From assembly GCA_947626285.1 (NCBI GenBank), contig CANQRR010000014.1, positions 1 to 62,999 of the forward strand: 62,999 bases of DNA, in the 5' to 3' direction. Below the pieces are notes generated by a model. It did not search any database, was not told where the DNA came from, and worked only from the letters and a program-made list of their open reading frames with translations. The position numbers and the translations under genes are program-made. Origin of the DNA: an uncultured Lachnospiraceae bacterium. GTDB taxonomy: Bacteria > Bacillota > Clostridia > Lachnospirales > Lachnospiraceae. The first letter of the stretch is position 1; each line of letters begins with the position of its first letter. Shown here one piece after another: positions 1-62,999 of this stretch.

Positions 1-13
1 AGGAAGTGAAGAT

Positions 14-1099
14 ATGATTTCAAGTCAGATTTTACAGAACACGCTGGATGAGCTGAATTCGATCACGCGGGTGGATTTCACCCTGACGGATGTGCACGCG
101 AATTTGGTCGCTACCACGCTTCCGGAAGAGGCAGTGCAGGAAAATGCAATCATACAGTTTGCAGAATCGCCTGCGGACAGCCAGGTCGTGCAGGGAGCGC
201 ATTTTTTTAAGGTGTTTGACGATAAGAAGCTGGAGTTTGTCCTGATCGCGCAGGGCGCCTCAAAGGACGCCTACATGCTGGGGCGCGTGGCGGTCAGCCA
301 GATTCAGAATCTGATCATTGCCTACAAGGAGCGCTTCGACAAGAACAACTACATCCAGAACCTGCTTCTGGACAACCTGCTCTCCATCGATATCTACAAC
401 CGCGCGCGGAAGCTGCACATCGACACGGAGGTGCGCCGGATCGTCTACGTGATCGAGACGAAATATGAGAAAGACAACGCGGCGATGGAGATCGTCAAGG
501 GGCTGTTCGGCAGCAAGACGAAGGATTTCATCACCGCGGTGGACGAGAAGAGCATCATTCTGGTGCAGGAGCTCAAGGAGAACGAGGGCTACGAAGAGGT
601 GGAGAAGACGGCTCACATGCTGCGCGACATGCTGAATTCCGAGGCCATGTCGAGCGTGAAGATCGCCTACGGCACGATCGTTGACGAGATTCGCCAGGTG
701 TCCCGCTCTTATAAGGAAGCGCGGATGGCGCTTGACGTCGGGAAGATCTTCTACACGGAGAAGGCGGTCATCGCCTACAACACGCTGGGCATTGGCAGGC
801 TGATCTATCAGCTTCCGCTTCCGCTGTGCGAGATGTTCATGAAAGAAGTGTTCACCGCGGAGTCGCCGGAATCCTTCGATGAAGAGACGCTTGCCACGAT
901 CGGGAAATTTTTTGAGAACAATCTTAACGTCTCCGAGACGGCAAGGCAGCTCTATATTCACAGAAATACGCTGGTGTACCGGCTGGAGAAGCTGCAGAAG
1001 AGCACCGGGCTGGACATCCGCATCTTTGAGGACGCGATGACGTTCAAGATCGCGATGATGGTCGTCAATTACATGAAGTTTATGGAGCAGAACAGCTGA
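14..1099 (+). CDS. PucR/CdaR-family transcriptional regulator
   Basis: The 361-residue protein ends in a PucR-type helix-turn-helix (about residues 295-350, motif NVSETARQLYIHRNTLVYRL), the hallmark of the CdaR/PucR family, whose known members control use of sugar diacids, purines or other small metabolites. The N-terminal ~130 residues resemble the sensory domain of CdaR-like proteins, and the middle holds the usual GGDEF-like linker fold seen in this family (inference from length and layout). An AGGAAG ribosome site precedes the ATG. It is the first gene in the window, so its regulated partner may lie upstream. The ligand cannot be read from the sequence. Confidence 0.85.
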   Translation: MISSQILQNTLDELNSITRVDFTLTDVHANLVATTLPEEAVQENAIIQFAESPADSQVVQGAHFFKVFDDKKLEFVLIAQGASKDAYMLGRVAVSQIQNLIIAYKERFDKNNYIQNLLLDNLLSIDIYNRARKLHIDTEVRRIVYVIETKYEKDNAAMEIVKGLFGSKTKDFITAVDEKSIILVQELKENEGYEEVEKTAHMLRDMLNSEAMSSVKIAYGTIVDEIRQVSRSYKEARMALDVGKIFYTEKAVIAYNTLGIGRLIYQLPLPLCEMFMKEVFTAESPESFDEETLATIGKFFENNLNVSETARQLYIHRNTLVYRLEKLQKSTGLDIRIFEDAMTFKIAMMVVNYMKFMEQNS

Positions 1100-1442
1100 T
1101 TCCTGAGCCAGAATAGAACATTATAGTTGTAGAAAATATATACAACATATTGAACATCTCAAAAAAATAAAAAATATCACAAAAAAGACTTTACAAATCA
1201 CTGAAACGTGTTATAATGTATCTTACCAAAAGGAAAGATGCCTTTGGTAAGATACATTTTTTACGGCTCGAATTCCATTTCAGGAATATCTACAGAGGAC
1301 GAGGCTGCGGAGTATGGCAGCGGAGTCGGTCAGGATGAATGCCGGTTCCGGCAGGGATTTCCGAGACAAGCGTACAGAAGAAAATGTAAAAGGAAATTGC
1401 AGAAGAATTGCAAAATGCATGGGGAGGGATGTGGCGGATTTG
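1100..1442. other. Intergenic region upstream of the tad cluster
   Basis: This AT-rich gap holds no convincing gene. It contains a promoter-like TTTACA (1190-1195), a 16-nt spacer and TATAAT (1212-1217), directly followed by a strong hairpin with a T-run (1217-1262). The stretch 1263-1442 is open in two frames but shows no ribosome site matched to a recognisable protein. It probably carries the leader of the prepilin peptidase gene. Confidence 0.6.
1217..1262 (+). terminator. Intrinsic terminator-like hairpin
   Basis: A perfect 14-bp stem is formed by 1217-1230 (TGTATCTTACCAAA) and 1243-1256, with a 12-nt loop, followed by a run of Ts at 1257-1262. It most likely ends transcription of the upstream regulator. 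Its left arm begins in the last base of a TATAAT box, so it could also act on transcripts that start near there. Confidence 0.75.
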
Positions 1443-1952
1443 ATGGATTTTTCTGTTTTCTTATTGTTGAGTCTGGCTGTTTTGGCTGTGCTGTGTGATC
1501 TGAATACTGGCAGGATTCCGAATGGGATCATCGCGGTGGGACTTTCCTGTGGCGCATTGTATCAGCTCTATACCAGCGGGCCGACCGGTGTGGTTCTTTA
1601 TCTCGGCGGCGCGGCTCTTCCGATCCTGTTTTTCAGTCTGTTCTATTATTTTCGCATGATTGGAGCGGGGGATATCAAGCTGCTTTGCATGGCGGGCGGA
1701 TATTTCGGATTAGCGGGGAGCTTCGCATGTATTACCTGGTCGATTCTTTTCGGAGCGTTCTTTTCGCTTCTGTATATGCTGCGCAGGGGCAATCTTGAGC
1801 AGAGGATCTTGTATTTTGCGCGGTATGTCAGTCACTATTCAAAAAACCATCAATGGGAGTCATATATGGGCGGTGTCGGCGAGGATGCGAAGTTCTGTTT
1901 TTCTGTTCCGATCCTGCTCGGGATACTTTGGCAGATAGGAGGGAGCATTTGA
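1443..1952 (+). CDS. Type IV prepilin peptidase, A24/CpaA-TadV-like (first copy)
   Basis: A polytopic membrane protein with the two aspartate motifs of A24 leader peptidases: DLNTGRIPN after the first transmembrane helix and GAGDIK in the middle. In Tad systems such enzymes cut the leader of Flp pilins and pseudopilins at the inner face of the membrane. The reading frame is open from 1314, but the residues before the first hydrophobic helix look non-native, so I chose the ATG at 1443, which follows GGGAGGG at 1420-1426 with a rather long spacer; 1419 is an alternative. It is first in the tad cluster and overlaps the next gene. Confidence 0.8.
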   Translation: MDFSVFLLLSLAVLAVLCDLNTGRIPNGIIAVGLSCGALYQLYTSGPTGVVLYLGGAALPILFFSLFYYFRMIGAGDIKLLCMAGGYFGLAGSFACITWSILFGAFFSLLYMLRRGNLEQRILYFARYVSHYSKNHQWESYMGGVGEDAKFCFSVPILLGILWQIGGSI

Positions 1953-2959
1953 AGAAAAATATATTTGCGGTCTGTGATCTGGATGCGTCCTATGCGTGCA
2001 GTCTCATGGACTATCTGAATGGAAAAAGGACGACGCCGTTTGAAGTGCAGGCGTTTACGAACGTGGAGAGCCTGCAGGCATTTGCCCGGGAAAATTCCAT
2101 TGAAGTCCTGCTGATCTCGACGCGCGCCATGTGCAATGAGATCCGGGATCTTCCGATCAAGCGCGTGATCATGCTGTCTGAGGGAGAGACGATGCCGGAT
2201 CTGGACGACTATCCGCACGTGTACAAATACCAGTCGTCCGACCAGCTGCTGTCCGAGGTGCTGGAATACTATGCGGAGGCGCATCCGCAGCCGTACATAT
2301 TTGGAAATACGACCAAAAAGACGCACATTTACGGGGTCTATTCTCCGATCGGCAGGGCGCGGAAGACATCCTTTGCGCTGACGCTGGGCGAGATCCTTTC
2401 GGAAAGCGATCAGGTACTGTATCTGAATTTTGAGGAGTTCTCCGGGTTTGAGGAGCTGTTTGACACGAAGTACCGCACGGACATCTCCGATCTGATCTAT
2501 TTTTCCAGACAGAAGGAGGGCGGATTTATCTACCGGTTGAATTCGACGGTGCAGACCTTTCACGAGCTGCACTACATTCCGCCGGCCCTGTCCCCGGCTG
2601 ACATCCGGGATGTCTCCGGAAAGGAGTGGCTGGATTTTCTGAATGAGATCGGCACCTGCGGAGAGTACGACATTCTGATCCTCGACCTGAGCGAGCAGGT
2701 GGATGAGTTTTTTCAGATCCTGCGGGTGTGTGACAGGATCTATATGCCGGTATTGGAAGATGCGATCTCACAGGCAAAATTGTCCCAGTATGAGAAGCTG
2801 CTTCAAATGCTTGATATGCAGGATATTACGGAGAAAACGCGAAAGCTCAAGCCTCCGGTGCAGCCGCTATTGCGCGAGAACGGAGACATCATCCAGCAGC
2901 TGGTCTGGGGCGAAATGGGAAATTTTGTGCGGAAAATGTTGATCGAGGAGGAACTTTGA
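1949..2959 (+). CDS. CpaE/TadZ-like atypical ParA/MinD-family protein
   Basis: About 336 residues. An N-terminal receiver-like region (residues 1-120) is followed by a ParA/MinD-type fold, as in TadZ/CpaE, which position the Tad secretion machine at the cell pole. The P-loop is degenerate: the family's KGGxGKT becomes SPIGRARKTS, so ATP hydrolysis is doubtful. The later strand ILILDLS is kept. The start is a TTG at 1949 that overlaps the stop of the peptidase gene and follows AGGAGGG; the longer in-frame extension to 1853 lies inside the upstream gene. It lies between the peptidase and TadA genes, as expected for a Tad locus. Confidence 0.82.
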   Translation: MKKNIFAVCDLDASYACSLMDYLNGKRTTPFEVQAFTNVESLQAFARENSIEVLLISTRAMCNEIRDLPIKRVIMLSEGETMPDLDDYPHVYKYQSSDQLLSEVLEYYAEAHPQPYIFGNTTKKTHIYGVYSPIGRARKTSFALTLGEILSESDQVLYLNFEEFSGFEELFDTKYRTDISDLIYFSRQKEGGFIYRLNSTVQTFHELHYIPPALSPADIRDVSGKEWLDFLNEIGTCGEYDILILDLSEQVDEFFQILRVCDRIYMPVLEDAISQAKLSQYEKLLQMLDMQDITEKTRKLKPPVQPLLRENGDIIQQLVWGEMGNFVRKMLIEEEL

Positions 2960-3030
2960 GACGTTTATGGTGCAGAGAGGAGTGATGGGAGACGGACGAG
3001 CAGAAATTTATTTATCTGAGGCACAGACTT

Positions 3031-4212
3031 ATGGAACAGCTGGAAGGCTACCGAGAGATCTGCGACGAGGAGATTTATCACAGCATAGACGAGCTGATCC
3101 TGCAGACGGGAATCGATTTTTACATCCGGCTTTCGGAGCGCAATGAGCTGCGCAGGGAGCTGTTCAATTCCGTGCGTCGGCTGGATATTCTCCAGGAGTT
3201 GATCGACGACGACGGCGTGACGGAGATCATGGTGAACGGGACGGAGGGGATTTTTTTCGAGCGCGACGGAAAACTGCGGCGGTGGGAGAAAAATTTTCAC
3301 TCACGGGAACGGTTGGAGGACATCGCGCAGCAGATCGTGGGCAGGTGCAACCGCATCGTCAACGAGTCTGTGCCGATCGTAGATGCACGTCTTGAGAATG
3401 GCGCCCGTGTCAACATCGTGATGCCGCCGGTCGCGCTGAACGGCCCGGTCATCACGATCCGCCGGTTTCCCGACAGCCCAATCCGAATGGAACAGCTGAT
3501 CCGTTGGAATACCGTATCGCAGGAGGCGGTTGATTTTTTGAAGACGCTGGTTCGGTCGGGGTACAACATTTTTATCTCCGGCGGCACCGGCTCCGGCAAG
3601 ACCACGTTTATGAACGCCTTGTCGCACTACATCCCGAAGGACGAGCGTGTGATCACGATCGAGGACAACGCGGAGCTGCAAATCCAGGGCGTCGCGAACC
3701 TGGTCCGCATGGAGGCGAGGAATGCCAACACAGAAGGAGAGAAGGCGATCACGATCCGCGATCTGATCAAGTCGAGCCTGCGGATGCGTCCGGACCGGAT
3801 TCTGATCGGAGAGATCCGCTCAAGCGAAGCGATCGATCTTTTGCAGGCGTTGAATACCGGTCATGATGGGTCGATTTCCACAGGGCACGCGAACAGCCCG
3901 GAGGATATGCTCTCAAGGATTGAGACGATGGTGCTGATGGGGATGGAGATCCCGCTTCCAGCGGTGCGCAGGCAGATCGCGTCCGGGATCGACGTGATCG
4001 TGCATCTGGGAAGGCTGCGGGACAAGAGCAGAAAGGTGCTTCAGATTCTGGAGATCCTCGGTTATGACAATCTAAGCGGGGAGATTCGGACGCAGACGCT
4101 CTATGAATTTGAGGAGGAGGGTGAGGACGAGTGCGGAAGGATCATCGGAAGCCTGAAGCCAAAGGCGGAGCTGAGCAAGCGATACAAGCTGGCGCGCGCC
4201 GGGTACGGGTAA
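3031..4212 (+). CDS. tadA: Tad secretion ATPase TadA/CpaF
   Basis: A 393-residue type II/IV secretion ATPase of the CpaF/TadA branch. It has the N-terminal helical domain, the VTEIMVNG segment typical of CpaF, Walker A GGTGSGKTT (about residues 184-192), the Asp box VITIEDNAEL, Walker B RPDRILIGEIR and the His box TGHDGSISTGHAN. It is expected to be a cytoplasmic hexamer that powers assembly of Flp pili through TadB and TadC. The start ATG follows GAGG at 3018-3021; the short extension upstream contains no other start codon. Its 3' end overlaps tadB by 82 nt. Confidence 0.95.
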   Translation: MEQLEGYREICDEEIYHSIDELILQTGIDFYIRLSERNELRRELFNSVRRLDILQELIDDDGVTEIMVNGTEGIFFERDGKLRRWEKNFHSRERLEDIAQQIVGRCNRIVNESVPIVDARLENGARVNIVMPPVALNGPVITIRRFPDSPIRMEQLIRWNTVSQEAVDFLKTLVRSGYNIFISGGTGSGKTTFMNALSHYIPKDERVITIEDNAELQIQGVANLVRMEARNANTEGEKAITIRDLIKSSLRMRPDRILIGEIRSSEAIDLLQALNTGHDGSISTGHANSPEDMLSRIETMVLMGMEIPLPAVRRQIASGIDVIVHLGRLRDKSRKVLQILEILGYDNLSGEIRTQTLYEFEEEGEDECGRIIGSLKPKAELSKRYKLARAGYG

Positions 4213-4958
4213 ATTCGCTTCCCGACTATGCGGTCTACCGCTTTTCCCAAAAGGAGCTGGCGAAATATCTGGCGCTGTATGCGCTGCTGGACGGATGCGT
4301 CAGTTATCTCTTTTTCTGTTCATGGATCGCGTTTGTATTATTGCTGCCGGGTGCGGTTCTGTTTCTCGCGGAGCGCAGGAAGGCTCTGCAGGCAAAGCGG
4401 GCGCGTGAGATGACGCGGCAGTTCCTGGATGGGATCCAGATGCTCTCGGCGTCGCTGCAGGCAGGCTATTCGGCGGAGAATTCCCTGCGGGAGGCTCTGC
4501 GTGAACTGCAGAAGGTGTATGAACCGGATGCGTTTATCGTTCGGGAATTCCGCTTCATGGATGCGCAGATCAGGATGAGCCGGAACATGGAAGAATTGTT
4601 CTGGGATTTCGGGAAGCGCTGCGCCATTGAAGACATTCAGAGCTTTGCGGAAGTGTTTTTGACCGCGAAGCGCTCCGGAGGGGATCTGTTGGCGATCATC
4701 CGCAATACGGCGTCCTGCATCCGGCAGAAGCAGGAGACCATGCAGGAGATTGAGACCTGCCTGTCCGGAAAGATCATGGAGCAGAATATTATGAGTTTGA
4801 TCCCGATTTTGATCCTGGCGTATATCCGGCTGAGCTCTCCGGAATTTCTCATGGCGATGTATGGGAATGTGACGGGCGTGACGGTTATGAGCATTTGTTT
4901 TGCAGTGTATGTCGCGGCATATTTCTGGGGAAAGAAAATCGTCCGGATCGAGGTGTGA
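4131..4958 (+). CDS. tadB: Tad inner-membrane platform protein TadB
   Basis: A 275-residue type II secretion F-domain protein. It has an N-terminal hydrophobic pair (about residues 45-80), a cytoplasmic helical F domain with the typical FLDGIQMLSASLQAGYS segment, and two C-terminal transmembrane helices. TadB and TadC form the membrane platform driven by TadA. The start is a GTG at 4131 preceded by GAGGAGGAGG at 4111-4120. It lies inside tadA, and no other start codon is found before the conserved DYAVYRFSQKE segment, so translation of the two genes is probably coupled. The true start could differ by a few codons. Confidence 0.88.
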   Translation: MRKDHRKPEAKGGAEQAIQAGARRVRVNSLPDYAVYRFSQKELAKYLALYALLDGCVSYLFFCSWIAFVLLLPGAVLFLAERRKALQAKRAREMTRQFLDGIQMLSASLQAGYSAENSLREALRELQKVYEPDAFIVREFRFMDAQIRMSRNMEELFWDFGKRCAIEDIQSFAEVFLTAKRSGGDLLAIIRNTASCIRQKQETMQEIETCLSGKIMEQNIMSLIPILILAYIRLSSPEFLMAMYGNVTGVTVMSICFAVYVAAYFWGKKIVRIEV

Positions 4959-4984
4959 GCAAAAAGCCGGAAGGAGAATTGCGA

Positions 4985-6391
4985 TTGAGACAAAAGGAAA
5001 AGACACATGGAAATGTGATGGAAAAAATGGGTGTGTTCCTAGTTGAGCGGATGAAACTGGATCAGCTGGGAAAGGGAAAGCAACGGCTGCATGAGGAGCT
5101 GACATCGCTGTCGTGGGAAGGCAGATCTGTCGTCAGGAATTACTACGTCAGAAAGATCTCCATTTCTCTGACAGTTCTCCTGGTTGGCATAGTGTTGTCC
5201 TGTATCAGTCTGGCGGTCTATATGGCAGACAGGGACGATGACGCGACACAGCTTCTGAAACGGCCGGGCTATGGGGAAGGAGACAGAAAAGAGGCGCTTA
5301 CCGTCCGGGTGGACGGAGAGGAGGAACAGCAGCTGGAAGTCACGGTACAGGAGCGGAAGTATACGGACCGGGAGAAACAGGAACTGCTTGACCGTGCGGT
5401 ACAGGAGGCAGGTGAACTGCTCTTAGGAGAAAACGAATCTCCGGACAAAGTGCAGAGCGATCTGTATTTTCCAGAGAGCCTGCAGGGCGGGGCGGTCACG
5501 GCAAGCTGGTCGACGATTCCGTATGGGGTGATCGGCGAGAACGGAGAGATCAAAGATCCGGAGGATGAGGAAGGCACGCTGGTGGAGGTACAGGGAACTC
5601 TTACCTGCGGCGGGAAGGAGACCGTATACACGACAAGTGTAAAGGTATATCCTCCCAGCTTACCGGAGCCGGAACGTTTTCGTCGATCCATTCAGAAGGA
5701 GGTCGAGCGCGCCGACGCAAAGGAAAGCTATGAGGAGGAGCTGAGACTGCCGGAGACGGTGGAGGGGAAAGCGCTGACCTGGCACAGAACTTCCGAAAAT
5801 CCGGCGCCTGCGATACTTGCCCTGACGTTTGTGATGGTCGTAGCTGTGTATCTGGAGATGGACAGTCAGATTCACCAGAAGGCGGAGGCGAGGAGGAATC
5901 AGCTGATGCTCTCCTATCCGGACCTGATGTGGAAGATGACCATGCTTCTCGGGGCGGGGCTGAGCATCAAGGGAACGTTCACCCGGATCGCAGAGGAATA
6001 CCGCAGGGGGAAGGCAAACGGTCCTGAAGACCGGAAAGGTACAAAGCACGCCGGAAAAAGGCAGGTGAATTATGCGTACGAAGAGATCGCGTGCGCCTGC
6101 TTTGAGATGGAAAGCGGCGTTCCGGAAGGGCAGGCATATGAACGCTTCGGGAGACGCTGTCAGCTCCCGGAGTACATACGGCTTGGCTCTGTGCTCTCGC
6201 AGAACCTCAGAAAAGGCGCGAAAGGGCTTACCGGGCTTCTGGAAACGGAGGCGGAGGCATCTTTGAATGAGAGGAAAAATCACGCGCGAAAGATTGGGGA
6301 GCAGGCGGGAACGAAGCTTTTGCTGCCGATGATCCTGATGCTGGGAATCGTTCTGGTGGTCCTCATGGTGCCGGCTTTTCTGTCCTTTTAA
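4985..6391 (+). CDS. tadC: Tad platform protein TadC-like with large extracytoplasmic insert
   Basis: A 468-residue protein whose C-terminal part (about 275-468) is a T2SS F-domain (SYPDLMWKMTMLLGAGLSIK) ending in a hydrophobic helix, as in TadC. Unlike classic TadC (about 300 residues), some 200 mostly acidic residues lie between the first (about 50-72) and second (about 276-295) membrane helices; by topology these should sit outside the cell. The start is a TTG at 4985 following AAGGAG at 4971-4976; the frame is open further upstream but only inside tadB. A strong stem-loop lies just after the stop codon. Confidence 0.85.
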   Translation: MRQKEKTHGNVMEKMGVFLVERMKLDQLGKGKQRLHEELTSLSWEGRSVVRNYYVRKISISLTVLLVGIVLSCISLAVYMADRDDDATQLLKRPGYGEGDRKEALTVRVDGEEEQQLEVTVQERKYTDREKQELLDRAVQEAGELLLGENESPDKVQSDLYFPESLQGGAVTASWSTIPYGVIGENGEIKDPEDEEGTLVEVQGTLTCGGKETVYTTSVKVYPPSLPEPERFRRSIQKEVERADAKESYEEELRLPETVEGKALTWHRTSENPAPAILALTFVMVVAVYLEMDSQIHQKAEARRNQLMLSYPDLMWKMTMLLGAGLSIKGTFTRIAEEYRRGKANGPEDRKGTKHAGKRQVNYAYEEIACACFEMESGVPEGQAYERFGRRCQLPEYIRLGSVLSQNLRKGAKGLTGLLETEAEASLNERKNHARKIGEQAGTKLLLPMILMLGIVLVVLMVPAFLSF

Positions 6392-6392
6392 C

Positions 6393-6456
6393 ATGAAAGC
6401 CCGGTCTCTATGGAGTGCGGACAGCAGGTTTACTTGTATGTCCGCAGGGCTTTCAT
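6393..6456 (+). other. Large stem-loop between tadC and the pilin gene
   Basis: ATGAAAGCCC (6393-6402) pairs perfectly with GGGCTTTCAT (6447-6456), and an inner 8-bp stem joins TGCGGACA (6416-6423) with TGTCCGCA (6439-6446); a 13-nt bulge lies on the left side. It starts 2 nt after the tadC stop codon and is followed by A-rich sequence rather than a T-run, so it is not a standard terminator. It is well placed to stabilise or delimit the pilin mRNA. Confidence 0.7.
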
Positions 6457-6485
6457 ATAAAAAATGGGAGGAAAGGAGGGAATCG

Positions 6486-6653
6486 ATGAATCATTTGAGA
6501 GCGTTTATACGCGAGGAAGAGGGAGTCGGAGTGGTAGAGATTATACTTATACTTGTGGTCCTTATAAGTTTGGTATTGATCTTTAAGAACCAGCTGACAA
6601 GTCTGGTCAACAGCATCTTCAAAAAGATTGTCAGCCAGAGCAACAGTGTGTAA
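6486..6653 (+). CDS. Flp1-like pilin subunit
   Basis: A 55-residue protein with a short charged leader (MNHLRAFIREEEGVGVVEII), a Glu at the +5-like position after the processing region and one long hydrophobic helix, matching the Flp1-like pilin family of Firmicutes. It is probably the major Tad pilus subunit and a substrate of one of the two prepilin peptidases. The ATG at 6486 follows a strong GGAGGAAAGGAGGG ribosome site, much better than its neighbours, which fits a highly expressed structural protein. The in-frame extension to 6393 lies within the stem-loop and is discarded. Confidence 0.88.
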   Translation: MNHLRAFIREEEGVGVVEIILILVVLISLVLIFKNQLTSLVNSIFKKIVSQSNSV

Positions 6654-6663
6654 GGGAGAAACG

Positions 6664-8178
6664 ATGGACAGAAAAGGGTTAAAAGGTTCGATCACTGTGT
6701 TCCTCAGTCTGGCGTGCATCTTGTTCCTGGCCCTGATCTGTGCAAGCGTAGAATCCGCCAGAGTCCAGGGGGCAAGGGCACAGGCCGCCAATATCACGGG
6801 CATGGGAAGTTTTTCACTGCTGGGCGAATTTGAGAAAGAGTTATTGGAAAAATATGATATCTTTTCGCTCGACGGGACATATGGGAATGGGTCCTTTCAG
6901 ATTGAAAAAGTAAATGAACGCCTGCAGGACTATATTTCTTACAATGCCAATCCCAGAAAGGATCTTTTTTCGGCGGGGTGCTTTGATCCCTGGAGTCTGG
7001 AACTTGAGGACAGCAGTATAGAGGGCTATGCTCTGCTGACCGATGACAAGGGTGAACCGTTCTATCAGCAGGCGGTCGCCTATATGAAGGCGAACGCGCT
7101 GACGCTGGCGGCGGATAAGCTGCTGGAGTATTCGAAAGACACGCAGACGATCAACAACTGGGAAAAGGAATATGAAAAAGGGCTTAAGGACAGCGGCGAT
7201 CAGATGAACCAGATGGAGGTCGAGAAACAGAAAAAGATTGAGACCATGGAGTCAGAGGCCGCGGCGGCGGGGACGGTGGTCGTCGTGCCTCCGCAGCCGG
7301 AGGTGAATCCACTGGAGGAAATCGCGAAGCTGCGGAAGAAGAGTACGCTGGAGATCGTCACTTGGGACAAACAGATCTCCAAAAAAGAGATCAACCTGCG
7401 CAATTTTCCGTCGAAAAACCGGTTACAGGAGGGAAATCTCAAAGTCGAAAAGAAGAACAGCGGATTGCTTTGCGATCTGATCTTCCGTGAATATCTGCTG
7501 ACGCATTTTCCGAACTATACGGACGAAAAGTCCGGGAAGGCGCTGGATTATCAGATCGAATATATTCTGGGAGGAAAGAAATCGGACGAAAAGAATCTGA
7601 AGTATGTGGTCAACCGGCTCCTGCTGATTCGGGAAGGGATGAATTACCTCTACTGTGTGCAGACGCCTGCGATCAGTCAGCAGACAAACGCGCTTGCACT
7701 GACATTCACCGGATTTTTCGGACTGCCGCCGCTCACGGCGGCCACGAGCCACGCGCTTATGCTCGCGTGGGCGTACGGGGAAAGCCTGATCGATGTCCGG
7801 ATCCTTTTGGACGGCGGAAAAGTGCCGCTTTTTAAAGATATGTATACCTGGTCGCTCTCCCTTGAAAATCTGGGCCGGATCGTGGAGATTCTGCAGCAGG
7901 GGGCAAAGGGCAGCGGACAGGGAATGACCTACTGCGAATACCTGAGAATCCTACTCAATCTCGGTTCGGTTCGAAGTCAGAGAATGCGGGCGTTGGATAT
8001 GATCCAGGCGGAACTGCAGGAGAAAAACAGTGCCTTTAAGGCGGAAAACTGTATCGTAGCGGTGAAGACAGGGACAAGCTGGCATTGCCGTCCGGTGTTT
8101 GCGGGATTGCCGGCGGCAGTGTTCGGAGCCTCATCAGAGAGCGTTCGCTTTGAGCAGGAAAGCAGCCTGGCGTATTGA
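6664..8178 (+). CDS. DUF5702 family membrane-anchored Tad-associated protein
   Basis: About 504 residues. It starts with MDRKGLKGSITVFLSLACIL, a TadG-like N-terminal helix with the motif GSITVFLSL, then a long extracytoplasmic domain without recognised catalytic residues. A proline/valine-rich spacer (VVVVPPQPEVNP) lies near residue 205. The family is routinely found in Clostridia tad loci and is presumed to be a minor pilus or anchoring component (inference from context). The ATG at 6664 follows AAGGGAG and starts 10 nt after the pilin stop, so the two are co-transcribed. Confidence 0.75.
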   Translation: MDRKGLKGSITVFLSLACILFLALICASVESARVQGARAQAANITGMGSFSLLGEFEKELLEKYDIFSLDGTYGNGSFQIEKVNERLQDYISYNANPRKDLFSAGCFDPWSLELEDSSIEGYALLTDDKGEPFYQQAVAYMKANALTLAADKLLEYSKDTQTINNWEKEYEKGLKDSGDQMNQMEVEKQKKIETMESEAAAAGTVVVVPPQPEVNPLEEIAKLRKKSTLEIVTWDKQISKKEINLRNFPSKNRLQEGNLKVEKKNSGLLCDLIFREYLLTHFPNYTDEKSGKALDYQIEYILGGKKSDEKNLKYVVNRLLLIREGMNYLYCVQTPAISQQTNALALTFTGFFGLPPLTAATSHALMLAWAYGESLIDVRILLDGGKVPLFKDMYTWSLSLENLGRIVEILQQGAKGSGQGMTYCEYLRILLNLGSVRSQRMRALDMIQAELQEKNSAFKAENCIVAVKTGTSWHCRPVFAGLPAAVFGASSESVRFEQESSLAY

Positions 8179-8214
8179 ACGAGACAAACGGAAAAGGAAG
8201 CGAGGTGAAAAAGA

Positions 8215-9135
8215 ATGTTCTTATATTCTGAAACGTCAACTGACATTCCCCAATATAACGTCATAAAATCTAAGAGAAAGGTTAAGCACTCTCCCCCACT
8301 TCGGCAAATCAGGTTCAGGGATATAAGAACATTCCTTTTTGCTCCGCTTCGCGCGACTTTGACAGTAGAGGCGGCAGTGATTCTTCCCCTGTTTTTGTTC
8401 GCGATGATCGCGGCGCTGCAGTACGGGGTGGTGATGGAGACCGCGGCAAGATTCGGGGCAAGTCTTACGGAGACCGGGAAGCAGATGGCGACCGCCGCTT
8501 ATGTGACGCGCTTCGGAGGGGATCTCGATGAGGCGCCGGAGATCGCGGTCAAGGCGCTTTCGGCGACTTACGCGAAACAGCGTCTTGTCTCACAGGCGAA
8601 GAATGTCTCTGCGGTGAAAAGCGTGAATCTGCTGCTGTCCTCTTTTTTGGCGGAGGAGGACACGATCGATCTTGTATTGACGTATCAGATTCGCTCCCCG
8701 ATCACCGTGATAAAACTGCCGGGAAACTTCTTTCTGCAGCGCGCCCGCGTGAGGGCGTGGACAGGGAGAGAGGACGGCGAAGACGACGGGACGGAGGGTG
8801 AAGAGGGCGACGACGGAACATACGTGTATGTGACGGAGACGGGGACCGTCTATCACGACGATCCGAACTGCACACACCTGAAGCTGTCGATCCGTGAGGT
8901 CGATGAATCGGAGCTTGCCGGGCTGCGCAATAACAGCGGCGGGAAGTACCACAGCTGTGAGAGATGCGGCGGCGCGTCCGCCGATGGGAAAGTGTTTATT
9001 ACCAGCGAGGGAGACCGGTATCACAGTTCCCTGTCCTGCGGCGGACTGAAGAGGACGGTGCGGCAGGTGTCAAAGGAGGAACTGGGCGATATGAGGGCGT
9101 GTTCCAAATGCGGAAAAACGGGAAACCATACATAG
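8215..9135 (+). CDS. TadE-like pseudopilin with C-terminal duplicated Cys/His motif
   Basis: Of 306 residues, the pseudopilin part has the TadE signature LTVEAAVILPLFLFAMIAAL at about 49-68. Its leader is long (48 residues). After an acidic linker (185-202), two repeats follow (about 205-252 and 261-300), each of the form YH-x4-C ... C-x2-C: His214, Cys219, Cys248, Cys251 and His270, Cys275, Cys296, Cys299. This resembles small Ada-like zinc-binding modules appended to secreted proteins. It is likely a minor pilus component with a metal-binding or disulphide-bonded tip (inference). The ATG follows GAGGTG. Confidence 0.8.
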   Translation: MFLYSETSTDIPQYNVIKSKRKVKHSPPLRQIRFRDIRTFLFAPLRATLTVEAAVILPLFLFAMIAALQYGVVMETAARFGASLTETGKQMATAAYVTRFGGDLDEAPEIAVKALSATYAKQRLVSQAKNVSAVKSVNLLLSSFLAEEDTIDLVLTYQIRSPITVIKLPGNFFLQRARVRAWTGREDGEDDGTEGEEGDDGTYVYVTETGTVYHDDPNCTHLKLSIREVDESELAGLRNNSGGKYHSCERCGGASADGKVFITSEGDRYHSSLSCGGLKRTVRQVSKEELGDMRACSKCGKTGNHT

Positions 9136-9149
9136 AAAGAAGGAAACGG

Positions 9150-9572
9150 ATGTATCAGCGGATATTGACAGGGGCTGTGTTGTTGGGCTGCGCTGTCACG
9201 GATCTGAAATGCAGGAAAATATACAAAGCGGCTGCAGCAGGTTATCTTGCTCTGGCCGTTTTGGGACAGCTGGCAAGGCGTACGGCGACAGTCGCGCAGA
9301 TGGCGTTCGGTCTTCTGCCGGGAATCTTCTGTCTTGTGGTGTCGTGGCTCAGCGGACAGGGGCTTGGCTATGGGGACAGCGTCCTGGTGCTTGGCTGCGG
9401 ATTGTCCCTGGGGTTTTGGCCGTGTATGGAAACATTATTCTTTGCGTTTTTTCTGTCCGGACTCTGGGCGGTGATCCTGCTGGTACTGCGAAAGGCAGGG
9501 CGGAAGAAGGAGATTCCGTTTGTCCCGTTCCTGTTGGCGGGAGCACTGATCCAATGGGCCGGGGGTGTGTGA
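9150..9572 (+). CDS. Type IV prepilin peptidase, A24-like (second copy)
   Basis: A 140-residue polytopic membrane protein with both A24 aspartate motifs: TDLKCRKI at about 18-25 and GYGDSVL at about 74-80. It is shorter than, and only distantly similar to, the first peptidase at 1443-1952. Two peptidases in one tad locus may divide the pilin and the TadE-like pseudopilins between them. The ATG at 9150 follows AAAGAAGGAAA; the frame is open upstream to 8964 but only inside the preceding gene. The next gene starts 2 nt after its stop. Confidence 0.8.
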   Translation: MYQRILTGAVLLGCAVTDLKCRKIYKAAAAGYLALAVLGQLARRTATVAQMAFGLLPGIFCLVVSWLSGQGLGYGDSVLVLGCGLSLGFWPCMETLFFAFFLSGLWAVILLVLRKAGRKKEIPFVPFLLAGALIQWAGGV

Positions 9573-9574
9573 AA

Positions 9575-10024
9575 ATGAGAAGAAACTATCTGAAGGGAAG
9601 TTATACGGTGGAGGCGTCGCTTGTGGTCACGATGACGTTTCTGGTTCTTGCGTCGCTGATCCTGTGCGCCTTTTATGTGCACGACCGAGGCGTCATGCAG
9701 AGCTTGGTCTGTGAGGCCGCGTCGGTGGGGAGCAGCTTTGCCACGGAGGAGGAGCGCAAGGCGGCGATGCAGCAGGTCACAGAAGGGCTGACCGCCGACC
9801 GTTTCCTCGGCAGCCGGAACTTAAGCGGCAGCGCGGCGTCAAGCGGAAAGAGAGTGACGGTATCCTGGAGCGCGCAGTACCCGGTTCCGGGGTTTGCGGC
9901 AAAATATCTGGCGGACGGGACGCTTGAGCTGGAAGGGTTCTGGACCTGCAGGATCCCGGATCCGGCGGATGCGATACGAAAAATAAAAGGAGCAGGAGAA
10001 CTGCTGACCGGAGGCGACTATTGA
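9575..10024 (+). CDS. TadE-like pseudopilin (second)
   Basis: A 149-residue protein starting MRRNYLKGSYTVEASLVV, with the processing-site motif GSYTVEASL and one hydrophobic helix ending near residue 38. A short extracytoplasmic domain follows. The glutamate five residues after the presumed cleavage site is present. It probably works with the larger TadE-like protein at 8215-9135 as a minor pilin. The ATG at 9575 is used here; a GTG 6 nt upstream is a possible alternative. Its stop overlaps the TTG start of the next gene in a TTGA arrangement, which implies coupled translation. Confidence 0.8.
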   Translation: MRRNYLKGSYTVEASLVVTMTFLVLASLILCAFYVHDRGVMQSLVCEAASVGSSFATEEERKAAMQQVTEGLTADRFLGSRNLSGSAASSGKRVTVSWSAQYPVPGFAAKYLADGTLELEGFWTCRIPDPADAIRKIKGAGELLTGGDY

Positions 10025-11466
10025 ACGCGGAGTATAAGAGAGATCTACAGAACAATTATCTGATCCTGAAGGCAGAGGAGGAATCGGAAGCGGACGATTA
10101 TCGTCTCCGAATGGCAGAGCAGAACAGGATCACCGGGCTGCTGCCGTTTCAGTGCTCCAGAAGAGATGGCATGCTGTATCTGCACTATGAGATCACATCC
10201 TTGCAGCCGTTGGCATCCGTTTTTGAGAAGCGGACGATGGGTTACGACGATATCCTGTTTCTGCTTGCCGGAATCCGGGACGTGCTGGAGGAAATGCAGC
10301 GATATCTGCTGGACCCGGCGCAGCTGGTGTTTGATCCGGAGTACATGTATGTCGACCCGGAACACTGCAAGGTACGGCTCTGCTATCTTCCGGGGAGTGA
10401 GGGAAGCTTTCCGATCCGGATGCTTGCGGAGTATATTTTGAAGCGGCTGGATCACAGAGAGCAGCAGGCGGTATCGCTTGGCTACGGCTTTTATGAGAAA
10501 GCTGCGGAGGAAAACTTCAGTCTGCAAAAGACGCTGCGGGAGATGCTGGAGCGGGAAACGCCAGATAATGGAAGAAGCAGGGACCGACTGGGCGGAACAA
10601 ACGGAGAGCCGTTTTCTGCCTGGGAGGAAGCGGGAACGGCAGGACTGCCGGGTGGCGACCGACGGGTCTACGGAGGAAGCGGCATAGAGGACAGAAAAAA
10701 GGGGACGGAAGACGGGTCGAAGAATCGGCAAGGGATTCAGGCGGATGCCCTGCAGGAGGAGATCGGGGGCGTTTCGCCGGAGATTCGAAGATCCTACGGG
10801 GTGACGCACCGGGAGAGAAAAAGTCATTCGCAGAGAAAAGTAGACAGGCTGTTTCAACTGATCCATCCGGCGGTTTTGCTCTCGACGCTGTTTCTGCTGG
10901 CCGCGCTGGAGGTCGTCTTCTACCTAGGGCTTCTCACTGTGACGGAGGCAGGCGGGATCTTTTTCCTGCTGCTCTCTGTGGAGACGCTGATCAACAAATT
11001 CTGGAGGAGCGCAAAGGAAAAGAAGAAAGAAAACCATTGGGCGGAGGAAGAGGAGGATGAGATGTACCGGATGCTGCAGGAAGAAATGTACGACATGCCG
11101 AAGCAGGAACCGGTGATCGAGGAAACCAGATGCCTTACGCCGGAAGCGGAACAGGCGCGGCTGTATCTGGTCTGCACGAGCGCCGGGGCCTCCGGCATCG
11201 CCGGGGAAGATATCTTTCTTGGGGCGTCCCCGGTCTATGTCGGAAAAATTCGGGGAGAGTCCGATGTCATTTTGGACTCTCCCACCGTGAGTAGAAGACA
11301 CGCGCGGCTGGAATGCCGCGGCGGAGTCTGTTATGTAAAAGATCTGAACAGCCGGAACGGGACCTTCTGCAACGGAAGAAGGCTGCGCCCGCAGGAGCAG
11401 TGTCAGTTCGGACAGGGCGATGAGATCTCCTTCGCGGAGATCGGATATCGCGCCGTTCTGCGCTGA
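10021..11466 (+). CDS. DUF6382 and FHA domain membrane protein
   Basis: A 481-residue protein. The N-terminal ~180 residues match the DUF6382 type that accompanies tad loci in Clostridia. A variable charged linker follows, then two hydrophobic helices (about 285-325), an acidic stretch, and a C-terminal FHA domain (about 405-480) with the conserved SRRHARL and NGTF motifs used to bind phosphothreonine. It may couple Ser/Thr kinase signalling to pilus assembly (inference). The start is a TTG overlapping the upstream stop. It is the last gene of the cluster; degenerate GCCGCCCGG-containing copies fill the 150 nt after it. Confidence 0.82.
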   Translation: MNAEYKRDLQNNYLILKAEEESEADDYRLRMAEQNRITGLLPFQCSRRDGMLYLHYEITSLQPLASVFEKRTMGYDDILFLLAGIRDVLEEMQRYLLDPAQLVFDPEYMYVDPEHCKVRLCYLPGSEGSFPIRMLAEYILKRLDHREQQAVSLGYGFYEKAAEENFSLQKTLREMLERETPDNGRSRDRLGGTNGEPFSAWEEAGTAGLPGGDRRVYGGSGIEDRKKGTEDGSKNRQGIQADALQEEIGGVSPEIRRSYGVTHRERKSHSQRKVDRLFQLIHPAVLLSTLFLLAALEVVFYLGLLTVTEAGGIFFLLLSVETLINKFWRSAKEKKKENHWAEEEEDEMYRMLQEEMYDMPKQEPVIEETRCLTPEAEQARLYLVCTSAGASGIAGEDIFLGASPVYVGKIRGESDVILDSPTVSRRHARLECRGGVCYVKDLNSRNGTFCNGRRLRPQEQCQFGQGDEISFAEIGYRAVLR

Positions 11467-11616
11467 ATTGCCGTTCTTCTTTCGCCGCCCGGCGGTTACG
11501 TCAGAACTGCCGTTTATCGTCTGATCGACAGATAGGTGTCGGAACACTATTGTTTGCCGCCCGGCTGGTAGACAGGCACCGGAATCTCCATTTACTGCCG
11601 CCCGTTCAGACAGCGG

Positions 11617-12453
11617 TCAGCGGGCAGGTTCCGCGTTTCCTTTGACGCGGAACCAGTAGGTATACAGGTCGTGAAAGCCAAGGGAGGTATAGAGCTTCCG
11701 CGCGAAAGTATTTCCCTGGACGACCTGGAGATAGGCGCGGGAAACACCTTTCTTCTGTGCTTCGGTCAGGATCGTGCTGCAGATACCCTTTGCGAATCCC
11801 TTGTGACGGCAGCTTGCGTCGACGTAGACGGCGTACAGTCCGACGTGGTCGCGGTCCAGGATTCCAAGCCCGGAAGCCACCATGCGTCCGTCGATCTCGA
11901 TGCCGGCGACGATCGTCTCCTTAGGGATCGCCTTGAACATGGATGGGACGATGCGGCGCAACGTCGGGTTTGTCGTACCGTTTAAGCGGAACAGGGCGTG
12001 GATCCACTCTTCCGTGATGCGGTCCTGAAGCTGGACGATCACATCACCCGGATAGACGACGAAGGAGGGGAGACCGGAATTTCTCCCGTAGTACTCATAC
12101 TCCGCTGATACGGACGGAACAGGCTGAAAGTCTGCAAAATCCATCGTCATGACCTCAGTGGTGTGTTGGATCTCATAGCCCTTTTTGGCAAGCAACGCGT
12201 CGAATCCCGGATCGATCAGCGGACTGATCTTGAAGATGGAAGGAGTGTGGTAGTTCCGATAGATTTCCTCACAGTAAGCAATTTTTTCTTCCACCGGGAT
12301 CAGGGAGGTGCCCACCTGCGTCACGCTGTTTGTGCGGTGCGTGTAGTTGTGCGAAAACCGGATCAGCCATCCGTCATACAGCTCCATCTTGTGGGACGGC
12401 CAAGCGTTCAGAGAGATTTCCTCGATCAGTTTGATGTATGCAGTATCATCCAT
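11617..12453 (-). CDS. GNAT-family N-acetyltransferase
   Basis: A 278-residue protein. The C-terminal half is a GNAT domain with the acetyl-CoA loop region CRHKGFAKGICSTI and the late motif YLQVVQGNTFARKLYTSLGF; the N-terminal half is a divergent GNAT-like region, as in two-domain members. The acceptor substrate is unknown. The start ATG (complement of 12451-12453, MDDTAYIKL) follows an AAGGCGG-like site; the frame is open 42 codons further upstream but those residues look like leader. It converges with the FHA gene. Confidence 0.85.
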   Translation of the reverse strand: MDDTAYIKLIEEISLNAWPSHKMELYDGWLIRFSHNYTHRTNSVTQVGTSLIPVEEKIAYCEEIYRNYHTPSIFKISPLIDPGFDALLAKKGYEIQHTTEVMTMDFADFQPVPSVSAEYEYYGRNSGLPSFVVYPGDVIVQLQDRITEEWIHALFRLNGTTNPTLRRIVPSMFKAIPKETIVAGIEIDGRMVASGLGILDRDHVGLYAVYVDASCRHKGFAKGICSTILTEAQKKGVSRAYLQVVQGNTFARKLYTSLGFHDLYTYWFRVKGNAEPAR

Positions 12454-12634
12454 GAATCTGTATCTTACCGCCTTTCTCAGTCTTTGTCTCTTTTTTGAAT
12501 CATACATGAAGCAGGACGGAAATGCAAGAAAAAGCTGGTTGAAACGCAGGTCTTGAAGGAGTATAGTAGAGAATATCAACGCTGCCCCGGCGGTCGGGGC
12601 TTTGCGGAGCGATTTCGGGATCGAGGAAAAAAAG

Positions 12635-13246
12635 ATGCAGGAACTTCAGGACTTTATCCGTTCAAGACAAAAAGCGAATCTGTTGATCGTCGCGGCGAAT
12701 ATCGTTGTCTTTCTGATACTGAGCGCGCTGGGCGACACAGAGGATACGCGTTTCATGCTTGCGCACGGCGCGGAGTACGCGCCCTTTGTGGCACGAGGAG
12801 AGTATTATCGGCTGGTGACATCGATGTTCCTGCACTTTGGGATCCAGCATCTGTTCAGCAATATGTTGGTCCTGATCTTCCTTGGAGATACGCTGGAGCA
12901 GTGTGTCGGAAAGCTGCGTTATCTGTTGATCTATCTGGCGGGAGGCGTGTTCGGAAATGTGGTCTCTGCGTGGTTCGCGCTGCGGGCAGGAGACTTCGCG
13001 GTGTCTGCGGGCGCGTCCGGCGCCGTTTTCGCGGTGATCGGGGCGCTGATCTTCCTGGTGATTCGGGGAAAAGGCAGACTGGGAGGTTACTCTGGGCAGA
13101 GACTGATCCTCATGGCGGTGCTCTCTGTGCTGCAGGGATTGACTGCGGGAGGCGTGGACAACTGCGCGCACATCGGCGGGCTCGCCGCCGGCTTTGTACT
13201 GGCGCTTGTCCTGTGTCATGGAAAGACTCGGAACGATGCGACGTAA
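12635..13246 (+). CDS. Rhomboid-family intramembrane serine protease
   Basis: A 203-residue membrane protein with about six helices. The catalytic serine is in GASG (SAGASGAVFAVIG, about residue 128) and the catalytic histidine in CAHIGGLAAGF near residue 175. The HxxxN element is present as HLFSNML. These residues make an active protease likely, cutting single-pass membrane proteins within the bilayer. The ATG at 12635 follows GAGG; a TTG at 12602 is an alternative start. Its substrate cannot be inferred from the neighbours, though the secreted and membrane proteins of the tad cluster are candidates. Confidence 0.88.
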   Translation: MQELQDFIRSRQKANLLIVAANIVVFLILSALGDTEDTRFMLAHGAEYAPFVARGEYYRLVTSMFLHFGIQHLFSNMLVLIFLGDTLEQCVGKLRYLLIYLAGGVFGNVVSAWFALRAGDFAVSAGASGAVFAVIGALIFLVIRGKGRLGGYSGQRLILMAVLSVLQGLTAGGVDNCAHIGGLAAGFVLALVLCHGKTRNDAT

Positions 13247-13298
13247 GACGTTTTGTTATCTGTTTGCCCGTGTGCGGAAAACATAGCTATGGCATGGG

Positions 13299-14012
13299 TC
13301 AGGAAGACCCGTCGGTACTGCTGTTGAACGGAAGACGCAGGCAGAAGTCGGTGTAGGATGCGGCGGTTTCCGTGCAGGTATCGACCGTGAGCGTGCCGCC
13401 GTGCTGTTCGGCGATCGTCCGGGCAATGCCAAGCCCAAGACCGGTGCCGTTTGCTTTGTGCGTGACGAACGGGTCGAACAGATCGGACAGGTATTCCTGC
13501 GGAATGCCGGGACCGTTGTCCCGGATATGGATGCACAGCCTGTCGCCATCCACAGCGGCGGAGAGCGTGATTCGGCCGGGAGCAGTATATTTGCCGTCCA
13601 TGTCTTGGGAAGCGGTTCGCTCTGAGACGGCGTCGGCCGCGTTGATCAGCAGGTTGGTGATTGCCCGGCGGAGCTTTTGGCGGTCCGCAAGAATACATGC
13701 GCCGGAGAGTTTATCGGAAAACTCCGCAGTAAAGCATATCCCGCGCAGCTCCATGGAGGGCGCGAAGGATGCGGAAAGCTCCGCTAGAAAATCCGTGAGA
13801 TCGACCGGCGCCATCTGGTACCTGCCGTAAGGGGCGGACATATCTTTCAGAAGCTGGATCACATCGAGCACATCTTTTTTGAGCGGATCCCAGAGGGCGG
13901 ATCCGCGGACAGAGGGACACTCCTTTTCGAGAAGCTGCAGGGAGCTGTAGATCAGGGTGAGCGGGTTCCTCAGCTCGTGAGAAAATCTGGACACATACTC
14001 TTCGTTTTGCAT
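13299..14012 (-). CDS. Soluble sensor histidine kinase
   Basis: A 237-residue protein made only of a HisKA dimerisation/phosphorylation helix (FSHELRNPL, H box near residue 13) and a HATPase domain with the N box (NLLINAADA), G1 (DNGPGIP) and G2 (GTGLGLGIA) boxes. It has no transmembrane segment and no recognisable sensor domain, so its input must come from a partner. No response regulator gene is adjacent. The start ATG is the complement of 14010-14012, preceded by GAGGG at good spacing; a TTG two codons upstream is possible. Confidence 0.88.
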   Translation of the reverse strand: MQNEEYVSRFSHELRNPLTLIYSSLQLLEKECPSVRGSALWDPLKKDVLDVIQLLKDMSAPYGRYQMAPVDLTDFLAELSASFAPSMELRGICFTAEFSDKLSGACILADRQKLRRAITNLLINAADAVSERTASQDMDGKYTAPGRITLSAAVDGDRLCIHIRDNGPGIPQEYLSDLFDPFVTHKANGTGLGLGIARTIAEQHGGTLTVDTCTETAASYTDFCLRLPFNSSTDGSS

Positions 14013-14100
14013 TTGCAATCCCTCTTTTTACCATAGAAATTTTCTGCCCGGGAATACTACAAATGTAGCATTGTAACAGGCAAAAATCAACGAGAATCAG

Positions 14101-14129
14101 TTGACATTTTTCGACATTATTTTTAGAAT
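14101..14129 (+). promoter_or_regulatory. Promoter of the HIT gene
   Basis: TTGACA (14101-14106), a 17-nt spacer and TAGAAT (14124-14129) form a near-consensus sigma-A promoter about 48 nt before the HIT protein start codon. Confidence 0.75.
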
Positions 14130-14177
14130 GTTTAGTAAGTATGTGGGTTGTCTATAAAAATTTGAAAGGAGAACCAT

Positions 14178-14582
14178 ATGGGTGAAAATTGTATTTTCTG
14201 TAAGATTGCAAACGGAGAGATTCCGTCCGCGACACTTTATGAGGATGAAGATTTTCGCGTGATCCTTGATCTGAATCCGGCGGCTCCGGGACATGCGCTG
14301 ATCCTCCCCAAGGCGCATGCCGCGAACCTGTTTGAGCTTCCGGATGAGACGGCGGCAAAGGCGCTCGTGCTGGCGAAGAAAATTGCCGGGAAGCTGAAGG
14401 ATGGGCTGCAGGCGGATGGTCTGAACGTGGTTCAGAACAATGGAGAGGTAGCTGGACAGACCGTGTTCCACTTCCATATGCATCTGATTCCGCGCTATGC
14501 GGGCGATACCGTCAATATGAACTGGAAGCCGGGCACGCTGACGGACGCGGATAAGGATAAGATCATGAATTTGTTTCAATGA
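14178..14582 (+). CDS. HIT-family nucleotide hydrolase/transferase
   Basis: A 134-residue histidine-triad protein with the zinc-site start CIFCKI and the catalytic HFHMHLIPR motif near residues 99-107. This is the HinT branch, known to hydrolyse nucleoside phosphoramidates and acyl-adenylates in the cytoplasm. Length and motif are typical. It has its own promoter (14101-14129) and an AAAGGAG ribosome site. The following sigma factor gene is 58 nt away and may be co-transcribed. Confidence 0.92.
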   Translation: MGENCIFCKIANGEIPSATLYEDEDFRVILDLNPAAPGHALILPKAHAANLFELPDETAAKALVLAKKIAGKLKDGLQADGLNVVQNNGEVAGQTVFHFHMHLIPRYAGDTVNMNWKPGTLTDADKDKIMNLFQ

Positions 14583-14640
14583 GGTAGAGAAACTATGCAA
14601 AACTATACAAAAGAAAAACCCACCAGGATAAGGACGTAAC

Positions 14641-15165
14641 ATGAAGAACGGGAAGTTTGAAGATTATTTTCGGAGATATAAGAATCTGATCATTAAGATC
14701 GCCATGGACAAGATCGGCAATTACGACGACGCGTTGGACATCTGTCAGCAGGTATTTGTCTCCTTTTACCAGAATATGGATATCGTATCGGACGAGCTGG
14801 TGAAGGCGTGGTTGATCAAATGCACAAGACATGCGATTTCCGATTATTACAGAAAGACTTCGAGGGAGAAAGAAATATTCACGGAGTTTTCGGAGAAAGG
14901 GATCGGGAACATCGCGATTGACGGAGAGATCGGGCTTGCGGAAGACAGGCTCGATGATCTCGATCTGTTGGGAAAGGTCCTTCGTACAGTAAAGACAGTG
15001 AACCGGCAATGGTTTGAAGTGTTATTTATGTATTGTGTGGAAGAACTGTCTTATGCGGAGATGGCGCGGAGACTGAATGTTTCGAACACGGTTCTGCGCG
15101 CGAGACTCTACCGGGCGAGAATGTTCGTGAAAGAGAAATTTGGGAAGGATTACCGGGATCGCTGA
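14641..15165 (+). CDS. ECF-type sigma-70 family RNA polymerase sigma factor
   Basis: A 174-residue protein. Region 2 (residues 1-75, DICQQVFVSFYQN) and region 4 (about 110-165, ELSYAEMARRLNVSNTVLRARLYRAR) are present, with only a short linker between, as in extracytoplasmic-function sigma factors. No anti-sigma factor gene follows directly: murG lies next on the other strand, and a DUF4367-like membrane protein with possible anti-sigma character is found beyond it at 16385. The start ATG follows AAGGACG. Confidence 0.88.
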   Translation: MKNGKFEDYFRRYKNLIIKIAMDKIGNYDDALDICQQVFVSFYQNMDIVSDELVKAWLIKCTRHAISDYYRKTSREKEIFTEFSEKGIGNIAIDGEIGLAEDRLDDLDLLGKVLRTVKTVNRQWFEVLFMYCVEELSYAEMARRLNVSNTVLRARLYRARMFVKEKFGKDYRDR

Positions 15166-15180
15166 TCGACTCCGCCGCAG

Positions 15181-15232
15181 ATATGACCCCTTGCCTTTTA
15201 GGGGTTCGACCCTGTGGGGTAAGGGGTCCTAT
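15181..15232. terminator. Long hairpin between converging sigma-factor and murG genes
   Basis: ATATGACCCCTTGCC (15181-15195) pairs with 15218-15232 with only two imperfect positions, and a small inner hairpin GGGT-tcg-ACCC lies at 15202-15212. It sits exactly between two converging genes and can fold on either strand, so it probably blocks read-through both ways. There is no clear T-run. Confidence 0.6.
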
Positions 15233-15239
15233 CTGGATT

Positions 15240-16307
15240 TTATCCGCTGACAAGCTCTTCCAGGAGAGCTGTGATAGCGGCAACCGCATCGCTTGCGCCG
15301 CTCTTTTCCATTGCGGCGATGTAGCGCTGACGGTTTTCATACAACTCTATGATTTTGTTTTTGAGAAGCTCCGGGCCAAGCTGCTCCTCCTCTACCATGA
15401 CGCTGAAGCCCTGTTTCTGAAAGGATTTCGCGTTGAGGATCTGGTCGCCGCGGCTGGCGGCGGCGGACAGCGGGATCAGCAGGTTCGGTTTGCGAAGCTC
15501 CAACAGCTCACAGATTGCGTTGGCTCCGGCCCGCGACACGACGATATCGGCGAGCGCGAATAAGTCTGCGAGCTCCTGTTTGATATATTCGTATTGTACA
15601 TATCCCGCAGTACCCGCAAGAGATTCATCCAGATTTCCGTTTCCACAGAGGTGGACGACTTGAAACGTTTTCAGCAGCTCAGGGAGAATACTGCGGATCG
15701 CGTTGTTGACGGCGACGGAGCCGAGGCTTCCGCCGATGACAAGCAGTACCGGGCGGTCGGCGGTGAAGCCGCAGAACTTCAGTCCGGCGAGCCGGTTGCC
15801 CCGGCGCAGTTCTTCCCGGATCGGGCAGCCGGTCACGACGGCCTTGCCCTCAGGGAGATGGGCGACGGTCTCCGGGAAATTGCAGCAGACCCTGGACGCG
15901 GCCGGGATCGCAAGGCGATTGGCCAGGCCAGGCGTCATGTCGGATTCATGGATGACGACGGGGATGTGCAGCCCCTTGGCGGCCTGCACGACTGGAACCG
16001 TCACAAAGCCGCCCTTGGAGAAAATAATGTCGGGGCGCAGTTGTTTCAGAAGTTTTTTTGCCTGCAGGAACCCTTTCGCGACGCGGAACGGATCCGAGAA
16101 GTTTTTGAGGTCGAAGTATCTGCGCAGTTTTCCGGACGCGATTCCGTAGTAGGGAATGCCGAGCTCTTCGATCAGTTTTCGCTCAATACCATCGTAGGAA
16201 CCAATGTATTGGATATCGTAGCCGAGCTCCCGCAGACGCGGGATCAGGGCAATGTTTGGGGTGACATGGCCGGCGGTGCCGCCGCCGGTGAGGATGATTC
16301 GTTTCAT
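15240..16307 (-). CDS. murG: UDP-GlcNAc transferase MurG (lipid II synthesis)
   Basis: A 355-residue glycosyltransferase of family GT28 with the N-terminal GGGTAGHVTPNIAL loop, the middle IGGSLGSVAVN segment and the C-terminal SRAGANAICELLELRKPNLLIPLS nucleotide-sugar site shared by MurG enzymes. MurG adds GlcNAc to lipid I at the inner face of the membrane to make lipid II for peptidoglycan. It stands alone here rather than in a division/cell-wall cluster, which is common in Lachnospiraceae. The ATG follows AGGAGG on the complement strand. Confidence 0.95.
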   Translation of the reverse strand: MKRIILTGGGTAGHVTPNIALIPRLRELGYDIQYIGSYDGIERKLIEELGIPYYGIASGKLRRYFDLKNFSDPFRVAKGFLQAKKLLKQLRPDIIFSKGGFVTVPVVQAAKGLHIPVVIHESDMTPGLANRLAIPAASRVCCNFPETVAHLPEGKAVVTGCPIREELRRGNRLAGLKFCGFTADRPVLLVIGGSLGSVAVNNAIRSILPELLKTFQVVHLCGNGNLDESLAGTAGYVQYEYIKQELADLFALADIVVSRAGANAICELLELRKPNLLIPLSAAASRGDQILNAKSFQKQGFSVMVEEEQLGPELLKNKIIELYENRQRYIAAMEKSGASDAVAAITALLEELVSG

Positions 16308-16384
16308 AGCGTCCTCCTGACAGTGGATTGATTATCTACAGTTTATCGTTTATGAGGAAAAAGTCAAGAAGGGACTTAAATTCA

Positions 16385-17419
16385 ATGAGTGAAGAAAACA
16401 GGAAGACAGAGCGGGACAACAAGATCCTGTCTTTTCAGATAACAGAAGAAGACCTGCAGGATCCGGAGACGGATCGTTTCGTGCGCGAGAGCCTGATCCG
16501 CGAGGCGGATGAGTTGGAGCGTGAGATCAACAGCAAGCCGGAGCTCGCCGGGATCGAAGCGCCGGAGGGGATGTTTGAGTCGATCGTCGCCGAGCTGAAA
16601 GCGCGCGGCGTATGGGAAGAGGAGGAAGAGGGAAAAAGTGCAGGTGAAGTGACGGAGACAGAAAAGTCGGAGGAAGAAAAGGAATCAGCATCGGTGGAAG
16701 GTGAACCGGGGGCAGGCACGGAAAGTCTGGAGGCGATCTATGCCCAGTTGCCGGAGGAGGACCAGAAGGCGCTTGAGCTGGGTCGGCAGGTGGTGCAGAA
16801 GCGGGAGGCGAAGGCCGGGAAACGCCGACGGAGAAAAAAATTCCTAAAGGTGTTCGGCGTGGCGGCGGCGTGTTTGGGAGTGCTGTTTGGGTTCAGTATG
16901 ACCAGCGCGGCGAACCGAAGACTGGTGAAACGGATGTGGGATGGGCTGATGATGAATCTGGAATTTAGAATGGATACAGATTATTCAGGAGAGGAAGAAT
17001 CTGTTCGGAGCAAGAGCAAAGAAGAGATAGCGGCTATGGAGGAAATTCGTGAGAAAACGGGAGCTCCGGTAATTGAATTTTGTTATCTTCCGAAAGGAAT
17101 GAAATATCAGGGATATGAAATTGTTGAGAGATTCGAGACGGTTTTATTTTATTCTTATCAGGACACAATTTTCAATGTGACGATAATCGATGTTGACAAA
17201 GAAGGTTCTTATTATTATACGTATGACGGAGAAGCCGTTCTCCGAGAGACAATTGCTAATAAGGCGAATATAGAAGCCAAGATTTGGGAGGTAAATCTTG
17301 ATATAGAAGAGGAAACCTATGTTGTGGAGATAGAACACGACGGTTGGCGCTATGTGTTGGATGGGATGTTGCCTTTTGAAGAGATGAAAAAAATTGTTGA
17401 ATATCTTATAATTTTATGA
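16385..17419 (+). CDS. DUF4367-like single-pass membrane protein, possible anti-sigma factor
   Basis: A 344-residue protein. The N-terminal ~150 residues are cytoplasmic, highly acidic and low-complexity (EEEEEGKSAGEVTETEKSEE); a basic cluster (GKRRRRKKFLK) precedes one membrane helix near 160-178, and the C-terminal extracytoplasmic part contains a segment (FCYLPKGMKYQGYEIVE) resembling the DUF4367 domain often joined to anti-sigma regions. The role is inferred. The ATG at 16385 begins MSEENRK; an ATG at 16352 and the frame start at 16328 lack a ribosome site. From about 16970 the AT content rises sharply, suggesting a different origin for the C-terminal half. Confidence 0.65.
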   Translation: MSEENRKTERDNKILSFQITEEDLQDPETDRFVRESLIREADELEREINSKPELAGIEAPEGMFESIVAELKARGVWEEEEEGKSAGEVTETEKSEEEKESASVEGEPGAGTESLEAIYAQLPEEDQKALELGRQVVQKREAKAGKRRRRKKFLKVFGVAAACLGVLFGFSMTSAANRRLVKRMWDGLMMNLEFRMDTDYSGEEESVRSKSKEEIAAMEEIREKTGAPVIEFCYLPKGMKYQGYEIVERFETVLFYSYQDTIFNVTIIDVDKEGSYYYTYDGEAVLRETIANKANIEAKIWEVNLDIEEETYVVEIEHDGWRYVLDGMLPFEEMKKIVEYLIIL

Positions 17420-17488
17420 AGTTACGTCACATTTTCAAAAGTGAACCGTTACTATCTATGTAATCCAAAAGAGAAAGGAGGGAGAGAG

Positions 17489-17974
17489 ATGAGAAACGTA
17501 AAGCGAATGGCAGTCTCCATGCTGTTGATATTGGGACTGGCGTTGACGGCGTTGCCGGTGTATGCGGCAGATGAGCTGCTTGGAACCGTGGTCGATGGTT
17601 CTCTGCTGACCGACGACACCTACGCGGAAGGACAGACGTACCTGAAACAGCGCGGGAGCATCCTGAGTCATGGATCCGGGAGTGTGTCCATCGAGGGAAC
17701 GCGGCGGGTAGGAATGACTGGGTCTACAACAGCTCACAAGACTGTGGACGAGGTTCAGGTTACAATGTTTCTACAGCGTTTGGAGAGCGGGAGTTGGGAA
17801 CATTATCTGACGATGGGGCCGAAGATCAAGTACAACTCAAACTTTGTGTCGAACAGCAATACGTACTCAGTGAGCGGCGGCTATTATTACCGTGCATATG
17901 GTTCTCATACGGCGATTAACGGCAGCACAGTTGAGTCTGCATCGAGCTGTTCCAACGGCATCTGGGTGAGCTGA
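17489..17974 (+). CDS. Secreted DUF6147-family protein
   Basis: A 161-residue protein with a clear signal peptide (basic MRNVKR, hydrophobic core, cleavage after VYA near residue 27). The mature part is rich in Ser, Gly, Tyr and Asn and has two Cys-Ser segments near the end, with no catalytic motif. It resembles the DUF6147 family of secreted Clostridia proteins of unknown role. The ATG at 17489 follows a strong AAAGGAGGGAG site. GC hairpins follow the gene (for example 18019-18024 with 18035-18040). Confidence 0.75.
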   Translation: MRNVKRMAVSMLLILGLALTALPVYAADELLGTVVDGSLLTDDTYAEGQTYLKQRGSILSHGSGSVSIEGTRRVGMTGSTTAHKTVDEVQVTMFLQRLESGSWEHYLTMGPKIKYNSNFVSNSNTYSVSGGYYYRAYGSHTAINGSTVESASSCSNGIWVS

Positions 17975-18091
17975 GCCGAACCAAACCACCGGGTGGAGTG
18001 CCCTGCGGGGCATGTCCTGGGCGCGCCGGAAACTGCGCCCAAACAAGAGACAACTACATACGAAGAAACAAACGAAGCAACAAGAGGGAGA

Positions 18092-18125
18092 CCGCATAGC
18101 GGAAGGGGAGAACTCCGCTATGTGG
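18092..18125 (+). other. Stem-loop upstream of the Cys-rich protein gene
   Basis: CCGCATAGCGGA (18092-18103) pairs with TCCGCTATGTGG (18114-18125), 12 bp with one G-T pair and a 10-nt loop. No T-run follows, and the next ribosome site (AGGGGTG) is about 25 nt downstream. It may be a leader structure; its function is unknown. Confidence 0.5.
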
Positions 18126-18158
18126 CATCTCCTGAGCAATAAGGGGTGAAATGTAATC

Positions 18159-19124
18159 ATGAAGATGAAGTATTTTCGATTCTTGTACGCGGAGACAAAG
18201 CGATGCTTTCTGCACTTTGGGGAGCTGCAGGACACAGCGAAGGGAGAGACATTTACATTTCTGTATCTGAGAAAAGTGGAGAGGCATGCGAATCAGACAG
18301 ACGTTGATCGCAGGCCTTTTTTGTTTCCGGAGCATCTGGATCTCGTCGTTCTGGGAAGCGCGGACGAAGAGACAGCTTGCGCGCTGAAGGAGCTGATCGC
18401 GGACCGAACCGTGGGTATGCTGATTCTGAGCGGGCAGGTGAAATCGGAGGACTGGGAAAGGGTGCCCGGGATCAAAGAGCTGGTGAGACTCGGCGGCGGG
18501 ACGTTCCACACGGAATCCGCAGGCTGGAGTTTTCTGGCAAAATCCTATGAGGACGGAACGGTGGCGATGGCGCACGGACTCTCGGCCGTTGTGCAGGAGA
18601 ATCTGTTTGAGGACTGTGTGATGAGCGTGAAAGCTTTGCGGGAAGGGCTGCCGTGTCAGAAGGAGCTGTCTCCCGACAGCTACGGCTGCGCGCTCGGCTG
18701 TGCACTGTACCAGGATTACGACGTGTGCAAGTACCGGGAGAGCAGGGAAGGGCCGGGCTTTCGGACCGGGACCTTGCTCTTCGGCGGAGGCGAGGATGTG
18801 GATGCGTGCAGGGGCCTTTTGCGGGAGGCCGAGGAGAGCGTCGGGAAGATTCGTTTCTTCGGGCTTGCCTCCTCGGAGATCGGTGCGCTCGGGGAAAAGC
18901 CGCTGCCTGGAGGGGCGATGAGTCAGGTCCATGCTCTGCGGGAAGGACAGATAGAGACAAGGCGTCTTCCGTCTGACGGATTCCGCCGCTATCTGATCGG
19001 CACGGAGGATCTGGACGATGATACGATCGCGAAGCTCTGCCGCGACGGTTGGTACCAGCGACCGGTCCTGCTTGGCGTAGGCGAAGGGATTTGCTGCTCC
19101 GGGCTCCTGAAATATCGCGCATAA
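18159..19124 (+). CDS. Unrecognised protein with central cysteine cluster
   Basis: I do not recognise this 321-residue protein. It has no signal peptide or membrane helix. The first ~145 residues have alternating strands and helices (DLVVLGSADEETACALKEL). A cysteine cluster follows: Cys153, Cys166, Cys177, Cys181 and Cys190, in the context YGCALGCALYQDYDVCKYRE, which suggests a metal site. The C-terminal ~100 residues again look alpha/beta (TGTLLFGGG). A possible relation to metallo-beta-lactamase-like folds is only a guess; the HxHxDH motif is absent. The ATG follows AAGGGGTG, and a terminator follows the gene. Confidence 0.7.
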   Translation: MKMKYFRFLYAETKRCFLHFGELQDTAKGETFTFLYLRKVERHANQTDVDRRPFLFPEHLDLVVLGSADEETACALKELIADRTVGMLILSGQVKSEDWERVPGIKELVRLGGGTFHTESAGWSFLAKSYEDGTVAMAHGLSAVVQENLFEDCVMSVKALREGLPCQKELSPDSYGCALGCALYQDYDVCKYRESREGPGFRTGTLLFGGGEDVDACRGLLREAEESVGKIRFFGLASSEIGALGEKPLPGGAMSQVHALREGQIETRRLPSDGFRRYLIGTEDLDDDTIAKLCRDGWYQRPVLLGVGEGICCSGLLKYRA

Positions 19125-19155
19125 GATCGTTAATATTGATTTTTCAGGCTGAAAG

Positions 19156-19210
19156 GACCGCAGTATGTGAAGACGTGAATCCCACTGCCTTCACAGCCTG
19201 CGGTCTTTTC
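19156..19210 (+). terminator. Intrinsic terminator after the Cys-rich protein gene
   Basis: GACCGCAG (19156-19163) pairs with CTGCGGTC (19198-19205), with a further inner pairing of TGTGAAG-type sequence and CTTCACA, followed by TTTT. Confidence 0.75.
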
Positions 19211-19294
19211 CTGTCACAGGAAACTTCGCGGGACTCTATTTTATTTTTATGTGGAGAAATTATCCATAAGGTGGTAAAATGTTCGTGAAAGCAA

Positions 19295-19420
19295 TGAGCC
19301 GTGCAAAGACGCTGGAACACAAGATGTCTGCTGGCAGACAATCTTGTGGGTCAGCGGATTTATAGGGCGAATGCCCGCGACCGAGCTGTAGCGTAGCGGA
19401 AGTGAGGTTGGCACGGCTGA
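19295..19420 (+). repeat. Dispersed inverted-end element, copy 1
   Basis: A ~126-bp element bounded by TGAGCCGTGCA (19295-19305) and GCACGGCT (19411-19418). It shares with the copy at 36397-36521 (opposite orientation) a 33-bp identical core (19352-19384 here, 36432-36464 there) plus similar ends, and its left flank GAAAGCAA is shared with copy 3 near 58.9 kb. It ends 31 bp before the start of the beta-CASP gene, so it could affect that gene's leader. No protein is encoded convincingly. Confidence 0.8.
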
Positions 19421-19451
19421 GAATAATGATACGGAAAAGAGGTGCACATTT

Positions 19452-21050
19452 ATGAAACTTACATTCCTTGGGGCGACGCATGAGGTCACTGGCAGCTGCT
19501 TCCTGCTGGAGGCCGCGGGGAAAAGGATACTGATCGATTACGGAATGGAGCAGGGACCAGACATCTATGAGAACGCGGAGCTGCCGGTCAAGCCGGCGGA
19601 CATCGACATGGTGCTGCTGACCCACGCGCACATGGACCACTCGGGGAAGCTCCCCCTTCTGTATAAAAACGGATTCAGCGGGCAGGTGTTTGCGACGACC
19701 GGGACCGCAGACCTGTGTGAGATCATGCTGCGCGACAGCGCGCACATTCAGATGTTTGAGGCGGAGTGGAAGAATCGCAAGGCGAAGCGCGCCGGAAAAG
19801 GGTACGTGGAGCCACTGTACGACATGGACGACGCCGTCGGCGTGCTCTCCTGTTTTGTGCGCTGCGAATACAAAAAGGAAGTCATGATCGCGGAGGGGAT
19901 CCGCGTGCGTTTTATTGACGCCGGGCATCTGCTTGGCTCTTCATCTATAGAAGTGTGGGTGAAGGAGAAGGATGTCGAGAAGAAGATCATTTTCTCCGGC
20001 GACATCGGGAACGTGAACCAGCCGTTGATCTGCGATCCGCAGTATCCGGAGAGCGCGGACTATGTCGTGATGGAGTCGACCTATGGCGACCGTTCGCACA
20101 ACGCTCCGGTGGACTATGCCGCGGCGCTCGCCGAGGTGATCCAGCGCACGTTCGACCGCGGCGGCAACGTGGTGGTGCCGTCCTTTGCGGTGGGGCGCAC
20201 GCAGGAGATGCTGTACTTCATCCGCCACATCAAGCAGGAGCATCTGGTGAGCGGGCACGACGATTTCGAGGTATATGTGGACAGCCCGCTTGCGAACGAG
20301 GCGACCAACATTTTCCGCGAGCATATGTGGAGCGATTTCGACGAGGAGGCGACGGAGCTTCTGCGCCAGGGCATCAATCCGATCGGCTTCACCGGATTGA
20401 AAACTTCGATCACGAGCGACGATTCCAAGCGCATCAACGACGACATGCGTCCGAAGGTGATCCTTTCCGCGAGCGGCATGTGTGACGCGGGGCGCATCAA
20501 ACATCACCTGAAGCACAACCTCTGGAGGCCGGAGTCGACGATCCTCTTTGTCGGTTATCAGGCGGTCGGGACGTTGGGGCGCGCGCTCGTCGAGGGCGCG
20601 ACGAACGTCAAGCTCTTCGGCGAGGAGATCGAAGTGAAGGCGGAGGTGCTCACGCTGCCCGGCATCAGCGGACACGCGGACAACCAGGGATTGATGAAAT
20701 GGATCACGTCGTTTAAAGAGAAGCCGTCCAAGGTGTTTGTGGTGCACGGCGAGGACACGGTCTGCGATCTGTTCACCGATCGGCTGCGCAGTGAAAAGGG
20801 ACTGGACGCATACGCGCCTTACTCCGGGACGGAGTTTGATCTGGCGACGGGCAAATTTATCCTGCAGGCGGAGCCGGTCCGTATCAAGAAAGGACAGCCG
20901 GCTGAGAAGGTCACGAAGGTGTTCGCGAAACTGCTGGCTGCGGGACAGCGCTTGATGGAAGTGATCCGCAAGAACGAGGGCGGGGCGAATGCCGACCTGA
21001 ACAAGTTCACACGGCAGATCCACGAGCTCTGCGACAAGTGGGAGCGCTGA
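19452..21050 (+). CDS. MBL-fold beta-CASP ribonuclease-like protein
   Basis: A 532-residue protein with the metallo-beta-lactamase zinc motif HAHMDHSG (residues 57-64), a later zinc ligand region DAGHLLGSSS, and the beta-CASP region with SFAVGRTQEML and the C-terminal GISGHADNQGL motif. This is the CPSF73/YSH1-like branch of bacterial RNA-processing metallohydrolases, cytoplasmic and probably an RNase. Family length is about 530, so it is complete. The ATG follows AAAAGAGG. The next gene starts 58 nt downstream. Confidence 0.92.
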   Translation: MKLTFLGATHEVTGSCFLLEAAGKRILIDYGMEQGPDIYENAELPVKPADIDMVLLTHAHMDHSGKLPLLYKNGFSGQVFATTGTADLCEIMLRDSAHIQMFEAEWKNRKAKRAGKGYVEPLYDMDDAVGVLSCFVRCEYKKEVMIAEGIRVRFIDAGHLLGSSSIEVWVKEKDVEKKIIFSGDIGNVNQPLICDPQYPESADYVVMESTYGDRSHNAPVDYAAALAEVIQRTFDRGGNVVVPSFAVGRTQEMLYFIRHIKQEHLVSGHDDFEVYVDSPLANEATNIFREHMWSDFDEEATELLRQGINPIGFTGLKTSITSDDSKRINDDMRPKVILSASGMCDAGRIKHHLKHNLWRPESTILFVGYQAVGTLGRALVEGATNVKLFGEEIEVKAEVLTLPGISGHADNQGLMKWITSFKEKPSKVFVVHGEDTVCDLFTDRLRSEKGLDAYAPYSGTEFDLATGKFILQAEPVRIKKGQPAEKVTKVFAKLLAAGQRLMEVIRKNEGGANADLNKFTRQIHELCDKWER

Positions 21051-21108
21051 GGCAGGAAAGACCGCAGAGAGCGGACGATACAGAGGCTGACAGGAGAAGA
21101 AAGGCAGT

Positions 21109-22299
21109 ATGAGAAGAAGATCCGGAATACCCGCCGTGTTGGGCGGATTGTTTGTGTTGATCGTGGCGGCGGGGGTGTTCGCCGCGATCAACTATGACGT
21201 GATCAAGCGCGTCCGCTATGAGCTGACCGGCGGCGGATTGGAGAGCTGGGAGAACGCCGCGCTGGAGGAGGGCTTTGTCTCCTCAGTGGAAGAGTATTAC
21301 TATGACAATCTGCCGGAGGAGCAGCATGAGTCATACCGGGAGATCTATGTCCACATCATGCGGGGCGAGGACTCCGGGGATTTTCTGGCGCAGATTTCCG
21401 GGGACGATTTCTGGAATGTCTATTATGCCGTGCTCGCGGACCATCCGGAGATCTTCTGGATTGGGACAAGCGCGCAAATCGAGACGGACTTTACCGGGCG
21501 CGTGGTCGGGTATGATTTCGAGGTCACGGTACCGGCGGAGGCGCGCGCGTCGATGCGGCAAAAGCTCGAGGAGGCCGCGGACGAGTGCATCGCCCGTATC
21601 CCGTCGACGGCGTCCGATTATGAGCGCATCAAGATGGTTTATGAATACCTGATCGACACGGTCGAGTATCGGGCGGATAGTGTGGATTCCCAGAACATGC
21701 AGAGCGCGCTGCTGTATCGCATGTCGGTATGCGCCGGCTATTCGAAGGCATTCCAGTATATCCTGCACCGGATGGGGCTCTTCTGTACATATATTACCGG
21801 GCAGACAAAAGACGGGGGCGACCACGGCTGGAACATGGTACGCATCGACGGCGAATATTATTATGTGGACGTCACCTGGGGCGACCCGGTGTTCGCGGGG
21901 CAGGTAGAGGGCGAGAGCGTTGACAACGTGACGAACTACAATTATCTCTGCTGCACGGAGAACGATCTGTTCAAGACGCACGTGCCGGGGGATTCCATTC
22001 CGCTGCCTCCCTGCACCTCGGACAAGTATGATTATTACAAATTAAACGGCTTTTACTATGAATACTTCGATTATGACACGATACGCAACGCGCTGATGAA
22101 TTCGGTGTGGAACGGGGAGAGCAGCATCGTCATGAAGTTCGGGAGCGCCGAGGCGCTGGAAGCGGCGCGGTACGAGCTGTTCGACAACGGACTTCTGGAT
22201 GAGCCGGGGCAGTACCTGATGGAGATCAACGGGGTCTCCAGCTGGAATTACCGTTATCACATCGACGACGATTTTTACCTCATTACGATCTACTGGTAG
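21109..22299 (+). CDS. Membrane-anchored transglutaminase-like protein
   Basis: A 396-residue protein with an N-terminal membrane helix (about 8-28) and an extracytoplasmic transglutaminase-like domain. The catalytic triad is visible: Cys in VCAGYSKAF (about 208), His in DHGWNMV (about 238) and Asp in YVDVTWGD (about 253). Such proteins act as peptidases or cross-linking enzymes on wall-associated proteins. A C-terminal ~100-residue region (YDYYKLNGFYYEYF) follows and appears in other Lachnospiraceae surface transglutaminases. The start ATG follows AGGAGAAGAAAGG. Confidence 0.88.
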   Translation: MRRRSGIPAVLGGLFVLIVAAGVFAAINYDVIKRVRYELTGGGLESWENAALEEGFVSSVEEYYYDNLPEEQHESYREIYVHIMRGEDSGDFLAQISGDDFWNVYYAVLADHPEIFWIGTSAQIETDFTGRVVGYDFEVTVPAEARASMRQKLEEAADECIARIPSTASDYERIKMVYEYLIDTVEYRADSVDSQNMQSALLYRMSVCAGYSKAFQYILHRMGLFCTYITGQTKDGGDHGWNMVRIDGEYYYVDVTWGDPVFAGQVEGESVDNVTNYNYLCCTENDLFKTHVPGDSIPLPPCTSDKYDYYKLNGFYYEYFDYDTIRNALMNSVWNGESSIVMKFGSAEALEAARYELFDNGLLDEPGQYLMEINGVSSWNYRYHIDDDFYLITIYW

Positions 22300-22321
22300 A
22301 GGATCGTCAGGATTCGTATGT

Positions 22322-22564
22322 CTACTGCGCGATCGCCTGCTTGAGTGCCTGGGCGAGCTGATCCGGGCAGGAGGTCGGACGCGGGCCGCAGTGGATCCCT
22401 TCGAGACGCGCGATCGCGTCGGTCGCTTTCATACCTTTTACAAGACGCGCGACGCCCTGTGTATTTCCGGAGCATCCGCCGACAAATTCTACATTTTTGA
22501 TCACATCTCCATCCAGATCGACATGGATCTCCATGGAGCAGACTCCCTTTGGTCTGTATACCAT
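22322..22564 (-). CDS. TIGR03905-family TSCPD domain protein
   Basis: An 80-residue protein with the conserved end PRPTSCPDQLAQALKQAI and the GGCSGNTQGV segment, diagnostic of the short TSCPD family. The domain is otherwise found at the end of some ribonucleotide reductases; the role of the free-standing form is unknown. It converges with the transglutaminase gene. Four conserved cysteines (in GGCSGN, HCGP, SCPD and KGVC) may bind metal. Confidence 0.85.
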   Translation of the reverse strand: MVYRPKGVCSMEIHVDLDGDVIKNVEFVGGCSGNTQGVARLVKGMKATDAIARLEGIHCGPRPTSCPDQLAQALKQAIAQ

Positions 22565-22737
22565 ATTTCATTCCTCCCATGTTATGTTTTGTTGTGTCTT
22601 ACAGCGCCATAGACAGGCGAGGACACTCTGCCCAACTGATTTACGCAACCAGTATAATCCTTTTTTCTGACAGATTCAAGAGCATTGTGAAATTACCGAT
22701 TATCCGCGTATCGCGCGGGGAGTTTGCGCAAAAAAAC

Positions 22738-22766
22738 TTTACAAGGGAAGTGTAATGTAATAAACT
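22738..22766 (+). promoter_or_regulatory. Promoter of the histidine kinase/solute-binding protein operon
   Basis: TTTACA (22738-22743), a 17-nt spacer and TAAACT (22761-22766) lie 28 nt before the kinase start codon, leaving only a short leader. Confidence 0.55.
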
Positions 22767-22794
22767 TTCTATAAGGAAATACGGGAGGCGGAAC

Positions 22795-24969
22795 ATGAAG
22801 CACAAGGTGCCCAGACTTCTGATCGGCAGTATCATTTTTGTGATCGTTTTTTGTGTGATCGTTTTTACCACGCAGACGATTCGAATGAACCGCAAGAGCG
22901 CGGAGACGATCGGTGAGATCGGTGAACTTTATATGTCCGGAATAAGCAGACAGTCGGCGATGCATTTCGGGACGATCATGGATCTGAGACTGTCCCAGGT
23001 GGCGGGCCTTGTGGATGCCGTGCCGCCGGATACGATCACGAACCTGAATTCCATGCGTGTGACGCTGACGCATCATGCGCGGTCAAGGGGATTTGACCAT
23101 CTGGCACTGTGCGCGTCGGACGGCACGATCGACATGTTCTTTGGAACGGATGTGAAGCTGGACGGGTCAGACGATTTTCTGGAATCGCTGCAGAACGGCG
23201 AACAGAAGATCGCGATGGGGACGGATTCGCTGGGCGAGGAGATCGTACTGATGGGCGTTCCCGCCGTGTACCCGATGGAGGACGGCAAGGAGTGCATCGG
23301 GCTGGTCGCGGGACTTCCGGTGAGCTATATCAGCGAGACGCTTGCGTTGAATATGGGAGAGTCGACGGACTATTATTTTATCATCCGCAAGGATGGAAGC
23401 TTTATCATCCGGGACGACACGGTGGATGACGAGGATTATTTTTCCCGTGTTCAGAACAAGTACACGGACGTCGGCGGAAAATCGGTCGAGCAGTACACGA
23501 AGGAGCTGCGCGAAGCGATGGCGAAGGGGGAGAGCTATTCAACGCAGTTCACGCTCTCCGGGGACGACCAGCGCTATCTGTACGCGACAAGCCTGCCGAA
23601 CACGGAGTGGTATTTCATGATGTTCATGCCGTACGGGCAGCTGAACCAGGCCATCGGCGATCTGGGGAGGACGTGGACCACGACCGCGATCCGAGACTGT
23701 GTGATCATCGTAGTCATCCTGCTGCTTATTTTCGGCTGGTATTTTCACCTGCTTCGTCAGCACATGGTTGAGATGGAGGAAGCGCGGGAGGCGGCGGAGT
23801 ACGCGAACCGGGCCAAGAGCGAATTCCTCTCCAACATGAGCCACGACATCCGCACGCCGATGAACGGGATCGTCGGCATGACCGCGCTTGCCATGTCGAA
23901 TCCGGACGACAGCGGACAGGTGCAGAATTGTCTGAAGAAGATCACGCAGTCCAGCAGGCATCTGCTGGGGCTGATCAACGATATTCTTGATATGGCGAAG
24001 ATCGAGAGCGGCAAGATGTCGCTGAATATGGAACAGACTTCCCTGCGCGAGGTGGTGCAGGGAGCCGCCGATCTCATACAGACGCAGTGCCAGCAGAAGG
24101 ATCAGCAGTTTGACGTCAGCATCCGGGATCTTTCAGACGAATATGTCCGCTGTGACAGCGTCCGTTTGAATCAGGTGCTGATGAACCTTTTGGGCAACGC
24201 GGTGAAATTCACGCCGGAAGGCGGGGAGATCGGGATTGAACTCTACGAGGAGGAATCGCCGCGCGGAGCGGATTTCGTGCGGGCACATTTTCGCATCCGG
24301 GACAACGGAATCGGCATGAGCGAGGAATTCCGGCAAAAGGTTTTCGAGACCTTTGCGCGCGAGGACAACGCGAGAGTGCAGAAGACGGAGGGCACAGGTC
24401 TTGGCATGGCGATCACGAAATACATCGTGGACGCGATGAAGGGGACGATCGAGGTGCAGAGCGAACAGGGGAAGGGCACGGAGTTCCATGTCACGCTGGA
24501 TCTGGAAAAAGCGCCGGAGCAGGAGGCGGACGAGCCTCTCTCCGTGACCGAGGAGATCAGCAGCGAGATGTTTGCCGGAAACCATGTGATCTTCGCAGAG
24601 GACAACGAACTGAACTGGGAAGTCGCGGACGGACTGCTCTCGACGCTTGGACTGCAGCTTGACCGCGCCGAGAACGGCAAGGTGTGCGTAGAACTCTTTG
24701 AACAGTCACCGCCGGGCTATTATGAGGCGATTCTGATGGACATCCGCATGCCAGTCATGAACGGCTATGAGGCGGCGATGGCAATCCGGGCACTGAACCG
24801 TGAGGACGCCAGGACGGTGCCGATCATTGCGCAGAGCGCGGACGCGTTTTCCGACGACGTGAGGAAATGTCTGGATGCCGGGATGAACGCGCATGTCGCG
24901 AAGCCGATCGATGTGCCGGAGGTCGTGCGGCAACTGAAGAAATGTATGTTGAAAGAGGAGGAAAAATGA
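22795..24969 (+). CDS. Hybrid sensor histidine kinase/response regulator
   Basis: A 724-residue membrane kinase. It has one helix at 8-28, an extracytoplasmic Cache-like sensor domain (about 30-295), a second helix (about 300-320), HisKA with SEFLSNMSHDIRTPMNG (His near 349), HATPase (DNGIGMS, GTGLGMAIT) and a C-terminal receiver (FAEDNELN acidic pocket, phospho-Asp in ILMDIRMPVMNG). The receiver has no output domain, so signalling probably ends in phosphotransfer or protein contact. Its stop overlaps the start of the downstream solute-binding lipoprotein gene (ATGA), so the two are made together. Confidence 0.93.
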   Translation: MKHKVPRLLIGSIIFVIVFCVIVFTTQTIRMNRKSAETIGEIGELYMSGISRQSAMHFGTIMDLRLSQVAGLVDAVPPDTITNLNSMRVTLTHHARSRGFDHLALCASDGTIDMFFGTDVKLDGSDDFLESLQNGEQKIAMGTDSLGEEIVLMGVPAVYPMEDGKECIGLVAGLPVSYISETLALNMGESTDYYFIIRKDGSFIIRDDTVDDEDYFSRVQNKYTDVGGKSVEQYTKELREAMAKGESYSTQFTLSGDDQRYLYATSLPNTEWYFMMFMPYGQLNQAIGDLGRTWTTTAIRDCVIIVVILLLIFGWYFHLLRQHMVEMEEAREAAEYANRAKSEFLSNMSHDIRTPMNGIVGMTALAMSNPDDSGQVQNCLKKITQSSRHLLGLINDILDMAKIESGKMSLNMEQTSLREVVQGAADLIQTQCQQKDQQFDVSIRDLSDEYVRCDSVRLNQVLMNLLGNAVKFTPEGGEIGIELYEEESPRGADFVRAHFRIRDNGIGMSEEFRQKVFETFAREDNARVQKTEGTGLGMAITKYIVDAMKGTIEVQSEQGKGTEFHVTLDLEKAPEQEADEPLSVTEEISSEMFAGNHVIFAEDNELNWEVADGLLSTLGLQLDRAENGKVCVELFEQSPPGYYEAILMDIRMPVMNGYEAAMAIRALNREDARTVPIIAQSADAFSDDVRKCLDAGMNAHVAKPIDVPEVVRQLKKCMLKEEEK

Positions 24970-26327
24970 GACGAATTTCGATCCTGATGTTGACTATGTG
25001 CATGTCACTTTCGCTTGCGGCATGTGGCAGGCGAGAGACGCCGCAGACAGACGTGCAGACGGAGACGGAGCAGGAAGTCACGGAGCTCACGCTGTGGACG
25101 TACCCGGTCGGCGACTGGGGGAACAAGAGCGCGGTCTCCAATTTGATCGCGGAGTTTCACAGGCAGTATCCGGAGTATCATGTTTCCGTGGAATATCTGG
25201 ATTATGCCAGCGGCGACGAGAAGGTCGCGCAGGCGGCTGCGGATGGGAAGCTGCCGGATCTGGTACTGGAAGGTCCGGAGCGTCTGGTGGCGGACTGGGG
25301 TGACAAAGGCTGGATGCTTGATCTTTCCGATCTGTGGGAGTCCGAGACGACTGAGGAGATCTATGAGCCGGTCCGGAACGCGTGCCGGTATGGCAGCGGA
25401 GCGTTTTATGAGTTTCCGCTGTGCATGACGACGCACTGCATGGTGATCAACCGGGATCTGTTTGAGAAGGCGGGCGCGCTCTCTTATATAGATGAGGAGA
25501 GCCATACCTGGACGACGGACGGCTTTGTCCATGCGGTGGAAGCCCTGAAGAAGTACGGGCAGGAAGATGCCGGGATCATATACTGCGCGGGACAGGGCGG
25601 CGATCAGGGGACGCGGGCGCTTGTGACGAATCTCTGCGGAGGCGCGTTCACGGACGAGGAGCACACGAAGTATGTGTTTGACAGCCCGGAAAATGTCGAG
25701 GCCTTGGAACTTCTGAAGGATCTGGATGGCATTTCCTTTGACAAGAATGCGCTGGGCACGGATGAGATCGAGCGTTTCGTGAAGGGTGAACTTGCGATGG
25801 CGTTCTGCTGGAACGTCTCAGTGGAGATCAGTCAGACGGTCAATCATCCGGATCTTGACTTTGACATGCTTCCGATGGCCTTTCCATCGGACGATGGCGA
25901 ACCGACCCTGCAGGGCGGAATCTGGGGATTCGGAATCTTTGACAACAAAGACGAGGCGAAGGCTGAGGCGGCGAAAGATTTTATCCGCTTTTTCACGGAG
26001 GACGACAAAAATTACGCGAGAGCGGTTCTGGTGTCGACTTACTGGCCGGTGCGCGAGATGCCGGAGCTCTACGCAAACGATGTGCTGATGAAAGAGTACA
26101 GTGTCTTCACGCAGTATCTGGGTGATTATTATCAGGTGACGCCCGGCTGGGCGGATGCGCGCACGGCGTGGTGGAATATGCTGCAGGAAATCGGGGACGG
26201 CGCGGATATCCCGCAGGCGGTGAAGAAGTTCAACGACACGGCAAACGCCGCGGCGCAGGCGGCGGAAGACGAGTCGGAAGATGCGGCGCAAACGGCGAAA
26301 AGCGAAACGGAGTCGGGCATGGAGTGA
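24966..26327 (+). CDS. Extracellular solute-binding lipoprotein, family 1
   Basis: A 453-residue protein with a lipoprotein signal peptide ending in LSLAAC (lipidated Cys near residue 20). The mature part has the type-1 ABC binding protein layout (ELTLWTYPVGDWGNKSAV, later GELAMAFCWNVSVE, GGIWGFGIF), usually for sugars. The C-terminal tail is Ala/Glu-rich and disordered. No permease or ATPase gene is adjacent; instead it overlaps the upstream histidine kinase gene by 4 nt. It may therefore pass ligand information to the kinase rather than feed a transporter (inference). Confidence 0.9.
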   Translation: MRRISILMLTMCMSLSLAACGRRETPQTDVQTETEQEVTELTLWTYPVGDWGNKSAVSNLIAEFHRQYPEYHVSVEYLDYASGDEKVAQAAADGKLPDLVLEGPERLVADWGDKGWMLDLSDLWESETTEEIYEPVRNACRYGSGAFYEFPLCMTTHCMVINRDLFEKAGALSYIDEESHTWTTDGFVHAVEALKKYGQEDAGIIYCAGQGGDQGTRALVTNLCGGAFTDEEHTKYVFDSPENVEALELLKDLDGISFDKNALGTDEIERFVKGELAMAFCWNVSVEISQTVNHPDLDFDMLPMAFPSDDGEPTLQGGIWGFGIFDNKDEAKAEAAKDFIRFFTEDDKNYARAVLVSTYWPVREMPELYANDVLMKEYSVFTQYLGDYYQVTPGWADARTAWWNMLQEIGDGADIPQAVKKFNDTANAAAQAAEDESEDAAQTAKSETESGME

Positions 26328-26441
26328 CAGGAAATGGAGTAAAAGCATGCGTTGGCATGGGAAAGGAAAAAGACCGCGATAATTTGCAGGTTAAGTTTTT
26401 CTGTGAATGAAAAGGGGTACAAGAAAGGAGCCATACTGAGT

Positions 26442-27134
26442 ATGAATAAGACAGGCATCATCGGGGCAATGGACGTTGAGGTGGAACAGCTCAAGAAGGA
26501 TATGGTCATCCGGCGCGAGGTGGAAAAAGCGGGGATGAGTTTCTGCGAAGGAGCTCTGAATGGGCAGGAGGTCGTGGTCGTGCGCAGCGGTGTCGGCAAG
26601 GTGAACGCGGCGGTCTGCACGCAGATTCTGATCGACGAGTTTCAGGTGGATGCCGTGATCAACACGGGGATCGCGGGTTCCCTGAACGCGGATATCGATA
26701 TCGGGGACATCGTAGTCTCCACAGACGTCGTGCATCACGACATGGACGCCGTGAATTTCGGCTACGAGCCGGGGCAGATCCCGCAGATGGATGTGTTCTC
26801 TTTTGAGGCGGACAGAGAACTTGCGGATCGGGCGGAGAAGGTTTGTCAGGAAGTGAATCCCGATATCAAAGTGTTCCGCGGGCGCGTGGTAAGCGGAGAC
26901 CAGTTTATCGCGGACAAAGCCGTCAAGGAGCGCATCACGAATCTTTTCCACGGCTACTGCACGGAGATGGAGGGCGCCGCGATCGCGCAGACCGCGTACT
27001 TGAATAAGATTCCCTTCGTGATCATCCGCGCGATCTCCGACAAGGCGGACGACAGCGCTTCGGAGGATTATCCGACCTTTGAGAAGAAGGCGGTCGCGCA
27101 CAGCGTGCGGCTTGTGGAGGGGATGCTTGGATAA
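26442..27134 (+). CDS. mtnN: 5'-methylthioadenosine/S-adenosylhomocysteine nucleosidase
   Basis: A 230-residue MTA/SAH nucleosidase. The start MNKTGIIGAMDVEVE is typical, with the acid/base Glu in that segment, the purine-site TEMEGAAIAQ and the catalytic Asp in ISDKADD. It hydrolyses MTA and SAH to adenine and the thioribose or ribosyl-homocysteine in the methyl cycle. The ATG at 26442 follows AAAGGAG; the frame is open from 26352 but that part lacks family similarity. It is monocistronic by spacing. Confidence 0.95.
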   Translation: MNKTGIIGAMDVEVEQLKKDMVIRREVEKAGMSFCEGALNGQEVVVVRSGVGKVNAAVCTQILIDEFQVDAVINTGIAGSLNADIDIGDIVVSTDVVHHDMDAVNFGYEPGQIPQMDVFSFEADRELADRAEKVCQEVNPDIKVFRGRVVSGDQFIADKAVKERITNLFHGYCTEMEGAAIAQTAYLNKIPFVIIRAISDKADDSASEDYPTFEKKAVAHSVRLVEGMLG

Positions 27135-27138
27135 AAAA

Positions 27139-27198
27139 GCAATATATATAAATTAAATGCAATATATACTTTACATTTCTCCCAATATGGTGTATGCT
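27139..27198 (+). promoter_or_regulatory. Promoter and direct-repeat operator of the XRE-DUF6773 pair
   Basis: TTTACA (27170-27175), 17 nt and TATGCT (27193-27198) form a promoter 20 nt before the XRE gene. Just upstream lie two identical decamers GCAATATATA (27139-27148 and 27159-27168), 20 bp apart, that is, two helical turns. They are a good candidate operator for self-regulation by the XRE protein. Confidence 0.6.
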
Positions 27199-27217
27199 TA
27201 GCAACAGGAGGTGGACA

Positions 27218-27475
27218 ATGAGAAATCTGAAACTGAAATTCAGACGTATTGAATTGGAAATCTCTCAAACAAAGCTTGCGGAGAAAGTGGGAGTTACCAG
27301 GCAGACGATCGGATTGATCGAAGCCGGCGACTTCAACCCGTCGCTGAAGCTCTGCATCGCGATCTGCAGGGCGCTGGATACCACGTTAAACGATCTATTC
27401 TGGGAGGATAACGGAAATGAAGAAAAACAGGAATTATCTGGACGAAAGGCAGGAGCAGACGCTGCTGCAGATTGA
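27218..27475 (+). CDS. Small XRE-family transcriptional regulator
   Basis: An 85-residue protein that is almost only a helix-turn-helix (about 9-63): ISQTKLAEKVGVTRQTIGLIEAG. It belongs to the short YgzD-type XRE regulators usually paired with a small membrane protein gene. The ATG at 27218 follows AGGAGGTGG. Its 3' end overlaps the downstream membrane protein gene by 59 nt in another frame, so the last ~20 residues are of low complexity. Confidence 0.9.
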   Translation: MRNLKLKFRRIELEISQTKLAEKVGVTRQTIGLIEAGDFNPSLKLCIAICRALDTTLNDLFWEDNGNEEKQELSGRKAGADAAAD

Positions 27476-27905
27476 ACATAACGGGTGCTGGCTGGCCTTT
27501 TGGGGACTGGCGGCAGCTTTGGTTGTACAGAGGTTTTTTTTTGACTATGATTTCAGGAACCTTGCGGGAGAGTACATTGTCTTTGTGGCGCTTGCGCTGT
27601 ATATAGCCGTGAGTTGTCTCAGGCAGGGGATCTGGGACCGCCGTCTGAAGCCGGATACTTCATCGAATCTCATCGTTTCTCTGACAGCTGCCTTTATTAC
27701 GGGGATACTGGGTTTCGTTCGTACGGTGAAAAGCTTTCCGGACAAGATCGCGGGCTCTCTTGCCTCAGGCATCGTATACGCGGTGATCACATTTACCGTA
27801 TGCCTTGCAGTCCTGCAATTCTCAGCCGGCCTGTTCCGGAAAAAACAGGCGAAGCTGGAGGAAGAGCCTCAAGAGAACACGGAAGAAGGAGATCCGCTTA
27901 TCTGA
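27417..27905 (+). CDS. DUF6773-like integral membrane protein
   Basis: A 162-residue protein with a conserved start (MKKNRNYLDERQEQTLL) and about four membrane helices, ending in a charged cytoplasmic tail. It matches the DUF6773 type encoded next to small XRE regulators in Clostridia; no function is known. The start overlaps the XRE gene and follows GGAGGATAACGGAA, so translation is likely coupled. By analogy with other XRE/membrane pairs, it may sense membrane stress or antimicrobial peptides (speculative). Confidence 0.78.
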   Translation: MKKNRNYLDERQEQTLLQIEHNGCWLAFWGLAAALVVQRFFFDYDFRNLAGEYIVFVALALYIAVSCLRQGIWDRRLKPDTSSNLIVSLTAAFITGILGFVRTVKSFPDKIAGSLASGIVYAVITFTVCLAVLQFSAGLFRKKQAKLEEEPQENTEEGDPLI

Positions 27906-28014
27906 AAAAGAGTAAACTGCAGTGAGCTTCATATTGAATCTCAGCTTACAGAGTTTCTTTTGCTGAGAAAAAATCTGACCTCCCCCGGAGAGTTTTTTGG
28001 CGGCTCAGATTCAG

Positions 28015-28051
28015 TCGTTCGGCATGTGAATTTGTCGAACGATTTTTCTTT
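28015..28051 (+). terminator. Intrinsic terminator after the DUF6773 gene
   Basis: TCGTTCG (28015-28021) pairs with CGAACGA (28036-28042), 14-nt loop, followed by TTTTTCTTT. Confidence 0.75.
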
Positions 28052-28077
28052 GCAAACCTCGGAAATGCGGCTATAAT
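28050..28077 (+). promoter_or_regulatory. Promoter of the gene at 28133
   Basis: TTGCAA (28050-28055), a 16-nt spacer and TATAAT (28072-28077) directly follow the terminator at 28015-28051 and lie 55 nt before the start codon. Confidence 0.6.
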
Positions 28078-28132
28078 GGCGATACTTGAGCGACTGCAGC
28101 GCTCTGGCATTTTCAGGAAGGGGGAGTCTATC

Positions 28133-28936
28133 ATGGTACAGTTCATCATGGAGCGGAATCTATTGCTCTATCTACTATCGGCGGCCTGCGTAGCTGCGGT
28201 CGCCAGTCAGATGATCCTGAAACAAATATACGACCGATTGATCAGGGACACGCGCAACACAGGGGAACCCGACGGGAAGTTTCTGCAACAATTGCGACAA
28301 CGGTTTCAATATTGCAGGCATTTGAACGAGAAGGTCGGAGATGTACAAGCCCTCATCCGGAAGAACCTGATGGAATACCGGTTCTGGGGGATGGGGCTGC
28401 ATCGGTGGAAACGGCTGGGGGCGGAGCTTTTCGCGGTCAGCCTGCTGTGCGCCTTCGCCGGGAGCGCATATCTTGTGCAGGGCGGGGGCGCGGTCGTAAA
28501 AGGAAATCCGTATTTCTGGATGGGGGTACTGGCTGCCGCCCTGGTGGGAGCGGCGTACGCGGCCGCAGACACCGGCTACCGGCGGATCTTTCTTGAAGTC
28601 CAGCTGGCGGACTATCTGGAGAACAGCGGCGCGGTGCGCGATTACAGCGAGGACGCGGCGCAGGCGTTTGCGGCGGAGGAGCCTGCCCCGATCGTCTCTG
28701 TCGAGAGCAGGCGCAAGTCGAAGCGGAAGGCGATGAAGGAGAGCGCCGCGGCGCAGCAGACCCGCGCGCAGAGGGAGAAGAATGATCTGAAGGAGAACCT
28801 GGCGCGGGTGAAAGCCGGGATGCAGGAGACCGCGGCGGCGACCGAGCGGGAGCGAAACGCCGATATCCTGCGGCACATGGACCCGGCGGAACAGGAGCGC
28901 ATTTTGCGGGAGGTGCTGAAGGAATTCCTTGCGTAG
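28133..28936 (+). CDS. Unrecognised membrane protein with charged C-terminal helix
   Basis: A 267-residue protein. It has an N-terminal helix (about 9-27), a basic loop of ~65 residues, two further membrane helices (about 97-118 and 128-145), and a ~110-residue Ala/Glu/Arg/Lys-rich tail (REKNDLKENLARVKAGMQET) predicted to form a coiled coil. I do not recognise the family. The ATG at 28133 follows GGGGGAG; the frame extends to 28076 but that overlaps the promoter. It is flanked by its own promoter and by a GC hairpin after the stop. Confidence 0.7.
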   Translation: MVQFIMERNLLLYLLSAACVAAVASQMILKQIYDRLIRDTRNTGEPDGKFLQQLRQRFQYCRHLNEKVGDVQALIRKNLMEYRFWGMGLHRWKRLGAELFAVSLLCAFAGSAYLVQGGGAVVKGNPYFWMGVLAAALVGAAYAAADTGYRRIFLEVQLADYLENSGAVRDYSEDAAQAFAAEEPAPIVSVESRRKSKRKAMKESAAAQQTRAQREKNDLKENLARVKAGMQETAAATERERNADILRHMDPAEQERILREVLKEFLA

Positions 28937-29020
28937 CCCGCTCCGGCGGCGGGTTATCCGGGATGTGGAACGTCGGGATTACCGGTGAAAAAAGAGACAG
29001 CGACTTTTCAAAAAAGACTC

Positions 29021-29049
29021 TTGAATATGGTGAAAAGGTCTGCTAGAAT
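29021..29049 (+). promoter_or_regulatory. Promoter of pgi
   Basis: TTGAAT (29021-29026), a 17-nt spacer and TAGAAT (29044-29049), 44 nt before the pgi start codon. Confidence 0.65.
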
Positions 29050-29093
29050 AGATGCGGAAAATTGGAAGAAAACACAAAAGGAGATGTTGTGGT

Positions 29094-30443
29094 ATGGGAA
29101 ACAAGGTGGCATTTGACTATTCAAAGGCGGCCTGCTTTGTCTCAGAGAATGAAGTGACGTCGATGAAGAAGATCGTCGCGGACGCGAAGGATCTGTTGGT
29201 GTCGAAGACAGGGGCGGGCAACGATTTTCTGGGTTGGATCGATCTTCCGGTCGACTATGACAAAGACGAGTTCGCCCGGATCAAGAAGGCGGCTGAGAAG
29301 ATCAAGGGCGACAGCGAAGTGCTGCTTGTGATCGGGATCGGCGGTTCCTATCTGGGAGCCAGAGCCGCGATCGAGTTCCTGCGCCACAGCTTTTACAATA
29401 CGGTGTCGAAGGAGATCCGCAAGGCGCCGGAGATCTATTTTGTCGGCAACAGCATCAGCAGCACGTACATTCAGCATCTGATCGATGTGATCGGGGATCG
29501 GGATTTCTCCGTGAACGTGATCTCAAAATCCGGCACGACGACGGAGCCGGCGATCGCGTTCCGCATCTTCAAGGCGATGCTGGAGAAGAAATACGGCAAG
29601 GCCGAGGCGGCGAAGCGCATCTACGCGACGACGGATAAGGCGAGAGGAGCACTGAAGAGTCTGGCGACGGCTGAGGGCTACGAGACCTTTGTGGTACCGG
29701 ACGACGTCGGAGGACGTTTCTCTGTGCTGACGGCGGTGGGGCTTCTCCCGATCGCGGCCAGCGGCGCGGACATCGACAAGCTGATGGAGGGCGCGGCTTC
29801 CGGGAGAAAGCGCGCGCTGGAAGCGGAGTTTGAGGAAAACGACGCCCTTCAGTACGCGGCGGTCCGCAATATCCTGCTCAGAAAAGGAAAGGCCATCGAG
29901 GTGCTGGCGAATTACGAGCCGAGCCTGCACTATGTTTCCGAGTGGTGGAAGCAGCTTTACGGTGAGAGTGAAGGAAAAGACCAGAAGGGAATCTTCCCTG
30001 CGTCGGTAGATCTCACGACAGATCTCCATTCCATGGGTCAGTTTATCCAGGACGGCAGCCGTATACTCTTCGAGACAGTGGTGAATGTAGAGGAATCCAG
30101 ATGCGAGCTCACGATCGGTGAGGAGCCGGTGGACCTCGACGGACTGAATTATCTGGCGGGCAAGACCGTGGATTTTGTGAATAAGAGCGCGATGAACGGG
30201 ACGATCCTCGCGCACACGGACGGCAATGTTCCGAACCTGGTCGTGAACATTCCGAAGCAGGACGAGTTCTTCCTGGGCGAACTGTTCTACTTCTTCGAGT
30301 TCGCGTGCGGCGTGAGCGGATATGTACTGGGCGTGAACCCGTTCAACCAGCCGGGCGTGGAGAGCTACAAGAGAAATATGTTTGCGCTCCTGGGCAAGCC
30401 GGGCTATGAGAAAGAGAGAGAAGAGCTTCTGAAGAGACTATAG
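29094..30443 (+). CDS. pgi: Glucose-6-phosphate isomerase
   Basis: A 449-residue enzyme, the usual length for the Firmicutes form. Motifs include [13 protein letters not shown], the sugar-phosphate site [11 protein letters not shown] and the PROSITE-type [14 protein letters not shown]. It interconverts glucose-6-phosphate and fructose-6-phosphate in the cytoplasm. The ATG at 29094 ([11 protein letters not shown]) follows AAAGGAG; the upstream in-frame extension from 29052 overlaps the promoter start region. It is a single gene between its own promoter and a strong terminator. Confidence 0.97.
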
Positions 30444-30473
30444 GAGCAGCTTATAAGAGACGACAACACGTGT

Positions 30474-30512
30474 GGGATGCTGTGGGCGAAGATTTGCCCC
30501 ACAGCATCCTTA
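30474..30512 (+). terminator. Terminator of pgi
   Basis: A perfect 12-bp stem, GGATGCTGTGGG (30474-30485) with CCCACAGCATCC (30497-30508), 11-nt loop, followed by TTACG and a T-rich stretch. Confidence 0.7.
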
Positions 30513-30652
30513 CGTCGTTTTATGAATATTGATCGAAAAATCTGAACCCGCGGCATTCGCGAAAAAAAATTCAGTTTTTTCACAGACGTCAGCAAAAACT
30601 GAGGGAAAGATGAGCGAAGCATTGGTATAAGAAAGAATAGAGGAGACGACGG

Positions 30653-31612
30653 ATGAATATCGTATTTCTGGAGGCGGACAATCTGGGCGAGGACATGCGT
30701 TTCGACCGCTTTTTTGAGCTGGGCGAGGTCACGGTGCACGGTGAGACGCCCGAGGAGCTGATCCCGGAGCGCGTGGCGCAGGCGGACGCCGTGTTTGTCA
30801 ACAAGCTGCCGATGAACGAGAAGACGCTCGGGGATGCGCAGTTTCTGAAGTATGTCGGCGTCACGGCGACCGGCACGAACAACATTGATTTTGATTACAT
30901 GAAAAAGCGCGGCATCACGGTCACGAACGTGGCCGGGTATTCGACGGATGTCGTGGCGCAGCACACCTTCGCGATGGCGCTCTATCTGCTGGAGCATCTG
31001 CGCTATTACGACGATTACGTGAAGTCCGGGGACTACTGTCACAGCAAGTCGTTCTGCCATATGGACCGACGCTTCACGGAGCTTGCGGGAAAGACCTGGG
31101 GCATCATCGGGCTGGGCGCGATCGGCAAGAGGGTCGCGCAGATCGCGCAGGTCTTCGGCTGCCGGGTGATCTATTACTCACCGTCGGGGAAGAACGCGAA
31201 CACCGACTATGAGCAGGTCGATTTCGACACGCTGCTTTCCATGTCCGACGTGGTGTCGGTACACACGCCGCTGACCGAGAAGACGCATCACCTGATGGAC
31301 TACGACGCGTTCTGTAAAATGAAGGAGAGCGCAATCTTCCTCAACGTGGCGCGCGGGCCGATCGTGGACGAGGAGGGCTTAAGCAAGGCGCTGCGCAAGG
31401 AGAAGATCGCGGCGGCGGGACTGGACGTGCTTGAGAAGGAGCCGATGGATAAGGACTGCCCGCTTCGGAAGCTTTCGGACAGCGACCGTCTGCTGATCAC
31501 GCCGCACATCGCGTGGGCGGCCGTGGAGGCGAGGACGCGCCTGCTTGACGAGGTCTGGATGAATCTGAATGCGTTTATAAACGGAAAAGAGAGAAATATA
31601 TGCCGGAAATAA
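30653..31612 (+). CDS. D-isomer-specific 2-hydroxyacid dehydrogenase
   Basis: A 319-residue NAD-dependent dehydrogenase. The Rossmann site GLGAIGKRVAQIAQVFG (about 153-169), the catalytic Arg region NVARGPIVDE and the catalytic His in LLITPHIAWA are all present. Similarity is greatest to the glycerate/hydroxypyruvate reductase group, but the substrate (glycerate, lactate or another 2-hydroxy acid) cannot be fixed from sequence. The ATG follows GGAGACGACGG. Its 3' end overlaps the LTA-synthase-like gene by 13 nt. Confidence 0.9.
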   Translation: MNIVFLEADNLGEDMRFDRFFELGEVTVHGETPEELIPERVAQADAVFVNKLPMNEKTLGDAQFLKYVGVTATGTNNIDFDYMKKRGITVTNVAGYSTDVVAQHTFAMALYLLEHLRYYDDYVKSGDYCHSKSFCHMDRRFTELAGKTWGIIGLGAIGKRVAQIAQVFGCRVIYYSPSGKNANTDYEQVDFDTLLSMSDVVSVHTPLTEKTHHLMDYDAFCKMKESAIFLNVARGPIVDEEGLSKALRKEKIAAAGLDVLEKEPMDKDCPLRKLSDSDRLLITPHIAWAAVEARTRLLDEVWMNLNAFINGKERNICRK

Positions 31613-33729
31613 ATGCCGGGAAGAACATATCGGAAAAGAGGAAAAGTCAGAATACTATGAATCAGTCAGAAAGCAAAAAACAGAGGATAATACAGGTCGT
31701 CCATATTCTTGGAAAAATTGTAGGAGTACTCGGCTACGTACTTATGCTGTTGTGGTATTGCGCGCATCCTTCTTACTACGGAGGGAATGAACTGAGGCTG
31801 TTGTTTTCCTGCAGGAGGACATGGCTTTTGATCATTGCTTCAACGGTTATGATCGCGGTCTGTATTATTCCGAACAATTTTTCCGACAGCATGAACCGCC
31901 GGATCAGCTGGGCATGGTATGCGATTGCGCCGTTTACGGTCTATTTTACTTTGCTGTATCTGAATGCGGCAAAATTCAAGATCAGGTTTTTCAGACTGAA
32001 TAAGATTGCCCTGCTTTTTACTTTCTGGTTTTTGTTTGCGCTGTTGCTTGCATTTTTGCTCATCACAAGAAGCATTCGGTTTTCGGTCATATTGCTGGCG
32101 GTACCGATTGCGGCGCTTGGAATCATCAACCGCTTTATCATCGAGTTTCGCGGCATGGCAATTTCGGGAGGAGATCTGTTTTCCATCGGAACGGCCCTGA
32201 CCGTGTCAACCAGTTATGAATATACGATTGACTGGTATATATTTGCGGAAGTGTTTCTGGTCTTTTCAATCTGTGTAGCCAGTTTGAAATTGCGGAAGTT
32301 TAAACCGTTTGGCTGGAAACAGCGGGTGGCGCTTCTGGGTGTCTGGATCATATGCGTTGCGACGTTTTTCCATATCTGCTGTCAGACGTCGTATCTGGAG
32401 GATCACGACATTCGCTCGGGAGGATTTACGCATCAGCTCCGATATAAGAAATTTGATATGCTCTTTACGACTTTATGTACGTGTTTTTATCTGGCGGCGG
32501 ATAAACCGGATGATTATTCCCTGGAGCGGGTGCATGAGATCGCAGAGGAGTATGTTGGGACGGAAGAAGAGGCTTCAAAAGAGACTTCAAAAGAGACTTC
32601 AAAAGAGACTTCAAAAGAGACTCAAACACCGAACTTGATCGTGCTCATGAATGAGTCGCTTGCCGATTATACTGATATTGGCAAAGGTCTGGATTTTTCT
32701 GAAGATTACATGCCATTCCTGCACAGCCTTACTGAGAATACGATCAAAGGGACAGCTTACACATCGATTTTTGGAGCGAATACGCCGAACTCGGAATATG
32801 AATTCCTGACGGGTAATACAATGGGCTTCCTGCCGCCTTCTTCGATCGGTTTTCATCTGTTTGTGCGGGGGGCGATGCCGTCTTTGGCATCGGAATACAA
32901 AGCGAAAGGGTATTATACGCTCGCCATGCATCCGTATCGTGGAACGAATTACCGCAGAAATATCGTCTATCCGCAGATTGGCTTTGACAAATATTATGCG
33001 CGGGTGAATTTTGTTTCTCCGGAGTATATCCGAAAATACATTTCGGATCAGACGCTTGTGAACCGTATTATTGAGGAATATGAGAAAAATAATGCCAGAT
33101 CAGATGCGCCGCTGTTCAGCTACAATGTCACGATGCAGGATCATGGCGGATATTCCATGTCGAATACGAGTAATCTGGATACTTCAATCAAGATCCTGAC
33201 ACAGGGCGTCAACTGGGAAAAGACACAGGTTTATGCGAACCTTGTCAAAGCTTCGGATACGGCGTTTAAGAAACTGGTGGAATTCTTTTCCGAACAGGAA
33301 GAGCCGACTGTGATTGTTATGTTTGGCGATCATCAGCCGAATCTGGGCAACAACACCTATCGATACCTGATCGGCAATGAGGAGGAGCTGACTCCGGAAG
33401 AGCTGATGGAAAAATACAAAGTTCCGTTCGTCGCCTGGGCGAATTACGACATAGAAGAGGAGACGATCGAAAAGACGAGCCTCAACTATCTGTACAGCAT
33501 CCTGGCAGACCGCCTGGATCTGCCGATGACCGGATATCAGAAATATCTGCTGGATCTGAGCGAGGAGCTTCCTGTGCTGGCGGCAGGCGGTTACTGGACG
33601 AAGGATGGAGATTTCTATACGCTGGACGACGAGGAATCGCCGTATTTTGAGACGGTGAACGATTATAACATTCTTGAGTACAATTACATATTCGGAAAAG
33701 GAAATCGTTATCTGGATTTCTTCGCGTGA
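31600..33729 (+). CDS. LTA synthase-family sulfatase-fold membrane enzyme
   Basis: A 709-residue protein with about five N-terminal membrane helices (about 25-275), a variable linker with four SKET repeats (residues ~325-343), and an extracellular alkaline-phosphatase/sulfatase-fold domain (about 345-660). LTA-synthase features seen are LMNESLADY, the nucleophile region SIFGANTPNSEYEFLTG, and the metal site MFGDHQP. Such enzymes transfer phosphoglycerol from phosphatidylglycerol to lipoteichoic acid or decorate glycans. The base composition is AT-richer than its neighbours. The ATG at 31600 overlaps the upstream gene; an ATG at 31657 is an alternative. Confidence 0.88.
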   Translation: MPEINAGKNISEKRKSQNTMNQSESKKQRIIQVVHILGKIVGVLGYVLMLLWYCAHPSYYGGNELRLLFSCRRTWLLIIASTVMIAVCIIPNNFSDSMNRRISWAWYAIAPFTVYFTLLYLNAAKFKIRFFRLNKIALLFTFWFLFALLLAFLLITRSIRFSVILLAVPIAALGIINRFIIEFRGMAISGGDLFSIGTALTVSTSYEYTIDWYIFAEVFLVFSICVASLKLRKFKPFGWKQRVALLGVWIICVATFFHICCQTSYLEDHDIRSGGFTHQLRYKKFDMLFTTLCTCFYLAADKPDDYSLERVHEIAEEYVGTEEEASKETSKETSKETSKETQTPNLIVLMNESLADYTDIGKGLDFSEDYMPFLHSLTENTIKGTAYTSIFGANTPNSEYEFLTGNTMGFLPPSSIGFHLFVRGAMPSLASEYKAKGYYTLAMHPYRGTNYRRNIVYPQIGFDKYYARVNFVSPEYIRKYISDQTLVNRIIEEYEKNNARSDAPLFSYNVTMQDHGGYSMSNTSNLDTSIKILTQGVNWEKTQVYANLVKASDTAFKKLVEFFSEQEEPTVIVMFGDHQPNLGNNTYRYLIGNEEELTPEELMEKYKVPFVAWANYDIEEETIEKTSLNYLYSILADRLDLPMTGYQKYLLDLSEELPVLAAGGYWTKDGDFYTLDDEESPYFETVNDYNILEYNYIFGKGNRYLDFFA
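32573..32620 (+). repeat. 12-bp tandem repeat inside the LTA-synthase-like gene
   Basis: Four perfect copies of CTTCAAAAGAGA run from 32573 to 32620. The unit is a multiple of three, so copy changes would keep the frame and only lengthen or shorten the SKET linker between the membrane part and the catalytic domain. Confidence 0.9.
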
Positions 33730-33790
33730 GCGGAGCTCTTTCCCGGGGACACATCTACCCCGCGATGCGTGAACGCAGGCGGCAGTGACG

Positions 33791-33873
33791 GCGGATTCAG
33801 CGTTCGCTCCGTCTCTGGCGATATATTGCCGCGGACGGCAGCGGCGGATTCAGCGTTCGATCCCGTCTCTGGC
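33791..33873. repeat. Direct repeat of the cobO 3' end
   Basis: A ~29-bp block at 33791-33819 (GCGGATTCAGCGTTCG...) recurs at 33844-33873 with one substitution and one inserted base. The second copy contains the last codons and stop of cobO; the first lies beyond the stop and is frame-shifted relative to the gene, so it is a short tandem duplication remnant. Confidence 0.75.
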
Positions 33874-34389
33874 AGGGATGCCGCGGTCGAAGGGATGTTT
33901 GATCTTGCGGATCTCCGAAACGTAATCGGCGGCCTTGATGAGCGCCTGGCTGGGCCCCTGCCCGGTCAGGATGACTTCGAGGTCCGCCGGTTTTTCTTTC
34001 AGGAAATCAAGCACAAGAGATTCGTCGAGCAGGCCGGCGCGGATCGTGTAGATGACTTCGTCCAGAAACAGGACGTTGTAGTGTTCATCGCGGGCTTTCT
34101 GTGTCACGGAGCGAAGCTGCGCGGCATAGTAGGCGCGGCGCTCTTCCTTTTCATCAGGCGTCATCTGGAAACTGAATTTCTCCTGCGGCAGCCCGTCCAC
34201 GATCGTGATGTTTTCCGAGAGGCCGAGGACACGGCGTTCGCTTGTCGAGTTGTCCTTCATAAACTGATAGATCAGCACGCGGAAACCGTATCCGGCGGCG
34301 CGCGCGCACAGCCCCATACCCGTAGTGGTCTTTCCTTTTCCGTCGCCGCAGTAGATGTGGATCAGACCGGCGTTTGTTTTTTCTGCCAT
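33850..34389 (-). CDS. cobO: Corrinoid adenosyltransferase CobO/BtuR
   Basis: A 179-residue ATP:corrinoid adenosyltransferase. The P-loop is GDGKGKTTTGMGL near residues 15-27, and the family segments LIYQFMKD and VLFLDEVIYTI are present. It converts cob(I)alamin to adenosylcobalamin in the cytoplasm, either after uptake or in synthesis; no other cobalamin genes are nearby. The ATG follows GGAGGATTCTC on the complement strand. The 3' end lies in a short direct repeat (33791-33873). Confidence 0.93.
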   Translation of the reverse strand: MAEKTNAGLIHIYCGDGKGKTTTGMGLCARAAGYGFRVLIYQFMKDNSTSERRVLGLSENITIVDGLPQEKFSFQMTPDEKEERRAYYAAQLRSVTQKARDEHYNVLFLDEVIYTIRAGLLDESLVLDFLKEKPADLEVILTGQGPSQALIKAADYVSEIRKIKHPFDRGIPARDGIER

Positions 34390-34612
34390 GAGAATCCTCC
34401 TTTTTCACTGTCCGAACCGCCTTTTCGCGGCACTTGCAGCAGGCGCTTTGACCCGGCCGGAACAGTATCGCTGTACTTTGCGTTTATCGTAGCACAGGCC
34501 GGAGAAAATGGAAAGGTGAAAAGCGGAAAAAAGAAGTGCCATATTCTATGTTTTATGTTATGATAGAAAAGAATTTTGAGAGGACGCGTCAAAATACCGG
34601 ACGAGGAAGAGA

Positions 34613-35944
34613 ATGAAGAATTTACTCAGAAAAATCAGAGAGGAATACAGGACGCTGGTGTTTGGGATACTGTTTGCGGGACTGTTCGTCCTGCTGTTTC
34701 GCCTGTTGAGCGGCAGCGAACTCATCTGGCAGGCGGCCGAGACAGTCAGCGACAGAGTGATAGCGGACGAGGCCTCTGTGCAGTCCGGCCGCGAGACCGG
34801 TGACGAGACAGAGATGCTCACAGAGGCAGTGACAGAAGAGATGACAGAGACGCAGAGCGAGCGTTTTACGCCGGCGGAACTTGCCGCGCTTGAGGGTGAG
34901 ACGGATGCTCCGGGTGCGGTCCTGTGGAAGGTCACAGAGCCGGGCGACGGTCGCGAGACGGAAGCTTCGGAGGCAGAGCTTCCGCTGCTGCTGGCAAAAA
35001 TGAAGCAGGCGGCAGCGGACTTTCGGATTCCGATGGCGGTGCCGGAGACAAAGATCGTGGAGTATCAGGAGAATGTTCCGGCGCGGCGGTGGCAGATCGT
35101 GAGCGACAGGTACAAGATCAGCGGGACGGGTTCCTACGACCTTGTGGAGGCTTCCCCATCTCAGGAGGAGAGCGGGGAGTACGAGATGGAGATCGTCGGA
35201 TATGGAGATTACCGTCCGTTTGGTCTGCTGAAAAAGATGGTGGAGAACCGGATCGACAAATACGACGGGGACTGGTCTGTCTATGTCAAGAACCTGAAGA
35301 CGGACGAGAGCTTTGTCGTGAACGATCGGCCCATGAAGTCGGCGAGTGTGATGAAGCTTTTTATCCTGGGGACGGTCTACAAGGCGATCGAGGCCGGGGA
35401 GCTGAAGCGCACGGACGAGGTGGTGTCTCTGGTGAACAGCATGATCACGGCGAGCGATAACGAGGCGTCGAATCGGCTGCTGTACCTGCTTGGAAATTCC
35501 AGCTATGCGGATGGGATCGCGCAGGTGGACGCGTTTATTGAGAAATATGGGTTCAGCGATATGACCGTCGAGTACAACGGGTTCAACAATTCGAATACGG
35601 TGCTGGATCCGGGGCACAACAATCAGGTGTCGGCGAAGGACTGCGGCAAACTGCTTGAGGATGTCTATCGGAGGACCTGGGTGAATCGCATGGCGGCAAG
35701 TGAAATCGAGCAGATGATGCTGAACCAGCAGACGAGATACAAGATCCCGGCGGGGCTTCCGGAGGGCGTTTCATGCGGGAACAAGACCGGCGAGATGGAC
35801 ACCACGGAAAACGACGCGGCGGTCGTCTATGGGAAAGAATGCGATTACATACTGGTGATCCTCTCCAGCGACTGGGGCAGCAAGGATCAGGCGATCTCAC
35901 GCATCGCATCGATGTCGAGTATGGTGTACAAATTTTTGAATTGA
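34613..35944 (+). CDS. Class A beta-lactamase-type serine hydrolase, membrane-anchored
   Basis: A 443-residue protein. An N-terminal membrane helix (about 14-34) is followed by ~190 low-complexity, Thr/Glu-rich residues and a C-terminal serine hydrolase domain (about 205-443). The active-site motifs are SVMK (Ser near 243), SDN (ITASDNEAS, near 281) and KTG (GNKTGEMD, near 391), as in class A beta-lactamases and related D,D-peptidases. The usual Glu166-type omega loop cannot be seen clearly, so hydrolysis of antibiotics is uncertain; a wall-peptide role is equally possible. The ATG follows AGGAAGAGA. Confidence 0.85.
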   Translation: MKNLLRKIREEYRTLVFGILFAGLFVLLFRLLSGSELIWQAAETVSDRVIADEASVQSGRETGDETEMLTEAVTEEMTETQSERFTPAELAALEGETDAPGAVLWKVTEPGDGRETEASEAELPLLLAKMKQAAADFRIPMAVPETKIVEYQENVPARRWQIVSDRYKISGTGSYDLVEASPSQEESGEYEMEIVGYGDYRPFGLLKKMVENRIDKYDGDWSVYVKNLKTDESFVVNDRPMKSASVMKLFILGTVYKAIEAGELKRTDEVVSLVNSMITASDNEASNRLLYLLGNSSYADGIAQVDAFIEKYGFSDMTVEYNGFNNSNTVLDPGHNNQVSAKDCGKLLEDVYRRTWVNRMAASEIEQMMLNQQTRYKIPAGLPEGVSCGNKTGEMDTTENDAAVVYGKECDYILVILSSDWGSKDQAISRIASMSSMVYKFLN

Positions 35945-35959
35945 TGTTGCCATGTCAAT

Positions 35960-36052
35960 CCGCAGACCGCCTTCTTCGAAGGCTATTCGCTGCTAATGCT
36001 TCGCATTGCAGCTTCTGTCTGTGGTTGAGATGGGCAGTTCTGCCCATCTTTC
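35960..36052 (+). other. Cloverleaf-like structured element plus terminator hairpin
   Basis: An outer stem CCGCAGAC (35960-35967) with GTCTGTGG (36017-36024) encloses two perfect or near-perfect hairpins: GCCTTC-ttc-GAAGGC (35969-35983) and GCTGCTAATGC-ttc-GCATTGCAGC (35989-36012). It is followed by a 9-bp hairpin GATGGGCAG/CTGCCCATC (36029-36048) with TTTC. The last is probably the terminator of the serine hydrolase gene; the three-way junction is unexplained. Confidence 0.6.
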
Positions 36053-36132
36053 AAAAAAGAGTTACGCTTCCTTGCAGATAAATCTGCAGGGGGCGTCCTC
36101 TTTTCTGGACATGGCAGAACATGGAGGATGAC

Positions 36133-36399
36133 ATGTTTCGGTTGTGGGGAAAGATCTGGAAGGACAGCAGAATGATCCGCGATACGGTCTATGAGGAAGA
36201 GAGCGCTGACACGCGCACGCATAAGATCTTTCGAGGGCTGGAGGAGATCTGCCGGGAGTTCGACCTGGGCAAGCCAATCTGGCTGGATGTGACGATCTCA
36301 CAGTTCCAGCGCCACAGCAAGGCAAGGTTTTATCAGGATAGCTTCATTGAGGAGATCCCATTTGACTATCTGGAGATACAGGTGCTGCAGGAGGGGTGA
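36133..36399 (+). CDS. Small hypothetical cytoplasmic protein
   Basis: An 88-residue soluble protein (MFRLWGKIWKDSRMIRDTV...) of a type common but uncharacterised in Lachnospiraceae. It is charged and mixed alpha/beta, with no catalytic motif or cysteine. The ATG at 36133 follows GGAGGATGAC at good spacing; an ATG at 36121 lies four codons upstream but overlaps the ribosome site. Its stop codon falls in the left end of the dispersed element at 36397-36521. Function unknown. Confidence 0.75.
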   Translation: MFRLWGKIWKDSRMIRDTVYEEESADTRTHKIFRGLEEICREFDLGKPIWLDVTISQFQRHSKARFYQDSFIEEIPFDYLEIQVLQEG

Positions 36400-36521
36400 G
36401 CCGTGCACAACCTCAAAAAACTTCGTTTTTTTCGGTCGCGGGCATTCGCCCTATAAATCCGCTGCCCCGTGAAGATGCCTGCAAGCAGGCACTTCCCGCT
36501 TCAGCGTCTTTGCACGGCTCA
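36397..36521 (-). repeat. Dispersed inverted-end element, copy 2
   Basis: A ~125-bp element with ends TGAGCCGTGCA (36397-36407) and TGCACGGCTCA (36511-36521), perfect 11-bp inverted repeats. It is oriented opposite to the copy at 19295-19420 and shares its 33-bp core (36432-36464). A loop AAAAAAC-ttc-GTTTTTTT lies at about 36414-36432. It supplies the last three bases (the stop codon) of the preceding gene, which suggests insertion, or a role as transcript end for that gene. Confidence 0.85.
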
Positions 36522-36576
36522 TTTTTTTCGCGTAGAATGAGGAGTGCCCCCGGCGTCTGGTACACCGGAGGCTATT

Positions 36577-36636
36577 ATGAAAAAATTTATCGGGTTTGAG
36601 TTGAGAATTCCTTCTCAAGAACTGTCTAGACTATAA
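36577..36636 (+). CDS. Possible 19-residue small ORF
   Basis: ATG at 36577, stop at 36634-36636, with GGAGG at 36567-36571. The peptide is MKKFIGFELRIPSQELSRL. The ribosome site lies in the right arm of an imperfect GC hairpin (about 36544-36572). No family is recognised; it may be a chance ORF. Confidence 0.25.
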   Translation: MKKFIGFELRIPSQELSRL

Positions 36637-36888
36637 CAGCCAAATATGTACAAAATATGAATAAATTGTAAATATATAGTGAAAATGACATAAAACAAAT
36701 CTAAAACGAATCAACGCTTGTCTGAAATGCACATAAAAAATCCGCCGTGACAGGGAAAAACGTCGTCAGAACCGATAAGAGAAAAGTACATTTTCGGGAA
36801 AATATTGGTTTCTTTTAATCCATATTTGTAGTACAATGAAAAATAGAACAAAAAGCAATGCTATCAGATATCCGAAGGAGGGAAAACG
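36637..36888 (+). promoter_or_regulatory. AT-rich leader and promoter region of the deo operon
   Basis: This AT-rich stretch precedes the nucleoside salvage operon and holds no gene. A TACAAT box (36833-36838) with a weak TTTCTT-like -35 at 17-nt spacing is the best promoter candidate. I see no clear riboswitch or DeoR-type operator. Confidence 0.4.
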
Positions 36889-37599
36889 ATGAGTAATACA
36901 CCGACTCCGCATATTGCGGCGAAGCAGGGAGATTTTGCAAAGACAGTTCTGATGCCGGGCGATCCGCTTCGGGCGAAATACATCGCTGAGACATTTCTGG
37001 AGGACGCGGTTCTTGTAAATAATGTCCGCGGCGTCCAAGGACATACCGGCACTTACAAGGGAAAGAGAGTATCCGTGATGGCGAGTGGCATGGGGATGCC
37101 CTCGATCGGGATCTATTCGTATGAGCTGTTCCATTTCTACGATGTGGAAAACATCATCCGCATCGGTACGGCGGGCGCTATGCACAAGGATCTGAAGATC
37201 CGAGATGTAGTGATCGGCATGGGCGCGTGTACGGATTCCAATTTCGCTTCACAGTTCCAGCTTCCTGGGACCTATGCGCCGATCGCTTCGTACGAGCTGC
37301 TTCGGAAAGCGGTTGACGTCGTTGAGTCGATGGGAACGCATTATATGGTCGGAAATCTGCTCTCCGGGGATGTATTCTACAACGACAACGAGCAGACGAC
37401 GGTGCTGTGGCAGAAGATGGGCGTGCTTGCGATTGAGATGGAGGCGGCGGCGCTCTACATGAACGCGGCGCGCTGCGGAAAGAACGCGCTGGCAATCTGC
37501 ACGATCTCAGACAGCATGGTCACCGGCGAGGCGACGACGGCCGAGGAGCGGCAGTCAAGCTTCAACGACATGGTAAAGATCGCGCTGGAGATCGCATAA
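36889..37599 (+). CDS. deoD: Purine-nucleoside phosphorylase, DeoD type
   Basis: A 236-residue hexameric-type PNP. The phosphate-site motif MPGDPLRAKYIAE (about 23-35), GTAGAM and the base-site VLAIEMEAAALY (about 176-187) with catalytic Asp in ISDSMVTGE are present. It cleaves purine (deoxy)nucleosides to base and (deoxy)ribose-1-phosphate, which DeoB then isomerises. The ATG follows CGAAGGAGGG. It is the first gene of a four-gene salvage operon. Confidence 0.95.
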   Translation: MSNTPTPHIAAKQGDFAKTVLMPGDPLRAKYIAETFLEDAVLVNNVRGVQGHTGTYKGKRVSVMASGMGMPSIGIYSYELFHFYDVENIIRIGTAGAMHKDLKIRDVVIGMGACTDSNFASQFQLPGTYAPIASYELLRKAVDVVESMGTHYMVGNLLSGDVFYNDNEQTTVLWQKMGVLAIEMEAAALYMNAARCGKNALAICTISDSMVTGEATTAEERQSSFNDMVKIALEIA

Positions 37600-37691
37600 G
37601 CTGTGCGGAATTTTACGGAACCGCGGAGAGTCCATACAGACTGAGGACTGCTTGAAAGACAGGGACAGATCGGGAGGAGTGAGCTCATTTT

Positions 37692-38864
37692 ATGAATGTA
37701 AAACGTGTTTTTGTGATCGTCCTGGACAGCTACGGCATCGGTTTTTTGCCGGACGCGGAAAAGTTCGGGGATGCCGGGGCAAATACGCTGGCGACGATCG
37801 TGAAGTCAGACAAATACAGTACGCCAAATATGGAGCGCTTTGGCCTGTTCAACATCGACGGAGTGAGCTGCCGTCCGGGCGCGGCGTCGCCGATCGCGAG
37901 CTACGGGCGCATGGCGGAATTTTCGATGGGAAAAGACACGACCATCGGACACTGGGAGATCGCGGGCGTGATCTCACCGGAGCCGCTTCCGGTGTATCCG
38001 GACGGGTTCCCGGAGGAGGTGCTTGCGCCGTTTCGCGAGCAGACCGGGCGCGGCGTGCTCTGCAACAAACCGTACTCCGGCACGGAGGTGATCCGCGATT
38101 ACGGGGAGGAGCACATGAGGACTGGCGACCTGATCGTCTATACTTCCGCGGACAGCGTGTTTCAGATCGCGGCGCACGAGGAGGTCGTGCCGCTTGAGAC
38201 GCTCTATGAATACTGTCGCATCGCGCGGAAGATCCTTGCCGGGAAGCATGGCGTCGGGCGCGTGATTGCGCGGCCGTTTGTCGGGCAGGCGCCGAACTTT
38301 GAGCGCACGAGGAACCGCCATGACTTTTCCCTGCTCCCGCCGAAGCGCACGATGCTTGTGAGCCTGCAGGAGCACGGGTTTGACACGTACGGGATCGGTA
38401 AGATCAATGATATCTTTGCCGGGCAGGGGATCGCGCACACGACGCCGATTTCGAATAATGAGGACGGCATGAACAAAACGCTCTCACATATGGATCTGGA
38501 TTTCAAAGGACTTTGCTTTGTGAACCTTGTGGATTTCGATATGATGTACGGGCATCGCAACGACATCGACGGCTATGCTGCTGCTGCGACGCTGTTCGAC
38601 CGCCAGCTTGGCGAGATGATGGGAAAGCTGTGCGGGGACGACGTGGTGATCATCACGGCCGACCACGGCTGCGATCCGGGATTCCCGGGCACCGACCATA
38701 CGCGGGAGTATACCCCGATGCTGATCTACGGGGATGCGGTGAAAGCGGGCGTTTCCATAGGGACGCGGCGAAGCTTCGCGGATATCGCGGCGACGGTGCT
38801 TGCGATGTTCGGGATCGACGAGACGCTGGACGGAACGAGCTTCTGGGATGAGGTCAGGAAGTGA
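37692..38864 (+). CDS. deoB: Phosphopentomutase
   Basis: A 390-residue alkaline-phosphatase-superfamily enzyme. The N-terminal metal site VIVLDSYGIG, the phosphorylated Thr region GKDTTIGHWE, and the C-terminal metal residues in VIITADHGCDPGFPGTDHTREYTP are intact. It converts (deoxy)ribose-1-phosphate from DeoD and Pdp to the 5-phosphate. The start ATG follows GGGAGGAG with a longer spacer. It is 92 nt downstream of deoD and 19 nt upstream of cdd. Confidence 0.97.
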   Translation: MNVKRVFVIVLDSYGIGFLPDAEKFGDAGANTLATIVKSDKYSTPNMERFGLFNIDGVSCRPGAASPIASYGRMAEFSMGKDTTIGHWEIAGVISPEPLPVYPDGFPEEVLAPFREQTGRGVLCNKPYSGTEVIRDYGEEHMRTGDLIVYTSADSVFQIAAHEEVVPLETLYEYCRIARKILAGKHGVGRVIARPFVGQAPNFERTRNRHDFSLLPPKRTMLVSLQEHGFDTYGIGKINDIFAGQGIAHTTPISNNEDGMNKTLSHMDLDFKGLCFVNLVDFDMMYGHRNDIDGYAAAATLFDRQLGEMMGKLCGDDVVIITADHGCDPGFPGTDHTREYTPMLIYGDAVKAGVSIGTRRSFADIAATVLAMFGIDETLDGTSFWDEVRK

Positions 38865-38883
38865 AAATTAAGGAAGTGACGAG

Positions 38884-39312
38884 ATGACCTGGGACGAACA
38901 CATCAGAGAATTGATAAAGCTTGCGTACGAGGCGCAGAGCCGCGCGTATTGCCCCTATTCTCATTTCGCGACCGGGGCGGCACTTGAGGCGGAGAACGGG
39001 CAGGTCTTTTTGGGCTGCAATATTGAGAACGCGGCGTATTCGCCGACGAACTGCGCGGAACGGACGGCGTTCTTCAAGGCGATCTCCGAGGGTGTTCGTG
39101 CGTTCACGCGCATCGCCATAGTGGGGAATTACGAGGGTGAGCAGGGAGACTACTGCGCGCCCTGCGGCGTCTGCCGACAGGTCATGGCGGAGTTCTGCGA
39201 CGGGGATCTGTTCGAGGTGATCCTGGCGCGCAGCCCGGAGGACTATCGGGTGTTCCGTCTGCGCGATTTGCTGCCGGAGCATTTCGGGCCGGGGGACCTA
39301 AATAAAAAATGA
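38884..39312 (+). CDS. cdd: Cytidine deaminase
   Basis: A 142-residue zinc enzyme. It has the catalytic NCAERTAFF (Cys-Ala-Glu) and PCGVCRQVM motifs, and the substrate segment GCNIENAAYSP. It converts (deoxy)cytidine to (deoxy)uridine, feeding the pyrimidine phosphorylase encoded next. Length is standard (about 130-140). The ATG follows AAGGAAG. Confidence 0.96.
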   Translation: MTWDEHIRELIKLAYEAQSRAYCPYSHFATGAALEAENGQVFLGCNIENAAYSPTNCAERTAFFKAISEGVRAFTRIAIVGNYEGEQGDYCAPCGVCRQVMAEFCDGDLFEVILARSPEDYRVFRLRDLLPEHFGPGDLNKK

Positions 39313-39372
39313 GGTCCGTGCTTAAGTAGACAGGAACCGCAGGGATTTAGATACGAAGAGAGGTGACATGGC

Positions 39373-40695
39373 ATGAGAATGTACGACGTGATCTTAAAGA
39401 AGCGCTACGGCGGCGAGCTGACCGATGAGGAGATACGGGAGGTCGTCCGGGAGTACACGGACGGGAAGATTCCGGATTACCAGATGTCGGCCCTGATGAT
39501 GGCGATTTGCTTTCAGGGGATGACCGACCGGGAGACCGCGGTGCTCACGGACGCGATGGCGCACTCCGGAGACGTGATGGATCTGTCGGAGATCCCGGGC
39601 GTTAAAGTCGACAAACATTCGACCGGGGGTGTCGGAGACAAGACGACGCTGATCGTGGGGCCGATCGTAGCGGCCTGCGGCTGCCATGTCGCGAAGATGT
39701 CGGGGCGCGGACTTGGGCATACGGGCGGCACCGTCGACAAGATGGAGTCGATCCCGGGGATGCGCACGGAGCTTACGCGCGAGGAGTTCATCCGCACGGC
39801 GATGGAAGCCGGGATCACGGTGACCGGGCAGTCCGGGAACCTGACGCCCGCGGACAAGAAGATGTATGCGCTGCGGGACGTGACGGCGACGGTAGACAGC
39901 ATTCCGCTGATCGCGTCATCAATCATGAGCAAGAAACTGGCGGCGGGAAGCGACTGCATCGTGCTGGACGTCAAGACAGGCAGCGGCGCGTTTATGAAGA
40001 CGGTAGAAGATTCGATCAAGCTGGCGCAGAAGATGGTGGCGATCGGCGTCCACAATGGAAGAAAGACCGCGGCGCTGATCACGAATATGGATATCCCGCT
40101 GGGAAGCCAGATCGGCAACGCTCTGGAGGTCGAGGAGGCGGTGCGGACGCTGCGCGGCGAGGGCGCCGCGGACCTGACAGAGGTCTGTCTTGCGCTGGCG
40201 ACAGAGATGCTCACACTAGCGGGCAAAGGTTCGCGCGAGGAGTGCGGGGCGCTTGCGCGTCAAGCGATCGATTCCGGGGAGGCGCTTAAGCGTCTGGCGG
40301 CGATGGTGCGCTGCCAGGGCGGGGACGAGGAATGCATTTTCCACCCGGAGAAGCTTGGGAAAGCGGCGTTTTCCGCCGAGGTGCGCGCGCCGAGAGACGG
40401 CTACATTGCCCGGATGGACACGGCGGGCATCGGTTACGCGGCGATGATGCTTGGCGCCGGCCGTGAGACAAAGGAAGATAAGCTTGACTACCTGGCGGGT
40501 ATCCTTTTGAAGAAAAAGACCGGGGAAGCAGTGCGCGCGGGCGAAGTGATCGCGGAGCTTCGGGCGTCCGACGAGGCGCTGTTTAAGGGCGCGGAGCAGA
40601 AATTCCTGGACGCGCTTGTCATCGAGGCGGGGAAACCACAGCCGCAGCCGCTGATCTACGCGAGAGTGACAGCGGAAGGAGTAGAATATCGTTAG
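39373..40695 (+). CDS. pdp: Pyrimidine-nucleoside phosphorylase
   Basis: A 440-residue enzyme with the family signature SGRGLGHTGGTVDKMES and the phosphate loop KHSTGGVGDK. It cleaves uridine and thymidine nucleosides to base and (deoxy)ribose-1-phosphate. Together with DeoD, DeoB and Cdd it completes conversion of nucleosides to pentose-5-phosphate; the aldolase DeoC is not in the window. Last gene of the operon; ATG after GAGAGGTG. Confidence 0.96.
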   Translation: MRMYDVILKKRYGGELTDEEIREVVREYTDGKIPDYQMSALMMAICFQGMTDRETAVLTDAMAHSGDVMDLSEIPGVKVDKHSTGGVGDKTTLIVGPIVAACGCHVAKMSGRGLGHTGGTVDKMESIPGMRTELTREEFIRTAMEAGITVTGQSGNLTPADKKMYALRDVTATVDSIPLIASSIMSKKLAAGSDCIVLDVKTGSGAFMKTVEDSIKLAQKMVAIGVHNGRKTAALITNMDIPLGSQIGNALEVEEAVRTLRGEGAADLTEVCLALATEMLTLAGKGSREECGALARQAIDSGEALKRLAAMVRCQGGDEECIFHPEKLGKAAFSAEVRAPRDGYIARMDTAGIGYAAMMLGAGRETKEDKLDYLAGILLKKKTGEAVRAGEVIAELRASDEALFKGAEQKFLDALVIEAGKPQPQPLIYARVTAEGVEYR

Positions 40696-40795
40696 GGCGG
40701 AGCGTGCGCTGTGACAGCATGGAATACCGCAGAGATCCGACAGTAGGAATGAGACGTAAGAGAGACAGATAAAAGATATATATTCGGAGGGGAAG

Positions 40796-42565
40796 ATGGA
40801 GGACAGGCAAAAGACTCTGAAAGCCGGCGAGGGGAAGCTTGCCGGGAAACAGGGACAGAATTCAGAAGAAGCCGCGAAAGACGCGGCGGGCCGGGGCGAC
40901 CCGTCGAAATCGCGCACCGTATATGTCGTGGGGCACAAGAATCCGGACACGGATTCGATCTGCTCCGCGATTTCCTATGCCTATCTGAAAAATCAGACGG
41001 ACGGGCAGAGATATCGTTTCGTGCCGGCGCGGGCGGGGCAGGTGAGCGCGGAGACGCAGTATGTATTGGAGCGCTTTGGGGCGGAGGTGCCCCGCGTGCT
41101 TGACAACATCGGCACGCGCGTCAAGGACATGGAGATCCGCAAGGTGCCGGGCGTACGCAGCGACATTTCTCTGAAGAAGGCCTGGACGCTGATGACGACG
41201 CAGAACGTGTATACGTTGCCGATCACAAATGAGAAAAACTGTCTGGAAGGCCTGATCACGATCAACGACATCGCGAAGTCCTACATGGAAGAGTATGACA
41301 GCGCGATCGTGTCGGTGGCGAAGACGCCGTACCGCAATATTCTTGAGACGCTGGACGCGGAGATGGTCGTCGGAGATCCGGACGGATATTTTGACAAAGG
41401 CAAGGTCGTGATCGCCGCGGCCAACCCCGACATCATGGAGAACTACATCGACGAGCACGACATGGTGATCCTGGGAAACCGCTATGAGTCGCAGCTGTGC
41501 GCGATCGAGATGCAGGCGGGCTGCATCGTGGTATGCCTGGGCGCGACAGTCTCACGGACGATACGGCTGCTTGCCGAAGAGCACGGCTGCACGGTCATCG
41601 TGACGCCGCTTGACACCTACACGGTAGCGCGGCTGGTCAACCAGAGCATGCCGGTCGACTTCTTTATGAGAAAAGAGCATCTGATGACGTTCCGGCTTGA
41701 CGACTACACGGAGAACATCCGGGATACGATGTCGCAGAAGCGCTACCGCGATTTCCCGATCCTTGACAAGAAGGGCAAATTCGTCGGCATGATCTCGCGC
41801 CGGAACCTGCTGGGCGTGCGCAAGCGCGGGTTGATCCTGGTCGATCACAACGAGGTGTCGCAGGCGGTGGACAACGTGCTGGACGCCGAGATCATGGAGA
41901 TCATCGACCATCATCGTCTGGGATCTCTGGAGACGATGGCGCCGGTGTATTTCCGAAATCAGCCGGTCGGCTGCACCGGGACGATCATCTGGCAGATGTT
42001 TCGGGAGCGCGCGATTGACATTCCGGCGCAGATCGCGGGACTTCTGTGCAGCGCGATCCTGTCGGACACGCTGATGTTCCGCTCTCCGACCTGCACGGCG
42101 CTGGACGTGGACGCGGCGCGCGCGCTGGCCGGGATTGCCGGCATCGAGTGCGAGACCTATGCGCCGCAGATGTTTGCGGCGGGCAGCGACCTGCTCTCCA
42201 AGACGCCGGAGGAGATCCTGTACCAGGATTACAAGAAATTTGAGTTCGGCGACCTGAATATCAGCATCGGGCAGGTCACGTCGATGAACGCGCAGGAGCT
42301 GGACAGCATCCGTGAAAAGCTGACGCCCATGCTGGCGGCGCTTCCGGGCGGCAGGGAGATCGACATGGTCTTCTTTATGCTGACCAATATCATCGAGGAG
42401 ACGACGGAGCTTCTGTGCTACGGCAAAGGGTCGGAGCATCTGGTGGAGGAGGCGTATCACCAGAAAGTGCGGGAAAACCGCGCGCAGCTTCCGGGCGTGG
42501 TGTCGCGCAAGAAACAGCTTGTGCCGTCGTTCATGACGGCGATCAGCCGGATGACGGCGCTGTAA
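40796..42565 (+). CDS. Mn-dependent inorganic pyrophosphatase with CBS/DRTGG regulatory insert
   Basis: A 589-residue DHH-superfamily protein, nearly twice the size of the simple family II pyrophosphatase. The first catalytic part has VVGHKNPDTDSICSAI (about 41-56); an insert with CBS-type segments and a DRTGG-like domain spans about 110-340, and the DHH motif (IIDHHRLGS) follows near 365, then the DHHA2 domain. Known relatives are inhibited by AMP/ADP and activated by ATP or diadenosine polyphosphates through the insert. An extra ~40 charged residues precede the fold. The ATG follows GGAGGGG. Confidence 0.9.
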   Translation: MEDRQKTLKAGEGKLAGKQGQNSEEAAKDAAGRGDPSKSRTVYVVGHKNPDTDSICSAISYAYLKNQTDGQRYRFVPARAGQVSAETQYVLERFGAEVPRVLDNIGTRVKDMEIRKVPGVRSDISLKKAWTLMTTQNVYTLPITNEKNCLEGLITINDIAKSYMEEYDSAIVSVAKTPYRNILETLDAEMVVGDPDGYFDKGKVVIAAANPDIMENYIDEHDMVILGNRYESQLCAIEMQAGCIVVCLGATVSRTIRLLAEEHGCTVIVTPLDTYTVARLVNQSMPVDFFMRKEHLMTFRLDDYTENIRDTMSQKRYRDFPILDKKGKFVGMISRRNLLGVRKRGLILVDHNEVSQAVDNVLDAEIMEIIDHHRLGSLETMAPVYFRNQPVGCTGTIIWQMFRERAIDIPAQIAGLLCSAILSDTLMFRSPTCTALDVDAARALAGIAGIECETYAPQMFAAGSDLLSKTPEEILYQDYKKFEFGDLNISIGQVTSMNAQELDSIREKLTPMLAALPGGREIDMVFFMLTNIIEETTELLCYGKGSEHLVEEAYHQKVRENRAQLPGVVSRKKQLVPSFMTAISRMTAL

Positions 42566-42578
42566 GGGAGGGATCAGA

Positions 42579-43142
42579 ATGGGCAGACAGAATTGGAAAG
42601 CGGGAAATATGCTGTATCCGCTTCCTGCAGTGATGGTGAGCTGCCAGAGGCCGGGAGAGAAGCCGAACATCATCACGCTGGCGTGGACGGGGACGATCTG
42701 CAGTTCTCCCGTGATGGTGTCGATCTCCGTGCGGCCGGAGCGGTATTCCTATGAGATTATCCGGGAGACCGGGGAATTCGTGATCAATCTCACAACGGAA
42801 AAGCTGGTGCGCGCCACGGACTGGTGCGGCGTGCGCTCCGGCAGGGAGTTTGACAAATTCAAGGAGATGGGATTGACGCCGGGGAAGTCGGCGCATGTGT
42901 CCGCGCCGCTGATCGAGGAGAGTCCGGTGAATCTCGAATGCCGGACGGAGCAGATCCTGGAGCTTGGCTCACATCACATGTTTATAGCTGAAGTGGTGGG
43001 TGTGGACGTCGACGAGCGCTATCTGGATAAAAACGGGAAATTCCAACTCAACGAGGCAAGACCGATGGTCTATTCGCACGGAGAGTATTTCGGACTGGGA
43101 GAAAAGCTGGGTTCGTTTGGATACAGTGTGAGGAAAAAGTGA
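42579..43142 (+). CDS. Flavin reductase-like, FMN-binding split-barrel protein
   Basis: A 187-residue protein of the flavin reductase family (LPAVMVSCQRPGEKPNIITLAW and the SISVRPERYSYEII segment). Members bind FMN and reduce it with NAD(P)H or act as flavoredoxins in electron transfer. The partner is unknown. It begins 13 nt after the pyrophosphatase stop and is likely co-transcribed with it. ATG after AAGGGAGGG. Confidence 0.88.
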   Translation: MGRQNWKAGNMLYPLPAVMVSCQRPGEKPNIITLAWTGTICSSPVMVSISVRPERYSYEIIRETGEFVINLTTEKLVRATDWCGVRSGREFDKFKEMGLTPGKSAHVSAPLIEESPVNLECRTEQILELGSHHMFIAEVVGVDVDERYLDKNGKFQLNEARPMVYSHGEYFGLGEKLGSFGYSVRKK

Positions 43143-43160
43143 AGGAAAAATTAATTTTTC

Positions 43161-43188
43161 TTTACAAATTTTAAAGATGTGATATACT
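43161..43188 (+). promoter_or_regulatory. Promoter of murA
   Basis: TTTACA (43161-43166), 16 nt and TATACT (43183-43188). An overlapping TATAAT at 43189-43194 has too long a spacer for that -35. Confidence 0.6.
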
Positions 43189-43280
43189 TATAATGATTTT
43201 TTTGTGTCCACGACGGCTGAAAGGGGTATCGGACGCGGGACACAGATAAGGGAAGAGTATAAATATTGCAGAGGTGCCAT

Positions 43281-44573
43281 ATGGAGCAGTATATTGTCAA
43301 AGGCGGCAATCCACTTGTGGGAGAAGTGGAGATCAGCGGTGCGAAGAACGCGGCGCTGGGCATACTTGCCGCTGCGATCATGACGGACGATACTGTGCGC
43401 ATTGAGAACATGCCGGATGTGAGGGACACGAACGTCCTGCTGGAGGCGATGGAGAGCATCGGCGTCGATGTGAACCGCGTCGATCGGCATACGGTGGAGA
43501 CGAACAGCGCGCATATCGGGGAAGTCAGCGTAGACTACGAATATATCAAAAAAATACGTGCCTCTTACTATCTGATCGGGGCTTTGCTTGGGAAATACAA
43601 GAAGGCGGAGGTGCCGCTTCCGGGCGGTTGCAACATCGGCAGCAGGCCGATCGACCTTCATCTGAAAGGTTTCCGGGCGCTTGGCGCGAACGTGACGATC
43701 CGGAACGGATTCATCATCGCGAAGGCGGAGCACCTGCACGGCAGCAGGATCTATCTGGACACCGTGTCGGTCGGCGCGACGATCAACATCATGATGGCGG
43801 CGTCGATGGCGGAAGGCTACACCGTGATCGAGAACTGCGCGCGTGAGCCGCATGTGGTGGATATCGCTAACTTCTTAAACAGCATGGGGGCGAACATCAG
43901 GGGCGCAGGCACGGATGTGATCCGTATCCGCGGCGTGGCGAAGCTGCACCGGACGGAGTATTCCATCATTCCGGATCAGATCGAGGCCGGGACGTTCATG
44001 TTCGCGGCAGCGGCCACCAAGGGCGACGTCATGGTGAAGAACGTCATTCCGAAGCATCTGGAGGCGACTTCGGCGAAGCTGATGGAGATTGGCTGCGAGG
44101 TGGAGGAGTTTGACAGCGCGGTGCGCGTGGTCGCGTCGAAGCGTCTGAGCAGTACGAATGTGAAGACGTCGCCGTACCCGGGTTATCCGACGGACATGCA
44201 GCCGCAGATCTGCGTAGCGCTCTCACTTGCGCGCGGCACGAGCATTGTGACGGAGAGTATTTTCGAGAATCGGTTCAAATATATGGATGAGCTTGCCCGC
44301 ATGGGCGCGGTTTCCCGTGTGGAGGGCAACACGGCAATCATCACCGGCGTGGAGAAGCTCACGGGGGCGCGGATCTGCGCTCCGGACCTCAGGGCGGGAG
44401 CGGCGCTGGTGATCGCGGCTCTTGCGGCGGAGGGGATCACGACGATCGACGACATTGTCTATATCCAGAGGGGCTACGAGCAGTTTGATGAAAAGCTGCG
44501 CAGCCTCGGCGCGGAGATCGAGTTGATTCGTGACGACAAAGAGGCGAGGAAGTTCCGGCTCCGAGTCGGATAA
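43281..44573 (+). CDS. murA: UDP-N-acetylglucosamine 1-carboxyvinyltransferase
   Basis: A 430-residue EPSP-synthase-fold enzyme for the first committed step of peptidoglycan synthesis. The catalytic cysteine is present in [15 protein letters not shown] (near residue 118), so it is the fosfomycin-sensitive type by that residue. [10 protein letters not shown] and the Asp region YPTDMQPQ are intact. The ATG at 43281 (MEQYIVKGG) is preceded by AGAGG; the upstream TTG at 43266 is not needed. It is in its own promoter unit. Confidence 0.96.
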
Positions 44574-44652
44574 AAACAGAAGGAAAGCTGCCGCAGGGCC
44601 GGCACCGACGGGTGAGGGTTTTGCGGCAAGTTTATTGTCAGGAGGAAGCGAT

Positions 44653-46950
44653 ATGATTAAGTTGTACGATAACGGCGTGTATCTGGTAAACGGCACTGAG
44701 ATCATTGAGGACGGGCCGCAGGCGCGCGCGGCGCTTGAGCAGAAGACCGGACAGGCTCCGTCGAAGGAGGAGGCCGCCAGAGAGACGATCGCGTATTCGA
44801 TCCTGGAGGCGCACAATACGTCCGGAAATATGGAGAAGCTGCGCATCAAGTTCGACAAACTGACCTCACACGACATCACCTTCGTCGGGATCATCCAGAC
44901 GGCGCGCGCGTCGGGGCTGGAGAAGTTTCCGGTGCCCTATGTGCTGACGAACTGCCACAATTCCCTGTGCGCGGTCGGCGGCACGATCAACGAGGACGAC
45001 CACATGTTTGGCCTCAGCTGTGCGAAGAAATACGGCGGCGTCTACGTCCCGCCGCACCAGGCGGTCATTCATCAGTTCGCGCGAGAGATGCTTGCCTGCG
45101 GCGGCGCTATGATCCTTGGCTCTGATTCACATACGCGCTACGGCGCGCTCGGCACGATGGCGATGGGCGAGGGCGGTCCGGAGCTCGTGAAGCAGCTGCT
45201 CGGGCAGACCTACGACATCAACATGCCGGGCGTGATCGGCATTTATCTGACGGGAAAACCGGTGCCGGGCGTCGGTCCACAGGACGTGGCGCTGGCGATC
45301 ATCGGCGCGGTCTTCGGCAACGGCTATGTGAACAACAAGGTGATGGAGTTTGTCGGGCCGGGCGTGGAGAATCTCAGCGCGGACTTCCGCATCGGCGTCG
45401 ACGTCATGACGACTGAGACGACTTGCCTGTCCTCTATCTGGAAGACTGACGATCAGATCAAAGAGTTCTATGAGATCCACGGCAGGAGCGGAGATTACAA
45501 AGAACTGAATCCGGGCGCGGTGGCGTACTACGACGGCATGGTCTGCGTGGACTTAAGCGAGATCCGCCCGATGATCGCGATGCCGTTCCATCCGAGCAAC
45601 ACCTACACGATCGAGGAGCTGAACGCGAACCTGATGGACATTCTGGACGACGTGGAGCAGCGCGCGAAGGTGAGTCTGGACGGGGCGGTGGATTTTACAC
45701 TGAAGAACAAGGTGCGAGACGGAAAGCTGTACGTGGACCAGGGCATCATCGCGGGCTGCGCGGGCGGCGGATTCGAAAACATCTGCGATGCGGCCGATAT
45801 CCTGAAGGGCCGATTCATCGGTTCCGACGAGTTTACGCTGAGCGTCTACCCAGCGAGTACGCCGATCTACATGGAGCTGGCGAAGAACGGCAGACTTGCC
45901 GACCTGATCCAGAGCGGCGCGATCGTGAAGACCGCGTTCTGCGGACCGTGCTTCGGCGCGGGCGACACGCCGGCGAACAACGCGTTCAGCATCCGGCATT
46001 CGACGCGGAACTTCCCGAACAGAGAGGGTTCGAAGCTGCAGAGCGGACAGATTGCGTCTGTGGCGCTGATGGACGCGCGTTCCATCGCGGCGACCGCGGC
46101 GAACAAGGGCTACCTGACCGCGGCGACCGACATCGACGTGAACTACGGGAAGCCGAAATATTTCTTCGATAGCAGCATCTACGCGAACCGCGTCTTTGAC
46201 AGCAAGGGCGTGGCGGATCCGTCCGTTGAGATCAAGTTCGGCCCGAACATCAAAGACTGGCCGCCGATGGTCGAGCTGACGGAGAATCTGATGCTGAAGG
46301 TCGTCTCTGAGATTCATGATCCGGTGACGACGACCGACGAGCTGATCCCGTCCGGCGAGACGTCCTCCTACCGCTCGAATCCGCTAGGGCTGGCGGAGTT
46401 CACGCTTTCCAGAAAGGATCCGGCGTACGTGGGACTGGCGAAGGAAGTCCAGAAGGCGGAGAAGGCGCGTGAGGCGGGCGAGTGTATGGGCGAGGCGCTC
46501 CCGGAGCTGCGGACCGCGATGCATACGGTCAAGGCCGTGCCGGAATTCAAGGATGTATGTGGAAAGAACACCGGCGTCGGCAGCACGATCTTCGCGGTGA
46601 AGCCGGGCGACGGCTCCGCGAGAGAGCAGGCGGCGTCCTGCCAGAAGGTATTGGGCGGCTGGGCGAACATTGCGAACAGCTACGCGACGAAGCGTTACCG
46701 CTCGAATCTGATCAACTGGGGCATGCTCCCGTTCCTGATCGACGAGGGTGAGCTTCCGTTCAAAAACAAAGACTACCTGTTTATCCCGGGCATCCGCGCG
46801 GCGGTGCAGAACAAAGCGACAGAAGTGACAGCTTACGTCGTGAAGGACGGGACGCTCACGCCGTTTACCCTGAGGCTTGGGGAGATGACGGACGATGAGA
46901 GGCAGATCATACTGGATGGCTGTCTGATCAACTACAACCGTGTGAAATAA
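44653..46950 (+). CDS. Aconitase-superfamily hydratase
   Basis: A 765-residue protein with the aconitase domains, including iron-sulphur cysteine regions ([22 protein letters not shown]) and the swivel-like C-terminal part ([20 protein letters not shown]). It resembles the YbhJ-like group more than citrate-cycle aconitase, so its true substrate is uncertain. Isocitrate dehydrogenase and citrate synthase genes are not adjacent. The ATG at 44653 ([11 protein letters not shown]) follows CAGGAGGAAGCG. A strong bidirectional terminator follows. Confidence 0.9.
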
Positions 46951-46957
46951 GACCAAA

Positions 46958-47011
46958 AAAGAATTCGTTCGGATCTTGAGAGTGTTTTGAAAGATTCCGA
47001 ACGAATTCTTT
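46958..47011. terminator. Bidirectional terminator
   Basis: A perfect 16-bp stem (46958-46973 with 46996-47011, AAAGAATTCGTTCGGA and its complement) with a 22-nt loop, A-rich on one side and T-rich on the other. It separates the hydratase gene from the converging sulfotransferase gene. Confidence 0.85.
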
Positions 47012-47031
47012 GTGAAAATAAAATACGTATT

Positions 47032-48243
47032 TTACTTATCTTTACCGGAGAGATGTCGTATCTTTCGTTTCAGGCGATAAAGGGGAACACTCTCCCGGAT
47101 ATCGTTCATATCCTTGCGCATTTTTTCAAGCTCTTTTTTCAGCTGTCGGTTTTTTTGCTCAAGAAGCTGTACGGTTCTTCCGTAAAACAGAATCGTATTC
47201 AGGAGCAGATCGTCGGGTTCCTGCTGATATTGCGGGAGCTGCCTGATCTCTGAGTCGTAAAAGAGAACGCCGTCTTTCCGGCCGAGATACTCAATAGCCA
47301 GACGCCTGTTCGACTCGGCAAACCTCCCCAGAAACGCCTCCTGTTCCTGCGGATCAAAGAGCGTGGTCGGTGTGTAGTCTTCTTGTGTAACCGCAAAACC
47401 CTGCAGCTCACGAAGTCCCTTCATCAGAGCCTGCGTCTCGTAGGGAGTCTCGTGGGTGGATTCGTATGCCGTTTCATATGGTGGAATATATTTATCCACG
47501 AATGAAACTTTAGAGAGAGGGTTAAGGATCCGCTGTATGTCAAGGCGGATGCCGTCGAGGGAGATGTTCTGTTCCCGCTGCCTGATCTCAAAGCCATCCT
47601 GGAGCGTAAGCCCGAAGATATCGAGAAAATCGGAAAAAATGTTGTGCTCCGCGCCTTTGTACTGACTCTTTTCATAAACCCGGATAAAGAGGTTCTCCCG
47701 CCCCAGAATGTCCGACAACATATCCATGTAAGCGGGATAGTCCAGAGGGTATACGTCGACGATATAGTTCAGATAATCGTGAAAATCTCTCTGTGTAGCG
47801 GCTTCCTTGACTTTCTGCCGGTACAGGGATTCCATGAAGGTATCCTGACGCCGGAGATAGACGATAACGCGAAGCTCCAGATTTCTCTCCGCGAGATCTC
47901 TTTTCAGGCGCTTCCAAAACTCCGGCTGCCGGCTTCTTGCGCGCCACAGAGCTTCGTCCGAGAGAATGATCTTGTCGTATTCCTTTCCGAGCTTTCCGAT
48001 CTGGTCCATGATAGGCGTATATTCTTCGATCGGGCGGCTGACGTCCTTTTTTCCGTTCTCATCGACATGGGAACAGGCGAGAAAATGCGCGTTCCGTCTC
48101 AGCCCTACGCTGGGAAAACGGAAGTTGAAATCGGGGAAACAGATGCCGTGTTTTTTGAGCGTGACCGGATTGTCGGTCAGAAAATATTGTATGGCGGTCG
48201 TCCCGGTCTTTGGCATGCCAATGTGCAGATATACGGTAGACAT
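47032..48243 (-). CDS. PAPS-dependent sulfotransferase-family protein (ST1)
   Basis: A 403-residue P-loop protein starting MSTVYLHIGMPKTGTTAIQ, with the 5'-phosphosulfate loop GMPKTGTTA (8-16). The 3'-phosphate-type segment IVYLRRQDTFMESLYRQ (about 130-146) fits the PAPS 3'-phosphate site (Arg and Ser). A C-terminal coiled coil ends in a basic tail LKRKIRHLSGKDK. It is one of four paralogs here and lies beside PAPS-making genes, so sulfation of a carbohydrate is the likely reaction (inference); the acceptor is unknown. The ATG follows AGGAGG; 34 nt separates it from ST2. Confidence 0.85.
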   Translation of the reverse strand: MSTVYLHIGMPKTGTTAIQYFLTDNPVTLKKHGICFPDFNFRFPSVGLRRNAHFLACSHVDENGKKDVSRPIEEYTPIMDQIGKLGKEYDKIILSDEALWRARSRQPEFWKRLKRDLAERNLELRVIVYLRRQDTFMESLYRQKVKEAATQRDFHDYLNYIVDVYPLDYPAYMDMLSDILGRENLFIRVYEKSQYKGAEHNIFSDFLDIFGLTLQDGFEIRQREQNISLDGIRLDIQRILNPLSKVSFVDKYIPPYETAYESTHETPYETQALMKGLRELQGFAVTQEDYTPTTLFDPQEQEAFLGRFAESNRRLAIEYLGRKDGVLFYDSEIRQLPQYQQEPDDLLLNTILFYGRTVQLLEQKNRQLKKELEKMRKDMNDIRESVPLYRLKRKIRHLSGKDK

Positions 48244-48277
48244 AAGTTTCCTCCTAAAAAATATTCTAATGGTCCTA

Positions 48278-49429
48278 TCAATTTTCTTTTCCGAAGATAT
48301 GACGAAGTTTTCTTTTTAAACGGTAGAAGAGGACGTCCTCACGCACATCCCGAATCTCTTTCCGCAGTTCTTTTCGCAGCTCTTTGATTTCTTCGTGTGC
48401 GGATTGAAGCTCTTCTTCCAAAAGCTGTACGGATCTCCCATATAAAAAGATGGTTTCTCGGATCAGTTCCTCCGTATTAAGGGAGTATTCCGGAAGGTCC
48501 ATATCCGTTTCGTTATAAAAGAGCACGCTGTTTTCCCTTCCCAGATAATCCCTGGCAAGGCGCGCATTTGACTCTGAGAAACCGGCCAGATAGGCAGATT
48601 GCTCCCCGGGCTTGAAAAAACTGGTTTTTTCCAATTCTGTTCCGTCTTCGGGAAAAGAATAGAGCGCTTCCATTAATATTTTGTTTTTATAAGGCTTAGG
48701 AAGCGGACTCAGGGCACGCTGTAATTCGAGACGGGTATCACTTTGGGAAAGATTATACAGCTGATTCTTTATCTCGAAACCATCTTCCAGAGAAAGGCTA
48801 AAAATATTTAAGAAGTCAGAAAAAAGATTATGTTCTTTCCCCAGATATTGTTCTCTTTCATAAATACGGATCATTAAATTTTCTTTTCCGACACAATTAG
48901 AAAGCATCGCCATATAAGAATAATAATCCAATGGATATACCCTGTCAAAATCTTCCAAAAAATCATGGAATGAAAGTGTTGTTTTGAAACGTTTGACTTT
49001 CTGCCGATAGATAGACTGGACAAAATTGTCCTGTCTTCGCAGGTAGACGAGAATACAAAGATCCAAGCCCTGATTTTTCAAATCTTTTTTCAATCTGCAC
49101 CAAAACTCCGGAAGTTCCCTCTTGCTTCTCCATAGGTCCTCATCTGAAAGAATAATTTGATCATAATGGTGACTCAGATCTTCAAGGCGGTTCAGTACAG
49201 ATTGATAATCAGCATATGCGGCATCCTCACACAGATTACCGGAATCTGACATTTTGACTTTGACAAGAAAATGCCCATTGCGGGGAAGCCCGACCCGAGA
49301 ATATCGAAGTCCAAAATCGGGAAAACAAATTCCGTGCTTTTTCAACGCTTCGGAATTATCGGATAAAAAATTTTGTATGGCAGTCGTCCCGGTCTTTGGC
49401 ATACCGATGTGCAGATATACGGTAGACAT
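48278..49429 (-). CDS. PAPS-dependent sulfotransferase-family protein (ST2)
   Basis: A 383-residue paralog of ST1: same start (MSTVYLHIGMPKTGTTAIQ), same PAPS loops (LVYLRRQDNFVQSIYRQ), the DFLNIFSLSLEDGFEI segment, and a coiled-coil/basic tail (YRLKRKLRHIFGKEN). Its 5' untranslated sequence is similar to that of ST1 (CTCCT...ATATTCT before the start on the + strand), evidence for duplication of gene plus leader. It is AT-richer than neighbours. Start ATG after CAGGAG; it has its own promoter at 49465-49493. Confidence 0.85.
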   Translation of the reverse strand: MSTVYLHIGMPKTGTTAIQNFLSDNSEALKKHGICFPDFGLRYSRVGLPRNGHFLVKVKMSDSGNLCEDAAYADYQSVLNRLEDLSHHYDQIILSDEDLWRSKRELPEFWCRLKKDLKNQGLDLCILVYLRRQDNFVQSIYRQKVKRFKTTLSFHDFLEDFDRVYPLDYYSYMAMLSNCVGKENLMIRIYEREQYLGKEHNLFSDFLNIFSLSLEDGFEIKNQLYNLSQSDTRLELQRALSPLPKPYKNKILMEALYSFPEDGTELEKTSFFKPGEQSAYLAGFSESNARLARDYLGRENSVLFYNETDMDLPEYSLNTEELIRETIFLYGRSVQLLEEELQSAHEEIKELRKELRKEIRDVREDVLFYRLKRKLRHIFGKEN

Positions 49430-49464
49430 AAATTTTCTCCTGAAAAAAATATTCTCATGTCCCA

Positions 49465-49493
49465 ATTATAAGGATATGAGAATACCTTGTCAA
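49465..49493 (-). promoter_or_regulatory. Promoter of ST2 (and ST1)
   Basis: On the - strand: TTGACA (49493-49488), a 17-nt spacer and TATAAT (49470-49465), a perfect consensus promoter. A 9-bp inverted repeat TATTCTCAT/ATGAGAATA (49450-49458, 49476-49484) spans the spacer and start point and could be an operator. Confidence 0.85.
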
Positions 49494-49516
49494 GAAAGGA
49501 TGCCTTCCGTTTACCG

Positions 49517-50614
49517 TTATGAAACCGGCCGTGTGTCCTGATGCCCGATACGCCGGATGATTTTTTTCAGACGAGGAAACAGAGTACGCTTTTCTTTTAT
49601 CTGGTTGAGCTCAAGCTCCAATGTACGGAACGCCCGGGCATAGAAACGAATCGTTTCCTGCAATAGCGCTTCCGTATCAACTTTGTATAACGGCAATTCC
49701 TGATCAGAGTCGTCGTAAAAGAGAATTCCGTTGTCTCTGCCGAGATATTCCCGCGCGAGCCGGCTGTTCGTCTCAGCGAAACGTTCCAGATAGGCGGATT
49801 GTTCCCCTGGCGGAAAGAATGACGTCTTGACAGAATCATCATGCAGACTGTTCTTTGCGTTTTCCGAGAAAGACTGTATGAGAAGCGGGTCTGTGGTAAT
49901 TTCCGGAGAAACTGAATTGAGAAGACGACGCAACTCAAAATGAGGATCGTCGAGCGATTTATTCAGCTCTTCCTGCTGGACTGTGAATCCGTCTTCTGGA
50001 GACAGACCGAATATATCGAGAAAATCCGAGTGAAGAGTCTTTAAGTTTCCGTGAAACTGTTCTTTTTCGTAAACGCGGATAAACAGATTCTCCCGCCCTA
50101 AAATATCAGACAGCATATTCATGTACGAATAATAATCCAGAGGATATATTTCTTCGGACTCACACAGGTAATCCCGGAAGGAGAGATCCGTGTGGCGCCC
50201 CTTGACCCGCTGACGATAATAGGAGAGCAGGAAGCGGTCCTGCCTCCTGAGATATACAATAATACAGAGTCTGAGATTCCTCTTTTTGAAGTCATCGCGC
50301 AGCTTTTTCCAGAGCTCCGGCTGGTTTTCCCCTCTGCGCCAGATCGCCTCGTCCGAAAGAATGATCTTATCAAAGGCCTTGCCAAGCTCCTCGAGCTGAG
50401 GCAGAACTGATTCATAAATGGGTATATTTTTGCCCTTAAAATACTGGCACACAAAATGCCCGTTTCGGTAAGGGCTGATCTCGGAATAAGTCAGGCCGAA
50501 ATCCGGATAACAGATACCATGTTCCTTCAGGACATCATTGTTGTTCCGGAGGAAATGCTGGATTGCCGTGGTTCCTGTCTTAGGAAGACCAATGTGCAGA
50601 TAGATAATTGCCAT
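49517..50614 (-). CDS. PAPS-dependent sulfotransferase-family protein (ST3)
   Basis: A 365-residue paralog (MAIIYLHIGLPKTGTTAIQ). It keeps the PAPS 5' loop, the IVYLRRQDRFLLSYYRQ 3'-phosphate segment and the DFLDIFGLSPEDGF element, but its C-terminal coiled coil is shorter and ends FPRLKKIIRRIG, so it is the most diverged in its tail. The ATG at the complement of 50612-50614 follows TGGGGA. It is divergent from ST4; the intergenic region holds the shared sulfation motif (50667-50689). Confidence 0.85.
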   Translation of the reverse strand: MAIIYLHIGLPKTGTTAIQHFLRNNNDVLKEHGICYPDFGLTYSEISPYRNGHFVCQYFKGKNIPIYESVLPQLEELGKAFDKIILSDEAIWRRGENQPELWKKLRDDFKKRNLRLCIIVYLRRQDRFLLSYYRQRVKGRHTDLSFRDYLCESEEIYPLDYYSYMNMLSDILGRENLFIRVYEKEQFHGNLKTLHSDFLDIFGLSPEDGFTVQQEELNKSLDDPHFELRRLLNSVSPEITTDPLLIQSFSENAKNSLHDDSVKTSFFPPGEQSAYLERFAETNSRLAREYLGRDNGILFYDDSDQELPLYKVDTEALLQETIRFYARAFRTLELELNQIKEKRTLFPRLKKIIRRIGHQDTRPVS

Positions 50615-50653
50615 ATAAATCCCCAATCATGTTTTTTGATAAAAACTGATAAT

Positions 50654-50689
50654 AGTATACGGACTGATTGTGAAGCGAATACGGCAAAA
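50654..50689 (-). promoter_or_regulatory. Shared sulfation-locus motif at the ST3 promoter
   Basis: A 23-nt site (50667-50689; + strand begins ATTGTGAAGC and contains TACGG) is 20/23 identical to the one before cysD (56124-56146). On the - strand a TATACT box (50654-50659) follows 7 nt after it, so the motif covers the -35 and spacer region. It may be an operator or an activator site. Confidence 0.6.
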
Positions 50690-50751
50690 TCAATAGAAAG
50701 ACAAATAATTTTGCATAAATTGTCTATCAAGGACTGAGAAAGCGGATAAAC

Positions 50752-50780
50752 TTGACATGTTTTGGTTTCTCATCTATTAT
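50752..50780 (+). promoter_or_regulatory. Promoter of ST4
   Basis: TTGACA (50752-50757), 17 nt, TATTAT (50775-50780), 32 nt before the ST4 start codon. It diverges from the ST3 promoter, and the shared motif lies between them. Confidence 0.8.
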
Positions 50781-50812
50781 TTACAATAATACAGTTATTG
50801 GAGGAGAAGCTT

Positions 50813-51970
50813 ATGGCAACGGTATATCTGCATATCGGACTTCCCAAGACCGGCACATCTTCTTTGCAAAATTTCCTTTCGAGTGAGAAGAATCAGGAGA
50901 TCCTGGCTAAACATGGGATCTGTTTTCCTGTTAAAGATTATGGCTATATGCGGATCAGTATTTATCGGAACGGACATTTCCTTGTTGTCTCCGACAAGGA
51001 TCTTGCCATGCAGGTAAGAAAACAGTTGGGAGAACAGTCAGCCCAGAAGATTTATAATAATGGTCTGGATCAGCTGTCTGAACTTGCAGAACAATACGAT
51101 CGAATTTTGCTTTCAGATGAGAGTATCTGGAAACGGGGACATGCTCATCCCGGATTTTGGTGCAGATTGAAGGAGGATCTGCAAAAAAGAAATCTGGCTG
51201 TCAGAATCATTGTATACCTTCGTCGACAGGATCTCTGGATGGAGTCTTACTATGCGCAGAAAGTAAAAGAGGGAAGAACCGGTGACAGGCTGGATGCCTT
51301 TATAAAAGGTTTAGAAAATGTTGGCTATCCCCTCGATTATTATCAATACATTGATGAGCTGGCCTCTCTGTTCGGAAAGGAAAATCTGGATATCCGTATT
51401 TTTGAAAAGACCCAGTTTTGTGGTGCAGAGCATACTATTTACTCTGATTTTCTGGATATTTTCGGCCTGTCTATGGAGAATGGATTCGAGATTGGGCTGG
51501 AACGATACAATGTGAAGTATGAAGGAGATCTTCTGGAGGCCAGACGTATTCTTAACAGTCTTCCGGAATATCAGCATCCCTGGCATCCGTTGAAAGACCC
51601 GTTTAATCTGCTTCACAGTATGCAGACGATCAATGCCGGGACAAAGTATGCATATTTTGATGAGCGGGAAAGGGAAGCATTTCTTGATTTATTTGCGGAA
51701 TCCAATCGAAAACTGGCTGTCGAATATCTTGGAAGGGAAGATGGCGCGCTTTTTTATGAAACGACCCCGAAACTTCCGGTCTATCAGGCAGATTCCTATG
51801 AGCTTATCCGCAGTATTGCGCTGGTCTATGCGAAGGAGTTTACAAATATAGCAGCCAGAAATCAGAAACTGGAAAAGGAGATTGCGGATCTTCGGGAATC
51901 CCTGTTGTCAACCCGCGTCAAAAAGAAAGTGAACCATTTGTTCGGAAGAGACCGGGATAAGAAGTTATAA
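50813..51970 (+). CDS. PAPS-dependent sulfotransferase-family protein (ST4)
   Basis: A 385-residue paralog (MATVYLHIGLPKTGTSSLQ), with the PAPS loop, IVYLRRQDLWMESYYAQ and DFLDIFGLSMENGFEI. The C-terminal coiled coil (QKLEKEIADLRESLLSTRV) ends in a basic KKKVNHLFGRDRDKK tail. It is the only one on the + strand. The ATG at 50813 follows GGAGGAG; the frame extends to 50762 but that lies in the promoter. Its end overlaps the converging CHR transporter gene by 6 nt. Confidence 0.85.
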   Translation: MATVYLHIGLPKTGTSSLQNFLSSEKNQEILAKHGICFPVKDYGYMRISIYRNGHFLVVSDKDLAMQVRKQLGEQSAQKIYNNGLDQLSELAEQYDRILLSDESIWKRGHAHPGFWCRLKEDLQKRNLAVRIIVYLRRQDLWMESYYAQKVKEGRTGDRLDAFIKGLENVGYPLDYYQYIDELASLFGKENLDIRIFEKTQFCGAEHTIYSDFLDIFGLSMENGFEIGLERYNVKYEGDLLEARRILNSLPEYQHPWHPLKDPFNLLHSMQTINAGTKYAYFDEREREAFLDLFAESNRKLAVEYLGREDGALFYETTPKLPVYQADSYELIRSIALVYAKEFTNIAARNQKLEKEIADLRESLLSTRVKKKVNHLFGRDRDKKL

Positions 51971-53290
51971 TGCGAGAAAGAAGGGATAGATGACCGAGAG
52001 AAACAGCGAGAGAGCCACATTCAGCAGAAGACCGGATACGATTGGACGAATGAAATGCCGAATCGTGGCAAAGATCCTGAGGTTTTCAAATTTCTGGAAG
52101 ACTGCCCATATGAGGACGTAGATGGAACCTGAGGCCGCCACACTGCAAGAGTAACCGGCGACTGCCATGAGGACGCCCTCCGCGATGGAACCGTGCAGGC
52201 CAAATCCGAGGGAATAGCCGACGCCTGTGAGGACTTTGCACAGAATGGAGCCCGGGAGCGCGTTCGCCACGGTGACAATGTTTCCGTAGAAATCTGTATG
52301 GCTGATGATCCCGCGTTCGACAAAGAGCCCCTGCGCCACAGAGAGATAGGCGTCTCCACCGCCGAAGGACATGACGGAAGAGAGGAAGCCGGTTCCCAGA
52401 AAAGGAATCGTTCCCGGAGAGATCAGAATCGCGGGAAACGACAGAAGGATCACAAATAGCAGCCAGAAAAGGACAGATAGAAGGAGTTCTTTTCCAAGCG
52501 TATCTTTTTTTCCCTGAACGCCGGATGCACGGCGTTTTTTTGATGCATGAACAGATTGAACAAGACCGAAAAGCGCGAGAACCGTCATGATCGTTATGAG
52601 AAACGGAGTCAGGGCAGGAGGGAGGATCTGTGCGCTGCCGGCACAGAGGAAATACAGCAGAGACAGAATAAGAGCCGGCACGGTCCTTTTGAATTCACGC
52701 AGCTGTCCTTCTGTGAAAAGAATCACAAAAAACGCGGCGGCCAGGATCTGTATGCTGGAGACCGCGAACAGAGGCGTTGTCGATATTCCGAGGAGCTGAT
52801 ATATATTCTTCTCAGCCGAGAGGAGAAAGACGGCCAGGATGACAAAGAGGTACAGCAGCATCTCCCGGCGACCGGCGGATTGCGTCAGCGTGCCGAGCAC
52901 GTAGCGAACGAGCAGGACAATGATGTAGACGGACACCAGTACAGCCAGAAAGGCGATGATCGTGCGCAGGCTGCTGTTCATGCCGGAAAATAGTACGAGC
53001 AGCAGCAAAGTCAGAAACGCGCCGGGCAACGCCATAAAGGCGGCCGCCGCGATCATTCCCGCATTGCCGGCAGCTTCTCTGCCGATGCCGGCGGCGATCT
53101 CCACCGGAAGTGCGCCCGGCGTGATGCTTGCAATTGTGACGTCCCGGTTGAAGCTCTCCTCAGTGATAATGGAGGAGCGGGTCACCAATTCTTTTTCCAA
53201 AACAGGAATCAGAGCGGTGCCCCCTCCAAAACCAATCAGTCCGATCTTCAGCATACGACCGGCGACGGAAGTAAGATTTTTTGTATTCAT
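51965..53290 (-). CDS. CHR-family (chromate-type) anion transporter
   Basis: A 441-residue membrane protein of two homologous halves, each with the CHR signature: IGLIGFGGGTALIP near residue 17 and SSVMSFGGGDAYLS near residue 290, and about 10-12 helices. Characterised CHR proteins move chromate and are thought to act on the sulfate analogue. Here it is the third gene of cysD-cysNC-chr (22 nt after cysNC), so sulfate uptake (or export) for the sulfation pathway is the likely job (inference). The ATG follows AGGAA. Confidence 0.85.
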   Translation of the reverse strand: MNTKNLTSVAGRMLKIGLIGFGGGTALIPVLEKELVTRSSIITEESFNRDVTIASITPGALPVEIAAGIGREAAGNAGMIAAAAFMALPGAFLTLLLLVLFSGMNSSLRTIIAFLAVLVSVYIIVLLVRYVLGTLTQSAGRREMLLYLFVILAVFLLSAEKNIYQLLGISTTPLFAVSSIQILAAAFFVILFTEGQLREFKRTVPALILSLLYFLCAGSAQILPPALTPFLITIMTVLALFGLVQSVHASKKRRASGVQGKKDTLGKELLLSVLFWLLFVILLSFPAILISPGTIPFLGTGFLSSVMSFGGGDAYLSVAQGLFVERGIISHTDFYGNIVTVANALPGSILCKVLTGVGYSLGFGLHGSIAEGVLMAVAGYSCSVAASGSIYVLIWAVFQKFENLRIFATIRHFIRPIVSGLLLNVALSLFLSVIYPFFLAL

Positions 53291-53312
53291 AGATATTCCT
53301 GCAGTGTTTGAT

Positions 53313-55172
53313 CTAGCTTGCGGCTCCGTCGAAATGTTTCAGCTGCGGGTAACGCTCTGTGAGCGTATTCCAGATCAGAGCGGCGCATTTTTCAGGCTCC
53401 AGCGAAGTGGTGTCGATCGTGACGTCCGCGTGCTGCGGGACTTCGTACGGACTTGAGATGCCGGTGAAGTCTGAGAGTTCGCCGCTGCGCGCTTTCTTGT
53501 AGAGCCCCTTGATGTCGCGGCGCTCACACTCCTCAAGCGGCGTGCTCATGTACACTTCCACGAAGGAATCCGCGCCGATGATGTCCTTTGCCATCTGACG
53601 GTCTCTGGCGTACGGGGAGATGAACGCGGTGATGACGATCAGTCCTGCGTCGTTCATCAGCTTGGCCACCTCTGCGATCCGGCGGATATTCTCGATGCGG
53701 TCCGCCTCCTTGAAGCCGAGATTGCGATTCAGGCCCATACGGATGTTGTCGCCGTCGAGGGTCATCGTGTGCATGCCGCGCGCGACGAGCTGCTTCTCCA
53801 ACTCGTTGGAGACGACGGACTTTCCGGCTCCGGACAGGCCGGTCATCCAGATCGTGATGGGCGGCTGCCCCTTCTGTCCGGCGCGGAACTCCCTTGTTAC
53901 ATCCAGCTTCTGCCAGGTCAGGTTGTTGGAGCGCTGGATGCTGCGCAGAACGACGCCGCAGGCCGAGGTCATGTTTGTGACGCGGTCGATCAGGATCAGC
54001 GAGCCAAGCGCCTGATTGTTGCGGAATTTATCAAAAACGATCTTGTCCGATACAGAGATATCGCATTCGGCGATTTCATTTTTATAAGTGGCGTCCGCCG
54101 GGATCTCGTCGCCGGTGTTGACGTCGATCTTGTGGTTGATTGCCATGACGATCGCCGGGATCAGGCGGGTGCCGAGTTTCAGATAATAGTTCTTCCCCGC
54201 GATGAGGGGATTGTCGTCCATCCAGAGAAGACGGACCGTGAACAAACTGCCGACATACGGCTGAAAATCCTTCGCGAGGACACAGCCTCTGGAGACGTCC
54301 ACCTCACGGTCGAGCGAGACGGTGACCGCGTGACCGCAGGCGGCGGAATCAACATCTTTTCCGGCGTCGATGATCCGGCTGACGACCGCCTTTTCACTGG
54401 AGGGAAGCGAGGTGACCTCATCCCCGACGTGCAGTGTGCCGGACTCGATCTGCCCCTGGAACCCGCGGAACGTGTGGTCGGGGCGGCAGACACGCTGCAC
54501 CGGCATCGCGAAGCCTTCGTTTCCCTCTGATTCGTGGATGTCAATATCCTCAAGGTAGGTCAGAAGGGAAACGCCGCGATACCACAGCATATGGCTGGAT
54601 TTCTGCATGATGTTGTCACCCTCCGTCGCGGAGACGGGGAGGATCTTCATGGTCTCAAATTCGTGCTCCGACATCATGCGCCGGATGTCGCGCGAGATCT
54701 TCTCGAAACGGTTCTCATCGTAGGAGATGAGGTCCATCTTATTGACGGCAAAGACGAAATGCCGGATGCCCATCATGGCGCAGATCCGCGCGTGCCGTCT
54801 TGTCTGCACCAGCACGCCGTGTGTGGCGTCCACGAGGATCACGGCGAGGTCCGCAAAGGACGCGCCGACCGCCATATTCCTTGTGTACTCTTCATGCCCC
54901 GGAGTGTCGGCGACGATGAAAGAGCGCTTTTCGGTCGTAAAGTAACGATAAGCCACGTCGATCGTGATGCCCTGCTCACGCTCCGCCATGAGTCCGTCGA
55001 GCAGCAGGGAGTAGTCGATCGCGCCGCCGCGGGAGCCCACCTTGCTGTCGAGGTGAAGCGCCTGCTCCTGGTCGGCGAAGAGTAGCTTGGCGTCGTAGAG
55101 CATATGTCCGATCAGCGTGGATTTTCCGTCGTCCACACTGCCGCAAGTGATAAATTTCAGAAGACTATTCAT
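53313..55172 (-). CDS. cysNC: Bifunctional ATP sulfurylase GTPase subunit/APS kinase
   Basis: A 619-residue NodQ-like fusion. The N-terminal EF-Tu-type GTPase (1-~430) has GSVDDGKSTL, DTPGHEEY and NKMD; the C-terminal APS kinase (about 445-619) has GLSGAGKSVV, DGDNIRMGLN and FISPYARDR. With CysD it makes APS using GTP energy, and the kinase domain converts APS to PAPS. The kinase P-loop ends KSVV rather than the common KST. The start follows GGAGGGG within the end of cysD. Fusion with the kinase points to PAPS as the end product. Confidence 0.95.
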   Translation of the reverse strand: MNSLLKFITCGSVDDGKSTLIGHMLYDAKLLFADQEQALHLDSKVGSRGGAIDYSLLLDGLMAEREQGITIDVAYRYFTTEKRSFIVADTPGHEEYTRNMAVGASFADLAVILVDATHGVLVQTRRHARICAMMGIRHFVFAVNKMDLISYDENRFEKISRDIRRMMSEHEFETMKILPVSATEGDNIMQKSSHMLWYRGVSLLTYLEDIDIHESEGNEGFAMPVQRVCRPDHTFRGFQGQIESGTLHVGDEVTSLPSSEKAVVSRIIDAGKDVDSAACGHAVTVSLDREVDVSRGCVLAKDFQPYVGSLFTVRLLWMDDNPLIAGKNYYLKLGTRLIPAIVMAINHKIDVNTGDEIPADATYKNEIAECDISVSDKIVFDKFRNNQALGSLILIDRVTNMTSACGVVLRSIQRSNNLTWQKLDVTREFRAGQKGQPPITIWMTGLSGAGKSVVSNELEKQLVARGMHTMTLDGDNIRMGLNRNLGFKEADRIENIRRIAEVAKLMNDAGLIVITAFISPYARDRQMAKDIIGADSFVEVYMSTPLEECERRDIKGLYKKARSGELSDFTGISSPYEVPQHADVTIDTTSLEPEKCAALIWNTLTERYPQLKHFDGAAS

Positions 55173-55174
55173 GA

Positions 55175-56077
55175 CTAGAAATACCCCTCCTTCTTTCTCT
55201 TTTCCATGCTGGCGCTACCGCCGTCGCTGTCGATCACGCGGCTTGTCCGCTCGGAGGATACCGCGCCGAGCGTCTCCTCGACGATTGCGTCCAGCGTGTC
55301 GGCGGTGCTCTCTACTCCGCCGGTCAAGGGGTAGCAGCCGAGCGTCCGGAAACGGATCATGCCGTGCTCGACGACCTCGCCCTCCTTCAGGCGCATGCGG
55401 TCGTCGTCGACCATGATGATGTTGCCGTTTCGCCGTACGAAGGGCCGCTCCTTCGCGAAGTACAGGGGAACGATATCAATGTTCTCCTGACGGATGTACT
55501 GCCAGATATCGGCTTCCGTCCAGTTGGACAGAGGGAAGACACGGATCTCCTCGCCCTGATGGATCTGGGTATTGTAGAGCTTCCACATTTCTGGGCGCTG
55601 ATTCTTGGGATCCCAGGCGTGGCTCGCGTTGCGGAAGGAGAAGATGCGCTCCTTGGCGCGGGACTTTTCCTCATCCCGCCGGCCGCCACCGAACGCCGCT
55701 GTAAAGCCATACTTGTCGAGCGCCTGCTTGAGCGCCTGCGTCTTCATGATGTCGGTGTACGCCGCGCCGTGGTCGAACGGGTTGATGCCCTGTGCGACGC
55801 CCTCTTCATTGATGTACTCGAGCATGGTGATCCCGTATTTCTGCGCGACCTTGTCCCGGAACTCGATCATCTCGCGGAACTTCCAGGTCGTATTCACGTG
55901 CAAGAACGGGAAGGGCGGCTTCTCCGGGTAAAACGCTTTCAAAGCCAGGTGCAGCATGACAGAGGAATCCTTGCCGATCGAGTAGAGCATGACCGGTTTC
56001 TCGCATTCGGCGGCGACTTCGCGCATGATATAGATCGCCTCTGCCTCCAGTTTGTCAAGATGGGTCATTGTTGTCAT
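55175..56077 (-). CDS. cysD: ATP sulfurylase small subunit (adenylyltransferase)
   Basis: A 300-residue PP-loop protein ([20 protein letters not shown]) with the CysD signatures [12 protein letters not shown] and [23 protein letters not shown], and the C-terminal [11 protein letters not shown]. It adenylates sulfate to APS as partner of the CysN GTPase. It is 2 nt before cysNC in the same operon. The ATG follows AAAAAGGAG. A promoter with the shared sulfation motif lies just upstream. Confidence 0.96.
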
Positions 56078-56112
56078 AGTAACTCCTTTTTGCCGTGATA
56101 AAACGACACTAT

Positions 56113-56146
56113 ATTATAGGTTTATTGTGAAGCAATTACGGTAAAA
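56113..56146 (-). promoter_or_regulatory. cysD-cysNC-chr promoter with shared motif
   Basis: On the - strand a perfect TATAAT (56118-56113) follows 5 nt after a 23-nt motif at 56124-56146 that is 20/23 identical to the motif at 50667-50689 (+ strand ATTGTGAAGC, then ATTACGGTAAAA). The motif occupies the -35/spacer region; no TTGACA is seen, so activation through the motif is plausible. Confidence 0.65.
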
Positions 56147-56177
56147 CATAAATAATTCTGAGAACACAGCAGCACAG

Positions 56178-58829
56178 CTACAAAACACGGCTGCGCTCAT
56201 GTTCCAGCATGATCGGATAAATGCGCTCGCAGTTGTGATGATCCGAGAAGGCAAAGAAATCGTCTGCGCGCTTCCGGTACTTTTCAGGCATGACACAGTC
56301 GTTCTTCATGTATTTGCAGAGCACGTCGATCAGCTCGTCATTCGTATGGCAGATCTCGCCGAAGCTCATCGTCGCGTAGTGGAATGTCCCCTCGTCGTAG
56401 TGCTGCGGGATATCCTCGTGGTGCAGGTAAACGACCGGCTTGCGCATGTACGCGAAGTCAAATTGTACGCCGGAGAAATCCGTCACCATCAGCGCCGCCT
56501 CACAGAACAGCTTTTCATAGCTCATGTCGCCGATCGAGGGAATGATCTCGACCAGATCGTTTTTCGTGAAATCTTTGCACTGAGGGCTGACGATCGGGTG
56601 CAGGACATACTGGATCCGATAGCCGTACTGTCTTGCCGCGGCCAGCAGCCGCGGATCGTTGATGAGGCCATTGTAGACCTTATAATAATTCGTCTCCCGG
56701 AAATTCGGATTGTAATCGCGGGCGACGCCCTCATTTACCGATACTGTCATCGCGGAATTCATGCGCCAGGTCGGGGAGATCAGGATGATCTTCTGCGCCC
56801 GATCCTGCAGGCCGTCGTAGCGCGGCACGCCGGTCAGCTTCAGCGCGTCGTAGCCAACGTAATCGTAGACCGGCTTGGAGAGATTTTCAATCTCATATTT
56901 GGAGGCGCAGAAGTAAAGCCTTGTGTTGTCGCGCAGACGCTGTTGTGCCAGAGCGATCTTCTGCACCGACATTCCGTGCTGGACGCAGGCCACGTCGAAA
57001 TGAATGTCACTGCGGAACGGAAACATGCTGCGGAAATTGTAACCATTGAACGCGACGACCGTCGAGTTTGACGCGATCACCAGGTTCGCGTTCAGGAAAA
57101 CCAGCTTGTGCTTCAGGCTGTCGCGCTTCAGCGGGCGGTATCCATCCCGGCGCATACGCGCGTAGTCCGCAGAGGAAGGATCCAGCAGATAATACTTTTT
57201 GATGCCGTCCTTCTTTGCGGCGGTATAGCGGTACAGATATTCGGAAGAATCTCCGCCTTTGTAGATCTTGTCGAGAAACAGCCAGATCTTCTGCCGCGAA
57301 AAGTACGGCCGCAGCAGGAAGTTCAGCGCCTTGAGCGGAATCTGTCTGCGGTGTCCCTTGCGGATGACCCACATCTGCCACCAGAGACGGATCTGCCGGA
57401 ACAACACAAAATGCCAGTCGGCTCTGCGGATGTGGATACCGTCCGGCAGCCAGTAGGCAGCGTACTTTCCGAACTGCCAGAGCGCGCCCGGAAAATCTTT
57501 CGTGAACCGGCTCGTGTGGCAGGGGAACGCGTAATCCAGCTGGTACTCCTTTCCGCCTGCGTGCAGGACGAAGAGGAGCATGCGCTCTTTGTCCGGCGGC
57601 GGGAGCGGAATGGAGGTGTGGAAGGTGTGATAGCGCGTAAAGCTTACACCGAAACACTTTGTCAGGGAATATCGCTGATTGTAAGTAAGAGAATAATCCT
57701 TTCCGTCAAAACGGGCAGTCAGCTCGGTGCCTTCCGTGCGGTAAATGTCGTTGATCTCTCCATCGATCTCCAGCTGTCCGTTCCGGTAATCCAGCATCTG
57801 GATCCGCACGGTGAGCAGAGACAGGTCGGAAAAGATGACGCTGTCACAGCTGAGACACAGCTCGTCCCTGCCGGGCATGTTTCCGGGCTGGAGATCTTTC
57901 ACGGGCGTCAGCGCGCAGCGATAGGAAAAATCCTTCTCCTTGAGCTTCATGGCAAGAAGACTGAAGTCTGTTCCGAAAAAGCTGGTCGCGCAGTCGCGGC
58001 AGAGCACCGCCTCCGTGTTTACATACTGTAGAACGTCAGAAAATAAGGCCGAATAATCGGGGACTTCCTCCGGCGCGATCACATGTCGGTTCCGGTTGTC
58101 GATATTCGCGAAAATTCGGGTCTGTATCATATACAGGGCAAGACACTGCAGATAAACGTTTACCTGCCCGGCAGACTCCTGCTCCTGCCGCAGGGCGGGC
58201 AGCAGAAATTTTTCGAACGGATCGTAGTACCATTCCCGTGTGTTGCAGGGAAAATAATATTCAAAATCGCACTCCCGCGGATAAGCGTAGGTAAGCAGCA
58301 TTGTGCCCAGATAGAGATAGCGCGGGTTCCGGTAAAACAGGTACAGAAGCGCCTGCTTTTCCGCGGCCGGGGACTCCTGCGCCCGGGCGAGCGCGTCCTG
58401 CAGCTCTTTTGTGCGGATCAGCAGTCCGTGCAGCTCTGTCGGAAATACAGGCGGAAAAGCGGAGCGGTCGGACAGATCCACGAGGACGTCTTTCGGATGC
58501 TCCGGAAGAAAAAACTGATAGACCCGCTTTACTTTCGGAAAGAGAAAGGATGGCATCGCAAGCACTGCATTGCTTCCTTCGAGTCGTGCCAGCAGCTTTT
58601 CCAGGAAGTTCGGCTCCGGTTTGTCGTTCTCGTCGAGCAGGATCGTGAAGCGGCCTTTGGCCTCGGCAAATTTTTTCAGGGCGTTCTCACGTGGAGCGTA
58701 GATGTTGTCATCGAACACGGGAAGCCACTGGATCCGGTCCGCGGTTAGACTCTGCGCCGGGAACATGCCCGGATCGGCTTTCTTTTCTTTATGATATGCG
58801 TAGATCACAGTGATATCATAGCCTGCCAT
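56178..58829 (-). CDS. CDP-glycerol glycerophosphotransferase-family (TagB/TagF-like) protein
   Basis: An ~883-residue protein. The N-terminal ~240 residues resemble a degenerate GT-A glycosyltransferase fold (FTILLDENDKPEP); the middle (~240-470) is a beta-rich region; the C-terminal ~400 residues carry glycerophosphotransferase motifs: ACVQHGMS, ISPTWRMNS, and MVTDFSGVQFDFAYMRKPVVY with the HYDEG segment. Such enzymes polymerise or prime wall teichoic acid from CDP-glycerol or CDP-ribitol. I chose the ATG at 58829 (MAGYDITVIYAYHK), after AAAGGAG; the frame extends to 58901 but those codons lie in a dispersed repeat. Its product may be the polymer sulfated by ST1-ST4. Confidence 0.87.
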   Translation of the reverse strand: MAGYDITVIYAYHKEKKADPGMFPAQSLTADRIQWLPVFDDNIYAPRENALKKFAEAKGRFTILLDENDKPEPNFLEKLLARLEGSNAVLAMPSFLFPKVKRVYQFFLPEHPKDVLVDLSDRSAFPPVFPTELHGLLIRTKELQDALARAQESPAAEKQALLYLFYRNPRYLYLGTMLLTYAYPRECDFEYYFPCNTREWYYDPFEKFLLPALRQEQESAGQVNVYLQCLALYMIQTRIFANIDNRNRHVIAPEEVPDYSALFSDVLQYVNTEAVLCRDCATSFFGTDFSLLAMKLKEKDFSYRCALTPVKDLQPGNMPGRDELCLSCDSVIFSDLSLLTVRIQMLDYRNGQLEIDGEINDIYRTEGTELTARFDGKDYSLTYNQRYSLTKCFGVSFTRYHTFHTSIPLPPPDKERMLLFVLHAGGKEYQLDYAFPCHTSRFTKDFPGALWQFGKYAAYWLPDGIHIRRADWHFVLFRQIRLWWQMWVIRKGHRRQIPLKALNFLLRPYFSRQKIWLFLDKIYKGGDSSEYLYRYTAAKKDGIKKYYLLDPSSADYARMRRDGYRPLKRDSLKHKLVFLNANLVIASNSTVVAFNGYNFRSMFPFRSDIHFDVACVQHGMSVQKIALAQQRLRDNTRLYFCASKYEIENLSKPVYDYVGYDALKLTGVPRYDGLQDRAQKIILISPTWRMNSAMTVSVNEGVARDYNPNFRETNYYKVYNGLINDPRLLAAARQYGYRIQYVLHPIVSPQCKDFTKNDLVEIIPSIGDMSYEKLFCEAALMVTDFSGVQFDFAYMRKPVVYLHHEDIPQHYDEGTFHYATMSFGEICHTNDELIDVLCKYMKNDCVMPEKYRKRADDFFAFSDHHNCERIYPIMLEHERSRVL

Positions 58830-58857
58830 AGCCTGCGCCGTCTCCTTTTCTATAGTC

Positions 58858-58907
58858 TGAGCCGTGCGCTCCTGAAAACCTGTGTTTGTCATTGTCTGCA
58901 CGGCTCA
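58858..58907. repeat. Dispersed inverted-end element, short copy 3
   Basis: TGAGCCGTGC (58858-58867) and GCACGGCTCA (58898-58907), perfect 10-bp inverted ends only 30 nt apart. The right flank (ATTGCTTTCGCGG) matches the corresponding flanks of copies 1 and 2, but the internal core is missing, so it looks like a deletion derivative. It lies in the leader of the glycerophosphotransferase-family gene. Confidence 0.7.
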
Positions 58908-59085
58908 TTGCTTTCGCGGATATTCTAACACAAGAACCGTGCGCTTTTCAATAAAATATGCCTTTTTGTAATAGATTGTATTGCATAAAAAAACAGAAAT
59001 TTATATAATATATATTAAATATACACAAAAATAAAGATTTGAATAATTAAAATAAAAATAATTTTAAAAATATTCAAAAATAGTA
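58908..59085. other. Very AT-rich intergenic stretch
   Basis: Poly-A/T rich sequence without an ORF or stable hairpin that I can see. It probably contains the - strand promoter of the glycerophosphotransferase gene and upstream (UP-like) sequence for the + strand promoter at 59086. Confidence 0.5.
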
Positions 59086-59114
59086 TTGACAAATAAAAAT
59101 CCGTGTGTTAAGAT
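59086..59114 (+). promoter_or_regulatory. Consensus promoter of a short AT-rich transcript
   Basis: TTGACA (59086-59091), exact 17-nt spacer, TAAGAT (59109-59114), preceded by A/T tracts that could act as an UP element. The transcript would start near 59121, with a CAACAAA/TTTGTTG hairpin at 59122-59139 at its 5' end. Confidence 0.8.
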
Positions 59115-59197
59115 ACAACCATCAACAAAAACATTTGTTGTTCCTATAGATAGTACATACCTATAGAAGAATTCAAAAAGGAGGAGGTCGATTCCAA

Positions 59198-59278
59198 TGG
59201 ACACAGTCTCACATATGTATATCGATACATGTGGCTGGATAAATGTTTCCTGTAAAAAAGACCTCTATCAGGACTGAT
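59198..59278 (+). CDS. Possible 26-residue Cys-containing peptide
   Basis: A 26-codon ORF starting at ATG 59198 (MDTVSHMYIDTCGWINVSCK...) and ending at TGA 59276-59278. It has a very strong ribosome site (AAGGAGGAGG, 59179-59188) and lies 80 nt after a consensus promoter. It has two cysteines seven residues apart and no signal peptide. A second, weaker ORF (TTG 59305 to 59454, 49 highly charged residues) follows. It could be a signalling or modified peptide, a leader peptide for regulation, or chance; I recognise no family. Confidence 0.45.
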
Positions 59279-59304
59279 TCAAATAATCGTATGAAAACGA
59301 TCGA

Positions 59305-59454
59305 TTGGAGAGGAAAAAGAATCTGCTGATAGAGCACATTTATCCGGGTAGAACGGAAGAAAATCGAACGCGCAGGTTCGAAGAAGAGTATCGGCAGAAA
59401 AAAGATCAGAATGAAACAAAACCAAAAGAAAGGGACAATTCAGAGACTGATTGA
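59305..59454 (+). CDS. Possible 49-residue charged ORF
   Basis: Open from a TTG at 59305 to TGA 59452-59454, encoding a very charged sequence (LERKNLLIEHIYPGRTEENR...) with no ribosome site of note. It lies between the 26-residue ORF and the terminator. Probably untranslated; listed because the stretch is otherwise unexplained. Confidence 0.15.
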   Translation: MERKKNLLIEHIYPGRTEENRTRRFEEEYRQKKDQNETKPKERDNSETD

Positions 59455-59540
59455 AATGCTGAAACAAGCCGCATGGTGAAAAAGCAGGAAAAGGACTCTC
59501 CAATATCATTCAAATAAAAATAAAACTGAATAAAAAAGAT

Positions 59541-59577
59541 CAGGAGGTGTTATCAGAGGTAACATCTCCTGTTTTTA
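59541..59577 (+). terminator. Terminator of the short transcript
   Basis: AGGAGGTGTTA (59542-59552) pairs with TAACATCTCCT (59560-59570) with one G-T pair, followed by GTTTTTA. It ends the unit that starts near 59121, well before the next gene. Confidence 0.85.
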
Positions 59578-59719
59578 TGCAAAAATCTGCATTTTTCGAC
59601 AGGTTGGTTTTGACAACAAAATGGAGGTATGGTACACTAAAAAAAATGTTTCATATAAATGAAAAGAAATAAATAAAAATTTTAAGGCGTATGCCGAATG
59701 TAATGGCGGGGTGGGGGAA

Positions 59720-62200
59720 TTGGACAAGTACGAATACAATCTCAAGCTGGAAGAGATCGACAAGCTGGTAGATCAGGGGGATTATGCGGAGGCGGCGAAG
59801 CTTGCCGACTCCATCGACTGGAGAAGAGTGCGGAACATCCGGACGCTCTGCCTGATCAGCGAGATCTATGAGGCATCCGGAAGGCTGGAGGACAGCAAGA
59901 GTATTCTGGTGCGCGCATACAGGCGCTCCCCGGTCGGACGGACGGTGCTGTACCGGCTGATCGAGGTGACGACGGAGCTGCAGCAGTATGACGAGGCGAT
60001 CGAATATTATACGGAGTATGTGCAGGCGGCACCGCACGACAACAATCGTTACATTCTCAAGTATAAGATCTACAAGGGACGGGGAAGCTCAATAGAGGAG
60101 CTGATTGCGATCCTTGAGGAATATCTGGGACAGGAGTATACGGAGAAGTGGGCGTACGAACTTGCGAAATTGTATCAGCAGTCCGGGCAGATGCAGAAAT
60201 GTCTGGCGGCCTGCGACGATCTGGTGCTTTGGTTCCACAGCGGAAAGTATGTGGCGAAGGCTCTTGAGCTGAAGAAGCGTTATGCCACGCTGACGCCGAA
60301 GCAGCAGCAGATCTATGAGGAATGCCTGGAGGAGAAGATAGAGGAAGACCGTTCTGCCGAAGAGGAAGAGGACAATGTGATCCAGAAGGTCGAGAGCACG
60401 GATGGAGAGGTGATCGCGGAGTCGATCATGGCCGAGACGGAGAAGGAGATCGCGGATCAGGTCACGGCACACAAAGCGGAGATGGAGAAGACGCCGGAGG
60501 AAGTTCCGGATATCGAAAAGACCAGACAGTATGTGAAGCCGGGGCAGGAGCCGCAGGAGTCTGAGCAGGAGGACACAAAGAACCTGCAGATACAGCTTGC
60601 GAAGAGCATGCGGAAGATCATTTCCGGTGTTGTAAAGCACAGCGATGAGGCGGAGGAGGACATTCCCGCGTCCGTAGACGCCGGGATCGCAAGGAGCCAG
60701 ACGCCGGAGATTCCGGAGGAGTCGGAGCAGATCGCCGGACAGCTTTCCATTGACGACATCCTTCTTGCGATGGGAGATCAGGGAAAGAAGATCACGGATC
60801 TGGTGCTTGGGGAGAAGGAAGAAGAGGCGCACGAGAGTGAAGCCGCAGCGCAGGATGCGCAGGCGGAGACGGCTTCCGGGACAGATGAAGAAAAGCCGGA
60901 GGAAGTTCCGGAGAACGCAGAGATGCAGGAAACGGAAGAGTCGGAGGAGGTGCCCGCCTTTGAGGAAAGGTCAGTCAGGAGCATGGTGGAAGCGGCGGCC
61001 GACGAGCTGACGGAGACACAGCGGGAAGCGCTGCAGTATACCAGCAATCCGGAGAAGCTTTTGCGGAACAAGGGTTCCCTTCCGACCTATATGGAAGCGC
61101 CGAAGGAGCCGGAGGATCTGGGAAAAACGCGCAGGATCGGGGACAGCAGGGAAGAGCTGATGGAAGCGGTCCGGCAGGACATCTTTTCTGGAAAGACGAG
61201 AAGGATTCCGACGGAGGAGATCTCCCGCAGAATGGACGAGGAGCAGCAGGGCGGTGCTCAGGAGCTTCCGCAGGGAGCGGACGAGCAGGACGGCGCTCAG
61301 GGGCTTCCGCAAGGTGCAGATATGGAGCAGCCGGACGGCATTCAGGAGCTTCCGCAGGATATGGATGGGGATGCCGGATATGAAGAGGGCGAGCCCACCG
61401 AGGCGGAGGAGCTTTCCGGCACGGACGACGAGGAATACGATGAGGAGTATCTCAGCATTCCGCAGTATCTGCGCGGACTCTTTGCCGGATTTACAGAGGT
61501 GGAAGGGCTTGAGGATCAGATCGCGAACGCCATTCTGCAGACGGAGGCGAAGGGCGACGACAAGACGTCGCGCAGCGGAAATATCCTGATCTTCGGCGCG
61601 CATGGTTCCGGCAAGACGACGCTTGCGATGAATCTTGCGAAGGCCATTGCGCAGGATAAGGGCAGCCAGACGATCAAGATGGCAAGGATTTACGCGGCGG
61701 ATCTCAACCGCAAGGACATTGCGGCGACAGTCGCAAAGATCGCCGGAGGCACGCTGATCATCGAGGAGGCGGGCGATCTGGAGCCGAACACCGTCGAGCA
61801 GCTGACGACCGCAATGGAGTTCCGGACGGACGGATTGATCGTGATCCTGGAGGACGAGCAGCAGTACATTCACGAGATGCTGATGCGCCATCCGCGCTTT
61901 ACGATGAAGTTTACGGCGCAGATCTATCTGCCGGAATATACGGTGGAAGAGCTGGCTGTATTCGGACGGATCTATGCGAACGCGCAGGACTATGTGATCG
62001 GCGACGAGGCGTACGAGGTATTCTGTCAGAAGATTGCGGCGGGGAACCCGGACGGGACGCCGATGACGATCTCCGGCGTGATCGATATCGTGGGCAGGGC
62101 GATCGCGCGTTCCGGGAAATTCTTCCGGAAGATCTCGATGGGCAAGAAGCGCTACGACGAGAATGATTTTGTGATCCTTTTCCCGAAGGATTTCAAATAG
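59720..62200 (+). CDS. TPR/acidic-linker/AAA+-like ATPase protein
   Basis: An ~826-residue protein. TPR-like repeats occupy the first ~180 residues, followed by ~400 acidic, disordered residues with three short repeats of the type QELPQGAD. A C-terminal P-loop domain (about 615-826) has GAHGSGKTT, the Walker-B-like LIIEEAGDL and a region (MRHPRFTMKF, YLPEYTVEELAVFGRIYA) like CbbX/SpoVK AAA+ proteins; a sensor arginine is not evident. Cytoplasmic; possibly a signalling or assembly scaffold (inference). The TTG at 59720 gives the MDKYEYNLKLEEIDKLV start; a GTG at 59711 is an alternative. It precedes the cytidylate-kinase-like gene. Confidence 0.78.
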   Translation: MDKYEYNLKLEEIDKLVDQGDYAEAAKLADSIDWRRVRNIRTLCLISEIYEASGRLEDSKSILVRAYRRSPVGRTVLYRLIEVTTELQQYDEAIEYYTEYVQAAPHDNNRYILKYKIYKGRGSSIEELIAILEEYLGQEYTEKWAYELAKLYQQSGQMQKCLAACDDLVLWFHSGKYVAKALELKKRYATLTPKQQQIYEECLEEKIEEDRSAEEEEDNVIQKVESTDGEVIAESIMAETEKEIADQVTAHKAEMEKTPEEVPDIEKTRQYVKPGQEPQESEQEDTKNLQIQLAKSMRKIISGVVKHSDEAEEDIPASVDAGIARSQTPEIPEESEQIAGQLSIDDILLAMGDQGKKITDLVLGEKEEEAHESEAAAQDAQAETASGTDEEKPEEVPENAEMQETEESEEVPAFEERSVRSMVEAAADELTETQREALQYTSNPEKLLRNKGSLPTYMEAPKEPEDLGKTRRIGDSREELMEAVRQDIFSGKTRRIPTEEISRRMDEEQQGGAQELPQGADEQDGAQGLPQGADMEQPDGIQELPQDMDGDAGYEEGEPTEAEELSGTDDEEYDEEYLSIPQYLRGLFAGFTEVEGLEDQIANAILQTEAKGDDKTSRSGNILIFGAHGSGKTTLAMNLAKAIAQDKGSQTIKMARIYAADLNRKDIAATVAKIAGGTLIIEEAGDLEPNTVEQLTTAMEFRTDGLIVILEDEQQYIHEMLMRHPRFTMKFTAQIYLPEYTVEELAVFGRIYANAQDYVIGDEAYEVFCQKIAAGNPDGTPMTISGVIDIVGRAIARSGKFFRKISMGKKRYDENDFVILFPKDFK

Positions 62201-62245
62201 AAACAGACAGGCAATTCAAATTTTCAGGAGACAGGAGGGAGCAGT

Positions 62246-62857
62246 ATGTCAGAGAAGGTTATTCTTACAATAGGACGCCAGTTTGGCAGCGGAGGACACG
62301 AGATAGGAGAAAAGATTGCAAAGAAGCTGGGAGTGAAGTTCTACGACAAGGAGCTGCTCAAGCTGGTCGCGAAGGAGAGCGGCCTGTGTGAAAAGGTGCT
62401 CGAGAGCTACGATGAGAAACCGACGAACAGCCTTCTGTATTCCATTGTGATGGACATCTATCCGTCTGTGATGTATTCCGGGCCGACGATCGATCAGCAG
62501 ATCTATCAGGCGACCTACGACGCAATCCGGAAGCTCTCCGAGGAGTCGTGCGTGATCGTGGGACGCTGCGCGGACTATACGCTCAGGGATTGTCCGGAGC
62601 TTGTCAGCGTCTTTGTCCATGCGAACACGAATTTCCGCGCCGCCCGCGTAGCCGAGGAGTACAAGGTATCGGAGGCGAAGGCGAAGGATATGCTGGTGAA
62701 GACGGACAAAAAGCGTGCGAGCTACTACAATTTCCAGTCGGAGAAAAAGTGGGGCGCGGCGGCGAGCTATAATCTCTGCGTGGAGAGCAGTTCGCTTGGG
62801 ATCGATGGGTCGGTGGATCTGATCATGGATTACATCCGGTACAGGCAGAAAGCATAA
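62246..62857 (+). CDS. Cytidylate kinase-like family protein
   Basis: A 203-residue P-loop kinase (ILTIGRQFGSGGHEIGEKIAKKL, Walker-like loop at about 10-18) of the Cytidylate_kin2 family, which is distinct from housekeeping Cmk and of unknown substrate. The segments FYDKELLKLVAKESG and CVIVGRCADYTL are typical. It begins 45 nt after the AAA-like gene, so they may form one unit. The ATG follows AGGAGGGAG. A strong terminator follows. Confidence 0.9.
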   Translation: MSEKVILTIGRQFGSGGHEIGEKIAKKLGVKFYDKELLKLVAKESGLCEKVLESYDEKPTNSLLYSIVMDIYPSVMYSGPTIDQQIYQATYDAIRKLSEESCVIVGRCADYTLRDCPELVSVFVHANTNFRAARVAEEYKVSEAKAKDMLVKTDKKRASYYNFQSEKKWGAAASYNLCVESSSLGIDGSVDLIMDYIRYRQKA

Positions 62858-62888
62858 GAAACAGCTGTTTGAGAAGAGTAAAGATTCG

Positions 62889-62922
62889 GGGGTTCGGGCA
62901 GTGATGCCCGGATCCCCTTTTG
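62889..62922 (+). terminator. Terminator after the kinase gene
   Basis: GGGG plus CGGGCA (62896-62901) pairs with TGCCCG (62906-62911) plus CCCC (62915-62918), followed by TTTT. Confidence 0.85.
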
Positions 62923-62932
62923 TAGTATGACG

Positions 62933-62999
62933 GGCATGTCGCCAGTCTGTGGTGAAAGTCCATAAGGGGCGTAGTTGCCGACGAACCCCAAAGCAACTC
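62933..62999 (+). mobile_element. Possible 5' part of a group II intron or similar RNA element
   Basis: The last ~67 nt (GTGGTGAAAGTCC... GGGGCGTAGTTGCCGACG) contain no ORF and look like a structured RNA. The GGTGAAAGTCC-type stretch resembles domain I sequence of bacterial group II introns, whose reverse-transcriptase gene would lie beyond the window. The identification rests on memory of similar leaders and is tentative. Confidence 0.35.

Follow-up and report, generated by a model that had tools for sequence, protein, structure and literature searches.

Genome and Gene Content of the Locus

The window analysed here is a stretch of 62,999 nucleotides that constitutes an entire contig (C14), not part of a longer one, of a Lachnospiraceae-type MAG. 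The assembly comprises 3.73 Mb in 147 contigs and is 97.6% complete and 4.75% contaminated. An earlier sequence-only reading had placed four sulfotransferase (ST) paralogs, CysD, a CysN-APS kinase fusion (CysNC), a CHR transporter and a TagF-like gene together in 12 kb, and all eight were recovered as complete frames between 47032 and 58901. The genes and their borders are as follows:

44530..46950, plus strand: aconitase-type gene, left border, outside the module (conserved flank; named by reading)
47032..48243, minus strand: ST1, PAPS-type sulfotransferase-like protein, 403 aa, with a long C-terminal helix and a basic tail (ORF, alignment, predicted structure)
48278..49429, minus strand: ST2, 383 aa from the conserved Met (ORF, alignment)
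49517..50614, minus strand: ST3, 365 aa from the conserved Met (ORF, alignment)
50813..51970, plus strand: ST4, 385 aa counted from the conserved Met, transcribed away from ST3 and towards the CHR gene (ORF, alignment)
51965..53290, minus strand: CHR-family transporter with two PF02417 stretches, putative sulfate importer (PF02417)
53313..55172, minus strand: CysN-APS kinase fusion, 619 aa, ATP sulfurylase GTPase subunit plus APS kinase (NF004035)
55175..56077, minus strand: CysD, ATP sulfurylase catalytic subunit, 300 aa (TIGR02039; in the tree, within the group holding the ST-linked copies)
56178..58901, minus strand: TagF-like protein, 907 aa, about 530 residues with no Pfam match followed by a CDP-glycerol glycerophosphotransferase domain (PF04464)
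59711..62200, plus strand: TPR-like protein, right border, outside the module (flank comparison; named by reading)

The longest open reading frames of ST2, ST3 and ST4 begin at 49465, 50626 and 50762, respectively; the ST alignment indicates that translation probably starts later, at the Met codons at about 49429, 50614 and 50813. The TagF-like, CysD, CysNC and CHR genes form a minus-strand row with gaps of about 100, 2 and 22 bases, and ST3, ST2 and ST1 make up another row on the same strand. Because ST4 sits between both rows on the plus strand, convergent with the CHR gene, the locus is not a single operon. Promoter-like sites, which are consensus matches only, were found just upstream of ST2 (TTGACA-17-TATAAT at 49493-49465, 12 of 12 consensus letters), ahead of ST4 (50752-50780, 11 of 12) and ahead of the TagF-like gene (at 58951, 10 of 12); such matches numbered 25 against 12.9 expected. 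No Rfam family reached its gathering score in the whole window.

The GC content of the ST block (47000-52000) is 42-49%, and that of the remainder of 40000-62999 is 52-61%, including 59-61% in the aconitase-type gene and 58-59% in the CysNC/CysD stretch, save for the mainly intergenic segment 59000-59999 at 39.5%. The low GC content of the ST block suggests that the ST genes have been exchanged. The site was compared in eight genomes taken from the 17 in which STs are missing or unlinked. In four of these, all ST-less (G004, G017, G018 and G019), the aconitase-type and TPR-like genes lie 1-1.9 kb apart with no module between them, compared with 12.8 kb here; in the other four, also ST-less (G002, G021, G024 and G031), no TPR-like gene was seen next to the aconitase-type gene.

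A defence role was considered and rejected: PADLOC gave a single weak BrxP match, on CysD, in a run on genes other than ST2, ST3 and CysNC.

Sulfotransferase Fold and PAPS-Binding Residues

ST2-ST4 share 44-52% identity with ST1, and no ST copy beyond these four was found in their genome. None has a Pfam or NCBIfam match at 1e-3; ST2 scores 14.5 bits against Sulfotransfer_3 (cut-off 27), and the curated cut-offs of Sulfotransfer_1, _3 and _4 are reached by none of the four. Among 50 ST relatives, two match Sulfotransfer_4 and two Sulfotransfer_1 at E 0.01. A PDB search with a four-row ST profile returned no sulfotransferase, and a first ST1 model built from four sequences (pLDDT 62.6) was dropped, as its Foldseek matches were mostly generic P-loop proteins, with retinol dehydratase, the sole sulfotransferase-fold entry, at rank 34. 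Confirmation of the fold required a 50-member profile together with a predicted structure. The ST1 model from 50 sequences has a pLDDT of 89.6, and its best structural neighbours are the heparan-sulfate sulfotransferases NDST1 and 3-OST; by Foldseek alone, 3rnl at E 1.2e-3 is the only convincing match.

In the 50-sequence alignment, K12 and R131 are conserved in 50 of 50 sequences and S139 in 49 of 50, as a P-loop Lys and an Arg-x7-Ser pair, and the PAPS-site region aligns with the LRNP...FS stretch of 3rnl. We take K12 to be the P-loop Lys of the 5'-phosphosulfate loop, and R131 and S139 presumably form the 3'-phosphate site of PAPS. E97 is invariant as well and, on that ground, a candidate for the base. 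The likeness to the heparan-sulfate enzymes lies in the fold and in the retained Lys and Arg/Ser pair, whereas identity over the aligned part is 12-15% and ST1-ST4 lack a Pfam sulfotransferase match at 1e-3. The structural comparison with PAPS sulfotransferases therefore bears out the earlier assignment, as both the fold and the PAPS-binding residues are present in the predicted model, the profile and the conserved Lys, Arg and Ser. The four proteins are very probably PAPS-dependent. They are probably cytoplasmic, and the basic C-terminal tail may dock on the membrane.

A separate arrangement of this family was observed in L042 (7740-12382), where two neighbouring proteins (754 and 793 aa) contain two ST-matching stretches each, i.e., tandem ST fusions.

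Supply of PAPS and Proposed Steps of Sulfate Import and PAP Removal

CysD scores 482 bits against TIGR02039 (cut-off 397), and the fusion protein scores 832 bits against the fusion model NF004035 (cut-off 715). Judged from these family assignments, the two proteins would almost certainly synthesize PAPS.

The CHR protein meets PF02417 and scores 67 and 60 bits against the chromate efflux equivalogs ChrA and ChrB, below their cut-off of 250. The literature search found no direct evidence for CHR as a sulfate transporter. Four related loci (L028, L031, L032 and L037) carry a sulfate-type ABC transporter on the other strand and no CHR gene; of the L037 components, binding protein and ATPase score above the sulfate models, and one permease scores above the sulfate permease subfamily model TIGR00969 and below the CysW equivalog. 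The import of sulfate by the locus, as claimed earlier, is made likelier by these four loci, in which the ABC transporter occurs without CHR; on this basis, CHR is the putative importer here.

Four other loci (L033, L036, L044 and L045) share a protein cluster, the representative of which scores above the CysQ cut-off of TIGR01331. The sulfate ABC transporter and CysQ in relatives are the import and PAP-removal steps required by a PAPS-consuming pathway. The window's own genome has no PF00459 match and no sulfate-binding protein of TIGR00971; it encodes an NrnA-like protein beside a TruB-like frame, at 105 bits and below the NrnA equivalog cut-off of 350. NrnA acts as a PAP phosphatase. In 12 of 42 loci, CysD, CysNC or an ST has a histidine kinase/OmpR-regulator pair in its vicinity, although both are very common families, named here from representatives.

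Sulfation versus Assimilation

The sequence-only reading had taken the absence of PAPS and sulfite reductases from the window as an argument against assimilation. This absence extends to the whole assembly, where no PF01077 match was found and no CysH-like protein is among the PF01507 matches. Besides CysD, three proteins match PF01507 (L002, L003 and L004): one is DndC, one is phage-like by reading, and one, the product in L004, has no NCBIfam name at 1e-10. The DndC protein (TIGR03183, above cut-off) is encoded on contig C31 in L003 (296-3538) between frames that read as DndB-like and DndD-like, and this is probably a DNA phosphorothioation locus.

Of 47 genomes of the genus, 31 have both ST and CysD, 2 have ST only, 3 have CysD only and 11 have neither (p 1.4e-6, ignoring kinship and incompleteness). 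Only CysD above the cut-off was counted, so that the partial CysD of G020 is scored as absent, and linkage was measured between start coordinates on one contig. With linkage set at 15 kb, the 44 CysD places in these genomes divide into 20 with an ST nearby, 8 with a sulfite reductase (SIR), 16 with neither and 0 with both; 9 of the 20 genomes with linked STs have no sulfite reductase match. In a midpoint-rooted CysD tree of 61 of 76 rows, identical rows having been dropped, one side of a single branch (98/88) holds all 30 ST-linked rows and 15 rows linked to neither, and 0 of the 11 SIR-linked rows. Fourteen of these 15 are from genus genomes, and 11 of the 14 have STs elsewhere in the genome; in the other three (G026, G038 and G042), no ST was detectable. 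The split indicates that a sulfation-type CysD and an assimilatory CysD appear to be distinct, and both types are present in some genomes.

That CysD and CysNC serve sulfate assimilation, with the STs as chance neighbours, is in our judgement highly improbable. Assimilation does begin with the same enzymes, and the STs are unlinked to CysD in 13 of the 33 ST-bearing genomes; against this, neither sulfite reductase nor a CysH-like protein was found in the window's own genome, distinct CysD copies adjoin SIR at the 8 places in the genus, and in the tree no SIR-linked row belongs to the ST-linked group. The earlier claim that PAPS is made for sulfation rather than assimilation is consequently strengthened by the lack of sulfite reductase and by CysD places and a tree that separate from the SIR-linked copies. 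We hold with great confidence that the PAPS supply is dedicated to sulfation, and a dedicated PAPS/sulfotransferase module is very likely present in gut Clostridia.

Other CysD arrangements were also observed. Around the second CysD type lie a GH3 gene (by reading), an S66 peptidase and a P-type ATPase, none of which indicates a sulfation partner. A third type in the same genus (L169 in G012 and L170 in G007) lies beside an ABC ATPase and AprA (adenylylsulfate reductase; AprA in L170), an arrangement that is probably assimilatory. In L163 and L164 (G038 and G042), CysD and CysNC of the sulfation group lie amid IspD-like, ABC-2 exporter and PF04464-type genes with no ST detected by profile, and another sulfotransferase family may serve these genomes.

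Linkage and Turnover of the Sulfotransferases in Relatives

The collection scan, in which 80 of 105 ST places were used (79 distinct loci), returned relatives largely from Lachnospiraceae, in part from Oscillospiraceae and, at greater distance, from other phyla; many belong to a MAG set labelled 'Lapin' (rabbit). ST-bearing relatives include Parablautia sp. Marseille-Q6255, Roseburia sp. 1XD42-69 and Bacterium 1XD42-54. By tblastn, CysD was found in 27 and CHR in 14 of the 42 Clostridial ST loci (L009-L049 and L056), incomplete contigs being among the misses.

The expected co-occurrence of the genes in relatives was found, but their linkage is inconstant: the 13 genus genomes with STs away from CysD come close to the unlinked genes that the sequence-only reading had itself named as counting against it. 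In 11 of these 13, a same-clade CysD lies elsewhere in the genome.

The STs diverge far more than the CysD beside them. In L010, L011, L014, L017 and L018, CysD is 94-98% identical to that of the window and the longer ST matches are 44-52% identical, with one 72-residue ST fragment in L014 at 56%. The turnover is uneven, as in the closest locus, L009, STs of 88% and 67% identity lie beside a CysD of 99%. If the target were a variable surface structure, a conserved PAPS supply with fast-changing STs would be expected.

The TagF-Like Gene and Polymer Gene Neighbourhoods

PF04464 matches the TagF-like protein at residues 532-896 with 121 bits (cut-off 22.1); the score against the TarF equivalog is 20.4 bits, below its cut-off of 550, and a PDB search with the protein gave no convincing match. 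Orthologs, taken as matches scoring above about 580 bits together with a contig-end fragment in G034, weaker matches being excluded, are present in 23 of the 33 genomes with STs and in 7 of the 14 without (23/10/7/7, p = 0.32); when every match at 1e-60 is counted, the values are 24 of 33 and 10 of 14. The TagF-like gene was thus not supported as a marker of sulfation, there being no association with ST presence across the genus. In 10 of the 20 genus genomes with linked STs, it starts no more than 6 kb from the ST-linked CysD, and in G002 and G018, both without an ST, it has the same flanking genes as here. The orthologs in ST-less genomes and these shared flanks suggest that the gene may be an older resident of the site.

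In the module itself, the PF04464 gene is the only teichoic-type gene recognised; ABC-2 exporter, IspD-like and LicD genes lie elsewhere in the genome or in the loci of relatives. The genome has four PF04464 genes in 3.73 Mb, about 0.02 per 20 kb, and its other polymer genes are on C19 (ABC-2 exporter, LicD, PF04464), C74 (IspD, epimerase, YfhO, PF04464) and C93 (IspD, PF04464). On C19, a JetA-family (Wadjet) protein (L181, 15986-17476) lies not far from the polymer genes.

A PF04464-type gene lies within 10 kb of the STs in 16 of 47 ST loci, the window's included, and in 31 none was found; some of the latter are on incomplete contigs, and the loci are not independent. Neighbours were scanned with Pfam as cluster representatives. 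In L042, two PF04464 genes (one by cluster membership), an epimerase and an ABC-2 exporter are followed on one strand by CysD, CysNC and the two double-length STs. An ABC-2 exporter and a PF04464 gene precede the ST in L048, and in L027, L038 and L039, rows of five STs come before genes for pyruvyl transferase, PF04464, IspD-like and epimerase proteins (representatives scanned in L027). Two STs of L174 lie among GT2, GT1, PF04464, Stealth, pyruvyl transferase and flippase genes, and L043 has Stealth, PF04464 and UDP-glucose dehydrogenase genes. In L025/L026, a phosphoglycerol transferase I-like gene (173 bits, below the model cut-off) and YfhO precede CysD (scanned in L026). The unlinked STs of L171/L172 are among frames that read mostly as housekeeping, not polymer genes.

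Candidate Acceptors

The neighbourhoods of several relatives, in which teichoic- or capsule-type clusters accompany the STs, point to a surface polymer as the target. They are the sole ground on which this part of the sequence-only reading stands, and the 31 loci with no PF04464 gene nearby count against it. That the acceptor is a surface glycan or polymer seems probable. The teichoic acid proposed in that reading fares less well, given the TagF-like orthologs in half of the ST-less genus genomes, the 31 loci with no PF04464 gene within 10 kb and the 13 genomes with STs away from CysD, and a specifically teichoic-type acceptor is rather doubtful.

The main rival, that the STs sulfate small molecules such as sterols, bile acids, phenols or a secreted metabolite, would draw on the parallel between this gene set and BT_0411-BT_0416 (PMC9417993) and on the many ST- and CysDNC-bearing loci that lack a PF04464-type gene in their vicinity; by this analogy it may hold, although we regard it as unlikely. 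The same four paralogs could instead have a membrane glycolipid or a lipid anchor as acceptor in place of a polymer. Probable location in the cytoplasm with a basic C-terminal tail would accord with such an acceptor, and the phosphoglycerol transferase I-like and YfhO genes of L025/L026 would suit lipid-anchored ones; however, the scanned neighbour representatives included recognisable polymer exporters but no recognisable lipid or glycolipid synthase, and we consider a lipid target quite improbable.

A dedicated module that sulfates a surface glycan or polyol-phosphate polymer is, as a whole, the best explanation, and a reasonably probable one. In this scheme, CHR would import sulfate, CysD and CysN would convert it to APS and the fused APS kinase would convert APS to PAPS, as their families suggest. 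The four STs would then transfer the sulfuryl group to hydroxyls of the polymer during its assembly at the inner membrane face, and PAP would be cleared by the NrnA-like protein in this genome and, in some relatives, by CysQ. The TagF-like enzyme may contribute to building an acceptor polymer, but its orthologs are also present in relatives that lack these STs.

Comparison with Known Systems and Implications

Sulfated glycans and lipids are known from rhizobia and mycobacteria. In NodPQ-NodH of rhizobia, CysD and a CysN-APS kinase are dedicated to the sulfation of a glycan; the likeness to the present locus is one of gene content, and the product there is a signal oligosaccharide of a Gram-negative bacterium. 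In Bacteroides thetaiotaomicron, BT_0411-BT_0416 comprises a putative sulfate importer, PAPS synthesis genes and the sulfotransferase BT_0416, which is active on cholesterol (PMC9417993). Like the present locus, it unites a putative importer with PAPS genes and a sulfotransferase in a gut bacterium; it differs in having one cholesterol-acting sulfotransferase, whereas four paralogs are found here and polymer genes in some relatives' loci. The wps-1 cluster of Actinoplanes missouriensis is described as a putative sulfated polysaccharide cluster of the Wzx/Wzy type with sulfotransferases, its sulfation being unproven (PMC13390465). Both it and some of the present loci place sulfotransferases in a Gram-positive polysaccharide setting; wps-1 differs in being a Wzx/Wzy-type cluster of an actinomycete, and CysD is unnamed in the main text of that paper.

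The literature was searched mostly outside subscription journals. Within that scope, no paper was found with the phrase 'sulfated teichoic acid', none joining sulfotransferase, CDP-glycerol and sulfate adenylyltransferase, and none whose title or opening abstract lines dealt with this locus.

Surface sulfate would be an unexpected decoration for gut-type Gram-positive bacteria. We tentatively propose that many Lachnospiraceae and some Oscillospiraceae may make sulfated teichoic-type or capsular polymers by means of a non-assimilatory module and fast-changing STs, and that their surfaces may recall host glycosaminoglycans in charge chemistry. If this is true, sulfate esters on the surfaces of gut Gram-positives would bear on surface charge, on recognition by phages and antibodies, and on the gut sulfate pool.
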